Shown here: piece after piece, positions 1 through 64,000 of the stretch
Position numbering within the stretch: the first letter of the stretch is position 1
Layout of the letters: each line of letters opens with the position of its first letter
Source: Methylobacterium sp. CB376
GTDB lineage: Bacteria > Pseudomonadota > Alphaproteobacteria > Rhizobiales > Beijerinckiaceae
Assembly: GCF_029714205.1 (NCBI RefSeq)
Contig: NZ_CP121648.1
Span: forward strand, 6,726,001 to 6,790,000
DNA length: 64,000 nucleotides
Direction of reading: 5' to 3'
The notes under the pieces: model-generated
What the model saw: only the letters and a program-made list of their open reading frames with translations
Database searches by the model: none
Told to the model about the DNA's origin: nothing
Translations under genes and position numbers: made by a program

Positions 1-42
1 AAGGTGGCGTGATCCTGGGCTTTCCCGCTGGCCGGGAGGCGC

Positions 43-354
43 ATGGGAATCGTGGGCGGAATCTGGGCGCTTGCGGAGGGAGTTGCGGCGGAGTTCAAGG
101 ACCTGCTTTACTGGCAGTGCAAGGCGCCGCGCGACAACTTCGCCCCGATGATCGCCACCATGCTCCAGGTGCGCAGCTCTAAACTAGTGGATCTGGCCGC
201 CCAGCCGCGCGAGATGTACCGGACCGACATGCGCGACGGTGGATCCGCGCCTCCTGGGCAGCGCGCGGAGCGACCCCGACGCCGTGATGGCGCCCCGCGC
301 CGCCGCGGTGCCGAAGCCCGCCGCCGACCGGCAGGGCATCGCGCCGCTCCTTGA
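43..354 (+). CDS. Weak open frame, possible gene fragment
   Basis: The first 60 or so codons have coding-like composition (G/C at third positions, balanced residues). The frame then becomes Arg/Pro/Ala-rich, as non-coding high-GC DNA does. A GGGAGG sits only about 3 bases before the ATG, too close for a good ribosome binding site. I recognise no family. It may be the remains of a gene cut by the mobile-element activity seen just downstream. It could equally be a chance frame. Confidence 0.2.
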   Translation: MGIVGGIWALAEGVAAEFKDLLYWQCKAPRDNFAPMIATMLQVRSSKLVDLAAQPREMYRTDMRDGGSAPPGQRAERPRRRDGAPRRRGAEARRRPAGHRAAP

Positions 355-629
355 TCCAAGGTGCCGGAGCGCCGTCGGGAGCCGATGCTGGCGCTCCGGT
401 ACGGCAAGCGCGCCCTGCCGGGCGCATGGCGGGTCGAGACGACGCGGAGGGCCGGTCGGCTCCGCAACGCAAGGGGACCTGCTCGCGGCCGTCGCGCCCT
501 GGTTGCCGGCGCGTGCCAAGGGCCGCCCGATGGCCGGCGGCCTCCCCGGTACGGCCGAGCTGGTCTCGCTGTGATGGGACCGCGGCTTAGGACGACCGTC
601 CGCGGCCCGAGGGCGCGAGGGGTCGAGGG

Positions 630-776
630 TGGTTTGTGGGCATGAACGGCGCGATCACCGTCCACTGCTCGTCCGAGAGCGAGAACAGGTCCGCCACCGC
701 CGCCTGCATGCGGCAAGCGGCGGCCCTGAATCACAAAACCACAGACCCTGCAACACCTTGGTGCGATTCAGACCCT
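630..776 (-). mobile_element. 5' fragment of an IS5-family element
   Basis: Read on the minus strand, this stretch starts with the same terminal sequence (AGGGTCTGAATCG) and the same transposase N-terminus (ADLF-LSDEQW--IAPFMPTN) as the longer IS5 copies at 10882-11768 and 33013-33853. Homology stops right after the MPTN motif, so only about 147 bp of the left end remain. Nothing beyond it resembles the DDE domain, so it cannot encode a transposase. Confidence 0.7.
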
Positions 777-843
777 GGCGCGGCGCGCTTAGCCATCCTC
801 GAACAGGCCACAAAAGGAAAACCCTGATGCCGAAGCGCTCTGA

Positions 844-876
844 TACGGGACCCGCTTGATCAAAGCGGGTCCCGTA
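844..876. terminator. Perfect 14-bp hairpin
   Basis: Arms at 844-857 and 863-876 are perfectly complementary (left arm TACGGGACCCGCTT) around a 5-base loop. There is no T-run on either side, so it is not a textbook intrinsic terminator. Similar GGGATCC/GGGACCC-type hairpins lie at 35940-35976 and 37096-37122, which suggests a shared family of intergenic palindromes. Confidence 0.5.
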
Positions 877-879
877 GCA

Positions 880-966
880 CAAGCCTGCGCGGCGCCTGAG
901 CGACGCCGACATCCGCATGGCCGAAATCGGAGATGGCGAAGCGCTCAATCGGATGTCGTATGAGGT
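880..966 (+). repeat. Dispersed intergenic repeat family 1, copy A
   Basis: This shares a core of about 80 bp with copies at 14221-14380 (two units), 33930-34018, 36999-37084 and 57928-57972. Recognisable blocks are GCGCGGCGCCTGAGCGA, GCCGACATCCGCATGGCCGA, and a small palindrome, GATGGC-GAA-GC(C)ATC, followed by CGGATG. All copies lie outside the genes I call. Confidence 0.75.
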
Positions 967-1066
967 GCACACCGGCTTCGCCGTCCCTCACGGATGAAAC
1001 CTGAGCGTGCATGCGATCAGAGCTTTTCACGCCAGCATAGCAAGTTTCTATTGAGAGAGTGCTCCG

Positions 1067-1858
1067 CTACCGCACGGCATCGGCCCCGAGCGGCTCCATC
1101 CCGCTCGCCCGCACCGCCGCGGCGGCCTCCGGACCGGCGAGGAAGCGGATCAGCGCCCGCGCAGGCTCCGGCTCGCGGCTGCCCGCAACGACGCCTGCCG
1201 AGAACAGCGTGTAGAGCTGCACCTCCTCCGGCAACAGGCCGACGATCTGGATTCCCGGCACGGGCTTCAGCTCGCTGAGCTGCTGGAAGCCAACCTCCGC
1301 CTCGCCGCGGGCCACCACTGCGCCCACCGGCTCGGCCGGGATCATCCGCGCCTTGTCCTTGACCTGCTCGGCGATGCCGAGGCGCTTGAACAGGTCCCGC
1401 TCGATGTACACGCCGCTCGCGCTGTCCGAGTAGGCGATCGACGTTGCCGCGAGCAGGGTCCGGCGCAGGCCCTCGACGCTGCTGATGTCGGGCATCGGCG
1501 CGCCCGCGCGCACCGCGAGCGCGATGCCGGAGCGCGCGAGCGCGGTGCGGCTGTTGGCGCTCACCTTGCCCTGCCTGATGAGGTCGTCGAGGGCGTAGCC
1601 GACCACGATCACGACGTCGATCGGCTCGCCCCGCGCGAGCCGGGCCGGCACCGCCTGCGGGGTCTGGCCCATCGAGGGTCCCCACTCGGCCACGAGCCTG
1701 TGGCCCGTACGGCGCTCGAACTCGGGGGCAAGTGCCCGGTAGGCTGCCGCGAAGCCGCCGGAGCTGACGACGCGCACCTCGGCGGCCAGGGCCGCTCCTG
1801 CGAGGAGAAGCGGGAGGACCAGGCCGAGGCCGCGGAACAGGAATTTGGAACGGATCAC
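1067..1858 (-). CDS. ModA-like periplasmic substrate-binding protein
   Basis: The 263-residue protein has an N-terminal signal peptide (hydrophobic core about residues 8-24, cleavage near ALAA-EV). The body fits the molybdate-binding (ModA/type 2 periplasmic binding) fold, with VRVVSSGGF at the mature N-terminus and a [13 protein letters not shown] segment mid-protein. No ModB or ModC lies next to it. Its GTG start overlaps the TGA of the upstream symporter (GTGA), implying translational coupling. It may therefore bind an organic anion, or act as an orphan sensor-type binding protein, rather than import molybdate. Ligand is not determinable from sequence alone. Confidence 0.8.
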
Positions 1859-3288
1859 GAGTCTTCTCCATCAGGGCAGAGGTCGGGCCACCCGCAGCGC
1901 CCGGAGAACGGGGCGGTCGCGCTCGCGGCCGGCGCGCGTGCTGAGCTGCGCCGGTCGCGAGCGGTCAGCGGGAGGTCAGGCCATCGCAGCGTCCCGGGCG
2001 AGCCCCCCTTCGCGTGGCTCCGCTCCCGGTAGATGAGCAGCGTCGCGACGAGGCCGCAGGCGCCCGCGAAGGCCAGCCAGAAGGCCGGGGCGGCACGGTT
2101 CCCGGTCACCTCGATCAGCCAGGTCGAGACCAGTGGGGTGAAGCCGCCGAACAGCGCGGTGGCGAGCGAGTAGGCGAGCGAGAAGCCGGCCGTGCGCACG
2201 CTCGCCGGCACGATCTCGGTCAGCGCCACCACCATCGCGCCGTTGTAGCTCCCGTACAGGAAGGACAGCCACAGGAGCACGATCAGCATGTTGGTGAAGG
2301 AGGTGTTGGCGACGAGCCACGCCAGCGCCGGGTAGGCGGTGAGTAGCGTCAGGGCCGAGAACACCAGCAGGATGGGCTTGCGGCCGACCCGGTCCGAGAG
2401 CGCGCCCATCACCGGCAGCCAGAAGAAGTTCGACACCGCGACGCAGAAGGTGACGAGGAGGCTGTCCTCCGCCGACAGCTTCAGCACGCTCTTGCCGAAG
2501 GTCGGGGTGTAGACCGTGATCGTGTAGAACGAGACCGTGGTCATCACCACGAGCAGCATGCCGAGCAGCACGATCTGCCAGTTGCGGCCGAGCGAGGCGA
2601 AGATCTCACGGGCCGTGGGACGATGCTTGCGGTGCAGGAACTCCTCCGTCTCCTCCAGCGAGCGGCGGATGTAGAACAGGAACGGCACGATCAGGCAGCC
2701 GATGACGAAGGGGATGCGCCAGCCCCAGGAGCCCAAGGCCTCCGGCGTGAGCGCCTGGCTCAGGACGTAGCCGATCAGCGCGGAGACCATGATGGCGACC
2801 TGCTGGCTGCCCGACTGCCAGGAGACGTAGAAGCCCTTCTTGCCGGGGGTCGCCATCTCGGCGAGGTAGACCGACACGCCGCCGAGTTCGACGCCCGCCG
2901 AGAAGCCCTGCAGCAGCCGGCCGATCAGCACCAGGAACGGGGCGAGGAGCCCGATGGTCGCGTAGGAGGGCACGAAGGCGATCAGGATCGTGCCCATCGC
3001 CATGATGCCGAGGGTGACGATGAGGCCCTGCCGGCGCCCGACCTGGTCGACGTAGGCGCCGAGGAAGATGGCGCCGAGGGGCCGCATCAGGAAGCCCGCC
3101 CCGAAGGTCACGAAGGTGAGCATCAACGAGGCATACTCGTTGCCGGTCGGGAAGAACGCCTTGGAGATGTAGGTGGCGTAGAACCCGAACAGGAAGAAGT
3201 CGAACATCTCTAGAAAATTGCCGCTCGTGACGCGCAGCACGGTGGCGATCTTGGATCGTGAGCGATCCTCGGGGGCGAAATGCGCCAT
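1855..3288 (-). CDS. MFS metabolite:H+ symporter, citrate/tricarballylate type
   Basis: A 477-residue, 12-helix major facilitator of the MHS (citrate-proton symporter) group. Visible features are the N-terminal [16 protein letters not shown] helix, the loop motif between helices 2 and 3 ([12 protein letters not shown]) and its repeat after helix 8 ([11 protein letters not shown]). The start is supported by GGGAGGATATC-ATG. The protein runs about 45 residues past the usual family end into an Arg/Ser/Pro-rich tail and stops in a GTGA overlap with the ModA-like gene. Its position downstream of ATP-citrate lyase-like genes fits uptake of citrate or a related carboxylate (inference). Confidence 0.85.
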
Positions 3289-3480
3289 GATATCCTCCCA
3301 GGGGCTTTGTGATGGTGGTGCCAGGGTGGCCCGCCGCCGGAGCGGACGGGCTGCGGGGTCGGGTTCCGCCGGACGGCGGCCCGCGCCGGAGGCCGCGATG
3401 CGGCCTCCGTCCGATGCGCGGGGAGCGAGGCGTCGGTCCGGGCTGCGGACGGCTCGCCGTCGTGTCAGGAGCGGGACCCG

Positions 3481-3508
3481 CGCGAAGGCCGTCGCGCGGG
3501 CCTTCGCG
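3481..3508 (-). terminator. Hairpin after the citrate-lyase-like operon
   Basis: Ten-base perfect arms (CGCGAAGGCC at 3481-3490, complement at 3499-3508) enclose an 8-base loop. It sits 3 bases beyond the stop of the minus-strand lyase-like gene and about 190 bp before the symporter start. There is no clear U-tract. It probably ends or attenuates transcription between the two units. Confidence 0.5.
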
Positions 3509-3511
3509 TGA

Positions 3512-6217
3512 TCAGGCCACGAAGCGGCACTGCGAGGCGGGCGTGCGCGTGTCCATGTTGCGGCCGCGGTTCGTGTGATCGTCCACCTCCGCCGCGCAGC
3601 CGAGCATGCGGGCGAACAGGAAGATCGTGAACGCCGCCGTCTCGAGTGCGGCGCCAGAGAAGTCGCCGTCCTGGTAGGGCCGCCACAGCATCTTCAGGAG
3701 CAGCGCCGCGATCACCGCGTCGATGTTCACGCAGTAGACGGTGCGCGACACGCCCGCCTCGTGAAGGGCCCGCACCAGGGCGCGGTAGTAGGCGTGGAAG
3801 GCGTTGGTGTCGCCGCGCGCCGCGAGCAGGTCGTGGATCCAGACCTCGCGCGGGTCGTGGTTCACGGCCTTGTCCTTGAAGACCGGGTGGTTGACGCCCG
3901 GGATCTTCTGGATGTCGAGGCTGCCCGCGCTCTTCCGGTCAGTCTTGTAGCGGGCGTACTCCGCGGCGGTGCGGTCGGCGAGCGCCTCGAGGTCGACGTC
4001 GTGGTCCGGGTCGCCCGGGTCGGCGAGGCCCGCGTCGCGGAACTGCTCGATCAGGAAGGCGATGCCCTCGTAGCCGTTGCCGCCGTGGGCGTAGCCCGCA
4101 TGGCTCAGGAACCCGATCACCGCCTTGTTGAGTTGCACCCGCTCCGGGCTCTCCGGCCCGTCGGCCGAGACCGCGCCCTTGCAGCCTTGCGCCGAGATCG
4201 TGCCCGGACCGTTCGACAGGAGGAGCCCGATCAGGGTCTCGAAGACGAACACGTCGCCGGCTGCGCCCTCCCGGCCGAGGAGCGCGAGGCAGCCGATCTC
4301 GCCGAGGGTACGGCGCCCGAGGAGGTCGACGTTCGGCACGCCGCAGAAGCTGTCCGCTTCGTGCCCCTCCGCCGGGACCGCCGCGCCCAGCAGCACGCCG
4401 AAGAGCTGCAGCCACCAGGGCAGGCTCTCGGCCGTGAGGCGCGAGATGCGCTTGCGCATCAGCGGCCCCCAGGCGAGCGTGGTGGCGACCGTGGCCAGCA
4501 CCGCGTCCCGCGTCGGGTGGCCGCCGAGGCCGCGCAGGTAGCGCAGGAACACCGAGCGGGCGCCGCGGGCCTGGAGGGCGTCGAGGAGCGCCTGCGCCCG
4601 CGGATCGGGCTTCGGGCCGACGAGGAGAGCGGCGAGATCCGGATCCGCCGCCACGCGACCGAGGTCGAAACTCTCGTCGAGGGCGCTCGGCAGCCCCGCC
4701 TCCACGAAGCGGTCGGTGAGGAGCCGGCAGATCCGCCGCGCCGTCTCGGCGCGGCGCGGGCCGACGAGGCTCGCGGCGGCGGCGAGCACCACGTTCGGCG
4801 CGTTGCCGGCCTCGCGGGCGGCCTCAGCGGCCGCGAGTTCCGGCCGCCCGTGCAGGTTCACCTCGGCGGCCACCGCGGCGTTGATCAGGGCACGGTCGTT
4901 GTCGCCCGCGGCCTCGCGCAGGAGGGCGAGGGCGAGGTTCGCCTCCATCGGCAGGCGCGCCGCCTCCAGCATCGAGACGCCGTGCAGGCTGGTGACCTGC
5001 GTCTTCGGGTCCATCTGCGAGGCGCCCGAGACGTCCTTCATGGTCTGGCGCGGCAGCACGATGCCGATCTGGCGGTTGAGCCGCGCGATCTGCTCGCCGT
5101 AGGGCATCGCCGCCGCGACCACCGGCAGGTCGAGCCCGGCCGGCAGGGTCAGGCCGGCATTCGAGCCGAACCAGGGCTTGAGGGCGAGGCTGCTCTCGGG
5201 CGCGAAGTCGGGCCGCGCCCCGTTCTCGCGCATCACCGCGGTGAGCGCCGCCGGGATGTGGGCGATGTTCGTGACCACCGCGCCCTTGGCCGAGACGACC
5301 GGGTTGTCGGGCGTGAACACCTCGTCCACCCCGAACTTCTCCATGAACCAGCGCTCCTTGGCGGCGGCATCGTCGTCGCCGCCCGCCATGGCGCCCGCGT
5401 GACCCACCGCCCGGGAGAGCCGGCTCTTCCAGCGCCCGACCACGCAGGCGACGACCGGCTTGGTGAAGTGCGCGTCGAGTTCGTAGTAGCCGCCCGGCTC
5501 CACGTAGAGCACCGCCGCCTTGCTGCGCGCGTCGTTGGCGAGCGCGAAGGCGAATTCCGGCGCCGCGTACTGGATGTAGACGTCCTTGCCGCTGGAGATG
5601 AGCGTGGTGGTGCCCCAGCCGCTCATGCGCAGGTAGGTGGCGATCGTCGTGGTGAAGTTGCCGGAATTCGAGAAGATCGCCACCGAGCCGGCCTTGAGCG
5701 CCTCGCCCGGGCTGTCGCCGCCGAGCGCGCCGCCGATGCGGACCTGATGGTAGGCGTCGGCGACCCCGAGGCTGTTGCCGCCGAAGATGTCGACGCCGTT
5801 CTGCTGGCCGAGGGCCCGGATCTCGCGGCTGTCGTGGACCGAGAGCTTCTCGGTGACGATGAAGATCTTGCGCAGGTCCGGGTTGACCCGGATCAGCTCG
5901 GCGACGCCGTCGCGGGCGCCGGACGGCGGCAGGTAGACGACGCCGCAATTGAAGCGGTGCCCGGCCTCCAGCCCCTCGCGGACGTTGTTGTAGACTGGGA
6001 TCTCGCCGAGCGGGGTCTCGAGAACCTGCCCGCGGCGGCCGGGCGAGGTGCCGAACACCACGTTGCCGCCCGAATAGGCGTGGCCGACGGGCGTCACGTC
6101 GCTCGACTCACCCCCGAGGATGTTGAGCACGCAGACCCGGTCCTGGCGCGTGGCGACCTAATCGAGCGAAGAGATGCCGACGTGGTACTTGAAGCTGCCG
6201 ATGCCGTGCTTGTGCAT
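3512..6217 (-). pseudogene. ATP-citrate lyase-like large subunit with in-frame TAG
   Basis: About 900 residues covering a succinyl-CoA-synthetase-like CoA-binding and ligase region (phosphohistidine motif GHAGAMAGG) followed by a citrate-synthase-like domain (GYAHGGNGYEG, PGVNHPVFKDKAVNHDP). This is the ATP-citrate lyase or citryl-CoA synthetase plus lyase arrangement: ATP, CoA and citrate to acetyl-CoA and oxaloacetate. The best start is the ATG at 6215-6217 behind GGGAGGA, 16 bp after the partner gene. Codon 20 of that frame (6158-6160) is TAG, inside clearly conserved N-terminal sequence (GIGSFKYHVGISSLD then VATRQDRVCVLNILGG). A rescue start is the GTG at 6130, which would drop 29 residues. 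Pseudogene, suppressor readthrough, or base-call error are the options. Confidence 0.8.
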
Positions 6218-6232
6218 GTCGTCCTCCCTCGC

Positions 6233-7245
6233 TTACTCGGCCGCGTGACGCAGCGGCTCGCCGAGACCGATGGCGCGCGCCACCGCCTCGCGCCCGCCCT
6301 GGCGCATCCACTGGTCGGCCTTGCGGGCGTAGGCGACGACCTCGCTCATGTCGGAATCGAACCCGAACAGCCGGTAGGGCAGGCCCAGCGCCTCGGCCGT
6401 GTCGCGCAATGCCCCCATCCCGCGCACCAGGTTCGGGCCGCCGCGGCCGGCGACGATGTACAGCGGCGTCGGCCCGTGCCGGCCGACATGCTCGCGCAGC
6501 GCGTCCGCCATCGCCCGGAAAGTCTCGAAGATGTCGGTGTTGTTCGACTTGCCCGGCAGGCCGAGGCGCTGCCAGCGCGGGTCGTCGCGGTCGAAGCCGC
6601 ACTTGAAGTCGCAGGCGACGGGGGTGAGGCGGCCGCTGCGGTCGGGGCGCATGCGGATCGGGTTCAACTCGACCGTGGTCATGCCGAAGCCGTGGTAGAG
6701 TTCCCAGAGCTTCGGCAGCTGCTGCACCAGCGGCGAGATCAGGGCCTTCGGGGCGTTCAGTTCCGAGAGGGCGTTCGCCACCACGAAGGCCTTGAGGCCG
6801 GTGAGCGGGTCGAAGGGAACCTGCGCCACCTCGCTCTTGTCGAGTTCCTCGATGTCGACGCCGCCGCGGTGGGTCAGCGTCATGGTCGGGGCGCGGTAGC
6901 GCGTGCTGTCGGAGATCGAGAAGTAGACCTCGTGCTCGGCCGGCACCGCGCCCTCGAAGGTGACGCCGTTGGCCTTGGCCACCGCGTGGCCGTGGCGGTG
7001 CTCCGAGAAGTAGAGCCGCTCCTTCTCGCGCAGCGCCGTCCTCAGGTCCGAGGCGCGGCCGACGAGCCCGCCTTGCCCTTCTTGCCGACGCCGCCCTTGA
7101 AGACCGGCTTGATGAAGATCGAACCGTGGCGGTCGATCAGCCCCTTGATCTCTTCCTCGCTCGCGTCCGGGCCGAGCACCTCGGACGTGGGAAAGCCGGC
7201 GAACTGCAGGAGCTTCGCGCCGTGCAAGATGCCCGTGACTTGCAT
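6233..7245 (-). pseudogene. ATP-citrate lyase-like ATP-grasp subunit, frameshifted
   Basis: The ATP-grasp and citrate-binding partner of the neighbouring lyase-like gene. It starts at the ATG at 7245 behind AGGAGGG, with LHGAKLLQFAGFPTSEV and the ATP-grasp lysine segment FIKPVFKGGVGKKGKAG. Just after GKAG, near 7063-7067, the frame shifts. Adding one G to the minus-strand GGG restores LVGRASDLRTAL and continues into the C-terminal frame ending at 6233, with VELNPIRM and the citrate-binding-domain pattern GGPNLVRGMGALRDTA. The reconstructed protein would be about 337 residues. With the TAG in the large subunit, both halves of this enzyme look damaged. Confidence 0.8.
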
Positions 7246-7345
7246 CCGTTCCCTCCTGAATGTGTTTGGAGGGATCTTCGAGATGGAACCTGTCACAAAT
7301 CTGTCGCGGCGCGAATTTCTGCGAGGTGGCCGGGAAAGCTTCGTC

Positions 7346-8410
7346 CTATCGTCCCTCGATGACCCGCCGCCACTGCTTCAGCGTCCGGCTGCGCTTGATC
7401 TGGTCGAGGGCGGTGAGGAGTTCGGGCCCGACCACGATCGGCTGGGGGGCGGCCGCGACGGGGTCGTCGGGCTGGCGCGCGTCGGCGCGCGCGGGCGTCA
7501 CCGAGCGGGCCGCGAGCCGCGCCTGCCCCTCCCATGAGAGCATGTAGTCGAGGAAGAGCCGGGCTGCCGCCTTGTGCTGGGCCGCCTTGGGAATGAAGGC
7601 GATGCGCGAGGTGATCAGCGTGTAGTCGGCGGGAAGCACGACGCCGAGCCTCGGGTCCTGCTTGGCCCGCTCCAGGGCGTAGGCGCCGAAGACATCGAAG
7701 GCCAGCAGCGCCTCGCCGGCGACGACGCGGTCGAGCATGTGCGTCGTGGTGGTGTAGAGCTTCGCCCCGACCTGCCCGAGGGCGCGCACGAGGTCCCAGG
7801 TCCGCGGCGTCACCGCGAGGTTCTGCGTGAGGAACAGGAAGCCGACGCCGCTGCGCTCCGGGTCGTAGGTGGCGACCTTGCCGTGCCACGCCTCCGGGTC
7901 CTGCGTCAGGCTGCGGACGAGGTCGGCGTGGCTGCGCGGCACACGCTCGTCGGGAAGCAGGCTGCGGTTGTAGGCGATCGCGACCGGCTCGGCGGTGACG
8001 CCGTAGGCCTCGTAGCGCCACACTGCCCAGGCAGGCAGCCCCTCCGCCTCCCGGGAGACGTACCGCTCGGCAAAGCCGTCATTCACGAGCTTGACCTGGA
8101 GGTCCATGGCCGAGCTCCAGAGGATGTCGGCCGTACCGCCTCCCGCCCCGGCCTCGGCGAGAAACTCCTCGTAGAGCTTCGACGAGTTCAGCTTGGCGTA
8201 GGAGACCGAGACGCCCGGGTAGCTCTGCCGGAACCCCTCCAGCAGCGCGGAGGCCTCCGCCTCGTCGGTCGTCGCGCGGATGACCAATGCGCCCTCCCGC
8301 ACGGCCTCCGCGACGTCCTGGCGCCGCACGTCGACGGGCGCGTCGACCTGGGCCCGGGCGGAGGCGAGCAGGACGCCGAAGGCGATCAATCCGGCCGCGA
8401 GGATGCGCAC
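7346..8410 (-). CDS. Family-1 extracellular solute-binding protein (PgtC/FutA-like)
   Basis: A 354-residue secreted protein with a signal peptide (LLASARAQ). The body is a type 2 periplasmic binding protein of the iron/phosphoglycerate-type family: VIRATTDEAEASALLEGF, DILWSSAMDLQ, AIAYNRSLLP, and a C-terminal FIPKAAQHKAAARLFLDYMLS helix. No permease or ATPase is adjacent. It is divergent from a response regulator and sensor kinase, the arrangement of TctC/PgtC-type proteins that present a ligand to their sensor. The likely role is periplasmic sensing or capture of a carboxylate or phosphorylated carboxylate (inference). A fragment of a paralogue lies at 21340-21622. Confidence 0.85.
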   Translation of the reverse strand: MRILAAGLIAFGVLLASARAQVDAPVDVRRQDVAEAVREGALVIRATTDEAEASALLEGFRQSYPGVSVSYAKLNSSKLYEEFLAEAGAGGGTADILWSSAMDLQVKLVNDGFAERYVSREAEGLPAWAVWRYEAYGVTAEPVAIAYNRSLLPDERVPRSHADLVRSLTQDPEAWHGKVATYDPERSGVGFLFLTQNLAVTPRTWDLVRALGQVGAKLYTTTTHMLDRVVAGEALLAFDVFGAYALERAKQDPRLGVVLPADYTLITSRIAFIPKAAQHKAAARLFLDYMLSWEGQARLAARSVTPARADARQPDDPVAAAPQPIVVGPELLTALDQIKRSRTLKQWRRVIEGR

Positions 8411-8546
8411 GTTCCCTCCCCACCCACCGCTTTTCGGTTGCCTGCGGTGCTCACAGTCGCGAGGATCGAGGCTACAGGCTCGCGCCGCGATGCCAAGCCG
8501 CCGCAGCGCGGATGCGCGGAGGCTGGTACCGAGGGAGGGCGGGCGG

Positions 8547-9212
8547 ATGCGGGTGCTCGTCGTGGAGGACGACGCGGCTCTGGCGCGGGGGCTCGTGGCG
8601 TCGCTCCGGCTCGCCGGACTCGCGGCAGACCACGAAGCGGACGGCGAGGACGCGGCGCGGCTCGCCCTCTCGGAGCCCTACAGCCTGATCGTGCTCGACA
8701 TCGGCCTTCCGGGCCTCTCCGGCTTCGAGGTGCTGCGGCGCATTCGAGCAGCAGGGAGTACCGTGCCGGTGCTGATCCTGACCGCGCGCGACGCGGTGGC
8801 GGACCGGGTGCGGGGGCTCGATCTCGGGGCGGACGACTACCTGCTCAAGCCTTTCGCCCCCGCCGAGTTCGAGGCGCGGGTGCGCGCCCAGATCCGGCGC
8901 GGTCAGGGCCAGCCCAACCCCGTCCTGCGCTGCGGGACGCTCGCCCTCGACCGCTCGACCGGGGCGGTGACGCTCGACGGCGAACCCCTTGCGCTCCGGC
9001 GCCGGGAACGCGCGGTGCTCACCGTGCTGATGGCCAAGGCCGGGCAGGTGGTGCCGAAGGAGCGGCTGAACAACGAGGTGTTCGGGTTCGACGACGAGGT
9101 GGCGCCGAACGCCCTCGAACTCTACATCGCGCGCCTGCGCAAGAAGCTGCAGCCGAAGGGACCGGAGATCCGCACGATCCGCGGTCTCGGCTATCTCCTC
9201 GACGCCGGATGA
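8547..9212 (+). CDS. OmpR-family response regulator (TctD-like)
   Basis: A 221-residue regulator. The receiver domain (about 1-115) has the acidic pair VVEDDA, phospho-acceptor Asp in LIVLDIGLPG, switch Thr in LILTARD and Lys in LLKPF. A winged-helix DNA-binding domain (about 125-218) ends in RTIRGLGYLL. The start is the ATG after GAGGGAGGGCGG. Its stop overlaps the sensor kinase start (ATGA), so the two are translationally coupled. It is divergent from the solute-binding protein gene and probably controls it. Confidence 0.95.
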   Translation: MRVLVVEDDAALARGLVASLRLAGLAADHEADGEDAARLALSEPYSLIVLDIGLPGLSGFEVLRRIRAAGSTVPVLILTARDAVADRVRGLDLGADDYLLKPFAPAEFEARVRAQIRRGQGQPNPVLRCGTLALDRSTGAVTLDGEPLALRRRERAVLTVLMAKAGQVVPKERLNNEVFGFDDEVAPNALELYIARLRKKLQPKGPEIRTIRGLGYLLDAG

Positions 9213-10648
9213 GCCGGCGCCCGCCCTCCCTGCGGCGCGGGCTGATGCTGCGGATGCTCCTGCCCACCGCAGCCCTCGCCCTCGTGCTCGGCCTCGGCGG
9301 CGCCCTCGTCATCCGGGATGTCGTCGAGACGACGCACGACCGTCTCCTCGACGGCTCCGTCCTGGCCATCGCCGAGCGCCTCGCGTTGGACGAGGACAAC
9401 GAGGTGACGGTGGACCTGCCGCGGGTGGCGCTCGGCATGCTGGAGAGCCAAGCGCATGACCGCATCTACTACAGTGTCAGCTACCAGGACCAGCTCGTCA
9501 CGGGCTACCGCGACCTGCCTCGCCCGGCCTCGGAGATGGAGCCCGGCCCGACCCGGCACTGGGACGCGGTGATGCGCGGGGCGCCCGTGCGCGTCGCCGC
9601 GCAGGCGCGGCGGGTCTACGGCAAGCCGGGCTTGGTCCTGGTTCAGGTGGCCGAGACGCGCGATGCGCGACGCACCCTGGAGGCGCGGCTGTTCGGCGGC
9701 CTGTTCGTGCTCGAAGCCGTCCTCCTGGCTCTGGTCGGGGTGCTGACGTGGCACGGGATCAGCCGCGGCCTGGCGCCCCTGGATCATCTCAGCGCCGAGA
9801 TCGACCGGCGGGCGGCGCCCGGCGCGATCAGCCTGCAGCCCCTCGACGCCTCGCGCGTGCCGGCGGAGGCCGCCGCCCCGGTGCTGGCCTTCAACACCCT
9901 GCTCGCCCGGCTGGAGCAGGTCATGGTGGCCGTGCGGCGCTTCACGGCCGACGCCTCGCATCAGATGCGAACGCCGCTCGCAGTGCTGCGCATGCATGTC
10001 GATCTCGCGCGCCGCCACGGCGTCGGCGCGAGCCCCGAAGGCCGCGCCGCGCTCGACGACATCGAGGGCGCGGCTTTGCGCCTGGAGCACCTGCTCGCCC
10101 AACTCCTCGCCCTTGCCCGCGCCGACGAGGACCCAGGCGCGCTCGTGATGACGAATCTGGATCTCGCCGAGGTCGCCGCGACGGTTCTTGCGGACCAGGT
10201 CCCGCGCGCTCTCGCCGCCGGCGTCGAGATCGAATACGAACGGCCGAGCGAAGCCGTCATGGTTCCGGGCCATGCGACCCTGGTCGGCGAGATCCTCGCC
10301 AACATCGTCGACAACGCGATCCGCTACGCCGGGGCCGGCGCCCGGGTGGTCGTGCGCGTGGCGAACGAACCGGGCGGAGCCATTGCCGAGGTTGAGGACG
10401 ACGGGCCGGGAATTGCGCCGCAGCACCGGGAGAAGGTTTTCTCGCGCTTCTATCGGGTCGCCCGGAGTGGCGGCCCGGAGGGCAGCGGCCTCGGCCTCGC
10501 CGTGGTTCGGGCCCTCGCCGACCGGATCGGTGCCGCCGTGACCCTCGGTGACGCTCGCCGAGGCGGATCGGGGCTGCTGGTCAGGATCGTCTTCCCGCCG
10601 GTCCCCATGAAATCCACCGAGACTGGCTCGAAGCAGCCGGACCCTTGA
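9209..10648 (+). CDS. Sensor histidine kinase (TctE-like)
   Basis: A 479-residue membrane kinase. It has a TM helix near residues 15-33, a periplasmic TctE-type N-terminal domain (about 34-160), a second TM helix near 170-190, a HAMP-like linker, and the H-box FTADASHQMRTPLAVLR. The catalytic ATPase domain shows NIVDNAIRYA (N box), EVEDDGPGI (G1), KVFSRFYR (F box) and GSGLGLAVV (G2). Together with the upstream regulator and the divergent binding protein it forms a compact sensing unit. Confidence 0.95.
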   Translation: MSRRPPSLRRGLMLRMLLPTAALALVLGLGGALVIRDVVETTHDRLLDGSVLAIAERLALDEDNEVTVDLPRVALGMLESQAHDRIYYSVSYQDQLVTGYRDLPRPASEMEPGPTRHWDAVMRGAPVRVAAQARRVYGKPGLVLVQVAETRDARRTLEARLFGGLFVLEAVLLALVGVLTWHGISRGLAPLDHLSAEIDRRAAPGAISLQPLDASRVPAEAAAPVLAFNTLLARLEQVMVAVRRFTADASHQMRTPLAVLRMHVDLARRHGVGASPEGRAALDDIEGAALRLEHLLAQLLALARADEDPGALVMTNLDLAEVAATVLADQVPRALAAGVEIEYERPSEAVMVPGHATLVGEILANIVDNAIRYAGAGARVVVRVANEPGGAIAEVEDDGPGIAPQHREKVFSRFYRVARSGGPEGSGLGLAVVRALADRIGAAVTLGDARRGGSGLLVRIVFPPVPMKSTETGSKQPDP

Positions 10649-10881
10649 CGCCGTCCCGGGCCGGCGTGGTTGACATGTCGTTCGCCCCGCTCCCACGACC
10701 GTGGGAAATCGAGGGCCCGCTTCGCGGGAGCTCGAAAGGTCCCTGCCGGATTGCAAGCGGCCAGTGCGGCGGCACCGATCGAAGGTCTGCTCCCGGCGCG
10801 TTGCCGACCCACGACCGATCGACGGCAGACCGTGCGTTCGCATCGTCCGCGGCCTGCTCGACGGGCCGCAGCGTCAAGCCT
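10649..10881. other. Intergenic stretch with hairpin and short repeat
   Basis: No gene is visible. A small CCCGC-TTC-GCGGG hairpin lies about 70 bp after the kinase stop and may help end transcription. A 33-bp motif at 10757-10789 (GCGGCCAGTGCGGCGGCA and on to GAAGGTCTG) recurs with a few changes at about 31437-31468. Confidence 0.4.
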
Positions 10882-11768
10882 AGGATGTGAACCGAACCAA
10901 GGTGTTGCAGGGCCTATAGTTTTGTGATTCAGGGCCGTCGCTTGCCGCATGCAGGCGGCGATGGCGGACCTGTTCTGGCTCTCGGACGAGCAGTGGGCGG
11001 TGATCGCACCGTCCATGCCCACAAACCAGCCCGGCCCCGAGCGCGAGGACGATCGCCGGATCATCGCCGGCATCCTGCACGTGCTCACTTCCGGATGCGC
11101 TGGCGCGATGGCCCGGCCGCGTATGGACACCCCACCACGGTCTACAACCGCTTCACCAGGTGGTCGCGGCGCGGCTTCTGGACGGCGATGCTGGCGGCCC
11201 TGGCCAAAGCCGGGTGGTCGGGCGAGGCGGCCGCCCTCCATGCGGCCTGCGTCAAAGCCCAGCGCTCGGCTCACGGGGGCAAAGGGGAGCGACAGCGCAG
11301 GCCATCGGCCCTTCGCGGGGTGGTCAGACGACCAAGATCCACGCGCTCGTCGACGTGCTCGGCCGCCCCGGTGTCCTCCTGCTGACGCCGGGCGACGCCA
11401 GCGACGGGCGGACCGCCCCGGCGGTGCTGGTCGAGGCCCCCGGCCGGAGCCGCCGCCTGATCGCCGACGACAAGGGCTGCGACGCCGATCGGCTGCGGGC
11501 TGATCTGCGGGAGAAGAGCATCACCCCAGTCATCCCCGGCACCCGCCCGGCACCCGCCCGGCACCCGCCCGGCACCCGCGCCCGCACGCGCGCGCTTCGC
11601 CACGACAAGCGCCGCTCCCGTGACCGCTGGCGCATCGAGGCCGCCTTCTGCCGTCTCAAGGACTTCCGCCGGATCGCCACCCGCGACGACGAGCTCGCCC
11701 GCAACTTCGCTTCCGCGCTCGCCCTCGCGGCTGTCGTCGCGTTCTGGTGCCGATTGAGTCCTGACCCT
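10882..11768 (+). mobile_element. IS5-family insertion sequence, degenerate
   Basis: An 887-bp element with recognisable but mutated ends: left AGGATGTGAACCG, right complement AGGGTCAGGACTCAATCGG. It carries one transposase reading region broken by frameshifts. The two other copies in the window share the left-end leader CCAAGGTGTTGCAGGG (630-776) or the right end GACTCAATCGGCACCAGAAC (33013-33853). An 11-bp unit (ACCCGCCCGGC) repeated about three times near 11540-11575 looks like replication slippage inside the transposase region. Confidence 0.75.
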
Positions 11769-11810
11769 GGCACAGCTTGCATGAGACGCGGGCCTGACCG
11801 GCAGCCCTGA
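10949..11810 (+). pseudogene. IS5-family transposase, two frameshifts
   Basis: The reading begins MADLFWLSDEQW in frame 2. It shifts to frame 1 near 11097 (one C missing relative to the third IS copy) giving HPTTVYNRFTRWSRRGF, then to frame 3 near 11285 giving TTKIHALVDVLGRPG, LIADDKGCDAD and RWRIEAAFCRLKDFRRIATR. Those three blocks hold the D, D and E of the DDE catalytic domain. The last frame runs past the element end, so the natural stop is lost too. Not expected to be active. Confidence 0.75.
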
Positions 11811-11965
11811 TCACGCTCGACCGGGCAGGGAGAAACCCGGGCCCGCGCCTCACCACTTGATCACGAGCCCGCCCATGCCAGCCGCGCTGCCGATCATCTA
11901 CGCCTTCCTGCAGGACGGGCCGTCCCGCGCCTGGGCACTGCGCGACGTGGCGGGATAGACCGCGA

Positions 11966-12208
11966 TCACGCCAAGCTGTCGAGATCGACCCGGGCTTGCT
12001 TTCGGGAAGCCAGGGCACCTCTAAACCATTCTGGCATCGGCAGAGTCTTGCGCTCGGCAGCCCATATTTCCTTAATGGCTTCCTGAACACGATTAAGGTC
12101 TTTTGAGAAAAACTCGAGAGACTGAGGCCCGGGAATTGCCTCTCGCGCAGTAAAAATCCCATTCTCTTGCCGAATGTAGTGTGCGCAGTAGATTGAATCT
12201 CGCTTCAT
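11966..12208 (-). CDS. Small hypothetical protein
   Basis: An 80-residue soluble protein, charged and aromatic-rich (IYCAHYIRQENGIFTARE), with no signal peptide or TM segment. A weak AAGGAA precedes the ATG. Base composition is lower in G+C than the neighbours, consistent with acquired DNA beside the IS5 copy. I do not recognise the family. Balanced amino-acid composition makes it more likely real than a shadow frame. Confidence 0.5.
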   Translation of the reverse strand: MKRDSIYCAHYIRQENGIFTAREAIPGPQSLEFFSKDLNRVQEAIKEIWAAERKTLPMPEWFRGALASRKQARVDLDSLA

Positions 12209-12250
12209 TCCTTAATTCTCCCGCCACATTGGCAACGGCGCTCAACGAGA

Positions 12251-12276
12251 AAGGGTCTGGACGTGTCCAGGCCCTT
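12251..12276 (-). terminator. Rho-independent terminator of the OxlT gene
   Basis: A 12-base stem (12251-12262 with 12265-12276, one G-T pair) and 2-base loop follow the OxlT stop by about 40 bp. On the minus strand the hairpin is followed by CTTTCTCGTT. This is the best intrinsic terminator in the first 15 kb. Confidence 0.65.
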
Positions 12277-12314
12277 CCCGTTGCTTGCTCGTGCCTACGA
12301 TTGCCCGGAGGCTG

Positions 12315-13628
12315 TCAGGCGACCGCGACCTTGGTGCCGGCCGGCAACTCCGCATCGGTCTGCGCATTGGTGACGACGCGCTTGCGCCAAGGCTTCAGCA
12401 CCGCGATGGCGAGGATCGAAGCCAGGATGTTGGCTCCGGCCGCCGCGAGAAATACGCCGTCCCAATTGCCCGTGCTCTGCTGCAGGTAGTTGGCGAACGG
12501 CACGAGCAGCGCCGCAGTCCCCTTTGCCGTGTAGAGCAGCCCGGCGTTCGTCGCCGCGAACTTGGAGCCGAACGTGTCGGTGCAGGTCGAGGGGAATAGC
12601 GAGTAGATTTCACCCCAGGCAAAGAACACGAAGCCCGACAGGAGGACGAACCACAGCGGATCATGTCCCCACAGGTACAGCATGTAGATGCCAAACCCCT
12701 CCATGGCGAAGGCGATGAACATCGTGTTCTCGCGACCGATCTTGTCCGAGACCCAGCCGAAGAAGGGACGGGTCAGACCGTTGAGCACGCGGTCGATCGT
12801 CGCCGCAAAGGTGATGGCCACCATCGTAACACCGAGGATCGTCACCGGCACCTTGTCGACGTGGATATCGGCCGCGATTGGCTTCAGGTTCGCGGTGATC
12901 ATGAGGCCGCCTGCGCCGACGATGACGAACATGAAGTACATCAGCCAGAAAATCGGCTGACGAACCACTTCACTGGGCGTGTAGTTGCGCCGAGATTGGA
13001 GATTGGCGGTGCTCGTCACCTCCGGAACTTGGCCCTTGCGCGGAGACGCCAGGAAGAAGGCGAGGGCGGCAACGATCACGCCCTGACCAATGCCGAAGTT
13101 GAGGAAGGCAGCTTGGAAGCCCTTGTCGGCAATCATCCACTGAATAGGCGCCACCGTGAGCGCCGAGCCGGCGCCGAAGCCTGCTGCGGTGATACCGGCG
13201 GCCAGACCACGCTTGTCCGGGAACCACTTCAGGGCATTGCCCACGCAGGTTCCGTAGACGGCGCCAGCTCCCAGACCCGCGATGACCTGACCAACGTAGA
13301 ACATGTTGAGGCCTGTCGCGTAAGCGTTGATCACCCAGCCGACGCCGCAGAGCACGCCACCGAACAGGACCACGATCTTCGGGCCGTACTTGTCGACGAA
13401 CCAGCCCTCGACGGGCACGAGCCAGGTCTCGAACAGGACAAAAAGGGTGAAAGCCCATTGGATCGCGGCGCGATCGAAGCCGAATGTTTTCTGGATTTCG
13501 GGTACGAAGAAAGTCCAGCCGTACTGCAGGTTGGCGATCATGACCATGCAGACGACGCCAAGCACCAGCTGCATCCAGCGATAGCTGTCAGATACTCTGT
13601 TGGTAGTTATGGGTGTAGAGGTCGGCAT
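12315..13628 (-). CDS. oxlT: Oxalate/formate antiporter, MFS
   Basis: A 437-residue, 12-helix major facilitator of the OFA family: YRWMQLVLGVVCMVMIANLQYGWT at the first helix, KYGPKIVVLFGG, GTCVGNALKWFPDKRGLAAGI, and the C-terminal half with FFGWVSDKIGR and LLYTAKGTAALLVP, whose Lys corresponds to the buried substrate-binding Lys of Oxalobacter OxlT. It exchanges oxalate for formate, which would feed oxalyl-CoA metabolism. The ATG at 13628 follows GAGGAA; an upstream in-frame ATG at 13763 adds a Pro/Cys-rich non-family tail. No oxalyl-CoA decarboxylase or formyl-CoA transferase gene lies in the window. Confidence 0.9.
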   Translation of the reverse strand: MPTSTPITTNRVSDSYRWMQLVLGVVCMVMIANLQYGWTFFVPEIQKTFGFDRAAIQWAFTLFVLFETWLVPVEGWFVDKYGPKIVVLFGGVLCGVGWVINAYATGLNMFYVGQVIAGLGAGAVYGTCVGNALKWFPDKRGLAAGITAAGFGAGSALTVAPIQWMIADKGFQAAFLNFGIGQGVIVAALAFFLASPRKGQVPEVTSTANLQSRRNYTPSEVVRQPIFWLMYFMFVIVGAGGLMITANLKPIAADIHVDKVPVTILGVTMVAITFAATIDRVLNGLTRPFFGWVSDKIGRENTMFIAFAMEGFGIYMLYLWGHDPLWFVLLSGFVFFAWGEIYSLFPSTCTDTFGSKFAATNAGLLYTAKGTAALLVPFANYLQQSTGNWDGVFLAAAGANILASILAIAVLKPWRKRVVTNAQTDAELPAGTKVAVA

Positions 13629-13876
13629 TGTTGTTTCCTCGATTGTTGCGATGTCTTTTATTGTTGTTGCTTGACAGATTCGGGGGAGACAAGCCCCACA
13701 GGTGGGCGGCAGACCTGGACAGTGTTCAGCCAGACCGGCTGTTGGTGGTGGCTGCCGAGACAAGGGCGAAGTTGCTTGCCGACTATCGCGTTCGATCGGG
13801 TCGGCTTGGTCAAGTGAGGTGTCGCAAGCGACGGTCAGGCCGAGCTGGCAACGGCCCGTAGCTTCAGCCTGCTTCT

Positions 13877-13896
13877 GATATATTGTATACCAGCAT
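13877..13896. promoter_or_regulatory. Candidate GntR-type operator
   Basis: TGATATATTGTATACCAGCA contains a near-palindrome centred on GTATAC, the form recognised by many FCD-type GntR regulators (TTGTATACAA-like). It is strikingly AT-rich for this replicon and lies about 250 bp upstream of the OxlT start. No GntR gene is in the window, so this is only a candidate. Confidence 0.3.
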
Positions 13897-14220
13897 CGCT
13901 GCGAATCCGGCGCTCGTCAAGAGCATGCTGCATTTTTTTGCTCCTGCACCGGTAAGCCGCTCGCCGGAGAATGCACGATGGTGCAGCCACGCTGGTGCAG
14001 CAAAGCGGTATCCTCGGTCGCGCGCAGGGCGTGGGGCTGCCGCGAGAATGTCGACACGGGCGACGTCGCCCAGCCTTCTCGCGATCGACGTGGCCGTGCG
14101 ATCCCGTCCGTGCCCGTCGCGCAAGTCCAGCACGGGCGTCCCGCAGGCGGGGCGACCTGCATGATACGGAAGGGCACAGTGGGGGGACGGGTCGGGCCGT
14201 CAGCCTCGTCATGTCCGCTG

Positions 14221-14380
14221 TCATCCGACATCCGGTTGATTGCTTCGCAATGCGGATGTCGGCGTCGCTCAGGCGCCGCGCGGGCTTGTGATCCGGTTGA
14301 TGGCTTCGCCGTCTCCCATTTCGGCCATGCGGATGTCGGCTTCGCTCAGGCGCCGCGCTCAGGCGCCGCGCCTGAGCGAA
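14221..14380 (-). repeat. Dispersed intergenic repeat family 1, copy B (two units)
   Basis: Two adjacent units on the minus strand: the first truncated (CATCCGGTTGATTGCTTCGC, then GCGGATGTCGGCGTCGCTC), the second fuller (ATCCGGTTGATGGCTTCGCC to GGCCATGCGGATGTCGGC). They are followed by a doubled CTCAGGCGCCGCG. The same doubled block is seen in the copy at 36999-37084. Confidence 0.75.
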
Positions 14381-14629
14381 GCCCCAATCCGCCATCCCGA
14401 AGGGATCGAGCGGATTTGGTATGACGCCTGCTTGAGACCCTCCTCGGCCATGGGGAGGTCCACGCGCAGGCAAACTCATCGACTTGAACGACCGGGTCCG
14501 GCTCATGTGGGACGACGACGTACAGGGGCGACGGCCGGAATGAGGACCGTTGCCTATCGCGTCCTCAATTGATCCCCTGCGCGGGCAGCGCTGGCACCGG
14601 TAACCCAGCGCGACGGTCTGGCTGCGGCG

Positions 14630-15364
14630 TCACAGTGACACGATTGTGCTGGCGGCCAGGTAGATGCCGAGCACGAGCAGCGCGATCAGGAACCACCGTC
14701 GGAACCCCTCCGGGTCCAGCCGCTGGCGGACCACTTGGCCCACGAACATGCCCGCGAAGGCAGTTCCCATGGCGACAAGCCCGGGCAGGGCGGTCGAGGC
14801 GTTGAGAAGGCCCACGCTCGTGAGATTGAACGCCTGCGCGAAGGTTGCCACCGTGAAGAATACGCCGAGCGCCTGCACCAGCTCGTCTTTCTCCAGGCCG
14901 ATCGACTGCAAGTACGGCATCGACGGAATGACCTGAATGCCGGTGGCGGCTGAGATCACACCCGTGAGAAGGCCGACAATGCCGCCGACCCATTTCTCAT
15001 TCCGGGGTGCTGTCCGGATCTGCAGTCGCGTCAGCCCGAGCCCAGCATAGATCACCAGCAGGAGCCCTAGCACGATCGTGGCGTAGCGCGCGTAGGGGCC
15101 CGCCATCAACGCGCCGGCTCCCCAGATCGCGACGCCGGTCCCGAGGAGCAGCGGCCACAGCCTGCGCAGAATGCTGCCCAGGTACGGCCCGGCGAAGGTC
15201 TGCCAGATGTTGGTGACGATGGCGGGCACGATAACGATGGTCAGGGCCTGCAGCGGCGTCATTGCGACAGCGAGTAGGCCCATCGACACTGTCGGCAGCC
15301 CGAGGCCGATTACGCCCTTCACGAAGCCGGCAATGCCGAATACGGCGGCGATGAGGAAGAGCAT
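14630..15364 (-). CDS. TauE/SafE (TSUP) family anion exporter
   Basis: A 244-residue membrane protein (261 if the upstream ATG at 15415 is used) with about eight hydrophobic segments and the family's duplicated half: FVKGVIGLGLPTVSMGLL near the N-terminus and GIVGLLTGVISAATGIQVIPSMPYL after the central loop. The family exports sulfite, sulfoacetate or other organosulfonates; the substrate here is unknown. Neither candidate start has a good ribosome binding site. I prefer the shorter because it begins directly with the first TM helix. Confidence 0.85.
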   Translation of the reverse strand: MLFLIAAVFGIAGFVKGVIGLGLPTVSMGLLAVAMTPLQALTIVIVPAIVTNIWQTFAGPYLGSILRRLWPLLLGTGVAIWGAGALMAGPYARYATIVLGLLLVIYAGLGLTRLQIRTAPRNEKWVGGIVGLLTGVISAATGIQVIPSMPYLQSIGLEKDELVQALGVFFTVATFAQAFNLTSVGLLNASTALPGLVAMGTAFAGMFVGQVVRQRLDPEGFRRWFLIALLVLGIYLAASTIVSL

Positions 15365-15666
15365 GGTGGAGAGCCCGGCTGAAGGTCCTGACGCGCGACC
15401 CAAATTCCACGTCATAGCGCGGGGCGCCGTAGATTGATGCAGCGAACGACCATCATCCTGGCAGGCTCATGGACGGTCGGCTGCAGCAGAGCATGGCCGA
15501 TTGCGGCCCGTCCGCTTCGGGGTCCCTGGCCAGGGTAAGCGGACGTTCGAGGCGGCTCCGGCGAAGGCCTCGGAGTGACCCTTCGCGGACATTTGGCTTG
15601 CCGCCTCCGAAGGTCCGGATGGGGTGGGAAGCGGCTGCTCCCTGATAGTGCGCGGAGGGTCCGAGC

Positions 15667-16113
15667 TCACCGCCGGATCAGGATGACGCCGCCGATCAAG
15701 AGAGCGATCCCAATCAACCGCGGTGGGTCGATCGCACGCTGGGCGAGGCCCATCCATCCGAAGTGGTCCGCCGTCACCGAGGCGAGCATCTGGCCGGTGA
15801 CGAGGAGCGCGATGAATGTCGCGGCCCCGAGTTGCGGCACAAGGAAGATCGCGAGGCCGATGAAGATCGCCCCGAACAGGCCACCGCTCCATGTCCACCA
15901 CGGGATGCGGGTCGCGACGCCCGCCGCGGGGACCGGATCGCGCAGGGCAAGGGCGAGCAATGCCATGCAAGCCACTCCGACCGCGTAGCTCGCGAAACCG
16001 GACCACGCGGCCGAGTTGAGAGACGCGCGCAGGTTCGCGTTTAGCACCTGCTGGACGACGATGCTGACCCCCGCTGCGATGGCAAGGGCCGAGGGGAGTA
16101 GGACGTGGAGCAT
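15667..16113 (-). CDS. YdcZ/DUF606 family DMT transporter
   Basis: 148 residues, five TM helices: ALAIAAGVSIVVQQVLNANLR at the start, WWTWSGGLFGAIF, LGAATFIALLVTGQMLAS. This is the half-size DUF606 membrane protein of the drug/metabolite superfamily, usually acting as a pair or dimer. It is divergent from a LysR regulator 114 bp away, a typical regulator-exporter arrangement. A second family member lies at 23655-24101. Confidence 0.85.
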   Translation of the reverse strand: MLHVLLPSALAIAAGVSIVVQQVLNANLRASLNSAAWSGFASYAVGVACMALLALALRDPVPAAGVATRIPWWTWSGGLFGAIFIGLAIFLVPQLGAATFIALLVTGQMLASVTADHFGWMGLAQRAIDPPRLIGIALLIGGVILIRR

Positions 16114-16227
16114 GATCTTCAGACAGTCTCAGGCGCGACTTCGGCGCACCGCGGGTGGGCACATTGACAACCACCATTCACCCATGCCGTCAAATGCCCT
16201 GATCTGACTTCTCGATGCACGCGGGGC

Positions 16228-17136
16228 ATGATGAACCCAGCCCATCTCGACCTCTTCCGCGCCGTGCTGCGTCACGGCGGGATGACGAGGGCGGCTGCCG
16301 CCCTCGGCGTCGGCCAACCGCACGTGAGCCGCGCCATCGCGCAGCTTGAGGCCGACCTCGGCTTCGCTCTCTTCGTCCGCGGTCATGGCAGCGCGTCGCC
16401 GACCCCGGAGGGAGAAGCCTTCGCGCGTGAGGTCGAACGCACCTGCGCCGGGCTCGAACACCTGCACCACGCCGCGCGCCAGATCCGGGACCTCGGCACC
16501 GGGCCGCTGCGCGTGGCCTGTCAGCCCTCCCTGGCGGCCCGCCTGCTGCCGCGCGCCATCCGGCGGTTGAGCGCCGAGCATCCAGGTGCGCGGGTCGCGC
16601 TCCACGTGCCGAGCCCCGACACGATCTGGTCCTGGGCCTCCTCGGGGCAGTGTGACATCGGCCTCGTTCGGCCCCGTCCAGGCTACGCGGGGGTGACGGG
16701 CGAGCCCTTCCTGACGGTCGAGGCAGTCTGCGCGCTGCGGCGGGACCACGCCCTGAGCCGCAAGCGGGTGATCACGGCGCACGACCTCGCGGGCGAACCC
16801 ATGGTGGCGGGCGGTCCCGGTATGTTCCAGCAGGCCATCGAAGACACCTTCGCGCGGGCGGGCATCGAACTGCGTTCGGTCTTGATGGCTCAATACACCG
16901 CTGCGCGGTGCGGCCTCGTGGCGGAAGGTCTGGGCGTCGCCATCGTCGATCCGATCCCTGCACGTGATCTCGTCGGCCTACCGATCGTGTTGCGGCCGTT
17001 TCGGCCGCGCGTGCTCATTGAGACGCTACTGATCCGACCGGCCGGACGACCGCCGGGTCACCTCGTTGAACGTCTCATCGGCTTTCTGCACTCGGAGCGG
17101 GATGCGCTCTCTTTCCGAGCAGCAACATCCGAGTAG
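16228..17136 (+). CDS. LysR-family transcriptional regulator
   Basis: 302 residues. N-terminal winged helix (LDLFRAVLRHGGMTRAAAALG, QPHVSRAIAQLEADLGFALFVR) and a C-terminal substrate-binding domain beginning near residue 90 (GPLRVACQPSLAARLLPRAI). Start ATG at 16228 or 16231. The 114-bp divergent gap to the YdcZ-type gene contains TTGACA near 16164 and is the likely shared control region. Inducer unknown. Confidence 0.9.
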   Translation: MMNPAHLDLFRAVLRHGGMTRAAAALGVGQPHVSRAIAQLEADLGFALFVRGHGSASPTPEGEAFAREVERTCAGLEHLHHAARQIRDLGTGPLRVACQPSLAARLLPRAIRRLSAEHPGARVALHVPSPDTIWSWASSGQCDIGLVRPRPGYAGVTGEPFLTVEAVCALRRDHALSRKRVITAHDLAGEPMVAGGPGMFQQAIEDTFARAGIELRSVLMAQYTAARCGLVAEGLGVAIVDPIPARDLVGLPIVLRPFRPRVLIETLLIRPAGRPPGHLVERLIGFLHSERDALSFRAATSE

Positions 17137-17168
17137 GACCTGATGCACAGCGGGGCAGGGTCCGCAAA

Positions 17169-17350
17169 GGGTCGAGGCTGTGTGGAAACGCAAAGGCGGC
17201 AGAAGGATCTTCCCTCGATAACCCTGGGCAGCGCCGGAATAGGCACCCAGCTGACATCTCGGCCGCCATCCAGGATGCTCGGATAACGGCTGTGTAGAAG
17301 ATTATTCTCCGATTTCGGAGCGCGCCTGAGTTTTCACACGGCCTCGACCC
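17169..17350. mobile_element. MITE-like element with 21-bp terminal inverted repeats
   Basis: Ends GGGTCGAGGCTGTGTGGAAAC (17169-17189) and the complement of GGGTCGAGGCCGTGTGAAAAC (17330-17350) match at 19 of 21 positions and bound a 182-bp segment with no transposase. The repeat resembles termini I associate with IS1182/IS5-type elements in methylobacteria (recollection, not checked). Probably an internally deleted IS that could be mobilised in trans. It explains most of the 320-bp gap between the LysR gene and the binding-protein gene. Confidence 0.6.
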
Positions 17351-17459
17351 CAAGCGGACGTTGAAGCCGCTACCGACGAAGGTTTGCTTGGGGGTGGCCA
17401 GCGGAAGTTCGATGTCTGGAGGCAAGGTCAGCCGATACCGTGCCGAACCCGGACCCGAG

Positions 17460-18356
17460 TCAGAACTCGACTGAGTCACTCGGGTGCGCGACCCGCTGTT
17501 TCAGAGCATCGGACATCGGGAAGTTCAGGTTCTCGTTGCGGGGCGGGATCGGGCTCTCGAACCACTTGGCGTAGAGCCTGGTGAACGCTCCTGAGGCCAT
17601 CATGTCCTTCAGGACGCCATCCGCAAGCGCCTTGAGTTCCACGTCGTCCCTGGGCAACATCAGACCGTACGGCACCAAGGTGTAGGTTTCGGGCAGGAAG
17701 GCGAAGGCGGCGGGATCGGGTGTGCGAGCCTTCAGGCTGGCGAGCAAGATGTCATCCTCCATGAAAGCCGCGGCACGCCCACTCTGAAGCGTCAGCATGG
17801 ACTCGCCGTGATCCTTGGCCTGGATGACGTTGAAAGTGCCGCCCTTGGCCTTGATGCCAAACGCGAAGCCGACCGCGTTCGAGCCCTGCGTGGCGACGAC
17901 GGTTTTGCCGTCGAGATCCTTCACATCGTGTATGCCGGATGAGACCTTGGTCAACCACCGGGCCGATGACACGAAGATCGCGACCGTGAAGGCGACCTGC
18001 TTGAGCCGGGCGACGCTGCTGGACGTGGCGCCGCACTCCATGTCGATGGTCCCGTTCTGGATGAGCGGGATGCGATTGGTGGAGTCGACCGGCTGGAGCT
18101 TGACCGCAAGGGTGTCGAGCTTGAGGTCACTTTTGATCTTGGCCACGACCTGAGCGCACAGGTCGAGGGAGAAGCCGACCGGCTTCTGGTCCGTACCGAG
18201 ATACGAGAACGGGATCGAAGCCTCGCGATAGCCGAGTGTCACGCTGCCGTTGCTTTTGATCTTCGTCAGCGTCGGGCTCTCCGCGGAGGCCACGGTCGTG
18301 GCGAAGCTGAGGACGAGCGCGCAGGACACTCGTCTGAAAACGCGACCTGGGACCAT
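17460..18356 (-). CDS. Amino-acid ABC transporter binding protein (glutamate/aspartate type)
   Basis: A 298-residue secreted protein: Sec signal peptide ending TVASAES, then a family-3 binding domain (LTKIKSNGSVTLGYREASIPFSYL, PVGFSLDLCAQVV, IPLIQNGTIDMECG, MLPRDDVELKALADGVLKDMM). Closest in pattern to GltI/PEB1-type glutamate/aspartate proteins. The ATG at 18356 is preferred because GAGGAGA sits 6-7 bases before it. No permease genes adjoin; the next gene upstream is a class V aminotransferase, so both may serve one amino-acid pathway. Confidence 0.85.
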   Translation of the reverse strand: MVPGRVFRRVSCALVLSFATTVASAESPTLTKIKSNGSVTLGYREASIPFSYLGTDQKPVGFSLDLCAQVVAKIKSDLKLDTLAVKLQPVDSTNRIPLIQNGTIDMECGATSSSVARLKQVAFTVAIFVSSARWLTKVSSGIHDVKDLDGKTVVATQGSNAVGFAFGIKAKGGTFNVIQAKDHGESMLTLQSGRAAAFMEDDILLASLKARTPDPAAFAFLPETYTLVPYGLMLPRDDVELKALADGVLKDMMASGAFTRLYAKWFESPIPPRNENLNFPMSDALKQRVAHPSDSVEF

Positions 18357-18426
18357 GGCCATTCTCCTCTCGATGAGTGCAGCCCCCTTCCGGGCGCCGT
18401 GCTGGGGGTGGGGACGCTCTGGCGGG

Positions 18427-19611
18427 CTACCCGAGCTTCGACAGGACGGCCGTGCGGACCTGTGGCGTCGCCGGCGCGCTCCTGGCGCGGATGGCCTCGA
18501 CCAGCCGGTCGATGTCCGCCGTGGTGTTGAACATGCCGAAGGACACTCGGATGCCGTCCCGCTCGGGCGAGACCCGGATGCCGGTGCGTGTGAAGTAGTC
18601 GAGCCAGTCCGCTGCCGGCAGCGCGATGACGTAGATGTGCGGTGCGCGATGCTGCCGCTCGCGCGGGCCGACCAAGCCGACGCCGAGCCCGTCGAGACGC
18701 TCGATCAGGTAGTCGCCGAGGTCGAAGCAATGGTTCTGGATGTTCTCGATCCCGACTTGGCCGATGAGATCGAGCGCCGCGCCGAGCCCCTGGATGGCTG
18801 GCAGGTTGAAGTTGCCGAGTTCGAACCGCCCGGCGGTCGCCGGCAGGGCCATGTTGTCGGCGCGTGCGATGAAATCCGCCGGCGGGCTGGCGAGGCTCGC
18901 TGCCGCCAGATAGGCCGGCTCCAGCTCGATCCGGGTCGCGTCCCAGTAGAGCAGGCCGAGCCCCTGCGGCACGAGAAGGCCCTTATGCGTGCCCGAGCCG
19001 ACGAAGGTGGCCTTCATCGCCTTGGCGTCGATCGGTACGACGCCGATGCCCTGCATCACGTCCACGACGAAGTAGAGGTCGCGCTGCGCACAGAGTTCGC
19101 CGACGCTTTCCACGTCGAACCGGTGTCCGGCGTGGAAGGTGACATGCGACATGGAAATCGCCCGCGTCCGGTCGTCGAGATGCGGCCGAAAGCTCTCCGC
19201 GTTCACCACCTCGCTCATCGGAATGAAGACGACCTCCACGCCCTTCCGCTGCAGGTTGAGGAAGGCGTAGGCGTTGTTGGGATGATCCCCCTCGATCATC
19301 AGAACCTTGTCGCCGGCCCGCAGCGGAAGCGCGTTGGCGGCGATGTTCATGCTTTCCGAGGTGTTCTTGGTGAAGGCGATTTCGTCCGGCCTGGCGCCCA
19401 GGAGGGATGCGACCTTGGCACGGGTCTCCTCCAGCCGGTTGAGCCAGACCTGCTTCGGACCGGCCGTCTCGAAGCCCTCCTGCAGGAAGCGCTCGTAAGC
19501 CTCCTTCACCGGGCGAGAGAGAGGAGTCTGGAAGCCGCTGTCGAGGTAGACCACGTGCTCGGCGGCCGGGAATGCCTGACGGACGGCGGCAACGTCATAG
19601 TGCTGGCTCAT
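18427..19611 (-). CDS. Class V aminotransferase, isopenicillin-N epimerase/SufS-like
   Basis: 394 residues, fold-type I PLP enzyme. Visible are the N-terminal VVYLDSGFQTPLS, TKNTSESMNIAAN, the PLP-phosphate region MSHVTFHAGHRFDV, the Asp of FVVDVMQGIG and the Schiff-base lysine in GSGTHKGLLVPQGLG. The ATG at 19611 follows GGAGGTGATC; the 34-residue upstream extension is not family-like. It could be an epimerase, cysteine desulfurase-like lyase or aminotransferase. The adjacent amino-acid binding protein and upstream IclR regulator suggest catabolism of an unusual amino acid. Confidence 0.85.
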   Translation of the reverse strand: MSQHYDVAAVRQAFPAAEHVVYLDSGFQTPLSRPVKEAYERFLQEGFETAGPKQVWLNRLEETRAKVASLLGARPDEIAFTKNTSESMNIAANALPLRAGDKVLMIEGDHPNNAYAFLNLQRKGVEVVFIPMSEVVNAESFRPHLDDRTRAISMSHVTFHAGHRFDVESVGELCAQRDLYFVVDVMQGIGVVPIDAKAMKATFVGSGTHKGLLVPQGLGLLYWDATRIELEPAYLAAASLASPPADFIARADNMALPATAGRFELGNFNLPAIQGLGAALDLIGQVGIENIQNHCFDLGDYLIERLDGLGVGLVGPRERQHRAPHIYVIALPAADWLDYFTRTGIRVSPERDGIRVSFGMFNTTADIDRLVEAIRARSAPATPQVRTAVLSKLG

Positions 19612-19824
19612 GATCACCTCCGGCGACGCGGACATGGCGAAGCACCCGCGCCGGACAGAGCCGGCGGCCTTCTTCATCCAGTCTCGGTGCTTTCGTGACG
19701 CAGGACCGCGCATCCCGCTTAGGATTTGGTCACATCAGCTGCGTGCCCTGAGAATACACAACACGCGCACTGCGTCGAGGATCTGCATCGAAAACTGAGA
19801 GCTTTAATTCCGAAAATTGAGAAT

Positions 19825-20610
19825 TCAGATATCCTCGTTGTCCTGCAGGATTGTCTCTGAGAGGAGGGCCGCCGCCTCCTGCAGAGGACCGATGAAGGTA
19901 TCGAGGCCTGCAAAGCCGACGCGCGCCACCGGCACCGACACGCCCAGGCAGGCGATGAGATCGCCCTCCGGTGAGACGATCGGCACGGCGCAGCCCACGA
20001 CACCGCGAACGAACTCCTCGTTCGTCTTGGCCCAGCCCCTGCGCCGTGTTTCCTCAAGACTGGCCAGCAGCTCGTCGGGGTCGACGATCGTAGTAGGCGT
20101 GTAGCGGACAAGGTTCATCGAATGGGCCAGGCGGTGCCTCATTTTGGCAGGCAGCCGGCTCATGTAAATCTTGCCTGTCGAAGTGCAGTGCAGAGGTGCG
20201 GAGTCGCTGGGATTGAACTGCAAGCTCTGCTGTTCCTTTGACCGTACGCTGTCGACATAGACCACAGCATGGTCGCGCACGACACCGATCTCGCATTGTT
20301 CGCCGATCCGATCGGCCACGGCGCTCAAGACGGCCTGCCGGCGTACGGTGCGGAACGCTGCCCCGATTGTCTTGGCCGAGAGCGTGACGAGCCTGCTGCC
20401 GACGACGTAGCGCTTCGTGCCGAGGGCCTTCTGGATCAGGCCCCGATGTTCGAGGTTGCCGATGAGGCGGTGGGCCGTCGGCAGCGGCAGCGCGAGCCCA
20501 GCGGCAATCTCGGCAGCCGAGAGGGCCTTCTTCTGCTCGGCGATGAACGTCAGGATCGCGATGGCCCGGTCCAACGGCCCAGCCGGTGAGCTGTCGTGTT
20601 CGTCGGCCAC
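19825..20610 (-). CDS. IclR-family transcriptional regulator
   Basis: 261 residues: winged helix (PLDRAIAILTFIAEQKKALSA, LPLPTAHRLIGNLEHRGLI) followed by the IclR effector domain (ALHCTSTGKIYMSRLP; EETRRRGWAKTNEEFVRGV; CAVPIVSPEGDLIACLGVSVP). The GTG at 20610 follows AAAGGGA with good spacing; the longer ATG form adds 45 residues without family similarity. It is co-oriented with the aminotransferase and binding-protein genes and is the likely regulator of that block. Confidence 0.9.
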   Translation of the reverse strand: MADEHDSSPAGPLDRAIAILTFIAEQKKALSAAEIAAGLALPLPTAHRLIGNLEHRGLIQKALGTKRYVVGSRLVTLSAKTIGAAFRTVRRQAVLSAVADRIGEQCEIGVVRDHAVVYVDSVRSKEQQSLQFNPSDSAPLHCTSTGKIYMSRLPAKMRHRLAHSMNLVRYTPTTIVDPDELLASLEETRRRGWAKTNEEFVRGVVGCAVPIVSPEGDLIACLGVSVPVARVGFAGLDTFIGPLQEAAALLSETILQDNEDI

Positions 20611-20774
20611 GATACATCCCTTTGCGTGAGTGCGGCTTCGCTGCGTCCTACTATTATGGGACCGAACATCTAGGTGGGTGAGACAGCTTGACCGCCGAGG
20701 AGCCACTACGAGCTCGACAGCGGCTGCCCGCCCACACCACCTCAACGCTGGGACATTGTTGGCGACGTCGATGG

Positions 20775-21288
20775 CTACGCCAATCGCTGAGTTGGCGAGA
20801 AGTGCGACCGCCAGCTTCGGAAGGTCCGCAGGCGGGTCCAGGCCCGGCTGGGCCGAGAGGGTCGGTCGGCCAGGGCCTCGGGTCCCCCTCGCTGGTAGGC
20901 GTCGTACCAGCGGCAGAAGGTGGCGCGCGGGATGCCGAGTTTCTCCAGGGTGGCGCGCACCGGCAGGCGGGATTGCTCGACCAGCCGGATGATCTCCAGC
21001 TTCTCAGGAGCCGGGTACCTCATGCCTCGTCGCCCCCAGCCCCGCTCATGCTTTTTTGAGCGGGCGGTTCTCCAGGGTGAGATCGGCCACGACCTCCTTG
21101 AGCGCGCTGGCCTCGCGGCGCAGGTCCTTGACCTCGTCCGAGGTGGCGGCGCGGGCCGTGTCGCCGCGAAGGCCCTCGAGCACGATGCGGATCTTCTCCT
21201 CGGCCGTGAACTGCCGGCGGGTGGCGCGGCGGATGTTCTTGATCACCATCTCTGCCGGCTTCCGCAACGGCCCGGATGTCTGCTTCAT
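20775..21288 (-). mobile_element. IS3-family remnant (OrfA with deletion, OrfB 5' end)
   Basis: OrfA-like frame 21046-21288 reads IKNIRRATRRQFTAEEKIRIVLEGLRG then jumps to DTARAATSDEVKDLRREA and the leucine-zipper tail, so about 35 residues of the usual middle are missing, in frame. OrfB-like frame 20775-21023 keeps only the N-terminal helix-turn-helix (PEKLEIIRLVE, LEKLGIPRATFCRWYDAYQRGGPEALADR) and then degenerates; the DDE domain is absent. Inactive relic. Confidence 0.75.
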
Positions 21289-21339
21289 TCTCGCTCCTGG
21301 GGCTACGATGAACCAGCCATCCTCCGTTCGTGAAGGGCC

Positions 21340-21622
21340 TTAATCTGTCTCACGGGCGCTGACGGCGGACAATGCGCGACCTGATGAGCGGTAGTCGATT
21401 GGCAGCTCGACTCCGAGTGCCGGACCCTGCTTGGCCCGCTCCAGCGCGCAAGCACCGAACAAGCCGAAAGGGACGAGCGCCTCCCCCGCGGAGACCCGGT
21501 CCGGCATAGTGTGGGTCGCGATGTAGAGCTTCCCACCAACCTGCCCTGAGGCATAGACGATGTCCCAGGTTCGGGCTGCCTCCTGGAGGCTCTGCGCGAG
21601 GGAGAGGAAACCTCGCTGGGCT
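21340..21622 (-). pseudogene. Fragment of a second family-1 solute-binding protein
   Basis: The minus strand reads without stops: RGFLSLAQSLQEAARTWDIV, ASGQVGGKLYIATHTMPDRV, SAGEALVPFGLFGACALERAKQGPALGVELPIDY, then a stop at 21340. It aligns with the middle of the intact protein at 7346-8410 (FLTQNLAVTPRTWDLV, LGQVGAKLYTTTTHMLDRV, FGAYALERAKQDPRLGVVLPADY). N- and C-terminal parts are gone, the C-terminal side replaced by IS3 debris. A paralogue destroyed by insertion or deletion. Confidence 0.75.
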
Positions 21623-21662
21623 CCAGAGGTCGTCCGGGGACGGACTCACCGGAGCGCGCCTT

Positions 21663-22478
21663 TCAGGCCGGGGCCGGTGGCCCGCGCTGTGGCGCCGGCG
21701 CGAGATGCGTTTGCGCCGCTGCCGCGGCGGTGCCGCCCTCGCGCGCGCCGAGCACCATCTCCCGCGCCCAGTTGAGGAGAAGCGAGGTGTAGGCCTGCTG
21801 CCAGGGCTCCTCGGACAGGCCGTGGTCGGCGCCCTCGATCACCCGGTAGGTCAGCGAGCGCGTCCGCTCGAAGGCCGCCATGTAGTTCGCGATCACCGGC
21901 GGCGGGACGGTGTCGTCGCGCTCGGACTGCACAATCAGCACGTCGCCCTGGAACGCCGCGCACGCGCCCAGCGCCCGGTTGTCATCAGGCGAAACTTGGC
22001 CTCGCCGGTAGGCCATCAGCGCTTCGCGGTCGAGCCGCGCCTTCGGCACATCCCAGTCCTCGTCCCTGTAGAGCGCGGGTACGCGCAGGGCGAGCCAGCG
22101 CACCGCGCGCAGCGAGCTGAGGATCGTGGCCAGGTAGGCCCCGTAGCTGCTGCCGACCACGGCGACGGCGGCGGGATCGACCCCGGGCCGGCCAGTGAGC
22201 GCGTCGTAGGCGGCGAGGACGTCGCGCAGGTTCTCCTCGCGGGTCACCGTCTCGTGCCGCGGGTCGCCCCTCGCCACCCCGCGCGGCTCGAAGGTCAGGC
22301 ACACGCAGCCGAGCGCCGCGATCTCACCCGCCCGCGCGAGGTACTGCTCCCGGGTGCTGCCCCAGCCCTGCAGGAACAAGAAGCCAGGCACCAGGGGCCC
22401 CGGCGAGACCAGGGTGCCCGGGAGCCGCTCCTCGCTGCCGTCCACCGCGACGGTGATGGCCTCCTCACGGACTGCCAT
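21663..22478 (-). CDS. Alpha/beta hydrolase
   Basis: 271 residues. Nucleophile Ser in VGSSYGAYLA, acid Asp in VQSERDDTVPP, His in EGADHGLSEEPW, and an early FLFLQGWGSTREQYL oxyanion-side strand, giving a complete triad. No signal peptide, so cytoplasmic. The ATG at 22478 lies within the 3' end of the DUF3182 gene (overlap 14 bp), so the pair is co-translated. A serine hydrolase partner of DUF3182 suggests a small-molecule ester or amide substrate (inference). Confidence 0.85.
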   Translation of the reverse strand: MAVREEAITVAVDGSEERLPGTLVSPGPLVPGFLFLQGWGSTREQYLARAGEIAALGCVCLTFEPRGVARGDPRHETVTREENLRDVLAAYDALTGRPGVDPAAVAVVGSSYGAYLATILSSLRAVRWLALRVPALYRDEDWDVPKARLDREALMAYRRGQVSPDDNRALGACAAFQGDVLIVQSERDDTVPPPVIANYMAAFERTRSLTYRVIEGADHGLSEEPWQQAYTSLLLNWAREMVLGAREGGTAAAAAQTHLAPAPQRGPPAPA

Positions 22479-23625
22479 GCGGCCCCGCAAAGGCGTACTT
22501 CGTCATGGGACCGACCCGCTCGTCCTCGCCGCGGAAGTACACCACCGCGCCCGGCGGCGGCGCGTGGTGCTGGCCATAGATCTCGACGGTGGAGGCGCGC
22601 ACGACCCGCAGCCCCGGGTCGGCCCGGAAGGCTTCGAGGGCCGCGACCTCGGCGCCGCTGGCGCCACCCGCGCGCCAGGACTGCTCCAGCACGCCCGAGC
22701 GCCTGCGCCCGGCCGCGTCCACACCCTGCGCGACGTCGTAGTTGCGTCGCGACGCGAACAGTCCCGGGAAGCACTCCATCGCGGCGGCATCGTAGGTGCG
22801 CGCCTGCGCCACCGCAAGGCGGGCCCCTTCGGGGAGATCGAGCGCGAGCAGCGCCTCGAAGTCACCCCGGGCGACGAGGAGATCCGACCCGCCGTACACT
22901 TGCGCGCCGCCGTTGTCCGGCGTCAGGCGCTGGGTGCCGCAGTAGCTCGCCACGAGGTCGGCCACGCGCACCTGGCCGACGCTGTAGGTCGTGACCTCGG
23001 CGAGGTCCTCCTCAAGCACGAGGCCGTGGCCGGACAGCTCGGCCGCGTCCGCCGCGGCGAGCGCCGCCTCCAGCTCGGCGGCGCCGCAGACCGCGATCTG
23101 GCCTCGCCCGGCGGTCGCCCGCACGGCCTTCAGGCGCACCGGCCCGTGCCCGAGCAGGCGCAAGCCGGCGCGGCGCGCATCCTCGGGCGCGAACGCGGAA
23201 AAGCCGCGCAGGACGACGTCGCGCACCCGGTGCCCGAACTCGCGGGACCAGCCGGTCGGGGCGAAGGCGTCCGGCTCGACCAGCGGGTGGGTGATCGCCT
23301 TCGTGGCCACGCACGCGTGCGGAGCAACGCCGCCGAACAGGTCGTGCTCGCCGCGCACGCCGAACGCCGCGGCCTCGGCCCCGACGAGCGTGTCGGCCGG
23401 CACGAGGTAGACCGGGCCGCGGTGAGGAAACGGCGGGTCGAGCTCGCCTGCGAAGTCGAAGTCTTTGAGGGCAGCCAGGCGCCTCGCGAGCTCGGCGCGG
23501 GTGGCCCGCTCGTGGCGGGACGCGAAACCGGTGCCGGGCATGGGTACCACCACGACGCCGCGGCACGCCCGGGTGGTCTGCTCCACGACGCTCGAAGGCG
23601 TCGCCGCCGTCTGGATCATGGCCAT
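22465..23625 (-). CDS. DUF3182 family protein (ATP-grasp-like)
   Basis: 386 residues starting MAMIQTAATPSSVVEQTT at an ATG with AGGAGGAGAC in front. The pattern matches the uncharacterised DUF3182 family: VVPMPGTGFASRHERAT, VPADTLVG, FGGVAPHACVATKAITHPLV, VRLKAVRATAGRGQIAV, GLVLEEDLAEVTTYSVGQVRV. The lysine plus Gly-rich loop (RATAGRGQ) and the EED acidic strand are reminiscent of the ATP-grasp fold (inference). Function unknown. It overlaps a hydrolase gene and lies two genes from another ATP-grasp-type gene. Confidence 0.85.
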   Translation of the reverse strand: MAMIQTAATPSSVVEQTTRACRGVVVVPMPGTGFASRHERATRAELARRLAALKDFDFAGELDPPFPHRGPVYLVPADTLVGAEAAAFGVRGEHDLFGGVAPHACVATKAITHPLVEPDAFAPTGWSREFGHRVRDVVLRGFSAFAPEDARRAGLRLLGHGPVRLKAVRATAGRGQIAVCGAAELEAALAAADAAELSGHGLVLEEDLAEVTTYSVGQVRVADLVASYCGTQRLTPDNGGAQVYGGSDLLVARGDFEALLALDLPEGARLAVAQARTYDAAAMECFPGLFASRRNYDVAQGVDAAGRRRSGVLEQSWRAGGASGAEVAALEAFRADPGLRVVRASTVEIYGQHHAPPPGAVVYFRGEDERVGPMTKYAFAGPHGSP

Positions 23626-23654
23626 GTCTCCTCCTGGGTCCGTCCCTCCCGTGC

Positions 23655-24101
23655 TCAGAACCGGGCCACCAGCACCATCCCGACGATCATCAGCAGGGCT
23701 CCGAGCAGGCGCCAGACGTTGGCCGCGTGCACCTCGAAACCAAGCCAGCCGAAATGGTCGAGCAGCACGGAGGCAATCACCTGTCCGGTGACAACAGAGG
23801 CCATCAGGGTCGCGGCACCCAAGCGGTAGGCCAGCAGGATCGCGGCCAAGCCGTAGGCTGCACCCGCCACCCCCCCGATCCAGGCCCACCAGAGCACGCC
23901 CGAGAGCTTGTCGAAGTCCGGCCAGGACTGGCGGCTGACAAGGTTGGCGAGAACGACGATGCTGATCCCGAGCCCGTAGTTGATCAGCAGAGCTGGCAGG
24001 GGTTCGCCCAGGCTCTTCTTCAGCGCCGCATTGCTGCCCGCCTGGAGCGTCGTCAGAGCGCCCGCGAGCACCGCGAAGGGAACCATCATCCAAGACAGCA
24101 T
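23655..24101 (-). CDS. YdcZ/DUF606 family DMT transporter
   Basis: 148 residues, about five TM helices (FAVLAGALTTLQAGSNAALK, WWAWIGGVAGAAYGLAAILL, LGAATLMASVVTGQVIASVL). Same family and length as the protein at 15667-16113. It ends 30 bp upstream of the DUF3182 start, so probably the same transcript, and may export the product of the neighbouring enzymes (inference). Confidence 0.85.
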   Translation of the reverse strand: MLSWMMVPFAVLAGALTTLQAGSNAALKKSLGEPLPALLINYGLGISIVVLANLVSRQSWPDFDKLSGVLWWAWIGGVAGAAYGLAAILLAYRLGAATLMASVVTGQVIASVLLDHFGWLGFEVHAANVWRLLGALLMIVGMVLVARF

Positions 24102-24126
24102 GCCGGTCGTATGTCCACCAAACCGC

Positions 24127-24423
24127 CTAGCTCTTGGGCACTTTCAGGTGCTCGATCGTGTAGTCGGCGTTGCAGAGGTCGCCCTCGTCGCCACCATCGC
24201 CGAAGGCCGTCAGCGTGTCGGCCACGCCGATCAGGTAGGCACCGCACCACCCGGACGCCGCGCCCTGCTCGGCGCGGCACACCGCTTCGAGACTGCGTGT
24301 CGTCCGGTCGCGCATGTCCACAATGTGCGCTCCCTGACCGGCGCCTGAGGGTTGCACGTCGGTGGCCACCGTGGTCAGCCCGCCAGCAAGGACGGCCATC
24401 GGAACAGCGACCCGGGCAAGCAT
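24127..24423 (-). CDS. Small secreted protein, Rap1a/Tai-like cysteine pattern
   Basis: 98 residues from the ATG preceded by GGAGGCCCGC. Signal peptide about residues 1-21. The mature part has CRAEQ, then WCGAYLIGVADTLTAFG and a later LCNADYTIEHL. The C-to-C spacing and the AYLIGVAD helix resemble Rap1a/Tai-type immunity and related small periplasmic proteins, but the usual C-terminal helix is short and no toxin gene is near. Treat the family link as tentative. Confidence 0.55.
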   Translation of the reverse strand: MLARVAVPMAVLAGGLTTVATDVQPSGAGQGAHIVDMRDRTTRSLEAVCRAEQGAASGWCGAYLIGVADTLTAFGDGGDEGDLCNADYTIEHLKVPKS

Positions 24424-24436
24424 GCGGGCCTCCAAC

Positions 24437-25495
24437 TTACCGCCTCGCGGGGTGCCTGCACGCCGTCACGTGTGATCTCAGCCGCTTCAGCGCCGTCTTG
24501 GCCAGTCCTTCCGGGGCCTCCTCGGGGACCGGAAACACCGAGCTGACGTTGATCTCGCACAGCACGTAGGTGTCCTCCCCCGCGGGCGTCGGCGGACCCA
24601 GCAGGAAATCGGCGTCCCAGATCACCGGCAGGGCGTCCAGGTCGATCCCCAGCAGGTGAGCCATCTGCGGCACCCACTCGTGTTCCAGCAAGTCCCGCAG
24701 GTGCTGGAACCGGGGATCGTCCGGCCCGGAGTAGAGGCGCGGCCCGGCCGGCCCGATCTCAGGCGGCGCCAGGGCGCGGACCAGCTGATGGCCGAACCCC
24801 ACCACCTGGTCACCGGAGAGGTAGCCGCGGACCATGCCCTCCAGGTGCCGTGCCTGGAACGGCTGATCCACCAGCGTGCCGGCATGGGTGAAGTCGACCA
24901 GCCGTTCCGCCATGAACGCGTCGAGGGGGACGGTGCGCACGCGGCGGTCGCCCCAGGCCTCCTGCACGATGACGTCCGCACCGGCGGCCCGTTCGACCTT
25001 CCAGACCCCTTGCCCGCCGTTGCCGCGGTTCCGCTTCAGCACCCGCGGACCCGCGGCCACCCGCGCGGGAAACGCCGCTCTGAACGAGGCGGGCTCCGGA
25101 TAGACGTACGTGTCCGTGCCCCAACCCAGCTCTCGGGTTCGGAACAGCACCTCCTTGGTGCCCATCTTGGCGATGACGTCCGGATGGGCGCTGACGAAGA
25201 TGCCGGCCGCGGCCACCTCCCGCAGCAGGTCGTCCAGCCGCCCCCGACCATCGCCGTCCGGGGTCGTGATCGGGTTTACCCAGACCAGCACGCCATCCAC
25301 GCCCATCAGCTGAGCGCGAACCTCATCGCTGAGCGCGTCCGACCAGACGGCCGGTTCCGCGGCAATCCCCTGCTGCGCCAGTGCGGCGAAGATCGCACTG
25401 AGGCGGCCTGTGTCCGGCCGTGCCTCGGCACGCGCCTGCGCATCGCCGTGGGAAACAACGGCAACCTTGAAGCGGCGTTGAGGAGCACCGGTCAT
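24437..25495 (-). CDS. Cj0069-family ATP-grasp-type protein
   Basis: 352 residues. N-terminal half has KVAVVSHGDAQAR, VDGVLVWVNPITTPDG and VSAHPDVIAKMGTKEVLFRTRELGWGTDTYVY. The C-terminal half carries the nucleotide-binding-like RVLKRNRGNGGQGVWKVE, VIVQEAW, and acidic metal-site candidates VIWDADFLLG and YVLCEINVSSVFPVPE. This matches the uncharacterised Cj0069 family, with overall ATP-grasp architecture: probably an ATP-dependent carboxylate-amine or thiol ligase of unknown substrate. The ATG at 25495 follows GAGGTGG. The downstream small secreted gene begins within about 15 bp. Confidence 0.8.
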   Translation of the reverse strand: MTGAPQRRFKVAVVSHGDAQARAEARPDTGRLSAIFAALAQQGIAAEPAVWSDALSDEVRAQLMGVDGVLVWVNPITTPDGDGRGRLDDLLREVAAAGIFVSAHPDVIAKMGTKEVLFRTRELGWGTDTYVYPEPASFRAAFPARVAAGPRVLKRNRGNGGQGVWKVERAAGADVIVQEAWGDRRVRTVPLDAFMAERLVDFTHAGTLVDQPFQARHLEGMVRGYLSGDQVVGFGHQLVRALAPPEIGPAGPRLYSGPDDPRFQHLRDLLEHEWVPQMAHLLGIDLDALPVIWDADFLLGPPTPAGEDTYVLCEINVSSVFPVPEEAPEGLAKTALKRLRSHVTACRHPARR

Positions 25496-25567
25496 GACCA
25501 CCTCAGACAATGCCCAGCAGCCCTGCCCCTGGCGCAGTCCGGCTGAGTTCGTGACATCTGCCCACCC

Positions 25568-26575
25568 CTAATCGACGGGTCGAAACACCAAGACGGCCGC
25601 GCCCGCTGTGCCAGTGTCGGGCGCCGCCACGAGCAGACGGTCGAGCGCGGGCAGGAACAGGGAGGTCCGCGCCCCTGGTCGGGTCGGGATGCGCGCGAGG
25701 GCGCGATAGGAGCGCCCGTCCTCCTGCAGGACGTCGACCACACCTTGTCCGCAGCTGACGTAGACCCGCCGGCGCTTGGGATCGAGGGAGATGTCGTCCG
25801 CGTCGCCACAGGTCGGCACCCGGGCAAGCACGCTCCCGTCCTGCACGGCGAAGACGGCCAGGAGGGCAGGAGACCGATAGACGACGAGGAGCCGCGCGCC
25901 GGCTTCGTCCAACGCCATCGGGAAGTTGCCGCCCGCAGAGGGCAGGCTCCAGCGCGCGATCTGGCGGCCGTTGTCGCGATCGAGCACCGCGATCTCGTGC
26001 GCTTCGGGCACATTGACGTAGATCTGGCGTCCCTGAGCGTCGAGCTGGAACGCCTCGGGATGTCCGGCGAGCGGGACCTCCGCCAGCTTGGTGCCGTCCG
26101 GCCCAAGAACCGCGATCGCGCCTTGCCCGTAGCCGATGACGACCTGCTTCGCACGCGGATCGATCCGAAGGTTATCGGCGTCCTCACCCAGCCTCACGGC
26201 GCCGAGCGGCGCGTAATCCGAGCCGCTGTAGCGGCGCACGGTGCCGTCACCTGCGCTCGCCACGAACACGGTGTCGTTGTCGGCCAGATAGGCGATGCCC
26301 TGCGGCGCACGGAGGCCCGCGATGCGATGCACGAGCCGACCGTCGCCGACGTCGATGACGCCGATGCTGCCATTGCCGAGCTCGGCGACGAGCAGCCGGT
26401 GCCGGGCAGCATCGAAGGCAAGGTGGTCGATGCGGCCGCGCACGTCGCCGAGCGGGATCGTTCGGTCAAGCAGCAACGGTGTGGTGCCGGCGGCCAATCC
26501 TGGCGCGGGTTGGGCGGCAAGCAGCAGGCCGGCCGCCACCTGAGCAAGAACGGATCCGAAGAGCTTCGACGACAT
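25568..26575 (-). CDS. YncE-like secreted beta-propeller protein
   Basis: 335 residues with a signal peptide (AAGLLLAAQPAPGLAAG) and six or seven repeats of the beta-propeller type: DHLAFDAARHRLLVAELGNGSIGVIDVGDGR, APQGIAYLADNDTVFVAS, ADNLRIDPRAKQVVIGYGQG, GHPEAFQLDAQGRQIYVNVP, ADDISLDPKRRRVYVSCGQG. Periplasmic; may bind a metal, nucleic acid or partner protein. The upstream ATG at 26632 would overlap the SOD gene; the ATG at 26575 starts nearer the signal peptide. Confidence 0.8.
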   Translation of the reverse strand: MSSKLFGSVLAQVAAGLLLAAQPAPGLAAGTTPLLLDRTIPLGDVRGRIDHLAFDAARHRLLVAELGNGSIGVIDVGDGRLVHRIAGLRAPQGIAYLADNDTVFVASAGDGTVRRYSGSDYAPLGAVRLGEDADNLRIDPRAKQVVIGYGQGAIAVLGPDGTKLAEVPLAGHPEAFQLDAQGRQIYVNVPEAHEIAVLDRDNGRQIARWSLPSAGGNFPMALDEAGARLLVVYRSPALLAVFAVQDGSVLARVPTCGDADDISLDPKRRRVYVSCGQGVVDVLQEDGRSYRALARIPTRPGARTSLFLPALDRLLVAAPDTGTAGAAVLVFRPVD

Positions 26576-26603
26576 GGGCCTGTCACTTTTGGAGAGAGTC
26601 GAC

Positions 26604-27218
26604 TTACCCCGGGGTTTCTGTGTAGCCATCATGACCCAAGGCTAAGAATAGCCTCGTCGCGTTCTCCCAGCGGATCGCCTGCATGAAGGTGTCGACGTAG
26701 GTCGCGGCCTTGGCGCCGTAGTCGACGTGGTAGGAATGCTCGTACATGTCGAGCGCCAGGATCGGCACGCCTCCCGCCAGCGTGTGCGCGTGGTCGGCAG
26801 CCCACTGGTTGACCAGCTTGCCGTCCCGCGGCGACCAGGACAGGAGCACCCACCCGGAACCGCCGGCCAGGGCCTTGCCCATGGCGACGAACTCCGAGCG
26901 CCAGCGCCGGACCGAACCAAAGCTGCGGGCGAGGGCGTGACGCAGTGCCGGCCCCGGTTCACTCTCCTCGCCGAGCCCATCGAAGAAGAGTTCATGCAGG
27001 ATCATGGAGTTCATCGCGATCAACTGCTCGCGCTTGAGCCCGTTGATCATGAAGCCGGAGGCGGTCTCGTAGTCCAACCCGGAGATCTGTTCCTCTAGGA
27101 GATTCAGGCGCTTCACGGCGCCCCCGTAGCTGTTCTCGTAATGGCTGATGATCAGCCGTTCCGACATGCCTTTGATCCGGGCGGGGTCGCAACCGAGCGG
27201 TTTTATGGCGTAGGTCAT
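26604..27218 (-). CDS. Fe/Mn superoxide dismutase, ChrC-like
   Basis: 204 residues of the Fe/Mn-SOD fold. Candidate ligand positions: His in LIISHYENSYGG, His in MILHELFF, and Asp plus His in LALDMYEHSYHVDYG. AKAATYVDTFMQAIRWENATRLF is the usual C-terminal helix. It is somewhat divergent (no HHxxHH cluster). The ATG at 27218 follows GGGGAGATCGGG. Chromate-resistance operons often contain such an enzyme (ChrC), and chrA/chrB homologues lie upstream on the same strand, so a protective role against Cr(VI)-linked superoxide is likely. Confidence 0.85.
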   Translation of the reverse strand: MTYAIKPLGCDPARIKGMSERLIISHYENSYGGAVKRLNLLEEQISGLDYETASGFMINGLKREQLIAMNSMILHELFFDGLGEESEPGPALRHALARSFGSVRRWRSEFVAMGKALAGGSGWVLLSWSPRDGKLVNQWAADHAHTLAGGVPILALDMYEHSYHVDYGAKAATYVDTFMQAIRWENATRLFLALGHDGYTETPG

Positions 27219-27325
27219 CCCGATCTCCCCTGATCGCGTGCAGGCCTGATCACCCCGGGGCCAGCCGGTCCCCTCATTGCGTGCTGCTCGCGACGAGCGG
27301 CCTGGCTGGCCTGTGCGCGTGGCCT

Positions 27326-27429
27326 TAGAGCATTTTCCGACGAAGTGGATGCCGGTTCGTCGCGGAAAATGCGGCAAGATCAAAGATCGAGAGCGGCACC
27401 CGATTGCAACGTGATCGGGTGCCGCTCTA
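27326..27429 (+). repeat. RIME-like double-palindrome repeat, copy 1
   Basis: About 104 bp containing two hairpins: GCATTTTCCGACGAA with its complement, and GAGCGGCACCCGAT with its complement, joined by AGATCAAAGATC. An inverted copy is at 41371-41472. The structure (about 100 bp, two large palindromes, intergenic) resembles rhizobial RIME elements. Its last bases form the TAG stop of the DUF1259 gene, so the second hairpin is also in position to serve as that gene's terminator. Confidence 0.75.
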
Positions 27430-28368
27430 GCCGCCCGGCGCGACGTTGATGTGCTTGAGGGCCTCGTTCAGCCCTTTCGCGAGCTTGCCGGCATTGTCAT
27501 TGGCCCAGAAGTGCATGAAGAACAGCCGCGGCTCATCGTCGAGCATGTGGTTGTGCAGGGCAGTCACCTCGATGCCATTCTGGCGCAGGGCCGCGAGTAC
27601 CGGATTGACCTCCTTGGCGGTCAACACGAAGTCACCCGTAATGGCCGCCTTGCCGCTCCCGGTCGGCTGGAAGTTGATGGCAATGGCCGAACCCATCGCC
27701 TCCGGCACCTCCATGCCGTGGTCCTTCGGCGTCTCCGCGCGCGGCACGCTGACGGCATAGACGCCGCCGTTGAGCTTGCCCTTTCGTCCGAGCGCTGCGT
27801 CGATGGCCGCAGTGTCGAGGTTTGGGGTCTGGTCCGCCGGCGTCGCCTGCGCAGGGGCCGGGCTTGGATTGCCGGCCGGAGGCGTGCCCGCGGCGGTCTC
27901 GGCGCCGAACGGCGTCCGGCTGGCGCCGAGCGCGCCCATCAGCGTGGTGGCGAGCTTCCCGGGCTCCCCGTGCCCGGAGACGTGCATGTAGAGGGTGCTG
28001 GGCGAGGAGCGCAGCAGGTGGTTGTGCAGGGCCGTGATCTCCACCCCGCCCTCGAGCAGGCGGGCCATCACCGGGTTCACCTCGTCCTCAGTGAGCACGA
28101 GATCGCCCATCACCATCGCTTGGTTCTCACCGACCTTCCTGAAGGCGAGCCAGGACCCCAGGGCGAAGGTCGGCTTGAGGGTCACGCCGTCGAGCGTGAC
28201 CTTCAGATCGGTCCGCGGCAGCCCGACCCGGTAGACCCCACCCGGCATTTCCGTGCCGGCCTTGCCGAGGCCGCTGGCGATCGCCTGCTGCCAGGGCTCG
28301 GCAGCCTGCGCGGACGGCGCAAGCACCACCAGCCCGAGAGCGAGAACGGGAGTCATCCACGAACGCAT
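27427..28368 (-). CDS. DUF1259 protein with two tandem domains
   Basis: 313 residues: signal peptide (cleavage near SAQA-AEP), then two DUF1259 (LppY/LpqO-type) repeats separated by a Pro/Ala linker near residues 155-180. Each repeat has a VNPV segment and an ALHNHLL / ALHNHML motif followed by a FMH/YMH segment, so the His-rich site is duplicated. Periplasmic, function unknown. The ATG at 28368 has AAGGAG at good spacing. Sits in the chr-type cluster; may be a metal- or oxyanion-responsive periplasmic factor (inference). Confidence 0.85.
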   Translation of the reverse strand: MRSWMTPVLALGLVVLAPSAQAAEPWQQAIASGLGKAGTEMPGGVYRVGLPRTDLKVTLDGVTLKPTFALGSWLAFRKVGENQAMVMGDLVLTEDEVNPVMARLLEGGVEITALHNHLLRSSPSTLYMHVSGHGEPGKLATTLMGALGASRTPFGAETAAGTPPAGNPSPAPAQATPADQTPNLDTAAIDAALGRKGKLNGGVYAVSVPRAETPKDHGMEVPEAMGSAIAINFQPTGSGKAAITGDFVLTAKEVNPVLAALRQNGIEVTALHNHMLDDEPRLFFMHFWANDNAGKLAKGLNEALKHINVAPGG

Positions 28369-28407
28369 GGTCATCTCCTTCGTCATCAGCGGTGGGTGAG
28401 GCCGGCG

Positions 28408-28776
28408 TCAGCGGCGCCGGACCGGAGCTTGCAGCACACCCTCCTCGGGCAGAGCGCGGTCACGGCGCAGTTCGACGCGGCTGCCGGCCATCCAGACCTG
28501 GACACACGGGTCGTCATCCAGGCACAGCGTGTCGCCCTTGAGCCGCCAGGTGCCGGTCCGCGGCCGCCCCATGGACACGGCCTGCAGCCGGCCACCCGGC
28601 GCGAACTGGTAGGACCAGTGCACCTCGTCGGTGACCTCCTTGCCGACCAGGCGGGCGCGGATCTGCGGCCCGGTGAGCTGCTGAAAGACCCCCGCAGCCG
28701 GTGCCGGCTGCGCCGGCACCAAGCCGGTCTGCAGGGCGGCGGCACCCAGCCCGCGCGTGCGACAGGAAGCGCGCAT
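28408..28776 (-). CDS. Small exported hypothetical protein next to ChrA
   Basis: 122 residues. The N-terminus is signal-like (LGAAALQTGLVPAQPAPAAG), followed by LTGPQIRARLVGKEVTDEVHW, WRLKGDTLCL and CVQVWMAGSRVELRRD, with a pair of cysteines that could form a disulfide. I do not recognise a named family. Its ATG shares one base with the ChrA stop (TGATG), so it is translationally coupled to chrA and probably part of the chromate operon. Confidence 0.7.
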   Translation of the reverse strand: MRASCRTRGLGAAALQTGLVPAQPAPAAGVFQQLTGPQIRARLVGKEVTDEVHWSYQFAPGGRLQAVSMGRPRTGTWRLKGDTLCLDDDPCVQVWMAGSRVELRRDRALPEEGVLQAPVRRR

Positions 28777-30176
28777 CAGACGATCCCCACGAGATACAGG
28801 GCCAGCCCCACCGCTGAGCAGGCGGCCAGGGTCACGATCATGCCGACCTGGAAGCGGAACACTGCGACGATCGCGGCCAGCGCCAGCAGTAGCGCCGGGA
28901 CGTTCACGCTGGAGAGGACCGGCACCTCCAGCCGGAGTGGCCCAAGCGCGACCGGCTGCACCTGGGTGAACACCGTGTGGAGGGCGAACCAGACCGCGAG
29001 GTTGAGGATCACCCCCACCACGGCCGCGGTGATGGCCGAGAGGGCGCCGGCCAGGGCCGGGTTGCCGCGTAAGCGCTCGATGTAAGGGGCGCCGACGAAG
29101 ATCCACAGGAAGCAGGGCGCGAAGGTCACCCAGGTGGTCAGCAACCCGCCGAGCGTGCCGGCGACGAGCGGCGGCAGCGCGCCGGGCGCCCGGAAGGCGG
29201 CCATGAAGCCCACGAACTGCGTGACCATGATGAGGGGGCCGGGCGTGGTCTCGGCCATGCCGAGACCGTCGAGCATCTCGCCGGGCTTGAGCCAGCCGTA
29301 ATGCTCCACCGCCTGCTGGGCGACGTAGGCCAGCACCGCGTAGGCGCCCCCGAACGTCACCATCGCCATCTTGGAGAAGAACACCGCGACGTGGCTGAAC
29401 ACGTCGTTCGGCCCGAGGGCGAGCAGGATGGCGGCGACCGGCAGCAGCCAAATGGCCGCCCAGACGCCCAGCACGCGGACGGTGTCCCTGGGCGCGGCAT
29501 GCTCCTGCGGGAGTTCGTCGTCGCCGAGCAGGAAGGGGCCTTCAGCGACCGTGCTGCCGCTGCCGTGGCCGCCCCCGGCCCGGAACTCCGGCCGGCCGGC
29601 GCGGCCGCCCAAATAGCCGATCACGCCGGCCGCCAGCACGATCAGCGGGAACGGCACGTCGAAGACGAAGATCGCCGCGAAGGCCGCGGCCGCCAGCGCG
29701 ACCATCACCCGGCTCTTGAGCGCCCGCCGGCCGATGCGCTGGACGGCCTGGAGCACGATGGCGAGCACCGCCGCCTTCAGGCCGAAGAACAGGCCGGCCA
29801 CCAGGCCGACCTGGCCATACAGCGCGTAGATCCAGCTGAGCGTCATGATCGCCAGGATGCCCGGGACGACGAACAGCCCGCCGGCCACCAGGCCGCCGCG
29901 GCTGCCGTGCATCAGCCAGCCGACGTAAGTGGCGAGTTGCTGCGCTTCCGGCCCGGGCAGCAGCGTGCAGAAGTTCAAGGCGTGCAGGAAGCGGTTCTCG
30001 GAGATCCAGCGCTTCTCCTCGACCAGGATGCGGTGCATCACCGCGATCTGGCCGGCCGGGCCGCCGAACGAGAGGCCGGCCACGCGCAGCCAGACCGGCA
30101 GGGCCTGCGCCAGGGTGACCGGAACGGGGCCGGCGGCCACCATGCCCGGCGTGGTGGCACTCACCGTGCTGCTCAT
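28776..30176 (-). CDS. chrA: Chromate transporter ChrA
   Basis: 466 residues, about 10-12 TM helices in two homologous halves. First half: LRVAGLSFGGPAGQIAVMH, ENRFLHALNFCTLLPGPEAQQLATYVGW. Second: FFSKMAMVTFGGAYAVLAYV, GLGMAETTPGPLIMVTQFVGF. The paired FGGP/FGGA and PGPEAQQ/TPGPLI motifs are the CHR family signature. It exports chromate from the cytoplasm. The central loop is His/Gly-rich. Start ATG at 30176, 2 bp after the upstream ChrB-like stop: a tight operon. Confidence 0.95.
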   Translation of the reverse strand: MSSTVSATTPGMVAAGPVPVTLAQALPVWLRVAGLSFGGPAGQIAVMHRILVEEKRWISENRFLHALNFCTLLPGPEAQQLATYVGWLMHGSRGGLVAGGLFVVPGILAIMTLSWIYALYGQVGLVAGLFFGLKAAVLAIVLQAVQRIGRRALKSRVMVALAAAAFAAIFVFDVPFPLIVLAAGVIGYLGGRAGRPEFRAGGGHGSGSTVAEGPFLLGDDELPQEHAAPRDTVRVLGVWAAIWLLPVAAILLALGPNDVFSHVAVFFSKMAMVTFGGAYAVLAYVAQQAVEHYGWLKPGEMLDGLGMAETTPGPLIMVTQFVGFMAAFRAPGALPPLVAGTLGGLLTTWVTFAPCFLWIFVGAPYIERLRGNPALAGALSAITAAVVGVILNLAVWFALHTVFTQVQPVALGPLRLEVPVLSSVNVPALLLALAAIVAVFRFQVGMIVTLAACSAVGLALYLVGIV

Positions 30177-30178
30177 CG

Positions 30179-31009
30179 TCAGACCCCCGGCTTGGGCTTG
30201 TTGGTCGGCCAGTTGTGGGTCTCGTCGGTGGCGTCGCGGCACCAGCGGTAGAAGGCGTCGTAGAGGAGCATGCCGGCATTGAGCTGCTCCAGGTCGTCGG
30301 CGTACATCCGCGACAGCCCGAGCGAGGCGGCGAGCAGGCCCGCGGCCTCGGGCGCGAGGTCGAGCCGGGCGGTGTCGGCGCCACGGACGATCGCAGCCAG
30401 TTGGCGCAGGGGCGCGGTGCCGAGGTTCAGCTCCTCGACCAAGACATCGAAGGTGCACAGCTCGCCGCGGTGGCTCCAGACCACCTCCGGGTCGTCGATG
30501 TCGAACGCGGCGCCGCCGAAGCGCGCGGCCACCGCCTCAACCTCAGGGGACGGCACGAACAGGAACACGGCAGAGGGATCGACGAAGCGGCGGATCAGCC
30601 ACGGGCAGGCGATGCGGTCGATCTTCGGCCGCGCGCGGGTGACCCAGACCGTCCGGCCCCGGGCGTCGCGGGTTGGCAGCTTGGCGTCCGGCACCGTCGG
30701 CAGCTCGGCGGCGCGCCACGCCTCGGTGCCGCCCTCCAGGCTTTCGGCCGGCACGCCTTCCTGGCGCAGCCAGGCGGCCACGCCGTGACTGAGTTTCTGG
30801 CCGCGCTGGCAGATTACGATGGCGGAGCGGCCAGCGAGGGCGCCGGCCCACGAGGCTACCTCGGCCCAGGGGCGGCGCACGGCGCTCGGGATTAAGCACG
30901 GGTCCGCGGCGAAATCTTCCTCGGTGCGCACATCGAGGAGCACCGGGCAGCCGGGGGTGCCGATCAGGCGAACGAGCTTATCGACAGGGATGGCGTTGGG
31001 CGTAGGCAT
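30179..31009 (-). CDS. chrB: Rhodanese-ChrB fusion, chromate resistance protein
   Basis: 276 residues. The N-terminal rhodanese domain (about 1-110) has VLLDVRTEEDFAADPCLIPSA and active-site Cys in VICQRGQKLSHG. The C-terminal ChrB domain (about 120-276) has RPKIDRIACPWLIRRFVDP, VVWSHRGELCTFDVL and a final YDAFYRWCRDA helix. ChrB proteins regulate chr operons in response to chromate. The rhodanese in place of the usual N-terminal region suggests a sulfur-transfer or oxyanion-sensing step. First gene of the chr operon; ATG after AAGGACG. Confidence 0.9.
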   Translation of the reverse strand: MPTPNAIPVDKLVRLIGTPGCPVLLDVRTEEDFAADPCLIPSAVRRPWAEVASWAGALAGRSAIVICQRGQKLSHGVAAWLRQEGVPAESLEGGTEAWRAAELPTVPDAKLPTRDARGRTVWVTRARPKIDRIACPWLIRRFVDPSAVFLFVPSPEVEAVAARFGGAAFDIDDPEVVWSHRGELCTFDVLVEELNLGTAPLRQLAAIVRGADTARLDLAPEAAGLLAASLGLSRMYADDLEQLNAGMLLYDAFYRWCRDATDETHNWPTNKPKPGV

Positions 31010-31152
31010 GGCGCGTCCTTGCAAGAGATGCAGGCTGGACGCGATTCTTCAGCCGGAGCCTCGTCGGGAGATCGCTTCCCGAAGGCGGAACAGAAGACCT
31101 CCGCAGCGCGCGTGTCAAGCGCCCGACCAACGGTTCGGTTTGCGGTATCCCC

Positions 31153-31380
31153 TTAGAGTGAAGCGCGGGTCGGGTCGGCCGCCTCCGGCTCCCGCTTCAC
31201 CTGCTCCAACCCGCGCGGCAGCTCACGCGGGAGCGTGGGGCGCCGGTAGGGCGCGAGCTTGCGCCACGCCCTGATCTCCGGACCGTTCGGCCGGCAGCCG
31301 AGGCACCAGCCGGTGCGACCGCCCCACTCACACCCCGATGCAGCCACACTGCATCCGTGGTGCCACTCACCGCCCAGCAC
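31153..31380 (-). CDS. DUF1289-like small cysteine protein
   Basis: 75 residues. The segment RTGWCLGCRPNGPEIRAWRKLAPYRR fits the second half of DUF1289, a short Cys-rich domain (C-x2-C, then EI-x2-W). The N-terminal C-x3-C half is irregular (GCSVAASGC) and may carry extra residues or a frameshift. Possibly still intact, possibly decaying, downstream of IS-rich DNA. Confidence 0.5.
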   Translation of the reverse strand: MLGGEWHHGCSVAASGCEWGGRTGWCLGCRPNGPEIRAWRKLAPYRRPTLPRELPRGLEQVKREPEAADPTRASL

Positions 31381-31922
31381 TCATGAAGCGTGAGGAGGCC
31401 GCCGCCGACTTCGAATGGCCGCTGTCGGGTGTCGAGCGGCCATTCCGGCGGCATCGGTCGAAGGTCTGGAACGGGCGCATTCCGGCCCCGATCTGTCCTG
31501 AGCCTGGACTGTCGCGGCGAACTTATTCAAGCCCGCTGTGATCGGGACATAAGCCGCAGACGCCGCGAGTCACTGCGTCGGCCGGTGATCCGATTGCCAA
31601 GTCGATCATGAACCTGATGCGCCACCACACGGCGGTCGTCGCGACGTCCACCCCTCCTGGATGGAGGCCGCGTGCAGGCTCCCGGGCGATGAGGAGGGCA
31701 CCCGCGTGAACCTGCCGCCGATCGGACCAGCGAACCGAACTGGACGGTCTGGCAACGGCAGAGGGCGTGAGGTGCGATCTGGCCGCCCTCTGGGCTCAAC
31801 TGCGAGCCTGCCCGGGCTGGTCGGGCGCAGAACCGGGCTGCTTCGAGAAGGTGCCCGCGCTCAATTTGGCCGTCCGGGCTATCCTCCAACGGTATCCCGC
31901 ATCAAAGCGCATGCAGGGAGCC
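31381..31922. other. Gene-poor stretch
   Basis: No convincing gene. It contains the second copy (about 31437-31468) of the 33-bp motif seen at 10757-10789. Frames here have shadow-like composition. I see no promoter or structured element that stands out. Confidence 0.35.
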
Positions 31923-32066
31923 TTACGCTGCTGCAGTATTGTATTTCTCGATTCTGAGCTGCCGCCCAAGCAAGATGGCAACTCGCTCAAGGTTACGTTG
32001 CGCGAGACTACGATCCAACTCGCGTAGCACTCGGCACTTGATCAGCGCTCTGGCAGACCGCTTCAT
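31923..32066 (-). CDS. Possible 47-residue small protein
   Basis: An ATG at 32066 with AAGGGGC seven bases upstream opens a 47-codon frame ending TAA at 31923. The product is basic and predicted helical (SARALIKCRVLRELDRSL, LERVAILLGRQLRIEKYN). Codon usage is less G/C-biased than core genes, as in the nearby MucR-like gene. No family recognised. Supported only by ribosome binding site and composition. Confidence 0.4.
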   Translation of the reverse strand: MKRSARALIKCRVLRELDRSLAQRNLERVAILLGRQLRIEKYNTAAA

Positions 32067-32211
32067 GATAGCCCCTTGTGCGCCAGCCTGGCCGCGAAAG
32101 CATCGCTACTGGCATTCTTGAAAGCGATTTTACAGCAGGCTTACAGCCGCGGCCACATACCCGAATGGTGCAGAGTGACACAGGCTGGCCACTCTGACGT
32201 CGCTCATTGCC

Positions 32212-32736
32212 TCACTCGGTCGCCTTAGCTCTCCGTGGGCGGCCCGGCCCCCTCTTTGGCGTGGCCGGTGCCGTCACCTTGGGGTCAGGACTGGCGCGCT
32301 TCTCGGCTGGCGACCGATGGCGACGCTGGCCAAGCCCGCTGGTCTTGGCGAGTTCCGATCGGTGGGCCGCGTAGTTCGACGCTACCATTGGATAGTCGGA
32401 CGGCAGACCGAACTTCTTCCGGTACTCGTCCGGGGTCAGGCCCTGCGTGGTGAGGTGCCGCTTGAGCGTCTTGTAGGGCTTTCCGTCGATGAGGCTGATC
32501 AGGGCATCCGGCGTGATCGACTTCCTGATCTGGGCGGCAGTCGCCTTGGGCGTCTCCTCTGCCGGTGGCGTGGCGGGCTTCCCAAGGCCCTGAAGGGCAG
32601 TGTGAAGCGAAGCGATGAGGCTTGGCAACTCACCTGCTGACACCCGGTTGCTCGAGACATAGGCCGAAACAATATCGGCCACCTGTTCGATCAGTGCACC
32701 CTCTTGCGTGGGAGCTTTGCTTTCAAACTCAGGCAT
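32212..32736 (-). CDS. MucR/Ros-family regulator lacking zinc cysteines
   Basis: 174 residues. N-terminal helical region (LIEQVADIVSAYVSSNRVSAGELPSLIASLH), then the MucR DNA-binding core KTLKRHLTTQGLTPDEYR, FGLPSDYPMVASNYA. In Ros/MucR the core begins C-x2-C; here the corresponding stretch is SLIDGK, so both cysteines are replaced. Zinc-free Ros homologues are known in rhizobia. C-terminal tail is basic (PKRGPGRPRRAK, an AT-hook-like motif). The AT-rich sequence just upstream (TTAACATATGTTTTAGAGTG) is a plausible autoregulatory site. Confidence 0.85.
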   Translation of the reverse strand: MPEFESKAPTQEGALIEQVADIVSAYVSSNRVSAGELPSLIASLHTALQGLGKPATPPAEETPKATAAQIRKSITPDALISLIDGKPYKTLKRHLTTQGLTPDEYRKKFGLPSDYPMVASNYAAHRSELAKTSGLGQRRHRSPAEKRASPDPKVTAPATPKRGPGRPRRAKATE

Positions 32737-32867
32737 TCGGCGGTCTCCTTACGCTGTTAACATATGTTTTAGAGTGACTGCATGCAGCTTATACCGGGAA
32801 TGCCGCCGCCGAGCAGAAGATCCACCCCATCCACAGAATTTGCGCCCCCTGAGCGTAGAGGCCGAAG

Positions 32868-33012
32868 ATGTCTGACGCGAACCCTCTCCTTGCAAAGTCT
32901 GCGATCGCTTTGGAAAAACGGTGGCCGAGCTGAAGAAGCAGCTCGATGCGATCCAGAAGAGCGATGCGAAGAAGATCGGAGACACGTGGGCGGACACGGC
33001 CAAGTGTATCCT
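32868..33012 (+). pseudogene. Small gene broken by frameshift and IS5 insertion
   Basis: An ATG at 32868 reads SDANPLLAKSAIALEK, then meets a stop. Restoring one A in the AAAAA run at 32914-32918 joins it to TVAELKKQLDAIQKSDAKKIG and DTWADTAKCIL, a charged coiled-coil-like sequence. That ends exactly where the IS5 copy begins at 33013. The sequence beyond the far end of the IS does not continue it, so the 3' part is lost. Confidence 0.55.
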
Positions 33013-33853
33013 AGGGTCCAGACTCAATCGGCACCAGAACGCGACGACAGCCGCGAGGGCGAGCGCGGAAGCGAAGTTGCGGGCGAGTTCGTCGTCGCGG
33101 GTGGCGATGCGCCGGAAGTCCTTCAGGCGGCAGAAGACCGCCTCGATGCGCCAGCGGTCACGGGAGCGTTGCTTGTCCAGCCGGATCTTGCGTGTGCGGG
33201 CGCGGGTAGCGGGGTGACCGCGCTGATGCCCTGCTCCCGCAGGTTCCGCCGCAGCCAGTCGGCATCGTAGCCCTTGTCGGCGATCAACCGATGCACCCGG
33301 CCGGGCGCCTGGGCCAGCCCGGCGGGCGCGGTCTTCACGTCGCTGGCGTTGCCGGGCGTGAGGTGGATGACCCCCGGTCGGCCGATCACGTCGGTGAGGA
33401 CGTGGATCTTGGTCGTCGCGCCAGCGCGCGAGGGACCGATCTCCTGTGCGCGGGCCCCCCTTTCCCCCGTGGGCCCTCCGCTGGGCTTTGACGCAGGTCG
33501 CCTCAAGGGCGGCGGCCTCGCCGGACCACCCGGCTTTGGCCAGGGCGGCCAGCATGGCGGTCCGGAAGCCGCGGCGCGACCACCTGGTGAAGCGGTTGTA
33601 GACGGTGGTCGCGGGCCCGTACTCAGGAGGACAGTCCTGCCAGCGGCCGCTCTTGAGGACGAAGGATGCCCGAGAGGATCGTGCGGTCATCCTTGCGGCG
33701 AGCGCCGGGCCGGTTGGTGGGCATGAACGGCGCGATCGTTTGCCACTGCTCGTCCGACAGCCAGAACAGCTCTGCCATGGCCTCCGCCATCTGGGAGGCG
33801 TCTGGAATCACGTTATGCTCATCATCGCAATACGTTGAGTGGGTTTAGACCCT
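33013..33853 (-). mobile_element. IS5-family insertion sequence with frameshifted transposase
   Basis: An 841-bp copy. Ends: AGGGTCCAGACTCAATCGG at 33013 and, on the minus strand, AGGGTCTAAACCC at 33853. The transposase reads MAEAMAELFWLSDEQWQTIAPFMPTNRPG from about 33790, then continues in other frames (PATTVYNRFTRWSRRGF; TTKIHVLTDVIGRPGVIHLTPG; LIADKGYDADWL; RWRIEAVFCRLKDFRR), needing at least three frameshifts. DDE residues are present in the pieces but the gene is dead. Confidence 0.8.
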
Positions 33854-34386
33854 GAACTCCAGGCGGTTGCATTCCAACCCCGCCACGCCCGTCCAGACGC
33901 TTCCGGCCGCCACAGTAGGCGGCAGATGATCACGAGCCCGCGCGGCGCCTGCGCGAAGCCGACATCCGCATGGCCGAAAGGGGAGATGGCGAAGCCGTCA
34001 ACCGGATGGCGGATGAGAGGCCGATAAACAGCCCCTCGACTTGCGCCCTGGCCGGACCGGCTCAGAGGTCTTCTGGAGGCTGTCCGTGGGTTCCGTAATC
34101 CGCACCATGCTACGCCTTTGCGAATTCGTGGTCCTGACGCGCGCGAGGGCGGGCACAATCTTAACCCGTCGAGGAGCACCTCGTGGGGTATCCCCGTTGC
34201 TTGGCTGGATCTACAGAGCCGGCTCACACCACGGGAGGGATTGGGGCGGGCCGATCGGCTGATGGTGCTCAAGGCTCCACGTGAGCGGCACGATTCGGTG
34301 CCGCTCGCTGTTACCCGTCGTGTTGCCCGGAAAACGAAACCGCCCTCTCGGGCGGCTCGGACTGGCAGCTAAGTGCTTGAAGTCCT
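33854..34386. other. Intergenic region between IS5 and tRNA-Gly
   Basis: No gene recognised. It includes dispersed repeat family 1 copy C (33930-34018) and a 9-bp hairpin (GAGCGGCAC, 34284-34292, with 34299-34307) whose stem resembles the second palindrome of the RIME-like repeats. Accessory DNA ends here at the tRNA gene. Confidence 0.45.
33930..34018 (+). repeat. Dispersed intergenic repeat family 1, copy C
   Basis: Same orientation as copy A: CGCGCGGCGCCTG, CGAAGCCGACATCCGCATGG, GGAGATGGCGAAGCCGTCAA, CCGGATGGCGGATGAG. Differences from copy A are scattered substitutions plus a GAGC-to-GCGC change after the CGGCGCCT block. Confidence 0.75.
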
Positions 34387-34460
34387 TGGAGCGGGTGAAG
34401 GGAATCGAACCCTCGTATTCAGCTTGGAAGGCTGCTGCTCTACCATTGAGCTACACCCGC
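34387..34460 (-). tRNA. tRNA-Gly (anticodon TCC)
   Basis: The minus strand folds as a 74-nt cloverleaf including the encoded CCA: acceptor GCGGGTG pairing with CACCCGC, D arm GCTCAATGGTAGAGC, anticodon loop CTTCCAA giving TCC, T arm with GGTTCGATTCC. Discriminator T precedes CCA. It decodes GGA/GGG glycine codons and marks the boundary between IS-rich accessory DNA and core genes. Confidence 0.95.
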
Positions 34461-34502
34461 GCGGGGACCCCGATAGCACGGGGCTCCGGCGATGAGAAGC
34501 GG

Positions 34503-35819
34503 TCAGGCGGGGCCGCGCGAGGGCGCGAGGCGCGCGATGATCGGCGCCGCGAGGGCGTGGTAGAGCCCCTCGGGGCAGATCAGCTTCGAGGTCGCGTCGG
34601 CGAGCAGGGCGGCGATCATCAGGGGGATCACCAGGGCGTGGGCCTCGGTCATCTCGGAGACGATCACGAAGGAGGTGATCGGCGCCTGCAGCACGCCGGC
34701 GAGGTAGGCCACCATGGCGATCAGCACCAGGGCGCCGGCCGGGGCCGCCGGGAGCAGCGGGGCGAGGTGCGCGCCCAGCCCCGCCCCCACCGCGAGCGAG
34801 GGCGCGAACAGCCCGCCCGGAATGCCGCTGATCGAGGAGAGCGTGGTGGCGGCGAATTTCGCCGGGCCGAACCAGGGCGCGGGCGCGGCCTCGCCGTGCA
34901 GCAGCGCCCTCGCCTCCGCGTAGCCGGTGCCGTGGACGTGGCCGCCGGTGGCGAGCCCGCACAGGGCGACGCCGAGGCCGCACAGCATCGCGAAGGCGAT
35001 CGGATGCGCCCGCATCAGCGCCCCCGGCCGCCCCGGCAGCCCGCGGGCGGCCGCGATCACGATGCGGCTGAACAGCCCGCCGCAGACCCCGCCGAGGAGG
35101 CCGAACAGCGGCACCGCGAGCCAGGCCGGCCCGAAGGGCAGGCTCGCCGCCGTCGTGCCGAAATACGCGTAGTTGCCGACGAGGGCGAGGGAAGTCAGGC
35201 CCGCGGCGATCACGGTGCCGAGCACGAGGCCGCTCGTCCTGGCCTCGAACGAGCGGCTGAGCTCCTCGATCCCGAACACGATGCCGGCGAGCGGCGTGTT
35301 GAAGGCCGCCGCCACCCCGGCCGCCCCGCCCGCGAGCAGGAGGCCGCGCTGGTGCTCCGGCGCCCGGCGGCCGGCCGCCGCCATCAGGGCGGCGCCCACC
35401 TGCACGGTCGGCCCCTCGCGCCCCGTCGAGGCGCCGCAGAGGAGGCCGAGCGTCATCACCACGATCTTGCCGAAGGCGACCCGCAGCGAGACCAGGCCCG
35501 CGCGCCGGGCCGGATCGGCGATGTGGCGCGCGGCGATCACCTGCGGGATGCCGCTCCCCTCGGAATTCGGGAAGATGGTGCGGGCGAGGAGCGCCGCGAG
35601 GCCGAAGCCGAGGGGCGTCACCGCCAGCGCGAGGAGGGGCGAGACGCCGAGCATCGCCTGGAGCGCCGCCTGGGCGGCGTCCGCGAGCTGCGCCATCAGC
35701 ACCGCCGCCGCTCCGACGCAGAGGCCCCCGACCAGGAAGAGGGCGCGGCGCGTCCCGGGATCGATGATCCGGCGGCGCAGGGGGCCCGAGACGCGCGGCC
35801 ACGATCCGACCCTGCGCAT
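34503..35819 (-). CDS. CLC-family chloride channel or H+/Cl- antiporter
   Basis: 438 residues, about 10-12 helices. CLC selectivity motifs: NSEGSGIPQV (GSGIP), STGREGPTVQVGA (GREGP), and SISGIPGGLFAPSLAVGAGLG (GIPGGLFAP). The gating glutamate of GREGP is present. No CBS domains. The ATG at 35819 follows GGAGGA at 9 bases; upstream in-frame Met codons give a non-family extension. Divergent from the reductase-like gene. Confidence 0.9.
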   Translation of the reverse strand: MRRVGSWPRVSGPLRRRIIDPGTRRALFLVGGLCVGAAAVLMAQLADAAQAALQAMLGVSPLLALAVTPLGFGLAALLARTIFPNSEGSGIPQVIAARHIADPARRAGLVSLRVAFGKIVVMTLGLLCGASTGREGPTVQVGAALMAAAGRRAPEHQRGLLLAGGAAGVAAAFNTPLAGIVFGIEELSRSFEARTSGLVLGTVIAAGLTSLALVGNYAYFGTTAASLPFGPAWLAVPLFGLLGGVCGGLFSRIVIAAARGLPGRPGALMRAHPIAFAMLCGLGVALCGLATGGHVHGTGYAEARALLHGEAAPAPWFGPAKFAATTLSSISGIPGGLFAPSLAVGAGLGAHLAPLLPAAPAGALVLIAMVAYLAGVLQAPITSFVIVSEMTEAHALVIPLMIAALLADATSKLICPEGLYHALAAPIIARLAPSRGPA

Positions 35820-35939
35820 GCCGCGCCATCCTCCATGAACCGCCCGCGCTCCCGACCCGGGCGCTCCCACCTTGGACGAAAGGGCAGGGGATGCGAAGCT
35901 GTTCCGGCCGCGGGCGTGCCATACCCTGTGGGCGGCCCC

Positions 35940-35976
35940 GAGCGGGATCCGGCCACGCGGCGATCGGATCCCGCTC
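35940..35976. repeat. 12-bp stem palindrome in a divergent promoter region
   Basis: Arms GAGCGGGATCCG (35940-35951) and its complement (35965-35976) around a 13-base loop, between the CLC gene and the reductase-like gene. Related to the GGGATCC-type hairpin at 37096-37122. Could be an operator or a mobile palindrome. Confidence 0.45.
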
Positions 35977-36051
35977 GCGGTCATCGACGAGGCCGCCTCG
36001 TCCGACGAACCGGTCGCGGCCTCGTCGGGCAAGGCTCCAGGGAGAGGCGCG

Positions 36052-36995
36052 ATGCGGGTTCTGGTGGTCGGGGCGGGCGCGACGGGCGGCTATTTCGGGG
36101 CGCGGCTCGCCGAGGCCGGGCGGGACGTGACCTTCCTGGTGCGGCCCGCGCGCGCCGCGCGCCTCGCCGCCCGGGGCCTCACCGTGAAGAGCCCGGTGCG
36201 CGACGCGCACCTGGCGGCCCCGGCGACCGTCACGGCCGGCGCGATTCCCGGCCCCTACGACCTCGTGCTCCTGAGCTGCAAGGCCTACGACCTCGCCGGC
36301 GCGATCGAGGACCTCGCCCCGGCGGTCGGGCCCGGGACCGCGATCCTGCCGATCCTCAACGGCATGGCCCATCTCGACGCCCTCGACGCCCGCTTCGGGC
36401 CCGCGCGCGTGCTCGGCGGCTCCTGCGCCATCGCGGCGACGCTCGGCCCGGAGGGCGAGATCGTGCAGATGAGCGACCTGCACAGCCTCACCTTCGGCGA
36501 GCGGGACGGGACGCGCTCGGCCCGGGTCGAGGCGGTCGCGGCGCTGATGCGGGACGCCACCTTCACGGCCCGGCTCACCGACAAGGTGCTGCTGGAGATG
36601 TGGGAGAAGTGGGTCTTCCTCGCGACGCTCGCGGGCGGGACCTGCCTGATGCGGGGCACGGTCGGGGACATCGTCGGGGCGCCGGGGGGCGGGCGCTGAT
36701 GCTCGGCCTCCTCGACGAGTGCCGCCGCATCGCCGCGCAGGCCGGCTACGCCCCGCGCGAGAAGTTCCTGGAGACCAGCCGCGGCACCCTCACGGCCGAG
36801 GGCTCCGCCTTCACCGCCTCGATGCTGCGCGACATCGAGAAGGGGGCCGCCATCGAGGCCGACCACATCGTCGGCGACCTGCTGCGGCGCGGCCGCGCCG
36901 GGGCGCCCGAGGCGCCCTTCCCGCATCTCGACACGGTGCTCACCCATCTCAAGACCTACGAGCGGCGGCGCGCCCGTCAGGAGGCCCGCGCCTGA
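36052..36995 (+). pseudogene. Ketopantoate reductase-like (PanE/ApbA), frameshifted
   Basis: The N-terminal NAD(P)-binding domain starts VLVVGAGATGGYFGARLAEAG behind GGGAGAGG. ILPILNGMAHLD and EMWEKWVFLATLAGGTCLMRG follow. At the GGGGGG run near 36684-36689 the frame terminates (stop at 36699); adding one G continues RALMLGLLDECRRIAAQAGYAP, ASMLRDIEKGAAIEADHIVGDLL to 36995, the family's C-terminal helical domain. The whole would be about 314 residues, normal length. A 1-base deletion in a G-run could be real or a sequencing error. Confidence 0.85.
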
Positions 36996-36998
36996 TAC

Positions 36999-37122
36999 GC
37001 CATCCGGTTGATGGCTTCGCCATCTCCGATTTCGGCCATGCGGATGTCGGCGTCGCTCAGGCGCCGCGCTCAGGCGCCGCGCGGGCGCGTGATCCGGGAT
37101 CCGCTGCGATCACGCGGATCCC
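36999..37122 (-). repeat. Dispersed repeat family 1, copy D, plus hairpin
   Basis: 36999-37084 is a minus-strand copy (CATCCGGTTGATGGCTTCGC, TCCGATTTCGGCCATGCGGA, TGTCGGCGTCGC, doubled CTCAGGCGCCGCG). Directly after it lies a 9-bp hairpin GGGATCCGC (37096-37104) with GCGGATCCC (37114-37122), which may end transcription of the reductase-like gene. Confidence 0.7.
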
Positions 37123-37299
37123 GTATGACACGAACGGTCATCTCTCATGACCGTCGGTTCCGTTCTCCAAGCAAAGTTGCATGGGGCCATCCTGCTTGGT
37201 CTGTTGGTGTCGCATCATGTTTCGCTGACGCGGTGCTTCGGTTCGCCGCCGAACCGGTGGCCACGTCGGCACCGGCCGGTCCCGGCCGGCGGAATGATG

Positions 37300-37392
37300 C
37301 GCAGGGGTCGCCAAGCCTCCGGCTCGGGGTCGACCCGTCGAGAGGGCCGACGGCCGGATGCGTCGGCACCCTGGGCCGTCGACATGACTGCC
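37300..37392 (-). repeat. Intergenic repeat family 2, copy 1 (inverted)
   Basis: Read on the minus strand: GACGGCCCAGGGTGCCGACG, GCCGTCGGCCCTCTCGA, GGGTCGACCCCGAGCCGGAG. It matches in inverse orientation the copy at 37986-38095; a third copy is at 41610-41715. Copies 1 and 2 bracket the gene at 37468-37983. The region 36996-37467 otherwise has no gene. Confidence 0.65.
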
Positions 37393-37467
37393 GCGGTCGC
37401 TTGCCGCAGCGCGCATCCGAACTAAGCTCCGCGGCGTTTGGGCCGGTTGGGATCTGGGAGAGTCGCG

Positions 37468-37983
37468 ATGGCCGAGAGCGAGCCCCGCGTCGAGGCCGCC
37501 ACCCCGTCGCCCTGCTGCGCGCCGGCGGTGCTGTCGGATTTCGCGTCCTTCTTCGAGGAGCAGCGCCGCAAGCGCCACGCCGCCGAGGAGCCGGCCGCGG
37601 CGCCCGCCCCCGCCGCGCCGCTCTCGCCCGAGGACCTGCGGCGCGTCGCCCTGCTGAAGGGCATCGCCGCCGAGGTGCTCGAAGCCGCCGCCGCCCAGCT
37701 CGCCCCCTGCGGCGTCCTCGTCGAGCGCGGGCCCTCCCTGCGCGGCCGCCCGGATTTCGAGCAGGCCTACACGCAGTTCATGCTCATCAACCGCGGCAGC
37801 GGCCGCGCCTCGCCGGTCTACGTGATGAGCATCACGGATGCCGGCTACTTCCTCGCCAGCGCCTGCGACCCGGCCCTCGACCACGACCGCGACGACCGCC
37901 AGGTCACCCACGCGGCCGCGAGCGAGCTCACCTGCGAAATCGTCGCCCGGGTGGTGAAGGACGCGATCCTGCACGTGGTGTGA
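37468..37983 (+). CDS. Conserved-looking hypothetical protein
   Basis: 171 residues, soluble. An Ala/Pro-rich N-terminal third, then a compact domain (LRRVALLKGIAAEVLEAAAAQL, FEQAYTQFMLINRGSGRASPVYVMSITDAGYFLASA, SELTCEIVARVVKDAILHVV). No motif I can assign. The ATG at 37468 follows GGGAGAG. It is flanked by inverted copies of repeat family 2. Confidence 0.7.
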   Translation: MAESEPRVEAATPSPCCAPAVLSDFASFFEEQRRKRHAAEEPAAAPAPAAPLSPEDLRRVALLKGIAAEVLEAAAAQLAPCGVLVERGPSLRGRPDFEQAYTQFMLINRGSGRASPVYVMSITDAGYFLASACDPALDHDRDDRQVTHAAASELTCEIVARVVKDAILHVV

Positions 37984-37985
37984 TG

Positions 37986-38095
37986 CACGGCCCAGGATGC
38001 CGACGGACCGGGCCGTCGCGCCTCTCGAAGGGGCGACCCCGGGCCGGAGGCGTGGCGAGAAATGCGAGGGCGGAACCGGCGGTCATGAGCCGTCA
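37986..38095 (+). repeat. Intergenic repeat family 2, copy 2
   Basis: GCACGGCCCAGGATGCCGAC, GGGCCGTCGCGCCTCTCGAA, GGGCGACCCCGGGCCGGAGG, then GGCGGAACCGGCGGTCATGAG, which also appears inverted at 37140-37160 as CTCATGACCGTCGGTTCCG. The remaining 300 bp to the SDR gene show nothing I can name. Confidence 0.65.
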
Positions 38096-38406
38096 GCGCC
38101 GGTGTGAGCCGGCTCACTGGCCGCTTGACCCGCGCCCCCGAACGGGCGCAGCATGACCGGGTCGAAGTCGACGAGAGGAGGTCAGCGATGTGCGCTCACG
38201 GCCATCACCCTCAGGCGACCCGCACGGCCGAAAGCGGCGAGGACACGCCGCCGGACCAGATCCGACAGGGATAGTGGCTCCAGGGCGGTCAGATCCGGCG
38301 CGGGCCGAGACGGCATCCTAACCGCGCCGACCCCAAGATACCGGCAACCCTGGGGCGTGGCCCCTGCCCACAAGGCCCGTCGGTCGCCCCGGCGGGCCTC
38401 TTCGCG

Positions 38407-39108
38407 TCACACGGCGCGGGTCAGCCCGCCGTCGACCCGGATGTTCTGCCCGGTGATGTAGCCGCCCCGCGCGGTGGCGAGGAGCGCGACGACCTCGGCC
38501 ACCTCCGCCACGGTGCCGTAGCGGCCGAGCGGGATGCTGGCGCGCCGCTCCGGCCTCTCCGGCAGGCTGTCGATGAAGCCCGGCAGGACGTTGTTCATGC
38601 GGATGTTCTCCGGGGCGTAGCGGTCCGCGAACAGCTTGGCGAAGGCGGCGAGCCCGGCCCGGAAGACGCCCGAGGTCGGGAAGGCCGGATCGGGCTCGAA
38701 GGCCGCGAAGGTCGAGATGTTGACGATCGCGCCGCCGCCCTGGCGCTGCATGATCGGCGTGACGAGGCGGGTCGGGCGCACCACGTTGAGGAAATACACC
38801 TCCATGCCGCGGTGCCACTCCTCGTCGGAGAGGTCGAGGATCGGGGCGCGCGGCCCGTGCCCGGCGCTGTTGACCAGGACGTCGATCCGCCCGAACCGCG
38901 CCATCGCGAGGTCGACGAGGCGCGCGAGGTCGTCGTTGGACTGGTTGGAGCCGGTCACGCCGACCCCGCCGAGTTCCGCCGCCAGCGCCTCGCCGCGGCC
39001 GGACGAGGACAGGATCGCGAGGCGGAACCCCTCCTCGGCGAGCCGCCGCGCGGCCCCCGCCCCCATCCCGCTGCCTCCGGCGGTCACCACGGCGACTCTC
39101 TCGGTCAT
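38407..39108 (-). CDS. SDR-family oxidoreductase without the canonical Tyr-Lys pair
   Basis: 233 residues. Rossmann N-terminus VAVVTAGGSGMGAGAARRLAEEG, NAG motif as NSAGHGPRAP, and the C-terminal GYITGQNIRVDGGLTRAV. The catalytic Ser side is NISTFAAFEP, but the expected Y-x3-K is replaced by a TSGVFRAGLAAFAK stretch with no Tyr and Arg in place of Lys. This is a recognised divergent SDR form; it may bind NAD(P) without classic catalysis. Start ATG at 39108. Confidence 0.85.
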   Translation of the reverse strand: MTERVAVVTAGGSGMGAGAARRLAEEGFRLAILSSSGRGEALAAELGGVGVTGSNQSNDDLARLVDLAMARFGRIDVLVNSAGHGPRAPILDLSDEEWHRGMEVYFLNVVRPTRLVTPIMQRQGGGAIVNISTFAAFEPDPAFPTSGVFRAGLAAFAKLFADRYAPENIRMNNVLPGFIDSLPERPERRASIPLGRYGTVAEVAEVVALLATARGGYITGQNIRVDGGLTRAV

Positions 39109-39231
39109 CGACTCGCTCCCGTTCGGGCCGGCGCCCGGGCGCGGCCCCGCCCCACCCTGGAGCGGGGGCGGCGCTGGGTCAAAGCCGGCCGGCGCTCCCG
39201 CGGCGCCGCGCCCTGCCGTAGAATGGGCGCC

Positions 39232-39573
39232 ATGACGCGCCGTCTCGCCCTCCCGCTCGCCGCCCTCCCGCTCGCCACCCTGGCGATCTCCGTCGCGCAG
39301 CCGACCGCCGCCCAGGGCGCGCTGGTGACGAACCCTTTCGCCTCGAACCTGCCCTCGGTGCCGGTGCCGCCGCCCGCGGCACCCGCCGCCTTGCGCTTCC
39401 CCGCCGCCGTGGCGCCGGCCTACGCGGACCGCTCGCCCGGCATCGCCCGGCGCCTGACCTGCCTCGACCAGTACCGCGCCAACCGGGCGGCCGGGCGGGG
39501 CAATGGCGGCCTGCGCTGGACCGCCCGGGGCGGGGGCTACTATTCCGCCTGCAACCGGCAGCTCGGCGGCTGA
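39232..39573 (+). CDS. Small secreted hypothetical protein
   Basis: 113 residues: signal peptide (LALPLAALPLATLAISVAQPTAAQG), a Pro/Ala-rich stretch, then RLTCLDQYRANRAAGRGNGGLRW and YYSACNRQLGG with two cysteines probably disulfide-bonded. Periplasmic. Family not recognised. An alternative ATG three codons upstream (39223) is possible. The DapA-family gene follows 36 bp downstream. Confidence 0.7.
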   Translation: MTRRLALPLAALPLATLAISVAQPTAAQGALVTNPFASNLPSVPVPPPAAPAALRFPAAVAPAYADRSPGIARRLTCLDQYRANRAAGRGNGGLRWTARGGGYYSACNRQLGG

Positions 39574-39609
39574 TCCCGATCCCGTCCCTCCCGCCCCGGA
39601 CCCGAGCCG

Positions 39610-40494
39610 ATGCGCGACCTCCACGGCGTCTTCCCCTACCTCGTCTCGCCCCTCGACGCGGAGGGCCGGGTGATGCGCCCGGTGCTGGCCGACCTCGTCG
39701 AGCACCTGATCGCGGCCGGCGTGCACGGCCTCACGCCCCTCGGCTCGACCGGCGAGTTCGCCTACCTCACCCCCGCGCAGAAGCTCGCCGTGGTCGAGAC
39801 CGTGGTCGAGGCGGCGGCGGGGCGGGTGCCGGTGATCGCGGGCGTGGCCGCGACCGCGACGGCCGAGGCGGTCTCCCTCGCCCGCGCCGTGATGGAGCGC
39901 GGGGCGGACGGCGTCATGGCGACCCTGGAGGCCTATTTCCCGGTGCCCGACGACGGCATCGAGACCTATTTCACCGCCATCGCGGCGGCGGTGGACGGGC
40001 CGGTCGTGCTCTACACCAACCCGCATTTCCAGCGCGCCGACCTGTCGCTGCCGCTGATCCGGCGGCTCTCCCGGGTCGGCAACATCCGCTACATCAAGGA
40101 CGCCTCGACCAATACCGGGCGGCTCCTGTCCATCCTGAGCGAGACCGAGGGGCGGATGCGGGTCTTCGCCGCCTCCTCGCACATCCCGGCCTGCGTGATG
40201 CTGATCGGGGGCGTCGGCTGGATGGCGGGGCCGGCCTGCCTGGTGCCGCGCCAGAGCGTCGCCCTCTACGAGCGGGCGCGGGCGGGCGACTGGGCCGGCG
40301 CCATGGCGCTCCAGCGCGACCTCTGGGCGGTGAACCAGGCCTTCGCGCGCTACAACCTCGCGGCCTGCGTCAAGGCCGGGCTCGCCCTGCAGGGCTTCGC
40401 GGTCGGCGACCCGGTCCCGCCCCAGGCGGCCCTGGACGAGGCGGCGCGCGCCGACCTCGCCCGCATCCTCGGGGCCGCGGGCGCCCTCGCCTGA
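39610..40494 (+). CDS. Dihydrodipicolinate synthase/N-acetylneuraminate lyase family protein
   Basis: 294 residues, TIM barrel. [15 protein letters not shown] (GxxGE motif), active-site Tyr region VVLYTNP, Schiff-base lysine in RYIKDAS. It forms a class I aldolase-type imine with pyruvate. Because it lies outside a lysine operon and the Tyr motif is LYTNP, it may be a general DapA-family aldolase or dehydratase rather than the housekeeping DapA. Confidence 0.85.
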
Positions 40495-40568
40495 TCGCAC
40501 TCGCCTGATCGCCTTGGCCTGATCGCCTTGGCCTACCGCCCGGGCCGCCGGCCGGGGCCGACGGGTGG

Positions 40569-41066
40569 TCAGGAGCGCCCCGCGCGGGCGAAGCGCTTGA
40601 GCAGCCGCTCGCGCCTCAGGCGCGACAGGCGCTCGGTCCAGAACACGCCGTCGAGCTGGTCGATCTCGTGCTGCAGGCAGGCGGCGAGGAAGCCCTCGGC
40701 CTCGACCTCGCGGGCGGTGCCGTCGAGGTCCTGGTAGCGCACCCGCACCCGGGCCGGGCGCTCGACCTCCTCGTCGACGCCCGGCATCGCCACGCTGCCC
40801 TCGCGGTGGCGCGCCGTCTCGGGGGAGGCGTGGACGACCTGCGGGTTGACGCAGGTCATGAGCGGGGCTCCCGGCCCGAGCCGGATCACGGTGAGCCGGA
40901 TCGAAGCCCCGACATGCGGCCCGGTGAGGCCGATCGCGCGATGCGCGTCGAGCGTCTCGGCGAGGTCCGCCGCGAAGGCGGCGACGCGCGGGTCGGGGAG
41001 GGCGGCCGGCGGCACCGCCCGCCGCAGGCAGGCATCCGGGTAGCGCAGCAGGGGCAGGATCGCCAC
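40569..41066 (-). CDS. Peptide deformylase-like protein lacking metal ligands
   Basis: 165 residues with the deformylase fold and motif order. Motif 1 is GLTGPHVGA (normally GLAAPQVG). Motif 2 is EGSVAMPGV (normally EGCLS-P, Cys a metal ligand). Motif 3 is QHEIDQLDGVFW (normally HE-DH). The ligand Cys is Ser and the second ligand His is Gln, while the first His and catalytic Glu remain. Active Fe/Zn deformylase is therefore unlikely. GTG start at 41066, 8 bp after a small membrane-protein gene. Confidence 0.85.
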   Translation of the reverse strand: MAILPLLRYPDACLRRAVPPAALPDPRVAAFAADLAETLDAHRAIGLTGPHVGASIRLTVIRLGPGAPLMTCVNPQVVHASPETARHREGSVAMPGVDEEVERPARVRVRYQDLDGTAREVEAEGFLAACLQHEIDQLDGVFWTERLSRLRRERLLKRFARAGRS

Positions 41067-41074
41067 GGGGCGGC

Positions 41075-41245
41075 TCAGCGGGTGTGCAGCTCGGCCGGCC
41101 ACAGGCCGGACCGCTCGACCCCGACGATGAGCAGCACCACCGCCGCCGTCACCGCCAGGATGACGAGGAGCTGCCGCCCGGGCACCCCGCGGCTGATGAG
41201 GAAGAGGACGAGGAGCAGCGAGACGATGGAGACGGCGACGGTCAT
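41075..41245 (-). CDS. Small two-helix membrane protein
   Basis: 56 residues from an ATG preceded by GGAGAG: AVSIVSLLLVLFLISRG, then LLVILAVTAAVVLLIVGVE, two TM helices joined by a short Arg-containing turn. Unknown function. It lies just upstream of the deformylase-like gene and is presumably co-transcribed with it. Confidence 0.65.
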   Translation of the reverse strand: MTVAVSIVSLLLVLFLISRGVPGRQLLVILAVTAAVVLLIVGVERSGLWPAELHTR

Positions 41246-41319
41246 GGCGGCTCTCCAGGGCGGGCGGGGCGCCCGTTGCCAGGGCGGGGCGCCCGTAGAC
41301 GGGGCGCAGCCCACCTCTA

Positions 41320-41472
41320 GAGGCTGCTATGGCCCGCACAACACCTGTCTGCGGGCCATCACAGCCTCTCGAGCAGCACCCGATCACGTTGCAATCGGGT
41401 GCTGCTCTCGATCTTTGATCTTGCCGCATTTTCTGCGACGAACCGGCATCCACTTCGTCGGAAAATGCTCTA
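41320..41472 (-). repeat. RIME-like repeat copy 2 with an adjoining hairpin
   Basis: 41371-41472 is the inverted counterpart of 27326-27429 (GAGCAGCACCCGATCACGTT, CTCGATCTTTGATCTTGCCG, CGACGAACCGGCATCCACTT), with a few substitutions that keep both stems paired. Immediately beside it a further hairpin, GAGGCTG and ATGGCCCGCA with their complements, spans 41320-41368. The rest of 41246-41765 is repeat-derived; no gene seen. Confidence 0.75.
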
Positions 41473-41609
41473 GGGGATCGGCGATGCGCGGGCAGCCCCC
41501 TTCGCCGGTCCGGCCTGACCGATGCCGCTGCGGCGCCGTCCCGGGCCGGTCGTCATTCCCCAGCCGTGCATCCCGGCGAGCGGCCTCCAGGAGCCGAGTT
41601 CCGCCCTGA

Positions 41610-41715
41610 TCCCGACGGCCCGGGATGCCGGCGCATCGGACCGTCGACCCTCTCGGATCGTCGACGCACGCCGATGGCGTGACGACGATGCGAGACCGGA
41701 ACCGACGGTCGTGAG
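41610..41715 (+). repeat. Intergenic repeat family 2, copy 3
   Basis: GACGGCCCGGGATGCCGGCG, CATCGGACCGTCGACCCTCT, CGGATCGTCGACG and, at the end, GACCGGAACCGACGGTCGTGAG, which matches the ends of the other copies. Same orientation as 37986-38095. Confidence 0.6.
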
Positions 41716-41765
41716 ACAGGACCGTTGGTCTGGCGCGGCAGGCCTGCGGGCCGGCGCCCGCCGCC

Positions 41766-42284
41766 TCACGGGGCGCGGCCGCGGCGCAGGGCCGGGAGCG
41801 CCTGCCGCAGCTCCTGCGAGGCGCGCCGCAGGGCCGGCAGGGCCTGCTGCAGGGCCGGCAGGGTCCGCTGCAGGCGCTCGCGCAGGGAGGGGCGGGCGCT
41901 GCGCGCGAGGTCGCGCGCGCAGCCGCGCGCGGCGTCCGGGCTGAACGCGAAGGCGATCTCGGTCCCCTCCGCGACCGTGAGGGAGAGGGCGGGGTGCTCC
42001 GGCGCGAGCCGGCCCGCCGTCCAGCGCAGCACCGGGAAGAAGCAATTCTCTACCGCGGTGCCGGGCGGGACCGGGTGGTCGCGGTCGGCGGAGACCGAGG
42101 CGGTGGCGATGAGCGTGAGGCCGAGATCGGCGGCCTCGGCGGCGCTCAGCCGGACCGGGTAGGTGCGCGGGCCGAACGAGACCGCGAGCGTGACGCCGTC
42201 CGGCCCCGCCGTGGTCACCGCGAAGGCGATGCCGGTCGCCGCCGGACCCTGCGCCTTCGGGAGCGTCGCCTCGTCCTCGACCAT
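41766..42284 (-). CDS. Hypothetical protein with C-terminal Leu/Ala repeats
   Basis: 172 residues from an ATG behind GGAGGGA. The N-terminal part (TGIAFAVTTAGPDGVTLAVSF, TAVENCFFPVLRW, EGTEIAFAFSPDAARGCA) looks like a compact beta-rich domain. The last 45 residues repeat LPAL-QALPALRRA-like heptads (TLPALQQALPALRRASQ, LRQALPALRRG), probably a coiled coil. No known family. Confidence 0.65.
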   Translation of the reverse strand: MVEDEATLPKAQGPAATGIAFAVTTAGPDGVTLAVSFGPRTYPVRLSAAEAADLGLTLIATASVSADRDHPVPPGTAVENCFFPVLRWTAGRLAPEHPALSLTVAEGTEIAFAFSPDAARGCARDLARSARPSLRERLQRTLPALQQALPALRRASQELRQALPALRRGRAP

Positions 42285-42509
42285 GCGGGTCCCTCCGCCC
42301 GGCGGAGCTCCTCGGCGGCCGCCCTGCCGGTCCGTACCTCTGCGGCGAGGCTTGCCGCAGCGCAAGAGACGCCGCCTCCGGCCCCGCGCCGAATCATAGA
42401 CGGGCCTGTCAAGGCAAAAGAGTGGCATCTTGGCCGGATCGTTGCCAATCCTCTGCCACATTTGCCGTCGAGCTTGTGCCAAAGCGTGACTGCAAGCTTC
42501 GGGGGGTGC

Positions 42510-43208
42510 ATGCCGCGAGCGCGATCGATGTCTCTGGCCGCCGGTCTGGTGGTTCTCGCCTGCGCGCCTCATCTGGGCGGCTGCGGCGTCCTGGCTCCCG
42601 GCTTCGACCGGGTGGCGACCACCGGCTCGCTGCCGAACGGGAAGCGCGTCGCCGCGGTGACCGCCGCCGATCGCGAGTGCCTCGCCCGCGCGATGTATTT
42701 CGAGTCCAACCGGTCGAGCGACGAGGGGCTGCTCGCGGTCGGCACGGTGGTGATGAACCGCCTGCAGGCAGCCTCCTACCCGGAATCGATCTGCGGCGTC
42801 GTCGGCCAGCCGCGCCAGTTCGCGGCCGGCGTGCTGCGCAAGCCGATGCGCGACCAGGACCGCGAGAAGGTCGAGCAGGTCGCGGACGCGGTCCTCGCCG
42901 GCCAGCGCCACGACGGCGTCGGCGGCGCGATGTTCTTCCACACCGCGGGGCTGCGCTTCCCCTACCGGAACATGCACTACGTGGCCCTGGCGGGCGGCAA
43001 CGCCTTCTACGAGAAGCGCCCGCGCGGCGAGCGGGAGGGCATGCCCTCCGCCGCCCCGTCCCCCTCCGTGCAGGTGGCGATGGCCCGCCTGCCGGCCCGC
43101 CCGACCCGCGTCGCCCGCGCGACCGGTCAGACGCCGCTCGCCGAACTGGGCCCGGCCCGCAACGTCTGCCGCGTCGCCGCCGCCGAGGCGCGGATCGACC
43201 GGGGCTGA
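42510..43208 (+). CDS. Cell wall hydrolase, SleB family, putative lipoprotein
   Basis: 232 residues. An N-terminal hydrophobic stretch ends in a lipobox-like LGGC (residues about 24-27), so it is likely an outer-membrane-anchored lipoprotein. The SleB/CwlJ hydrolase_2 domain follows: ECLARAMYFESNRSSDEGLLAVGTVVMNR with the catalytic Glu (YFES), QFAAGVL, and AMFFHTAG. It cleaves peptidoglycan glycan strands. The C-terminal quarter is Pro/Ala/Arg-rich. Confidence 0.85.
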   Translation: MPRARSMSLAAGLVVLACAPHLGGCGVLAPGFDRVATTGSLPNGKRVAAVTAADRECLARAMYFESNRSSDEGLLAVGTVVMNRLQAASYPESICGVVGQPRQFAAGVLRKPMRDQDREKVEQVADAVLAGQRHDGVGGAMFFHTAGLRFPYRNMHYVALAGGNAFYEKRPRGEREGMPSAAPSPSVQVAMARLPARPTRVARATGQTPLAELGPARNVCRVAAAEARIDRG

Positions 43209-43290
43209 GCCGGCGCGGCGGGCGCCCCGCCCGCTCGGGCCGCCGACCGCCCCCCTTGCGCACGGCGTCCTGCGGCCCGCAGGCCGGCCC

Positions 43291-44718
<1,428 letters not shown>

Positions 44719-45400
44719 GGCGAAGCTCCTGTGCGTGGCGATCGAGGCGCCGGCGCCTCGGGGCGCGGCGCGGGTCCGGCCGCGGGACGCGAGGGGGCAG
44801 GCGCGGCCGGGTCGAGGTCCGAATCACCGCCCGGCCGAACCGGGACGGTGGGTCGTTTCGGCCCGGCCGTCTCGCCAATTGGTACGAGATGACGCCGCCG
44901 GCCGCGACCGCTCACGCGCCTGTGATGGCGCGCTCGCGCCTCCCGCTCCCGCACCGCGCCGGGGAGCGGCGCGCCCCGCCGTCGCGCGCGGCGCCGGACC
45001 TCTCCGCGCGGGGGCGTGACCGGGCGGCAGGCGCCGCGCCGCGCCGCCGGCGGGAGGGCGCCGCTGCGCCGCAAGGCCTTGCGGCGTCTGACGGAGTTCG
45101 GGCCGGGAGCCGGCCCTCGCGGCGCCGGGGGCGCCGCGAGGGCCCGGATGCGGCCTGCCCGCCGGCGCCGACCCCCTGACAGGTATGCCGCCCCGGACGG
45201 GGTGGGCGTGGCGAGCCGGAAGCGACGCATGGGCGGACCTCCTCGTGCCGCCGACAGTGAGGGCAACGGCTGGCTTCGTCACCCCCGGCGCTCGATCCGG
45301 GGCGCTTGACGCTGCGGGTGCTGCGGCGCACCATTCCCATTATGCAGGCCGGTTCTGACGGCCCCGCGACACCGGGCCAAGGGAGGAGAGACCAGGCACC
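44719..45400. other. Divergent intergenic region rich in palindromes
   Basis: No gene recognised over 680 bp between pyk and the gene at 45401. It contains three perfect palindromes: 44743-44760 (CGAGGCGCC arms), 45067-45086 (CGCCGCAAGG arms) and a 15-bp stem with 3-base loop at 45112-45144 (GGCCCTCGCGGCGCC arms). Their density suggests structured leader RNAs or protein-binding sites. Confidence 0.5.
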
Positions 45401-45772
45401 ATGCTGTTCCAGCCCCCCGTCTTCGAGACCATCTTCCGAATCCCTGTCGCGCACAGGTTGATGATCATGGGCTCTCGCAGCCGCGGTGGCCCGGCGGACG
45501 GCGTGTGCTGGTTCCACACGGAGGTCGATCCGGCCGGCCAGGTCGTCGCCCGCTACGAGACCTACGACGAGACGGACGCGCAGGGCCGCGACAGCTGCGG
45601 CTGGCGCAAGTTCGACCTGCGCGGCCGGCTCGTCGCCCGGCACGAGGTCGCCCTGCGCTGGTCCGAACTCGTGCGGATGAGTTCCCGCCGCGAGGCCGAG
45701 ACCGCCCTGCAGGGGCCGCTGCCGCGGCCCGCGCCGGCGCGCCGCGAGGCGCAGGATCTGGTCGCCGCCTGA
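45401..45772 (+). CDS. Hypothetical protein
   Basis: 123 residues, soluble, from an ATG downstream of GGGAGGAGAG. Core RLMIMGSRSRGGPADGVCWFHTEVDPAGQVVARYETYDE, WRKFDLRGRLVARHEV reads like two beta-strand-rich repeats (VV-RYETY / LVARHEV). Family not recognised; composition and ribosome binding site support a real gene. Confidence 0.65.
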   Translation: MLFQPPVFETIFRIPVAHRLMIMGSRSRGGPADGVCWFHTEVDPAGQVVARYETYDETDAQGRDSCGWRKFDLRGRLVARHEVALRWSELVRMSSRREAETALQGPLPRPAPARREAQDLVAA

Positions 45773-45838
45773 TCGCGGCGACGGGGCGCCGCCCGATCGC
45801 GGCGATCCGGCCGGCGCCCGATCGCGGCGACGCTCGCC

Positions 45839-46453
45839 TCAGCGGGCCGTTGCCGCGGCGGGGCCAGCCCCGATCATCAGGCCGCCCGCCGCGCGGTTCG
45901 CCCGCCGGAGGGCCCTGGGCTCGCGCAGGAGCGCCCGGGCGCGCCGCGCCGACAGGATGTAGGCCCCGACCACCCCGATCTCGACCGCGACGATGATGGC
46001 GGCGAGCAGGCCGGTCTCGCGCAGGGTCAGCGACGTCCCGACCACGTTGGGCAGCAGCGCCAGAGAGAAGAGCGGCATCTTCGGGTTGCCGAGATTGAGG
46101 GCGAGCCCCGCCGCGAAGGCCGAGGCGACGCCGCGCCGGCCGGGCGCCGGCCCCGCCCCCGGGGCCGCGGCGGGCGCCGACCACAGCCGGATCCCGGCCA
46201 GGACGAGGGAGGCGGCGCCCGCGTAGCGCAGCACGGTCATCGCCGATTCCATCCGCGCCGCGAGGGCGGACAGGCCCAGGGCCGAGAGGAGCAGCACCGT
46301 CAGGATGCCGGCCACCATGCCGGCCCCGTAGGCGAGACCCGATCGTGCGCCGTGCGAGACGGTGCGGGCCACGATGGCGATGTTGTCGGGGCCGGGGCTC
46401 GCCGCGAAGGCCGTGAAGGCGACCGCGAAGGCCGCGAGCGTCGAGACATCCAT
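45839..46453 (-). CDS. LysE-family amino-acid exporter
   Basis: 204 residues, about six TM helices. LysE/RhtB signature near the N-terminus: FTAFAASPGPDNIAIVARTVSHGARSGLAYGAGM, then GLALNLGNPKMPLFSLALLPN. It probably exports a neutral or basic amino acid or derivative. ATG at 46453 after GGAGG. Downstream of a decayed porin gene on the same strand. Confidence 0.9.
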   Translation of the reverse strand: MDVSTLAAFAVAFTAFAASPGPDNIAIVARTVSHGARSGLAYGAGMVAGILTVLLLSALGLSALAARMESAMTVLRYAGAASLVLAGIRLWSAPAAAPGAGPAPGRRGVASAFAAGLALNLGNPKMPLFSLALLPNVVGTSLTLRETGLLAAIIVAVEIGVVGAYILSARRARALLREPRALRRANRAAGGLMIGAGPAAATAR

Positions 46454-46579
46454 GAGACCTCCGTCGGGTGAGCGGAGGCCGTGACGCAAGGGCAGTGCCG
46501 CGGCGCGCCCGCGGAGGCGGGTCGGGCCGGAGGCGCGCGCACCTCCGGCCCATCTCGCCGTTCCGAGGCTGGGGGAACT

Positions 46580-47075
46580 CGGAACGGCGAGAACCGGTCG
46601 TTCAGGCCGGCCCGGACCAGGCCGAATTCGGATCCCTCGCGCCCCATGCCGGAATGGGCACCCGTCGCGGCGCCGTGGATCGTCGTGGCGCGCCCGCGGT
46701 CGAGGTCGACGGAGAGGCCTTCGAGCTTGGCGCTGAACAGGTCGGTGATCGCCTCCGCGATGCCCCTCGGCCGTCAGGCGGTGCGCACGGTGCCGGGCAG
46801 GGACCCCGTGTCGGCTGACGCGAAGGAGGGCAGGCTGCCGCCTCCGGCGGCGAAGCCGCCGCGGGTCGCGACCGCGCCGGAGGTCGGATCGGTGAAGCGG
46901 CCGCTCCCCGCGCCGAAGCCGTGGCCGGCATTCGCGCCCGCGGAGAAGCCCGTCCAGGTGACGACCGGCGCCACGGCAGGGGAGGCGGGGCCGCCTTGCG
47001 GGGCAGGTCCGCCGCGAGGGACGCCGTGCCGAGGCAGGCGCCGCCGAGCGCCCCGAGGAGGATCGTTCGGATCAT
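46580..47075 (-). pseudogene. Decayed Omp25-like outer-membrane beta-barrel gene
   Basis: Starts with a good signal peptide (ILLGALGGACLGTASLAADLPRKA). It then shifts frame to APVVTWTGFSAGANAGHGFG, the first strand of Omp25/RopB-type porins, and meets an in-frame TGA at about 46774. After it come AITDLFSAKLEGLSVDL and FGLVRAGLNDRFSPF, the last strands and terminal Phe of such barrels. Most of the middle is missing. Frameshift, nonsense and a large deletion make it a pseudogene. Confidence 0.75.
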
Positions 47076-47147
47076 GGATGTCAGCCGTGGCTGGCAGAGG
47101 GGCGCGGCCCCGCCCGCTGCGGGGCCGCGGAGCGGCCGGAGGAGGCG

Positions 47148-47351
47148 TCAGAGCGTGCGCAGGATCAGCAGCGTCTGGAGCGCCACCAGCAGCACGGAGC
47201 CGCCGATCACGAGGAGGAGCCCGAGCAGCACGACCGTCGCGCCGCCATCCTCCGCCTTGCCGGCCGGGCGGGGCGCCGCCCAGCGGCCGCCGAGTTCCGG
47301 GGCCGGGAACCGGATCACCCTGCCGGCCGGGTCCCGCCGAGGGGGCGTCAT
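47148..47351 (-). CDS. Small membrane protein
   Basis: 67 residues (72 if an upstream in-frame start is used): a hydrophilic Pro/Arg/Gly N-terminus and one TM helix (ATVVLLGLLLVIGGSVLLVALQ) near the C-terminus. A possible 32-residue signal-peptide-like frame precedes it at 47363-47461. Unknown function. Confidence 0.45.
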   Translation of the reverse strand: MTPPRRDPAGRVIRFPAPELGGRWAAPRPAGKAEDGGATVVLLGLLLVIGGSVLLVALQTLLILRTL

Positions 47352-47439
47352 CGCCGATCGCCTCACCGGGAGGACGCGGCCGGGCGGAGGTGACCCGCCG
47401 CGGGCGCCGCCGCGAGCGGGATCCCCAGCGCCAGGACGA

Positions 47440-47688
47440 TTGCGAGGGCGCGCCCCGCCATGGCGCGCGAGGGCAGCGGCAGGGCACTACGACGGCCTGT
47501 CGCCGGACCTCGCCCGGCGCCTGGAGGCGCGGGCGCGCGAGATCGCCATGGAGGCGCTCCAGCAGGCCAACCGCGAGGCCCACGCCGCCTGCGAGACCGA
47601 TCCGGGGGGCGCGGCGCGCTGGAATTTCGGCATCGACATGTACAGCGAGGAGGCGCCGGCCCCGCCGCCCGCGACCCCGGCCGCGTGA
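47440..47688 (+). CDS. Short hypothetical protein coupled to the DUF5666 gene
   Basis: The C-terminal part is convincing: HYDGLSPDLARRLEARAREIA, ALQQANREAHAACETDPGG, ARWNFGIDMYSEE. Its TGA overlaps the GTG of the next gene (GTGA), typical of an operon. The start is unclear: no ATG in frame near the domain; a TTG at 47440 is used here, with a poor ribosome binding site. A frameshift from the ATG at 47460 is an alternative. Confidence 0.5.
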   Translation: MRGRAPPWRARAAAGHYDGLSPDLARRLEARAREIAMEALQQANREAHAACETDPGGAARWNFGIDMYSEEAPAPPPATPAA

Positions 47689-48853
47689 GGATCCCCGCCT
47701 TGGCCGACGCGCTCAGCCGCCGCGCCCTCCTGCGCCTCCTCTCCGGCGGCGCCGCGCTCGCCCTTCCGCGCCCGGCTGGGGCGGCGGGCGACGGCATCCG
47801 CGATCAGGGCATCGGCGGCACCGGCACCCGGCCGGGCGACGAGGAGGGGGACCGCGGCATCGGCGGCACCGGCGTCATCGGCACGATCCGGGCCTTCGGC
47901 AGCATCGTGGTCAACGATCTGCGCATCGCCTACGCGCCGGACGTGCCGGTCGCCATCGACGGGCGGCCCGCGACCGCGTCCGACCTCCGGCTCGACCAGG
48001 TGGTGCAGGTGGTGGCGCGCGCGGGCGAGGCGGGAGTCTCCGCGGCGCGGATCGACGTGGTCCACGAGGTGGTGGGCCCGGTGAGCGCGGTCGGGCGGGG
48101 CCGGCTCACCGTGCTCGGCCAGAGCGTGGTCACGGCCGGGGCGGCGGCGGCGCGCTCCTGGCGCCTCGGCGAGCGCGTGGCGGTGAGCGGGCTGCGGCGG
48201 CCGGACGGGCGCATCGCGGCGAGCCGCGTCGATCCGGCCGGGGACCTGCCGAGCCGCGTCGCCGGGCCGGTGCGCCGGGACCCCGGCGGCACGCCGCGGA
48301 TCGGCGCCCTGCCACTGCCGGGGCTGGCGCCCGGCCTCGTCGGGGGCCGCGCCGTGGTGGAGGGCCGCTCGGCCGAGGCGCCGTTCGGGCCGGAGGTCGG
48401 GCGAGTCTCGCTCGAGGCCTACGTGGCGCGGGAGGGCGGGCGCCTGCGCCTCGGCTCGGGGCTCGCGGTCGCCGGGAGCGCGCCGGCGCTGCCGCGCGGC
48501 GGCGGGCTCGCGGTGATCGAGGCGGCGGCGGGGCCTGCGGGGCGCCTGACCGCGCGGGATTTGCGCCTGCGCCCGGGATCGTCCGAGGGCGGGGCGCGGC
48601 CGGGCGGGGCCGGTCCGACCGATCGGGGCGGCTTCGGCGGGCCGGGCCGGAGCGGCCGGCCGCGCCGGGGCCGGGCGGGTTCGGCCTCGACCGCCGGATG
48701 CCGGGGGCGCCCGCGGGAATCGGCCGCGGCGGGCTCTCGCTCGATCGGCGGCTGCCGGGAGATCCGGGCGGCTTGGGCGGGCCGGGCGGGTTCGGGGCGC
48801 CCGGCGGAGCCGGACCGGGCGGCGCGCCGGGCGGCTTCGGCGGCCGGCGCTGA
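47685..48853 (+). CDS. DUF5666-type exported protein, probable 3' frameshift
   Basis: A twin-Arg-containing signal region (SRRALLRLLSGGAALALPRPAGA), then duplicated GIGGTG motifs and repeated beta modules (AFGSIVVNDLRIAYAPDVPVAIDGRP, DQVVQVVAR; GRLTVLGQSVVTAG, GERVAVSGLRRPDGRIAASRV) typical of DUF5666. Near 48662-48665 the original frame turns Arg-rich and runs to 48944. Adding one G to the GGGG run gives a Gly-rich tail (GPGGFGLDRRMPG; GGLGGPGGFGAPGG) ending at 48853, which fits better. Secreted, function unknown. Confidence 0.65.
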
Positions 48854-48916
48854 GGCGGTCCCGTCACCGCTCGGCGCGGAGACGGGGAGGCTTCCGGGCC
48901 GGTTCGGCCGGGGAGA

Positions 48917-50014
48917 TCACGCCGCCGCCCGGCGCTCCGGATAGAGCCGCAGCAGGCCCTCGGCGCTGGCCTCGGTGACGCCGCGCTCGGTGATCAGGCC
49001 GGTGACGAGGCGCGCCGGCGTGACGTCGAAGGCCGGGTTCGCCACCGGGCTCCCGGGCGACACCACCTGCACCGTCGCGAAGCCCCCGTCCGCGGTGCGG
49101 CCGGTGAGGTGGGTCACCTCGCGGGCGTCCCGCTCCTCGATCGGGATCTCGGCCACGCCGTCCCGCAGCGTCCAGTCGATCGTCGAGACCGGCAGGGCGG
49201 CGTAGAAGGGCACCCGGTTGTCGTGGGCCGCCAGAGCCTTGAGGTAGGTGCCGATCTTGTTGCAGACGTCGCCCGTCGCGGTGGTGCGGTCGGAGCCGAC
49301 GATGCAGAGATCGACCTGCCCGTGCTGCATCAGGTGCCCGCCGGCATTGTCGGCGATCACCGTGTGGGGCACCCCGTGCGCGTGCAGCTCGAAGGCGGTC
49401 AGCGCCGCCCCCTGATTGCGGGGCCGCGTCTCGTCCACCAGGACGTGGACCGGCACCCCGGCATCGTGGGCCGCGTAGATCGGCGCGAGCGCCGTGCCCC
49501 AATCGACGGTGGCGAGCCAGCCCGCGTTGCAATGGGTGAGCACGGTGACCCGCCCGCCCCTGGCGCGCGCCGCCTCGGCGATCAGCCGCGAGCCGTGCTG
49601 GCCGATCGCCCGGCAATTCGCCACGTCCTCCTCGGCGATCCGCCCGGCCTCCGCGAAGGCCTGGGCCGCGCGGATGTCCGGCGGCAGGGGACGCAGGGTC
49701 GCGCCGAGGCGGTCCAGCGCCCAGCGCAGGTTGACGGCGGTGGGCCGCGTCGCCGCGAGCATCGCGCCGAACCGCGCCAGCCCCGCATCGGAGGGGTCCT
49801 CGCGCAGCCCGAGGGCGAGCCCGTAGGCGGCGGTGACGCCGATCAGCGGCGCCCCGCGCACCACCATGGTGCGGATGGCCTCCGCCGCCTCCTCGGCCCG
49901 GGCGAGGCGGCGGATCTCGAAGGCGAAGGGGAGCCGGGTCTGGTCGATCACCAGGACGGCGTCGCCGCCCGGCTCGGGAAAGATGGTGCGATAGGGGCGG
50001 CCGTCGATCTTCAT
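48917..50014 (-). CDS. mtnA: S-methyl-5-thioribose-1-phosphate isomerase
   Basis: 365 residues. [33 protein letters not shown], catalytic Cys in [29 protein letters not shown], catalytic Asp in [19 protein letters not shown]. It converts methylthioribose-1-phosphate to methylthioribulose-1-phosphate in methionine salvage. No other mtn genes adjoin. Confidence 0.95.
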
Positions 50015-50089
50015 GCGCCCCCCTTAGCACGGACCGTCGCGTGAGGGCAGCGATCCGCGCCCCGGCGCCGCCCCCGCGGATCCCTGCCC

Positions 50090-50302
50090 TCAGCGGGCCT
50101 GCGCGACGCGCTGCCCGGGCTCGCGGGCCGGAGCCACCGGCTGCGGCGTGGTGGTGAGTTCGGCCGCCGGCCGCTCGATCCGGGCCTGCCGGACCATCAT
50201 CCGCGAGAGCGGCGGAAACACCGTGACGGCGCCGTCCTGCGCGCAGGCCGGCACGGTGGAGACGGCGACGAGGCAGGCGCAGGCGAGGAGGGAGAACCGC
50301 AT
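50090..50302 (-). CDS. Small secreted hypothetical protein
   Basis: 70 residues: signal peptide (SLLACACLVAVSTVPACAQ), then a short polar Arg/Gln/Pro segment. SD GGAG, 7 bases before the ATG. The 100 bp upstream (50310-50410) are unusually AT-rich for the window and probably hold its promoter. Unknown function. Confidence 0.6.
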   Translation of the reverse strand: MRFSLLACACLVAVSTVPACAQDGAVTVFPPLSRMMVRQARIERPAAELTTTPQPVAPAREPGQRVAQAR

Positions 50303-50508
50303 GGCTGGCTCCAAAAGTATTGTTGCTGTTACCCCAATAGAAACACGCCTTGTCGCAATGCACAAGTGATGAGTGCGCTGCACAATAAAACAGAGTGCGA
50401 AAACGCACACCTGCAATATGGTGCAAGGAATTATGTTTCCTGACCATGACCCTGGGTCAGAGATGCCGCGCCCGGCAGCACCCGACCCGCCCGGCCCGCC
50501 GCGGGCGC

Positions 50509-51021
50509 TCAGTCGATCGCGAGGCTGAAGGGGGTGCCCTCGAAGGCGTCGGCCCCGCGCCCGATCGCCGCGATGGCGGCCACCATGCGGCCCTCCCGGC
50601 CGAGCAGGTCGTCCGCCACCGCGACGAGGCGGGGATTGGGCGTGGCGGACGGGGAGGCGGCGCGCAGCGCCCGGGCGATCTCGGCCTCGTCGTGCCGGGG
50701 CTTGAGGGCGCAGGCGGCGATGTAGGCCGCCGCCGTCGAGCGGCTGATGCCGGCGTAGCAGTGCAGCACCAGGGGCGCCTCGCGGCCCCAGGCCCGCACG
50801 AAGGCGATCAGGCGCTCCACGTGGGCCCGCTCGGGCAGGACATGGTCGTCCATCGGGGCGGTGATGTCGCTGACGCCGATGAAGAGGTGGTTGTCGGGAG
50901 CGATCGCGGCCGGCCGCACCACCGGCGTGCCGACATTGATGAGGGTGACGACGTGGCGCGCGCCGGATTCCGCCACGGTCTCGGCGAGGCGCGACAGCGA
51001 GCAGACGTGGAGCCGGGGCAT
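50509..51021 (-). CDS. Protein tyrosine/dual-specificity phosphatase
   Basis: 170 residues. The P-loop HCYAGISRSTAAAY matches C-x5-R with Ser after Arg, and a general-acid Asp is plausible in VSDITAPMDD. N-terminal HVCSLSRLAETV, C-terminal helical cap. Cytoplasmic. Starts 5 bp after the HD-hydrolase stop, so it belongs to the tag-HD-phosphatase operon. Confidence 0.85.
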   Translation of the reverse strand: MPRLHVCSLSRLAETVAESGARHVVTLINVGTPVVRPAAIAPDNHLFIGVSDITAPMDDHVLPERAHVERLIAFVRAWGREAPLVLHCYAGISRSTAAAYIAACALKPRHDEAEIARALRAASPSATPNPRLVAVADDLLGREGRMVAAIAAIGRGADAFEGTPFSLAID

Positions 51022-51025
51022 CGGG

Positions 51026-51703
51026 TCAGGTCCCTGGGGGAGGCGGGTCGGCGGGGAGGGGCTTGTCGGGGAGGGGCTCGTCGGCGAGGGTCTCGGCGCG
51101 GCCGCGCCCCCGCGCCTCGGCGAGCGCCGCGAAGCGGGCGAGGAAGCGCGCCTGCGCGGCGGCGGTGGGCCAGGGGTCGAGCAGGGCCTCGACCGGCACC
51201 CGCACCGGCTCGGGCCGGCCGAAGACCTTGAGCGCCTCGGCCCGCGAGAAGCCGGCGAGCCGCGTCGCCTCGAGGAAGGCCGAGAGCCGGTCGGCGCGCT
51301 TGATCAGGCGCTGCATCGCGGGGGCGGGCTGCGGGGACAGGCCGAAGCGCAGGCGGATCGCCGCGAGCAGCCGCGCCTCGACCGCCTTGTAGGATTCGCC
51401 GATCGCCGCCTTGAAGGGCGAGATGATGTCGCCGATCACGTATTCGGGCGCGTCGTGCAGCAGGAGGTCGAGGCGCTCGGCCGCGCCCGCCTCCGGCCTG
51501 AGCCCGCCGCCCAGCGCCTCGACCAGGAGCGCGTGCTGGGCGACCGAGAAGACGTGGGGCCCGGCGGTCTGGCCGTTCCAGCGCGCCACCCGCGCGAGGC
51601 CGTGGGCGATGTCCTCGATCTCGATGTCGACCGGCGAGGGATCGAGGAGGTCGAGGCGGCGGCCCGACAGCATGCGCTGCCAGGCGCGGGGGGCCGGGCT
51701 CAC
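51026..51703 (-). CDS. HD-domain hydrolase (YfbR-like nucleotidase)
   Basis: 225 residues. HD motifs: HVFSVAQHALLVE (His), LLLHDAPEYVIGDI (His-Asp), KRADRLSAFLEA (distal Asp). Resembles YfbR/YedJ 5'-nucleotidase-type HD proteins. The GTG start overlaps the upstream tag stop (GTGA). The C-terminal 20 residues are Pro-rich repeats (LPDKPLPADPPP). Probably nucleotide-pool housekeeping alongside DNA repair. Confidence 0.85.
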   Translation of the reverse strand: MSPAPRAWQRMLSGRRLDLLDPSPVDIEIEDIAHGLARVARWNGQTAGPHVFSVAQHALLVEALGGGLRPEAGAAERLDLLLHDAPEYVIGDIISPFKAAIGESYKAVEARLLAAIRLRFGLSPQPAPAMQRLIKRADRLSAFLEATRLAGFSRAEALKVFGRPEPVRVPVEALLDPWPTAAAQARFLARFAALAEARGRGRAETLADEPLPDKPLPADPPPPGT

Positions 51704-52329
51704 CGGCGCGACCCGAGGCCGCCGGGACCCGGCAGGGCGGCGCAGGGCCCGTGCCGGCAGCAGCCGACGAGGTGGTCGTTCACCATCCCGACCGCCTGCA
51801 TGAAGGCGTGCACGATGGTCGGGCCGCAGAAGCCGAACCCCTCCGCCCTGAGCGCCTTCGACATCCGGCGCGAGACGTCGGTCTCGGTGGCGATGCCGGC
51901 GCGGTCGCGGGCGGTGCCCTGGATCGGGCGCCCGTCCACGAAATCCCACAGGAAGGCGGAGAAGCCCGGGCCGCGCTCCTGGATCGCCAGGTAGGCCCGG
52001 GCGCTGCGGACGGTGCCGACGATCTTGGCGCGGTTGCGGACGATGCCGGTGTCCCGCATCAGGGCCTCGGTCTCGGCCTCGCCGAAGCGCGCGATCGCGG
52101 CGGGATCGAACCCCGCGAAGGCCCGCCGGAAGGCGTCGCGGCGGCGCAGGATGGTGATCCAGGACAGGCCGGCCTGGAACCCGTCGAGGATCAGCTTCTC
52201 GAACAGGGCCCGGTCGTCGTGTTCCGGCACGCCCCACTCGGTGTCGTGGTAGGCGACGTAGAGCGGGTCGGTGCCGGGCCACCAGCAGCGGTCCTGCCCG
52301 TCGGGATGGGTGATCAATCCGGTCGCCAT
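51700..52329 (-). CDS. tag: DNA-3-methyladenine glycosylase I
   Basis: 209 residues. RCWWPGTDPLYVAYHDTEWGVPEHDDRALFEKL at the N-terminus, LDGFQAGLSWITILRRRDAF, the catalytic-region GIVRNRAKIVGTV, and zinc-binding C-terminal VGCCRHGPC. It excises 3-methyladenine from alkylated DNA. Start ATG at 52329, first gene of a three-gene overlapping operon. Confidence 0.95.
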   Translation of the reverse strand: MATGLITHPDGQDRCWWPGTDPLYVAYHDTEWGVPEHDDRALFEKLILDGFQAGLSWITILRRRDAFRRAFAGFDPAAIARFGEAETEALMRDTGIVRNRAKIVGTVRSARAYLAIQERGPGFSAFLWDFVDGRPIQGTARDRAGIATETDVSRRMSKALRAEGFGFCGPTIVHAFMQAVGMVNDHLVGCCRHGPCAALPGPGGLGSRR

Positions 52330-52357
52330 GGGTCCGGTTTAGCCGCGGCGGGGCCGC

Positions 52358-53254
52358 TCAGTCCACGAACTCGGCCGCCGCGTAGCCCTGCAGGTACAGG
52401 AGGGCGGTGAGGTCCCCGTGCTCGACCCGCGCCCGGGCCGTCGCCGCCACGGCGGGCTTGGCCCGGTAGGCGACCCCGAGCCCGGCCTCCGCCAGCATGG
52501 CGAGGTCGTTGGCGCCGTCGCCCACCGCCAGGGTCTCGGCCGCGTCGAGGCCGAGGCGCTCGCGCAGGGCGACCAGGGTCTCGCGCTTGGCGTCGCGCCC
52601 GACGATCGGCTCCTCGACGGCGCCGGTGAGCCGGCCCTCCGCCACGATGAGGCGGTTCGCCCGGTGCTCGTGGAAGCCGATCCGCTCCGCGACCGGGCCG
52701 GTGAACAGGGTGAAGCCCCCCGAGACCAGCACCGTGTGGGCCCCGTGCGCCCGCATGGTCCGCACCAGGGTGCGCCCGCCGGGATTGAGCGTGATGCGCT
52801 CCTCGATCACCGCCGCCACCGTCTCCAGGGCGAGGCCCTTCAGCAGGGCCACCCGCTCGCGCAGGGCCGGCTCGAAGGCGACCTCGCCGCGCATCGCCCG
52901 CTCGGTGATCGCCGCGACGCGGTCCTTGAGGCCGATCGTGTCGGCGAGTTCGTCGATGCATTCCTGGCCGATCATGGTCGAGTCCATGTCGGCGAGGAAC
53001 AGCCGCTTGCGCCGATGCGCGCCGGCGGGCAGGACCGCCACGTCGACCGGCTCGTCGCCGAGCGCCGCGCGCAGCCGCGCGGCGAGGGCCGGAGCGGATT
53101 CGGGCGCGCCGGGAACCAGCACCTCGGCGGCGACCTCCCCGTGCAGGATGCGCGGCTGATGCCCGGTCGCGAGCACGCGCCGGGTCTCGGCCAGCACCGC
53201 GTCCGTGATGGCGGGACGCGCCGGGTTTGCTATCAGGGTCGCCACAAGGGTCAT
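52358..53254 (-). CDS. serB: Phosphoserine phosphatase
   Basis: 298 residues. N-terminal ACT-like region, then the HAD core: nucleophile [20 protein letters not shown] (DxDxT), [20 protein letters not shown] (Ser motif II), Lys in GRDAKRETL, and [21 protein letters not shown]. Last step of serine synthesis. Its ATG lies at 53252-53254, almost back to back with the divergent miaA start region. Confidence 0.95.
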
Positions 53255-53282
53255 GACGGAACTCGGAGAAGGGCGCGACGGC

Positions 53283-54203
53283 ATGGGGACCGACGGCATG
53301 GCCGGGCGGGCGATCCTCATCGCAGGGCCGACCGCCTCGGGCAAGTCGGCGCTGGCCCTGGCGCTGGCCCGCGCGCGGGGCGGCGTGGTGATCAACGCCG
53401 ACTCGATGCAGGTCTACGCGGATCTGCGCGTGCTGACCGCCCGCCCGAACCCCGCCGAGGAGGCGCAGGCGCCCCACCGCCTCTACGGCAGCGTCGACGG
53501 CGCGGTGAATTTCTCGGTCGGCCACTACCTCGCCGCGGTGGGGGAGGTGCTGCGGGAGGTCTGGGCGGCGGGAGGCCTGCCGATCGTGGTCGGCGGCACC
53601 GGGCTCTACTTCAAGGCGCTGCTGGAGGGCCTCTCCGAGATCCCGCCGGTGCCGGAGGCGGTGCGGACCGCCCTGCGGGCGGAGGCGGAGGGCCGCGAGA
53701 CCGCCGCCCTCCACGCCGACCTCGCCCGGCGCGACCCGGAGGGCGCGGCGCGGCTCGGCGCCCACGACCGCCTGCGGGTGCTGCGGGCCCTGGAGGTGCT
53801 CGCCGCCACCGGGCGCCCGCTCTCGGCCTTCCAGGGCAGCCGCCGGCCGGGACCGCTCGCGGGAATGCCCTGCGACAAGCTCTTCCTGGTCCCGGATCGG
53901 GCGCTCCTGCGGGCCCGGATCGACGCGCGCTTCCTCGCCATGATGGAGGAGGGCGCCCTCGACGAGGTGGCGCGCCTGCGCGCCCGCCGCCTCGACCCGA
54001 TGCTGCCGGTGATGCGGGCCCACGGGGTGCCGGGCCTGATCGCCTTCCTGGACGGGGCGCTCACCCGCGAGGAGGCGGTCGCCCGGGGGCAGGCGGACAC
54101 GCGGGCCTACGCCAAGCGCCAGGTGACGTGGTTCCGCCACCAGGCCGGGGCAGGCTGGCGCTGGCTCGCGCCGGAGGCGGCGATGCGGGAGGCGGGAGGG
54201 TAG
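53283..54203 (+). CDS. miaA: tRNA dimethylallyltransferase
   Basis: 306 residues from the ATG at 53283 (alternatives 53253 and 53298). P-loop [12 protein letters not shown], catalytic-region [70 protein letters not shown]. It transfers the dimethylallyl group to A37 of tRNAs reading UNN codons. The 53253 start would overlap the serB start codon, so 53283 is preferred. Confidence 0.95.
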
Positions 54204-54211
54204 ACCCGCCC

Positions 54212-54243
54212 GCGCCGAGGCTCCCGCGCGGGAGCCTCGGCGC
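54212..54243. terminator. Perfect 32-bp palindrome, bidirectional terminator
   Basis: GCGCCGAGGCTCCCGC followed directly by its complement, between convergent miaA and the dehydrogenase-like gene. It can form a 14-bp stem with a 4-base loop on either strand; no U-tract. Position between convergent genes supports a terminator role. Confidence 0.65.
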
Positions 54244-54328
54244 CGGGTCGTCCGTTGCCGCGGTGCCGCGGGTCGCCGCGGGACCGGTCCCGCCGGGCCG
54301 GCGCGGGGAGGCCGGCCCGGCTACCGCC

Positions 54329-55195
54329 TCAGCGCTCCAGGCGGGCGATCAGGCTCGACGTGTCCCAGCGCCCGCCGCCGAGGCGCTGCACCTCGGCGTA
54401 GAACTGGTCGACCAGGGCCGTTACCGGCAGCAGGGCGCCGTTGCGGTGGGCCTCGGCGAGCACGATCGCGAGGTCCTTGCGCATCCAGTCGACCGCGAAG
54501 CCGAAATCGAACTTGTTCTGGTTCATGGTCCTGCCGCGGTTCTCCATCTGCCAGGAGCCGGCCGCCCCCTTGGAGATCACGTCGAGCACGGCCTCGATGT
54601 CGAGGCCGGCGCGCTTGCCGAAGTGGATCCCCTCGGCGAGCCCCTGGACCAGCCCGGCGATGCAGATCTGGTTGACCATCTTGGTGAGCTGGCCGGCGCC
54701 GGCCGGGCCCATCAACCGGCAGGAGCGGGCATAGGCCAGGATCGCGGGCTCGACCCGCGCGTAGGTCCCGGGCTCCCCGCCGCACATCACCGTGAGCACG
54801 CCGTTCTCGGCCCCGGCCTGGCCGCCGGAGACCGGGGCGTCGACGAAGCCGAAGCCGGAGGCGGAGGCCGCCGCGGCGAGGTCGCGGGCCACGTCCGCCG
54901 AGGCGGTGGTGTGGTCGACGAAGACCGCGCCCGGCGCCATCGCCCCGAAGGCGCCCTCCGGCCCCGTCGTCACCGCCCGCAGGTCGTCGTCGTTGCCCAC
55001 GCAGGCGAACACGATCTCCCGGCCGGCGGCCGCCTCGGCCGGGGTCGCGGCCGATTGGCCGCCATGGGCCGCCACCCAGGCCTGCGCCTTGGCGGCCGTG
55101 CGATTGTAGACGGTGACCTCGTGGCCCTTGGCGGCGAGGTGGCGGGCCATCGGGGCCCCCATCACGCCGAGACCCAGGAACGCGACCTTCGCCAT
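54329..55195 (-). CDS. 3-hydroxyisobutyrate/beta-hydroxyacid dehydrogenase family protein
   Basis: 288 residues. Rossmann N-terminus VAFLGLGVMGAPMARHLAAKGHEVTVYNRT, substrate-binding DAPVSGGQAGAENGVLTVMCGG, catalytic Lys in GAGQLTKMVNQICIAG, and KDLAIVLAEA near the C-terminus. Could be 3-hydroxyisobutyrate dehydrogenase or tartronate semialdehyde reductase; LTVMCGG and the FDFGFAVDWMRKDL segment fit the broader NAD(P)-dependent group. SD GGGAGGA. Confidence 0.9.
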   Translation of the reverse strand: MAKVAFLGLGVMGAPMARHLAAKGHEVTVYNRTAAKAQAWVAAHGGQSAATPAEAAAGREIVFACVGNDDDLRAVTTGPEGAFGAMAPGAVFVDHTTASADVARDLAAAASASGFGFVDAPVSGGQAGAENGVLTVMCGGEPGTYARVEPAILAYARSCRLMGPAGAGQLTKMVNQICIAGLVQGLAEGIHFGKRAGLDIEAVLDVISKGAAGSWQMENRGRTMNQNKFDFGFAVDWMRKDLAIVLAEAHRNGALLPVTALVDQFYAEVQRLGGGRWDTSSLIARLER

Positions 55196-55259
55196 GGATG
55201 AATCCTCCCTTGCTGGAATGCCGGCCGGGGCCGCGCGGCGCTGCCCGGCGAGTCCCGGC

Positions 55260-56048
55260 TCACTTGGTGTCGAACGGCAGGTACTTGGCCCGGATGCGGT
55301 CGTAGGTGCCGTCCCGGACGAGGGCGGCGAGCGCCTCGTCGAGGGCCTCCCGCAGGGCGTCGTCGCCCTTGCGCAGGCCGATCCCGACGCCCTCGCCGAG
55401 GAGCGGATCGCCCGGCGGCACGTCGCCGACCAGCCGGCAGCAGGCCGCGCCGTCGTGGAGCGCCAGGATCTCCGAGAGCTCGCGCTTGTCGCCGAGCACG
55501 AGATCGAGCCGGCCGAGGCGCAGGTCGTAGCCGGCATCCTTCACGGAATCGAAGACGCGCAGATCCGCGCCCGGCGCCCGCGCCTCCAGGTAGGCGAGTT
55601 CGCGCGAGCGCGCGGCGACGCCGATCGCCCGGCCCTTCAGGGAGGCCGGGTCGAGGGGGGGCGCCGGGGCGTCGCGGCGGGCCATGAAGGCGGAGGGGAT
55701 GCGGTAGTAGGGGCGCGAGAAGGCGATGCGGCCCCGGCGCTTCTCGGTGATCGCGAGGGACGCCATGATGGCGTCGTACTCGCCCGCTTCGAGGCCCCGG
55801 ATGATCCCGTCCCACTGGTGGGTGACGATCCGGCAGGTGAGGCGCGCCTGCCCGCACAGGGCCTCGGCGAGATCGACCTCGAACCCGGCCGGCCGGCCGT
55901 CCTCGACGTAGTTGAAGGGCGGGTTGCCGCCCTCGGTGGCGATCCGCACCGGCTCCGGCAGGCCGGCGGCCCGCGCCGGCAGCGCGGCCGGCACCGGCAG
56001 GGCGGCGAGGCTGAGGAGGACGAGGAGGCGCGAGGAGAGGCGGCTCAT
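55260..56048 (-). CDS. Basic amino-acid ABC transporter binding protein
   Basis: 262 residues: signal peptide (LLVLLSLAALPVPAALPARAAG), then the family-3 domain EPVRIATEGGNPPFNYVEDGRPAGFEVDLAEALC, CRIVTHQWDGIIRGLEAGEYDAIMASLAITEKRR, ending YDRIRAKYLPFD. Pattern of lysine/arginine/ornithine (ArgT/HisJ) proteins. No permease or ATPase adjoins. Transcribed in the same direction as, and upstream of, the dehydrogenase-like gene. Confidence 0.85.
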   Translation of the reverse strand: MSRLSSRLLVLLSLAALPVPAALPARAAGLPEPVRIATEGGNPPFNYVEDGRPAGFEVDLAEALCGQARLTCRIVTHQWDGIIRGLEAGEYDAIMASLAITEKRRGRIAFSRPYYRIPSAFMARRDAPAPPLDPASLKGRAIGVAARSRELAYLEARAPGADLRVFDSVKDAGYDLRLGRLDLVLGDKRELSEILALHDGAACCRLVGDVPPGDPLLGEGVGIGLRKGDDALREALDEALAALVRDGTYDRIRAKYLPFDTK

Positions 56049-56205
56049 CCGGGCAGGGGCTCGGCGGGACGCGGCCCGTCTGGCGGGACGCGCCGTTCTG
56101 GCGTGACGCGGACCCTTGCCACGGCCGGGGCGGCGCGCGCAACCGCGGCGGACGGGCGGCCCCAGGGTTAATCCGCCTTTAAGCGGCGACCCGCCTGATG
56201 GCGCC

Positions 56206-57927
56206 ATGCGCCCGACCCGCACCCGCACGCCGCAGGATCCCCTCGAGGCCGTCGAGCTGCTCCCGCCCGAGGCGCCGCGGCCCCGCCCCGCCCCGGGCGG
56301 ATGGGCCGCGCCCACGCGCCGGGCGGGGCTCGACCTCGTCGATGCCGTCGAGGCGGAGGTCGCCCGCGCGGCCCGCGACCTCACCGGCGCGACGACCTCC
56401 TTCGCCGCCGCGGCGTCCGCCGCGCAGGAGGGCTACGCGGCCGCGGCCGGGCGCCTCGCCGCCGGCATCCCGCGGGACCTCGCCGAGGACGGCCGCGGCA
56501 TCGCGGCGGCGGCCGACATCCTGGCCGGGGAGGCGGCCGGCCTCGGCGCCGTGCTCGAACAGGCGGGCCGCCACCTCGACCAGGCCGGGGAGAGCCACGC
56601 CGAGGCCCGCCGCGCGGCGGGCCTGCTCGCGGACGCCGCCGAGGCCATCGCCCGCGCCGTCGACCGGGTGGCGGTCGTCGCCCGCGAGGCCAACCTCCTC
56701 GCCCACCAGGCCACGATCGAGGCGGCGCGCCTCGGCGAGGCCGGCGAGGGCTGCGCCCGGATGGCCCGCGACGCGGCGCGGCTCGCGGCCGAGGGCCTGC
56801 GGGCCGGGGAGGCGATCCGGCAGCTCGGCCGCCGCTGCGAGGACGGGGCCGCGGCCGCGACCGCCGCGGCCGGGATGGCGGCGGCCTCGGTGGCCGGCCT
56901 CGGCCCGGTGCTCGCCACCCTGCGGGCGGCGAGCGGCGCCCAGGCCGACCAAGCCGAGGCCATCGCCGGGACGGCCCGGGGGATCGCCGAGGAGGCCGAC
57001 CGGCTCGGCGGCGACCTGGCCGAGGCGCTGGTCGCGGCGTCGGGCGCGGTGCTGCGCGCGGCGGCGGCCGAGGCGGCGGCGCGGGGCCTCGCCGGCTCCG
57101 GGCCCCGCCTCGTCGCGGCCCTGCGCCATGCCGAGATCGGCGACCGGCGCCTGCACGACCGCTACCCGCTCGATCTCCCGGCCCGGCTGGGGCGGCGGGG
57201 CCTCGGGCGCGTGGTCGATCTCGGCGCCGGCGGGCTCCTGCTCACGCCCCCCGCCGGGGTCGCGGCCGCGCCCGGCAGCCTCCTCGACCTCGACCTGCGC
57301 GGGATCGGCCGGGTCGCCGTGCGGGTGGTCGGGACCAGCCCCCGGGGCCTCCACTGCGCCTTCGCGCGGGAGGCCGATGCCGCGCGCTGCGCGCCGGCCC
57401 TGGCGCGGATCGAGGCGGCCCATCGCCCCCTGGTGGCGGCGGCCCAGGACCTCGCCGCCGAGGTCGGGCAGGCCCTGGAGGGCGCTCTCGGCCTCGGCCG
57501 GCTCCCCCGCGACGCCCTGTTCGACCCGGCCTACGCCCCGGTTCCCGGCAGCGCGCCGCCGCGCTTCCTCACCGCGGCCGGCCCCGTCCTGGAGGAGATC
57601 CTGCCGCCGCTCCTGGAGCCGCCCCTGCTCGCGGATGCGCGCCTCGCCCATTGCTTCGCGGTCGACCGCAACGGCTACGCCCCGGTGCACAACCGCCGCT
57701 TCGCGCAGGAGCCCCGTCCCGGCGACCCGGACTGGACGGCCCGCCACGCGCGCCACCAGCGCTTCCACGACGATCCCGCCGGGCTCGCGGCGGCCCGCTC
57801 GATGCGCCCCTTCCTGGTCCAGCTCCGCCCGGAGGAGGGGCGGGCGGCGCCCCTGCGCGAGGTCTCGGCGCCGGTGCGCGTGCACGGGCGGCACTGGGGC
57901 GGGGTGCGGATGGCCTATCGGCTGTGA
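56206..57927 (+). CDS. Soluble MCP-like protein with internal PilZ domain
   Basis: 573 residues, no TM segment. The N-terminal two-thirds are long Ala-rich helices with an MCP signalling hairpin-like tip (VAVVAREANLLAHQATIEAARLGEAGEGCARMARD). About residues 315-390 form a PilZ-type domain (RRLHDRYPLDLPARL, VVDLGAGGLLL). The C-terminal domain has CFAVDRNGYAPVHNRRFAQ, HDDPAGLAAARSMRPFLVQ and RVHGRHWGGVRMAYR, the pattern of many alphaproteobacterial MCPs. Likely couples c-di-GMP or redox/ligand sensing to chemotaxis (inference). Confidence 0.8.
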   Translation: MRPTRTRTPQDPLEAVELLPPEAPRPRPAPGGWAAPTRRAGLDLVDAVEAEVARAARDLTGATTSFAAAASAAQEGYAAAAGRLAAGIPRDLAEDGRGIAAAADILAGEAAGLGAVLEQAGRHLDQAGESHAEARRAAGLLADAAEAIARAVDRVAVVAREANLLAHQATIEAARLGEAGEGCARMARDAARLAAEGLRAGEAIRQLGRRCEDGAAAATAAAGMAAASVAGLGPVLATLRAASGAQADQAEAIAGTARGIAEEADRLGGDLAEALVAASGAVLRAAAAEAAARGLAGSGPRLVAALRHAEIGDRRLHDRYPLDLPARLGRRGLGRVVDLGAGGLLLTPPAGVAAAPGSLLDLDLRGIGRVAVRVVGTSPRGLHCAFAREADAARCAPALARIEAAHRPLVAAAQDLAAEVGQALEGALGLGRLPRDALFDPAYAPVPGSAPPRFLTAAGPVLEEILPPLLEPPLLADARLAHCFAVDRNGYAPVHNRRFAQEPRPGDPDWTARHARHQRFHDDPAGLAAARSMRPFLVQLRPEEGRAAPLREVSAPVRVHGRHWGGVRMAYRL

Positions 57928-57972
57928 TCCGGGATCCGCGTGGCGAAGCCATCACCCGGATGTCGGATGAGC
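57928..57972 (+). repeat. Dispersed repeat family 1, copy E (short)
   Basis: TCCGGGATCCGCGTGGCGAA, then GCCATCACCCGGATGTCGGA, joined to TGAG, lies in the 46-bp gap between the MCP-like gene and the convergent LysR gene. Only the palindromic end of the family is present. Confidence 0.65.
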
Positions 57973-57973
57973 C

Positions 57974-58840
57974 TCACCCCTCGGGCGCTGGCGGCGGGCC
58001 CGCGAAGGCGTCGCGCAGGCAGGCGGTGACGGCGCGGACCGCCGGCGCCGCGCGCAGGTCGGCGTGGACCACGAGCCAGATCTCGCGGCGCAGCGGCGGA
58101 TCCTGCGGGCGGAGCGGCGCCAGGAGCGGGTCGGCGGCGGCCAGGAAATCCGGCAGCATCGCGATCCCGGCGCCGGCGCGCGCCGCGGCGGCCTGGATCT
58201 CGACGCTCTCGGCCCGGACCGCGAAGGGCCGCCCGGCTGCCACCGCCTCCAGGGCGACCTGCTGGGGCGAGCCCTGCATCGCGCCGTCCGCCCCGACGAA
58301 GCGCCACGCCGCCTCCGGCCGGCCGCGGAGGGAATCCGGGTTGGCGTAGAGCCGGAAGGTCATCTCGCCGAGCCTGCTGACGGCGACCTCGCCGGTCTCC
58401 GGGCGGCTCAGCCGCACCGCCACCTCGGCCTCCCGCCGCGCCAGGGAGGCGTGCCGCGTCTCGGCGCGCAGGCGGATCGTCAGGCCGGGATGCCGCGCCT
58501 GCAGGGCCGCCAACGGGGCCATCAGGCGCGCGGCCGCGAGGGCGGGCGGCGCGCTCAGCGTCACCTCGCCGACGAGGCTCGACCGCGTGCCCGCCGCGGC
58601 GCGCCCGATCGCCTGGGCCTCCCGCTCCATGCGGGCGGCGAGGATGGCGATCCGCGCGCCCTCCGGCGTCAGGACCAGCCGGCGCCCGCGCCGGTCGACG
58701 AGCCTGAGGCCGAGCTGCGCCTCCAGGGCGGCGACCCGGCGCGCCACCGTCGCGTGCTCGACGCCCAGGCGCCGCGCCGCGGCCGAGAGGCTGCCCTCCT
58801 CCGCGAGCGCCGCGAAGTGCCGCAGGCCGTCCCAATCCAC
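57974..58840 (-). CDS. LysR-family transcriptional regulator
   Basis: 288 residues from a GTG at 58840 with GAGGAGGA eight bases before it. DNA-binding WDGLRHFAALAEEGSLSAAARRLGVEHATVARRVAALEAQLGLRL, then a LysR substrate domain (GEVTLSAPPALAAARLMAPLA). Divergent from the quinone oxidoreductase gene 123 bp away, its probable target. Confidence 0.9.
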   Translation of the reverse strand: MDWDGLRHFAALAEEGSLSAAARRLGVEHATVARRVAALEAQLGLRLVDRRGRRLVLTPEGARIAILAARMEREAQAIGRAAAGTRSSLVGEVTLSAPPALAAARLMAPLAALQARHPGLTIRLRAETRHASLARREAEVAVRLSRPETGEVAVSRLGEMTFRLYANPDSLRGRPEAAWRFVGADGAMQGSPQQVALEAVAAGRPFAVRAESVEIQAAAARAGAGIAMLPDFLAAADPLLAPLRPQDPPLRREIWLVVHADLRAAPAVRAVTACLRDAFAGPPPAPEG

Positions 58841-58963
58841 CTGAAGAATCCTCCTCGCGCCGGATGCCCCCTGTGAAGTTTCGCACAAAGGAGGGCCGAG
58901 AATAGGGAATTTCCGCCCGGCCCGCCACGCCGGACACTCGCCCGTCACCCGATGGAGGATGCC

Positions 58964-59932
58964 ATGGACGTGAAGGTGCAGATGGCCGCGTGCGGGGAGG
59001 TCGAGCGGCTGGAGGTCGTCCCCTGCGGCGCCGAGGAGCCCGGCCCGGGCGAGATCCGGCTCCGGCACCGGGCGATCGGCGTGAACTTCATGGACATCTA
59101 TCACCGCACGGGCCTCTACGAACTGCCGCTCCCGGCGGTGCCCGGAGTCGAGGGGGCGGGCGTCGTCGAGGCGGTCGGGCCCGGCGTCGCGGGCCTCGCC
59201 CCGGGGGAGCGGGTGGCCTATGCGGGAGTGCCCGGCGCCTATGCGGCGACGCGCCTGCTCCCGGCCTGGCGGGCGATTCCCCTGCCGGAGGCGATCTCCG
59301 ACGAGGCCGCCGCGGCCTCGCTGCTGCGCGGCCTGACCGCCCACATGCTGCTGACGCTCACCTGTCCGGTGACGGCCGGGAGCGTGCTGCTGGTCCATGC
59401 CGCGGCGGGCGGGCTCGGGGCGCTGGTCACGCGCTGGGCCTCGCGCCTCGGCGCGGTGGTGATCGGCACGGTCGGGTCCGAGGAGAAGGCGCAGGCGGCC
59501 CGCGCGAGCGGGGCCGCCGCCGTGATCGTCGGCCGCGACGCCGACCTTCCCGCGCGGGTCGCCGACCTCACGCGGGGGCGCGGCGTCGACTTCGCCATCG
59601 ACGGGATCGGGGGCGGGATGCTGGCGCGCACGCTCGCCTGCCTGCGGCCCTTCGGCACCGTGGCGAGCGTCGGGCAGGCGGCGGGGCCGATCCCGCCGCT
59701 CGCCGTGGAGGAGGTCGGGCCGCGCCGCTCCCTGTCCCTCGCCCGGCCGAGCGTGATGGCCTACGCGGCGGACCGCGCGCGCTACCCGGAGGCGGCCCGC
59801 GCCGTGCTCGCCGCGATGCGGGAGGGGATCGCCGGCGAGATCGGCGGCACCTACCCGCTCGCCGAGGCCGGGCGGGCGCAGCGCGACCTCGAATCCGGGC
59901 GCAGCCGCGGCAGCCTGCTCCTGCTTCCCTGA
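58964..59932 (+). CDS. NADPH:quinone oxidoreductase, zeta-crystallin type
   Basis: 322 residues, MDR superfamily without zinc ligands. RAIGVNFMDIYHRTGLYELPLPAVPGVEGAGVVEAVG, VAYAGVPGAYA, nucleotide-binding LLVHAAAGGLGALVTRWA (AAGGVG-like). It reduces quinones or enones with NADPH. The ATG at 58964 follows GGAGGATGCC. Convergent with moaA, stops 4 bp apart. Probably controlled by the divergent LysR. Confidence 0.9.
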   Translation: MDVKVQMAACGEVERLEVVPCGAEEPGPGEIRLRHRAIGVNFMDIYHRTGLYELPLPAVPGVEGAGVVEAVGPGVAGLAPGERVAYAGVPGAYAATRLLPAWRAIPLPEAISDEAAAASLLRGLTAHMLLTLTCPVTAGSVLLVHAAAGGLGALVTRWASRLGAVVIGTVGSEEKAQAARASGAAAVIVGRDADLPARVADLTRGRGVDFAIDGIGGGMLARTLACLRPFGTVASVGQAAGPIPPLAVEEVGPRRSLSLARPSVMAYAADRARYPEAARAVLAAMREGIAGEIGGTYPLAEAGRAQRDLESGRSRGSLLLLP

Positions 59933-59936
59933 CGGC

Positions 59937-60977
59937 TCAGCCGCCGGTGGTGCTCATGTGCCGCGGCACGGCCGGGCGCGCCGCGCGCGCGATGACGAAG
60001 TCGTGGCCCTTGGGCTTGCGGGTGATCGCCTCGGTGATCGCTTCGGCCACCAGCGCGTCGTCCGGCGAGGCGCGCAGGGGCGCGCGCAGATCCGCCGCGT
60101 CCTCCTGGCCGAGGCACATGTAGAGCCTGCCCGTGCAGGTGAGGCGCACCCGGTTGCAGCTCTCGCAGAAATTATGGGTCAGCGGCGTGATGAAGCCGAG
60201 CCGCCCGCCGGTCTCCTCCACCCGCACGTAGCGGGCCGGGCCGCCGGTGCGGTCGGGCAGCGGCGTCAGGCGGAAACGGGCGTCGAGGCGCTCGCGCACC
60301 ACCGAGAGGGGCAGGAACTGGTCGGCCCGGTCGGGCTCGATCTCGCCGAGCGGCATGACCTCGATGAGGGTCAGGTCCATGCCCTCGCCGTGGGCCCATT
60401 CGAGCATCGGGACGATCTCGTCCTCGTTCACGCCCCGCAGCGCCACGGCGTTGATCTTGACCCGGATCCCGGCGGCCCGCGCCGCCGCGATGCCGCCGAG
60501 GACGACCGGGAGGTCGCCCCGGCGGGTGATGGCGCGGAAGCGGGCCGGATCGAGGGTGTCGAGGGAGACGTTGATCCGCCGCACCCCGAGATCGGCGAGT
60601 TCGGCCGCGTACTGGGCGAGCCGGGTGCCGTTCGTGGTCAGCGTGAGCTCGTCGAGGGCGCCCGAGGCGAGGTGCCGCGACAGGCCGCGGAAGAGCCGCA
60701 TGATGTCCCGCCGCACCAGGGGCTCGCCGCCGGTGATGCGCAGCTTGCGCACCCCGCGCGCGACGAAGACCGCGCAGACCCGGTCGAGCTCCTCCAGGGT
60801 GAGCAGGTCGCGCCGGGGGAGGAAGGTCATGTCCTCCGCCATGCAGTAGACGCAGCGCAGGTCGCAGCGATCGGTCACCGAGACGCGCAGGTAGGTGATC
60901 GCCCGCTGGAAGGGGTCGATCAGGGGCGCCGGCCGCGTGGGCGCCGGGCGCGTCGTCTCGTCGGCGGGACCCCACAT
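59937..60977 (-). CDS. moaA: GTP 3',8-cyclase (molybdenum cofactor)
   Basis: 346 residues, radical [24 protein letters not shown] holds the C-x3-C-x2-C cluster site, [16 protein letters not shown] the SAM-binding GGEP, and [23 protein letters not shown] the C-terminal cluster. The terminal STTGG carries the Gly-Gly needed for catalysis. With MoaC it makes cyclic pyranopterin monophosphate. No other moa genes in the window. Confidence 0.95.
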
Positions 60978-61128
60978 GGCGGGCTGGACGCTCCTCTCTG
61001 GCGGCCTGCCGGGACCGGGGTGCGGCCCCGTGGACCGCCCGATCTCTGGCGGCCGGGCCGCCCCCTGCATATGAGGGCAGATGCGGCGGCGAGCAAGCGG
61101 CCGGCGGGAGAGCCCCGGGAGAAGCCCC

Positions 61129-61503
61129 ATGAGCGATGCAGACTGGCCGACCGAGATCCGCCTGGCGCGGGACAAGCGCGTTCTGCACGTGACCTTCGCG
61201 GACGGCGCCGCCTACGCCCTGCCGGCCGAGTACCTGCGGGTGGAGAGTCCCTCGGCCGAGGTCCAGGGCCATGCCCCCTCCGAGCGCCAGTGGATCGGCG
61301 GCAAGCGCGAGGTCCAGATCCTGTCGGTGACCCCGGTCGGCAATTACGCGGTCAAGCTCGGCTTCGACGACCTGCACGATACCGGGATCTTCTCCTGGAC
61401 CTACCTGCGCGAGCTCGGCGCGACCCGGGAGGAGCGGTTCGCCCGCTACTGCGACGAACTCGCCCGGCGCGGCCTGAGCCGGGACCCGCCGCGCCGGTCC
61501 TGA
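61129..61503 (+). CDS. DUF971 (GBBH-like N-terminal) protein
   Basis: 124 residues. [64 protein letters not shown]: the stand-alone form of the gamma-butyrobetaine-hydroxylase N-terminal domain, thought to bind a metal or take part in Fe-S or cofactor pathways. Divergent from moaA. Confidence 0.85.
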
Positions 61504-61665
61504 CGCTCCCCGGGGGCGCCGGGGAGGCGGAACGGCGGGAAAACCCCTCGCATTGGCGGCAATTTAGGCCGGATGGAGCGCCGGGGGTGGCTCTTTGTTC
61601 AGCATCTGTTAATCTTCCTCCGATCCGATGGCCCGCGTCCCAGGGGCCCTCGACAGGAGTCGCCG

Positions 61666-61938
61666 ATGTTCAGCATTGGACCCTTCCACCGGTCGGCCGG
61701 CCAGCCCGCGGGGATCTACACCTCGCTGCTGCCGCTCGAGCCGGAGCCTCTGGAGACCGAAGCGGCCGGCGTTCCGGCCGTGCCGGCTCCCGTGTTCCGC
61801 CGGCACGCCCTCGTGACCGTGCTCCTCGTCGTGATGACGCTCGCGGTCCAGTCGGCCGTGGGCTGGTGGACGCTGCCGAGCGCCCCGCGCGACCTGTCCC
61901 CGTCGGCCCTTGCCCCAACGGAACGCGCACCCTCCTGA
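61666..61938 (+). CDS. Small single-helix membrane protein
   Basis: 90 residues from an ATG after CAGGAG. Polar N-terminal half, one TM helix (LVTVLLVVMTLAVQSAVGWW) near residues 49-68 and a short Pro/Ser tail. Not recognised. The gap before it (61504-61665) shows no gene. Confidence 0.55.
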   Translation: MFSIGPFHRSAGQPAGIYTSLLPLEPEPLETEAAGVPAVPAPVFRRHALVTVLLVVMTLAVQSAVGWWTLPSAPRDLSPSALAPTERAPS

Positions 61939-61943
61939 GGACG

Positions 61944-62015
61944 CATTGCGTCACCGAGAGTGCGTCGCGTCCCCGAGACCGCTTCGCGTCCCCGAGAGCG
62001 CTTCGCGTCCCCTGG
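61944..62015. repeat. 19-bp tandem repeat, about 3.8 units
   Basis: Units CATTGCGTCACCGAGAGTG, CGTCGCGTCCCCGAGACCG, CTTCGCGTCCCCGAGAGCG and a partial CTTCGCGTCCCCTGG run head to tail immediately after the stop of the small membrane-protein gene. Consensus core CGCGTCCCCGAGA. Confidence 0.8.
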
Positions 62016-62144
62016 CATTCTGCCGCATTGCCGGCCCGAATCAGCTTGGAAAAAGGCGCGCCCCTTGCGCAGGGGCCACATTTCGTTAACGTCGCGTTCA
62101 TCGCGGAACGTTCGCGAAATCCAGCGCACAAGGGGAGGCCTCGC

Positions 62145-62339
62145 ATGGCTTCAGACGCTGTTACCACCCAGGACGCGATCCGGGTGAAACCGACCCAGGA
62201 CGGGACATACACGGTGTATCGCGGCACCAGCGTGCTGGTGAGTGGCCTGACCCGCGCCCAGGCGGAGCTCTACGAGGCGTCGATCATCCAGCAGGCCCGC
62301 CTGGCCCGGGAGGCGCCGGCCGTCCGCTCCGTCCACTGA
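62145..62339 (+). CDS. Small hypothetical protein
   Basis: 64 residues from an ATG behind AAGGGGAGG. VKPTQDGTYTVYRGTSVLVSGLTRAQAELYEASIIQQARL suggests two beta strands and a helix. Upstream is a near-palindrome TCGCGGAACGTTCGCGA (62101-62117) that might be an operator. Family not recognised. Confidence 0.7.
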   Translation: MASDAVTTQDAIRVKPTQDGTYTVYRGTSVLVSGLTRAQAELYEASIIQQARLAREAPAVRSVH

Positions 62340-62827
62340 ACTCCGCCGGGCGGCCCGCTCCCGCGCGGCCCTGCCCGCGAGCGCCGCGGCCGCCGATGGC
62401 GGCGGCGCGCGGCGACGAGAGAGCGCCGACCCGCCTGCCAGACCCGCCGCGACGCGCGAGACCGGCGGGCCGCCGGCAGATCCCCAGACCATCCTCAGTC
62501 AGCAGCGGTCCGATCCCGTGCCGGCGCGCCGGCGGGGCCGTCCGCCGCGCCCGCACGGGCATCCGGCAGGATCGTCCGTCGGGTTCCCGCGCGTCGACTT
62601 CCCCGGTTCGGGCCCGCGATCCATCGCGCGGGCGATGCGGCCGGTCACGATCGCCGCGCCGCTCTGGACGGGCGAGTGTTCAAGAGCAGCGCGCCCGCCG
62701 CGTCAGTGCGGATCAGGTGCTCGCCGGCGCCGGGCGCCCGAGCGTAACAAAAGCATATGTTAACGTCTGCGGCTGGACACTGGGTTGCATACCGCGCCCG
62801 GGGTGCGGATCGGTGGACGTGGGGAAG
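62340..62827. other. Intergenic region upstream of the sensor gene
   Basis: About 490 bp with no gene I can support; frames here are shadows. The AT-rich stretch AACAAAAGCATATGTTAACG near 62747-62766 is the best promoter-region candidate for the GAF-PAS-GGDEF gene. Confidence 0.4.
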
Positions 62828-64000
62828 ATGGTCGATTCGTTTGCCCGCGCGGACGGCGCCTCGCCCGGCGAGGACATGCCCGCGGAGGAGAGGCGCCTGC
62901 GGGAACTCGCGGCCTACCGGATCGCCGACAGCGCGCCCGAACCGGAGATCGACCGCATCGCCTCCCTGGCCGCCGCCCTGTTCGGGACGCCCTGGGCCGC
63001 CGTGACGCTGATCGGCGAGGACACGCAGTGGCTCAAGGCGCGCCACGGCCTCGACCTGCCGCGGACGCCCCGATCGGTCTCCTTCTGCACGCACACGATC
63101 GAGAGCGACGAGGTCATGGTGGTCCCGGATGCCAGCCGGGACCCGCGCTTCCGCGACAATCCGCTGGTGCGGGGCGACCTCGCCCTGCGCTTCTACGCGG
63201 GCGCGCCCCTGGTCACGCCGAGCGGGGCGCGCATCGGGGCGATCTGCGTCCTCGACCATGCCCCGCGCCCCGCCCTCGACGCGGCCGGGCGGGGGCGCCT
63301 CGCCGACCTCGCGCGCCTGATGATGACCCAGCTCGACCTGCGGCGCCAGGGCCGGCGCGACGCGGAGATCACGCGCTTCGCGGCCGCCACGGAACTCGCG
63401 CTCCTCTCCGTCGATCCGGACGGCCGCATCGGCTTCGCCAACCAGGCGAGCGAGCGCCTCTTCGGCTACGGGCCGGGCGACCTCGTCGGGCTGCCGGTCG
63501 AGGTCATCGTGCCGCAGCGCGCCCGGGCCCGCCACCGCGAAGGCATGGCCCGCGTCCTCGGGGAGGGCGGGACGCGCCTCGCCGGCCGGACCGTGCAATT
63601 CACCGGCCTGCGCCGGGACGGCAGCGAGGTGGCGGTCGAACTCACGCTCTCGGTCTGGACCGGCGCCGAGGGGATGTGCATGGGGGCGGTGATCCGGGAC
63701 GTCGCGGAGGGCGACGGGCGGCTCCTCAACCTCGCCGACCGCGACCCCGTCACCGGCCTGCCGAACCGGCGCCACCTCACCGAGATCCTGGCCGCCCGCC
63801 TGGTCGCCGGGCCGGTCGCCGCGCTGCTGCTGCACCTCGAGGGGCTCAAGGAAGCCTCGGAGGAGCTCGGGCACGGGCTCGGGGACGCCCTGGCCCAGGC
63901 CGCGACGATCCGGCTCCTCGCGGCCCTCGACGGCGACGCCACCGCGGCGCGCTGGGACGGGGACCGCATGGCCGTCCTGGTGCCCGATCCGGAGCCCGCC
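62828..64000 (+). CDS. GAF-PAS-GGDEF sensor protein (3' end off window)
   Basis: An open frame of 391 codons running off the window. GAF domain about residues 25-170 (YRIADSAPEPEIDRIASLAAALFGTPWAAVTLIGEDTQWLKARHG, SFCTHTI, FYAGAPLVTPSGARIGAICVLD), PAS about 180-295 (LLSVDPDGRIGFANQASERLFGYGPGDLVG), and the start of a GGDEF domain (LADRDPVTGLPNRRHL). Likely a diguanylate cyclase, perhaps with EAL beyond the edge. The GGDEF active-site loop is not yet reached, so activity cannot be judged. No TM segments. Confidence 0.9.
   Translation, partial: MVDSFARADGASPGEDMPAEERRLRELAAYRIADSAPEPEIDRIASLAAALFGTPWAAVTLIGEDTQWLKARHGLDLPRTPRSVSFCTHTIESDEVMVVPDASRDPRFRDNPLVRGDLALRFYAGAPLVTPSGARIGAICVLDHAPRPALDAAGRGRLADLARLMMTQLDLRRQGRRDAEITRFAAATELALLSVDPDGRIGFANQASERLFGYGPGDLVGLPVEVIVPQRARARHREGMARVLGEGGTRLAGRTVQFTGLRRDGSEVAVELTLSVWTGAEGMCMGAVIRDVAEGDGRLLNLADRDPVTGLPNRRHLTEILAARLVAGPVAALLLHLEGLKEASEELGHGLGDALAQAATIRLLAALDGDATAARWDGDRMAVLVPDPEPA

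Follow-up and report, generated by a model that had tools for sequence, protein, structure and literature searches.

A broken copy of an ATP-citrate-lyase-like operon in Methylobacterium sp. CB376 and the enzyme family behind it

In Methylobacterium sp. CB376, both genes of an ATP-citrate-lyase-like (ACL-like) operon are interrupted, and the locus is very probably a pseudogenised copy of a tricarboxylate-catabolism operon that has decayed stepwise within its lineage. Set against intact orthologues in five genomes, it carries a one-base frame break and a 282-bp deletion in the small (ATP-grasp) subunit and a nonsense codon in the large one. The broken copy as such is ordinary gene loss. The intact enzyme, to judge from its domains and predicted folds, is best read as an ATP-dependent lyase acting on a tricarboxylate, probably citrate.

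The operon and its lesions

The locus was analysed within a window of 64,000 nucleotides (contig NZ_CP121648.1, positions 6,726,001 to 6,790,000), in which the relevant features are:

620–776, no strand: left arm of an inverted repeat, 157 nt, 89% matched
1067–1858, minus: periplasmic binding protein, weakly ModA-like (46 bits against a cut-off of 62.5), frame open
1855–3288, minus: MHS symporter of the TcuC family (757.6 bits against a cut-off of 445), frame open
3512–6217, minus: large subunit, 901 codons, with a CoA-ligase alpha part and a citrate-synthase-like part; start 6217 behind GGGAGGA
6158–6160, minus: TAG stop at codon 20 of the large subunit, a single substitution found in the window alone among the copies aligned
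6233–7102, minus: remainder of the small subunit, in a shifted frame and with an internal deletion
6553–6554, minus: junction of the 282-bp deletion (94 codons), found in the window alone among the copies aligned
7042–7245, minus: first piece of the small subunit, start 7245, 67 aa and then a frameshift stop
about 7067–7069, minus: frame break of the small subunit, one base in a G run, common to the syntenic WSM2598 copy L029
7346–8410, minus: extracellular solute-binding protein, directly upstream of the small subunit
8544–9212, plus: response regulator, best model TctD at 233.5 bits, below the cut-off of 337
9242–10588, plus: sensor histidine kinase, partner of the response regulator (range of the tblastn match)
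10882–11038, no strand: right arm of the inverted repeat, adjoining ORFs that resemble pieces of an IS transposase (putative, by appearance)

On the minus strand the genes thus follow one another in the order solute-binding protein, small subunit, large subunit, MHS symporter and binding protein, and the inverted repeat encloses the whole block of transport, lyase and regulator genes. At the right end of this block the sister strain WSM2598 has about 960 additional bases. The symporter frame extends (1855–2008) for about 50 codons beyond the last residue aligned to a Paraburkholderia homologue and there overlaps the next gene. Elsewhere in the window, the DNA at 21372–21624 shares 72% identity with a portion of the gene for the solute-binding protein (7346–8410) and probably belongs to a paralogue, an Rfam chrB-a RNA lies on the minus strand at 31007–31086 (73.4 bits, cut-off 43.9), and the G+C content, taken in 2-kb steps, is 74–81% across 48001–58000 as against 69–73% across 1–12000.

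For the lesions, the window was aligned with eight other copies, two from Microvirga plasmids and six from within the genus, the six being spread over five further genomes, one of which contributes two. Two lesions had been described in the first-pass annotation of this DNA and are both borne out: the large subunit has its TAG at codon 20, and the small subunit shifts frame where a run of four bases in the intact copy counts three in the window. A comparison with close strains had been proposed there; the TAG occurs in none of the eight other copies, and the frame break in one of them, the syntenic copy of WSM2598. The same annotation took both genes to be otherwise full length with their motifs intact, and in this it was mistaken. 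The small subunit lacks a further 282 bp, a multiple of three, with a 3-bp microhomology (GGC) at the two ends of the missing stretch. In the numbering of L028, an intact copy of 431 codons, the deletion removes residues 232–325, including a run that is nearly invariant across 11 homologues and about half of the Pfam citrate-binding domain (residues 242–401), of which the window matches profile positions 101–174 of 177 only. With these 94 codons missing, mostly from the citrate-binding domain, restoring the frame alone would still leave the small subunit incomplete. As it stands, the window copy lacks two complete subunits, the small one being spread over two frames with 94 codons missing and the large one stopped at codon 20. 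An ACL-like operon next to an MHS carboxylate symporter has indeed been lost, as first proposed.

Copies in related strains and the course of decay

Six of 111 genomes of the genus carry the large subunit (E 1e-100 or better); in five of the six it is free of stops, and in the same five the small subunit is one unbroken match. The CB376 genome, 99.96% complete according to the tool used, contains a single ACL-like pair, the broken one; a search of this genome for a further copy found none, the remaining matches to the large subunit having 27–33% identity. On the chromosome of M. nodulans (G030) the block is present in the same order with both subunits unbroken, so that the operon was probably complete in the ancestor of the clade.

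Methylobacterium sp. WSM2598 (G050), which belongs to the same species as the window strain, has two copies. One of them, L029, is the syntenic counterpart of the window (98.2% identity over window positions 1–6553 and 99.7% over 6551–10886); it has the frame break of the small subunit, is free of both the TAG and the deletion, and carries a one-base insertion of its own that shifts the frame of the large subunit. In the other, L028, which lies elsewhere in the WSM2598 genome, both genes are open. The flanks of L028 map in the CB376 genome to two places 3.2 Mb apart, and 593 bases of its left flank match the regulator region of the window at 85%. Per 300-bp step, L028 and L029 are 96–100% identical over about 5 kb, a span that takes in the operon and the larger part of the symporter gene, and 61–88% identical outside; this near-identity, limited to the operon region, points to a recent conversion or duplication of the copies. 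The WSM2598 assembly is a draft of 5 scaffolds of 83 contigs (PMC4334988), so some cross-assembly between its two near-identical copies is possible.

In the intact operon, uptake of citrate or a related tricarboxylate would be the task of the MHS symporter and the binding proteins, probably under the control of a TctD-like two-component system. The small subunit and the N-terminal part of the large subunit would activate the acid with ATP and CoA via the conserved phosphohistidine, and the citrate-synthase-like part would cleave the acyl-CoA to acetyl-CoA and oxaloacetate. Decay would have begun with the one-base frame break in the small subunit, before the window strain and WSM2598 separated; the 282-bp deletion and the TAG would then have been gained in the window lineage and a different frameshift, in the large subunit, in L029. 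WSM2598 would thus keep the function, if any, through its second, intact copy, whereas the window strain has none. A very recent loss had been one of three readings named in the first-pass annotation. The loss stands and may be recent: the changes specific to the window (with copies L030–L033 as outgroups, and confounded by exchange between copies) comprise 15 synonymous, 5 non-synonymous and 1 stop, and their mostly synonymous nature suggests recency, subject to the same confounding by conversion. If the frame break is ancestral, such a pattern fits a long neutral decay poorly, which exchange between copies may explain.

It is very improbable that the genes are intact and only appear broken through a sequencing error, as had been considered at first, or an assembly error. 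The frame break does fall in a short G run, the TAG amounts to one base, and the 872-aa protein entry (P0010) that fits the window frame from GTG 6130 probably stems from the same strain and is hence not independent. However, a frame break at the same base is found in the syntenic copy of WSM2598, which was sequenced separately and whose other copy is without it, so this shared lesion is hard to put down to a sequencing error, and base-calling errors do not usually take the form of a clean 282-bp deletion with 3-bp microhomology. The TAG taken alone could still be an error, without consequence for the outcome. Phase-variable or programmed switching, in which slippage or recoding would restore expression in part of the population, had been put forward as well, and we find it scarcely credible: a slip in a G run did produce the shared frame break, but this run is short, at only three to four bases, the deletion and the TAG are lesions in addition to it, intact homologues do without recoding, and positions 1–13000 contain no direct repeats of 30 nt or more. 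Amber suppression of the TAG is also rejected as far as the tRNA genes found in the assembly go; a suppressor may lie among those missing from it or left unmatched. In the regions of all 48 tRNA matches of the CB376 genome, ARAGORN found no tRNA with a CTA anticodon, in a tRNA set that is incomplete, since tRNA-Ile (GAT) is absent, as is tRNA-Ala (TGC), from the tRNA genes found in the assembly. A tRNA-Leu with the anticodon "tag" (L163) was discarded as a suppressor, as it reads CUA and not UAG codons, and a weak RF00005 match at 2808693–2808753 (29.9 bits) is not called a tRNA by ARAGORN. The CB376 assembly may also lack its rRNA operons.

The large subunit could also have survived alone, with translation restarting at GTG 6130 (codon 30) and the 872-aa product functioning without the small subunit, for example as a CoA-acyl lyase. 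This we consider unlikely. In its favour, no stop interrupts the 872-aa frame, the GTG is preceded at 10 nt by an AGGA, so that a truncated product may be made, the window-specific changes in the large subunit are 9 synonymous, 4 non-synonymous and 1 stop, and the citrate-synthase-like part retains the aligned His, His and Asp. Yet the GTG lies inside DRVCVLNIL, a stretch identical in 11 of 11 homologues that forms, in the model, the first strand of the CoA-binding fold, so that the restart would cost 29 residues and part of this strand; it would leave no partner subunit; and the syntenic WSM2598 copy has a large-subunit frameshift of its own. Stepwise pseudogenisation of both subunits is accordingly the reading retained here.

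Architecture and gene context of the enzyme family

In the intact copies L028 and L034 the small subunit scores above cut-off for PF08442 and PF16114, that is, for an ATP-grasp and a citrate-binding domain, and the large subunit does so for PF13607 in six of six cases. Within the GHAGA motif of the latter, H273 is invariant in 47 of 47 homologues (alignment A3), and by motif we take it to be the equivalent of the ACLY phosphohistidine. The role of that residue in ACLY is treated in PMC10115795. The C-terminal part of the large subunit (511 residues) has a predicted fold that matches citrate synthases and the citryl-CoA lyase of Hydrogenobacter, 6hxp, while the sequence evidence is weak. A profile alignment to two citrate synthases of the CB376 genome places HGGNGYE, NHPVF and NIDA on citrate-synthase motifs, but with E 0.0013 and a probability of 18%, and only when both synthases are aligned together; singly, they give no significant match. 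The His, His and Asp thus aligned are invariant in 30 of 30 homologues. A search with the profile of the C-terminal part found no PDB sequence match, even at E 10. A replacement of the catalytic histidine in the lyase part (SNGPG motif) was considered and then rejected on the strength of the same weak profile alignment, and the middle of the large subunit was also considered as a duplicate of its C-terminus, for which hhalign found only the overlap left between the segments.

By sequence, the best solved relative is the two-subunit citryl-CoA synthetase of Hydrogenobacter (6hxq), whose chain A (6hxq_A) matches the N-terminal part of the large subunit (E 7e-42) and whose chain B (6hxq_B) matches the small subunit (E 8.8e-31). 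The lyase 6hxp is a Foldseek match to the C-terminal part (E 2.8e-5, TM 0.69 by target length), and is not among the 50 matches listed in one fold comparison. In contrast to the 6hxq/6hxp pair, the ligase alpha and lyase parts here form one chain of 900 aa, with 511 residues in the C-terminal part as opposed to 256 in 6hxp. The likeness to AclA/AclB (Chlorobium 6hxj) and human ACLY lies in an ATP-grasp and citrate-binding subunit, a CoA-ligase alpha part with a phosphohistidine motif and a citrate-synthase-related C-terminal module. Sequence matches to ACL are, however, restricted to the ligase part of the large subunit, and the 6hxj_B chain has 617 aa compared with about 900 here. Citrate synthase 2c6x and 2-methylcitrate synthase 3o8j share 15–17% identity with the C-terminal part, which is about 150 residues longer (511 versus 358–363) and fused to a CoA ligase; the Foldseek superpositions on citrate synthases are loose, with an rmsd of 8–11 for most rows.

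ACL of the textbook kind is unusual outside reductive-TCA organisms. The first-pass remark to this effect fits that enzyme and not the present family, for which the genome collection contains 358 confirmed relatives; the best 80 of them are all from Proteobacteria and, by their genera, presumably mostly soil or plant-associated heterotrophs. Among 7999 scored candidates, the large-subunit profile matched 2971 proteins, of which the best 120 are all 872–907 aa long; the names among the matches listed are "CoA-binding protein", "succinyl-CoA synthetase alpha subunit", "hypothetical protein" and slight variants of these. A literature search over titles and the beginnings of abstracts, with subscription journals mostly outside its scope, found, among the papers listed, none treating the family or its biochemistry. 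The family is thus widespread, and its architecture appears to be unstudied.

Gene context was surveyed around the best 80 of the 358 relatives, a biased sample that includes repeated species; 47 of these loci are in alignment A3 and 27 in alignment A5. The home-made ORF caller took frames on the wrong strand in some loci (e.g., c18), so all counts are lower bounds. Within these 80, the small-subunit gene was seen in at least 65 loci, an MHS gene in at least 29, TctA in at least 12, and any of MHS, TctA or TctC in at least 41. The order large subunit, MHS, binding protein occurs in at least 16 of the 80, WSM2598 itself among them, and tcuA together with tcuB lies within 8 kb in at least four. 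Soil Proteobacteria repeatedly show the arrangement of small subunit, large subunit, MHS symporter and binding protein, in many cases accompanied by tricarboxylate transporters and in some by tcuAB. WSM2598 (88%) and M. nodulans have a TcuA orthologue, and a search for a close one in the CB376 genome found none (best match 37%). The neighbouring transporters, tcuAB and the pattern of TcuA orthologues together point to tricarboxylate catabolism. With regard to the tricarballylate utilisation system tcuABC, the MHS gene of the window scores as TcuC; in Salmonella, tcuABC is not known to come with an ACL-like pair. On the M. nodulans plasmid pMNOD01 (L008, 8001–8258), a small-subunit remnant of about 260 bp lies downstream of tcuAB and ends abruptly at the gene for a tyrosine recombinase. 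Since the small subunit has a citrate-binding domain, citrate is the most likely substrate, with tricarballylate-derived or methylated acids as alternatives. Several findings count against the explanation preferred here: the response regulator scores under the TctD cut-off, the catalytic motifs align only weakly, and among the best 80 of 358 relatives the same ORF caller showed neither MHS nor TctA/TctC in 39 loci, and tcuAB was not seen within the stretch covered in 76.

A pointer to a probable lyase family

Compared with what had been described before, the locus now has a third lesion, a shared lesion that speaks against error, and an intact second copy in a sister strain. The broken copy also serves as a pointer to an apparently unstudied enzyme architecture in a widespread family with generic annotations. 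Tentatively, the intact family could represent an unrecognised class of ATP-dependent tricarboxylate lyases in aerobic, heterotrophic, soil or plant-associated Proteobacteria, in which a CoA ligase is fused to a complete citrate-synthase fold that has its catalytic triad and is run in reverse. Plant citrate, citrate derived from tricarballylate or a methylcitrate-like acid would then be converted to acetyl-CoA (or propionyl-CoA) and an oxo-acid. If this is true, CB376 and WSM2598 would make up a natural pair of knock-out and wild type, and the two strains offer a clean test of the role of the enzyme in the use of citrate or tricarballylate.
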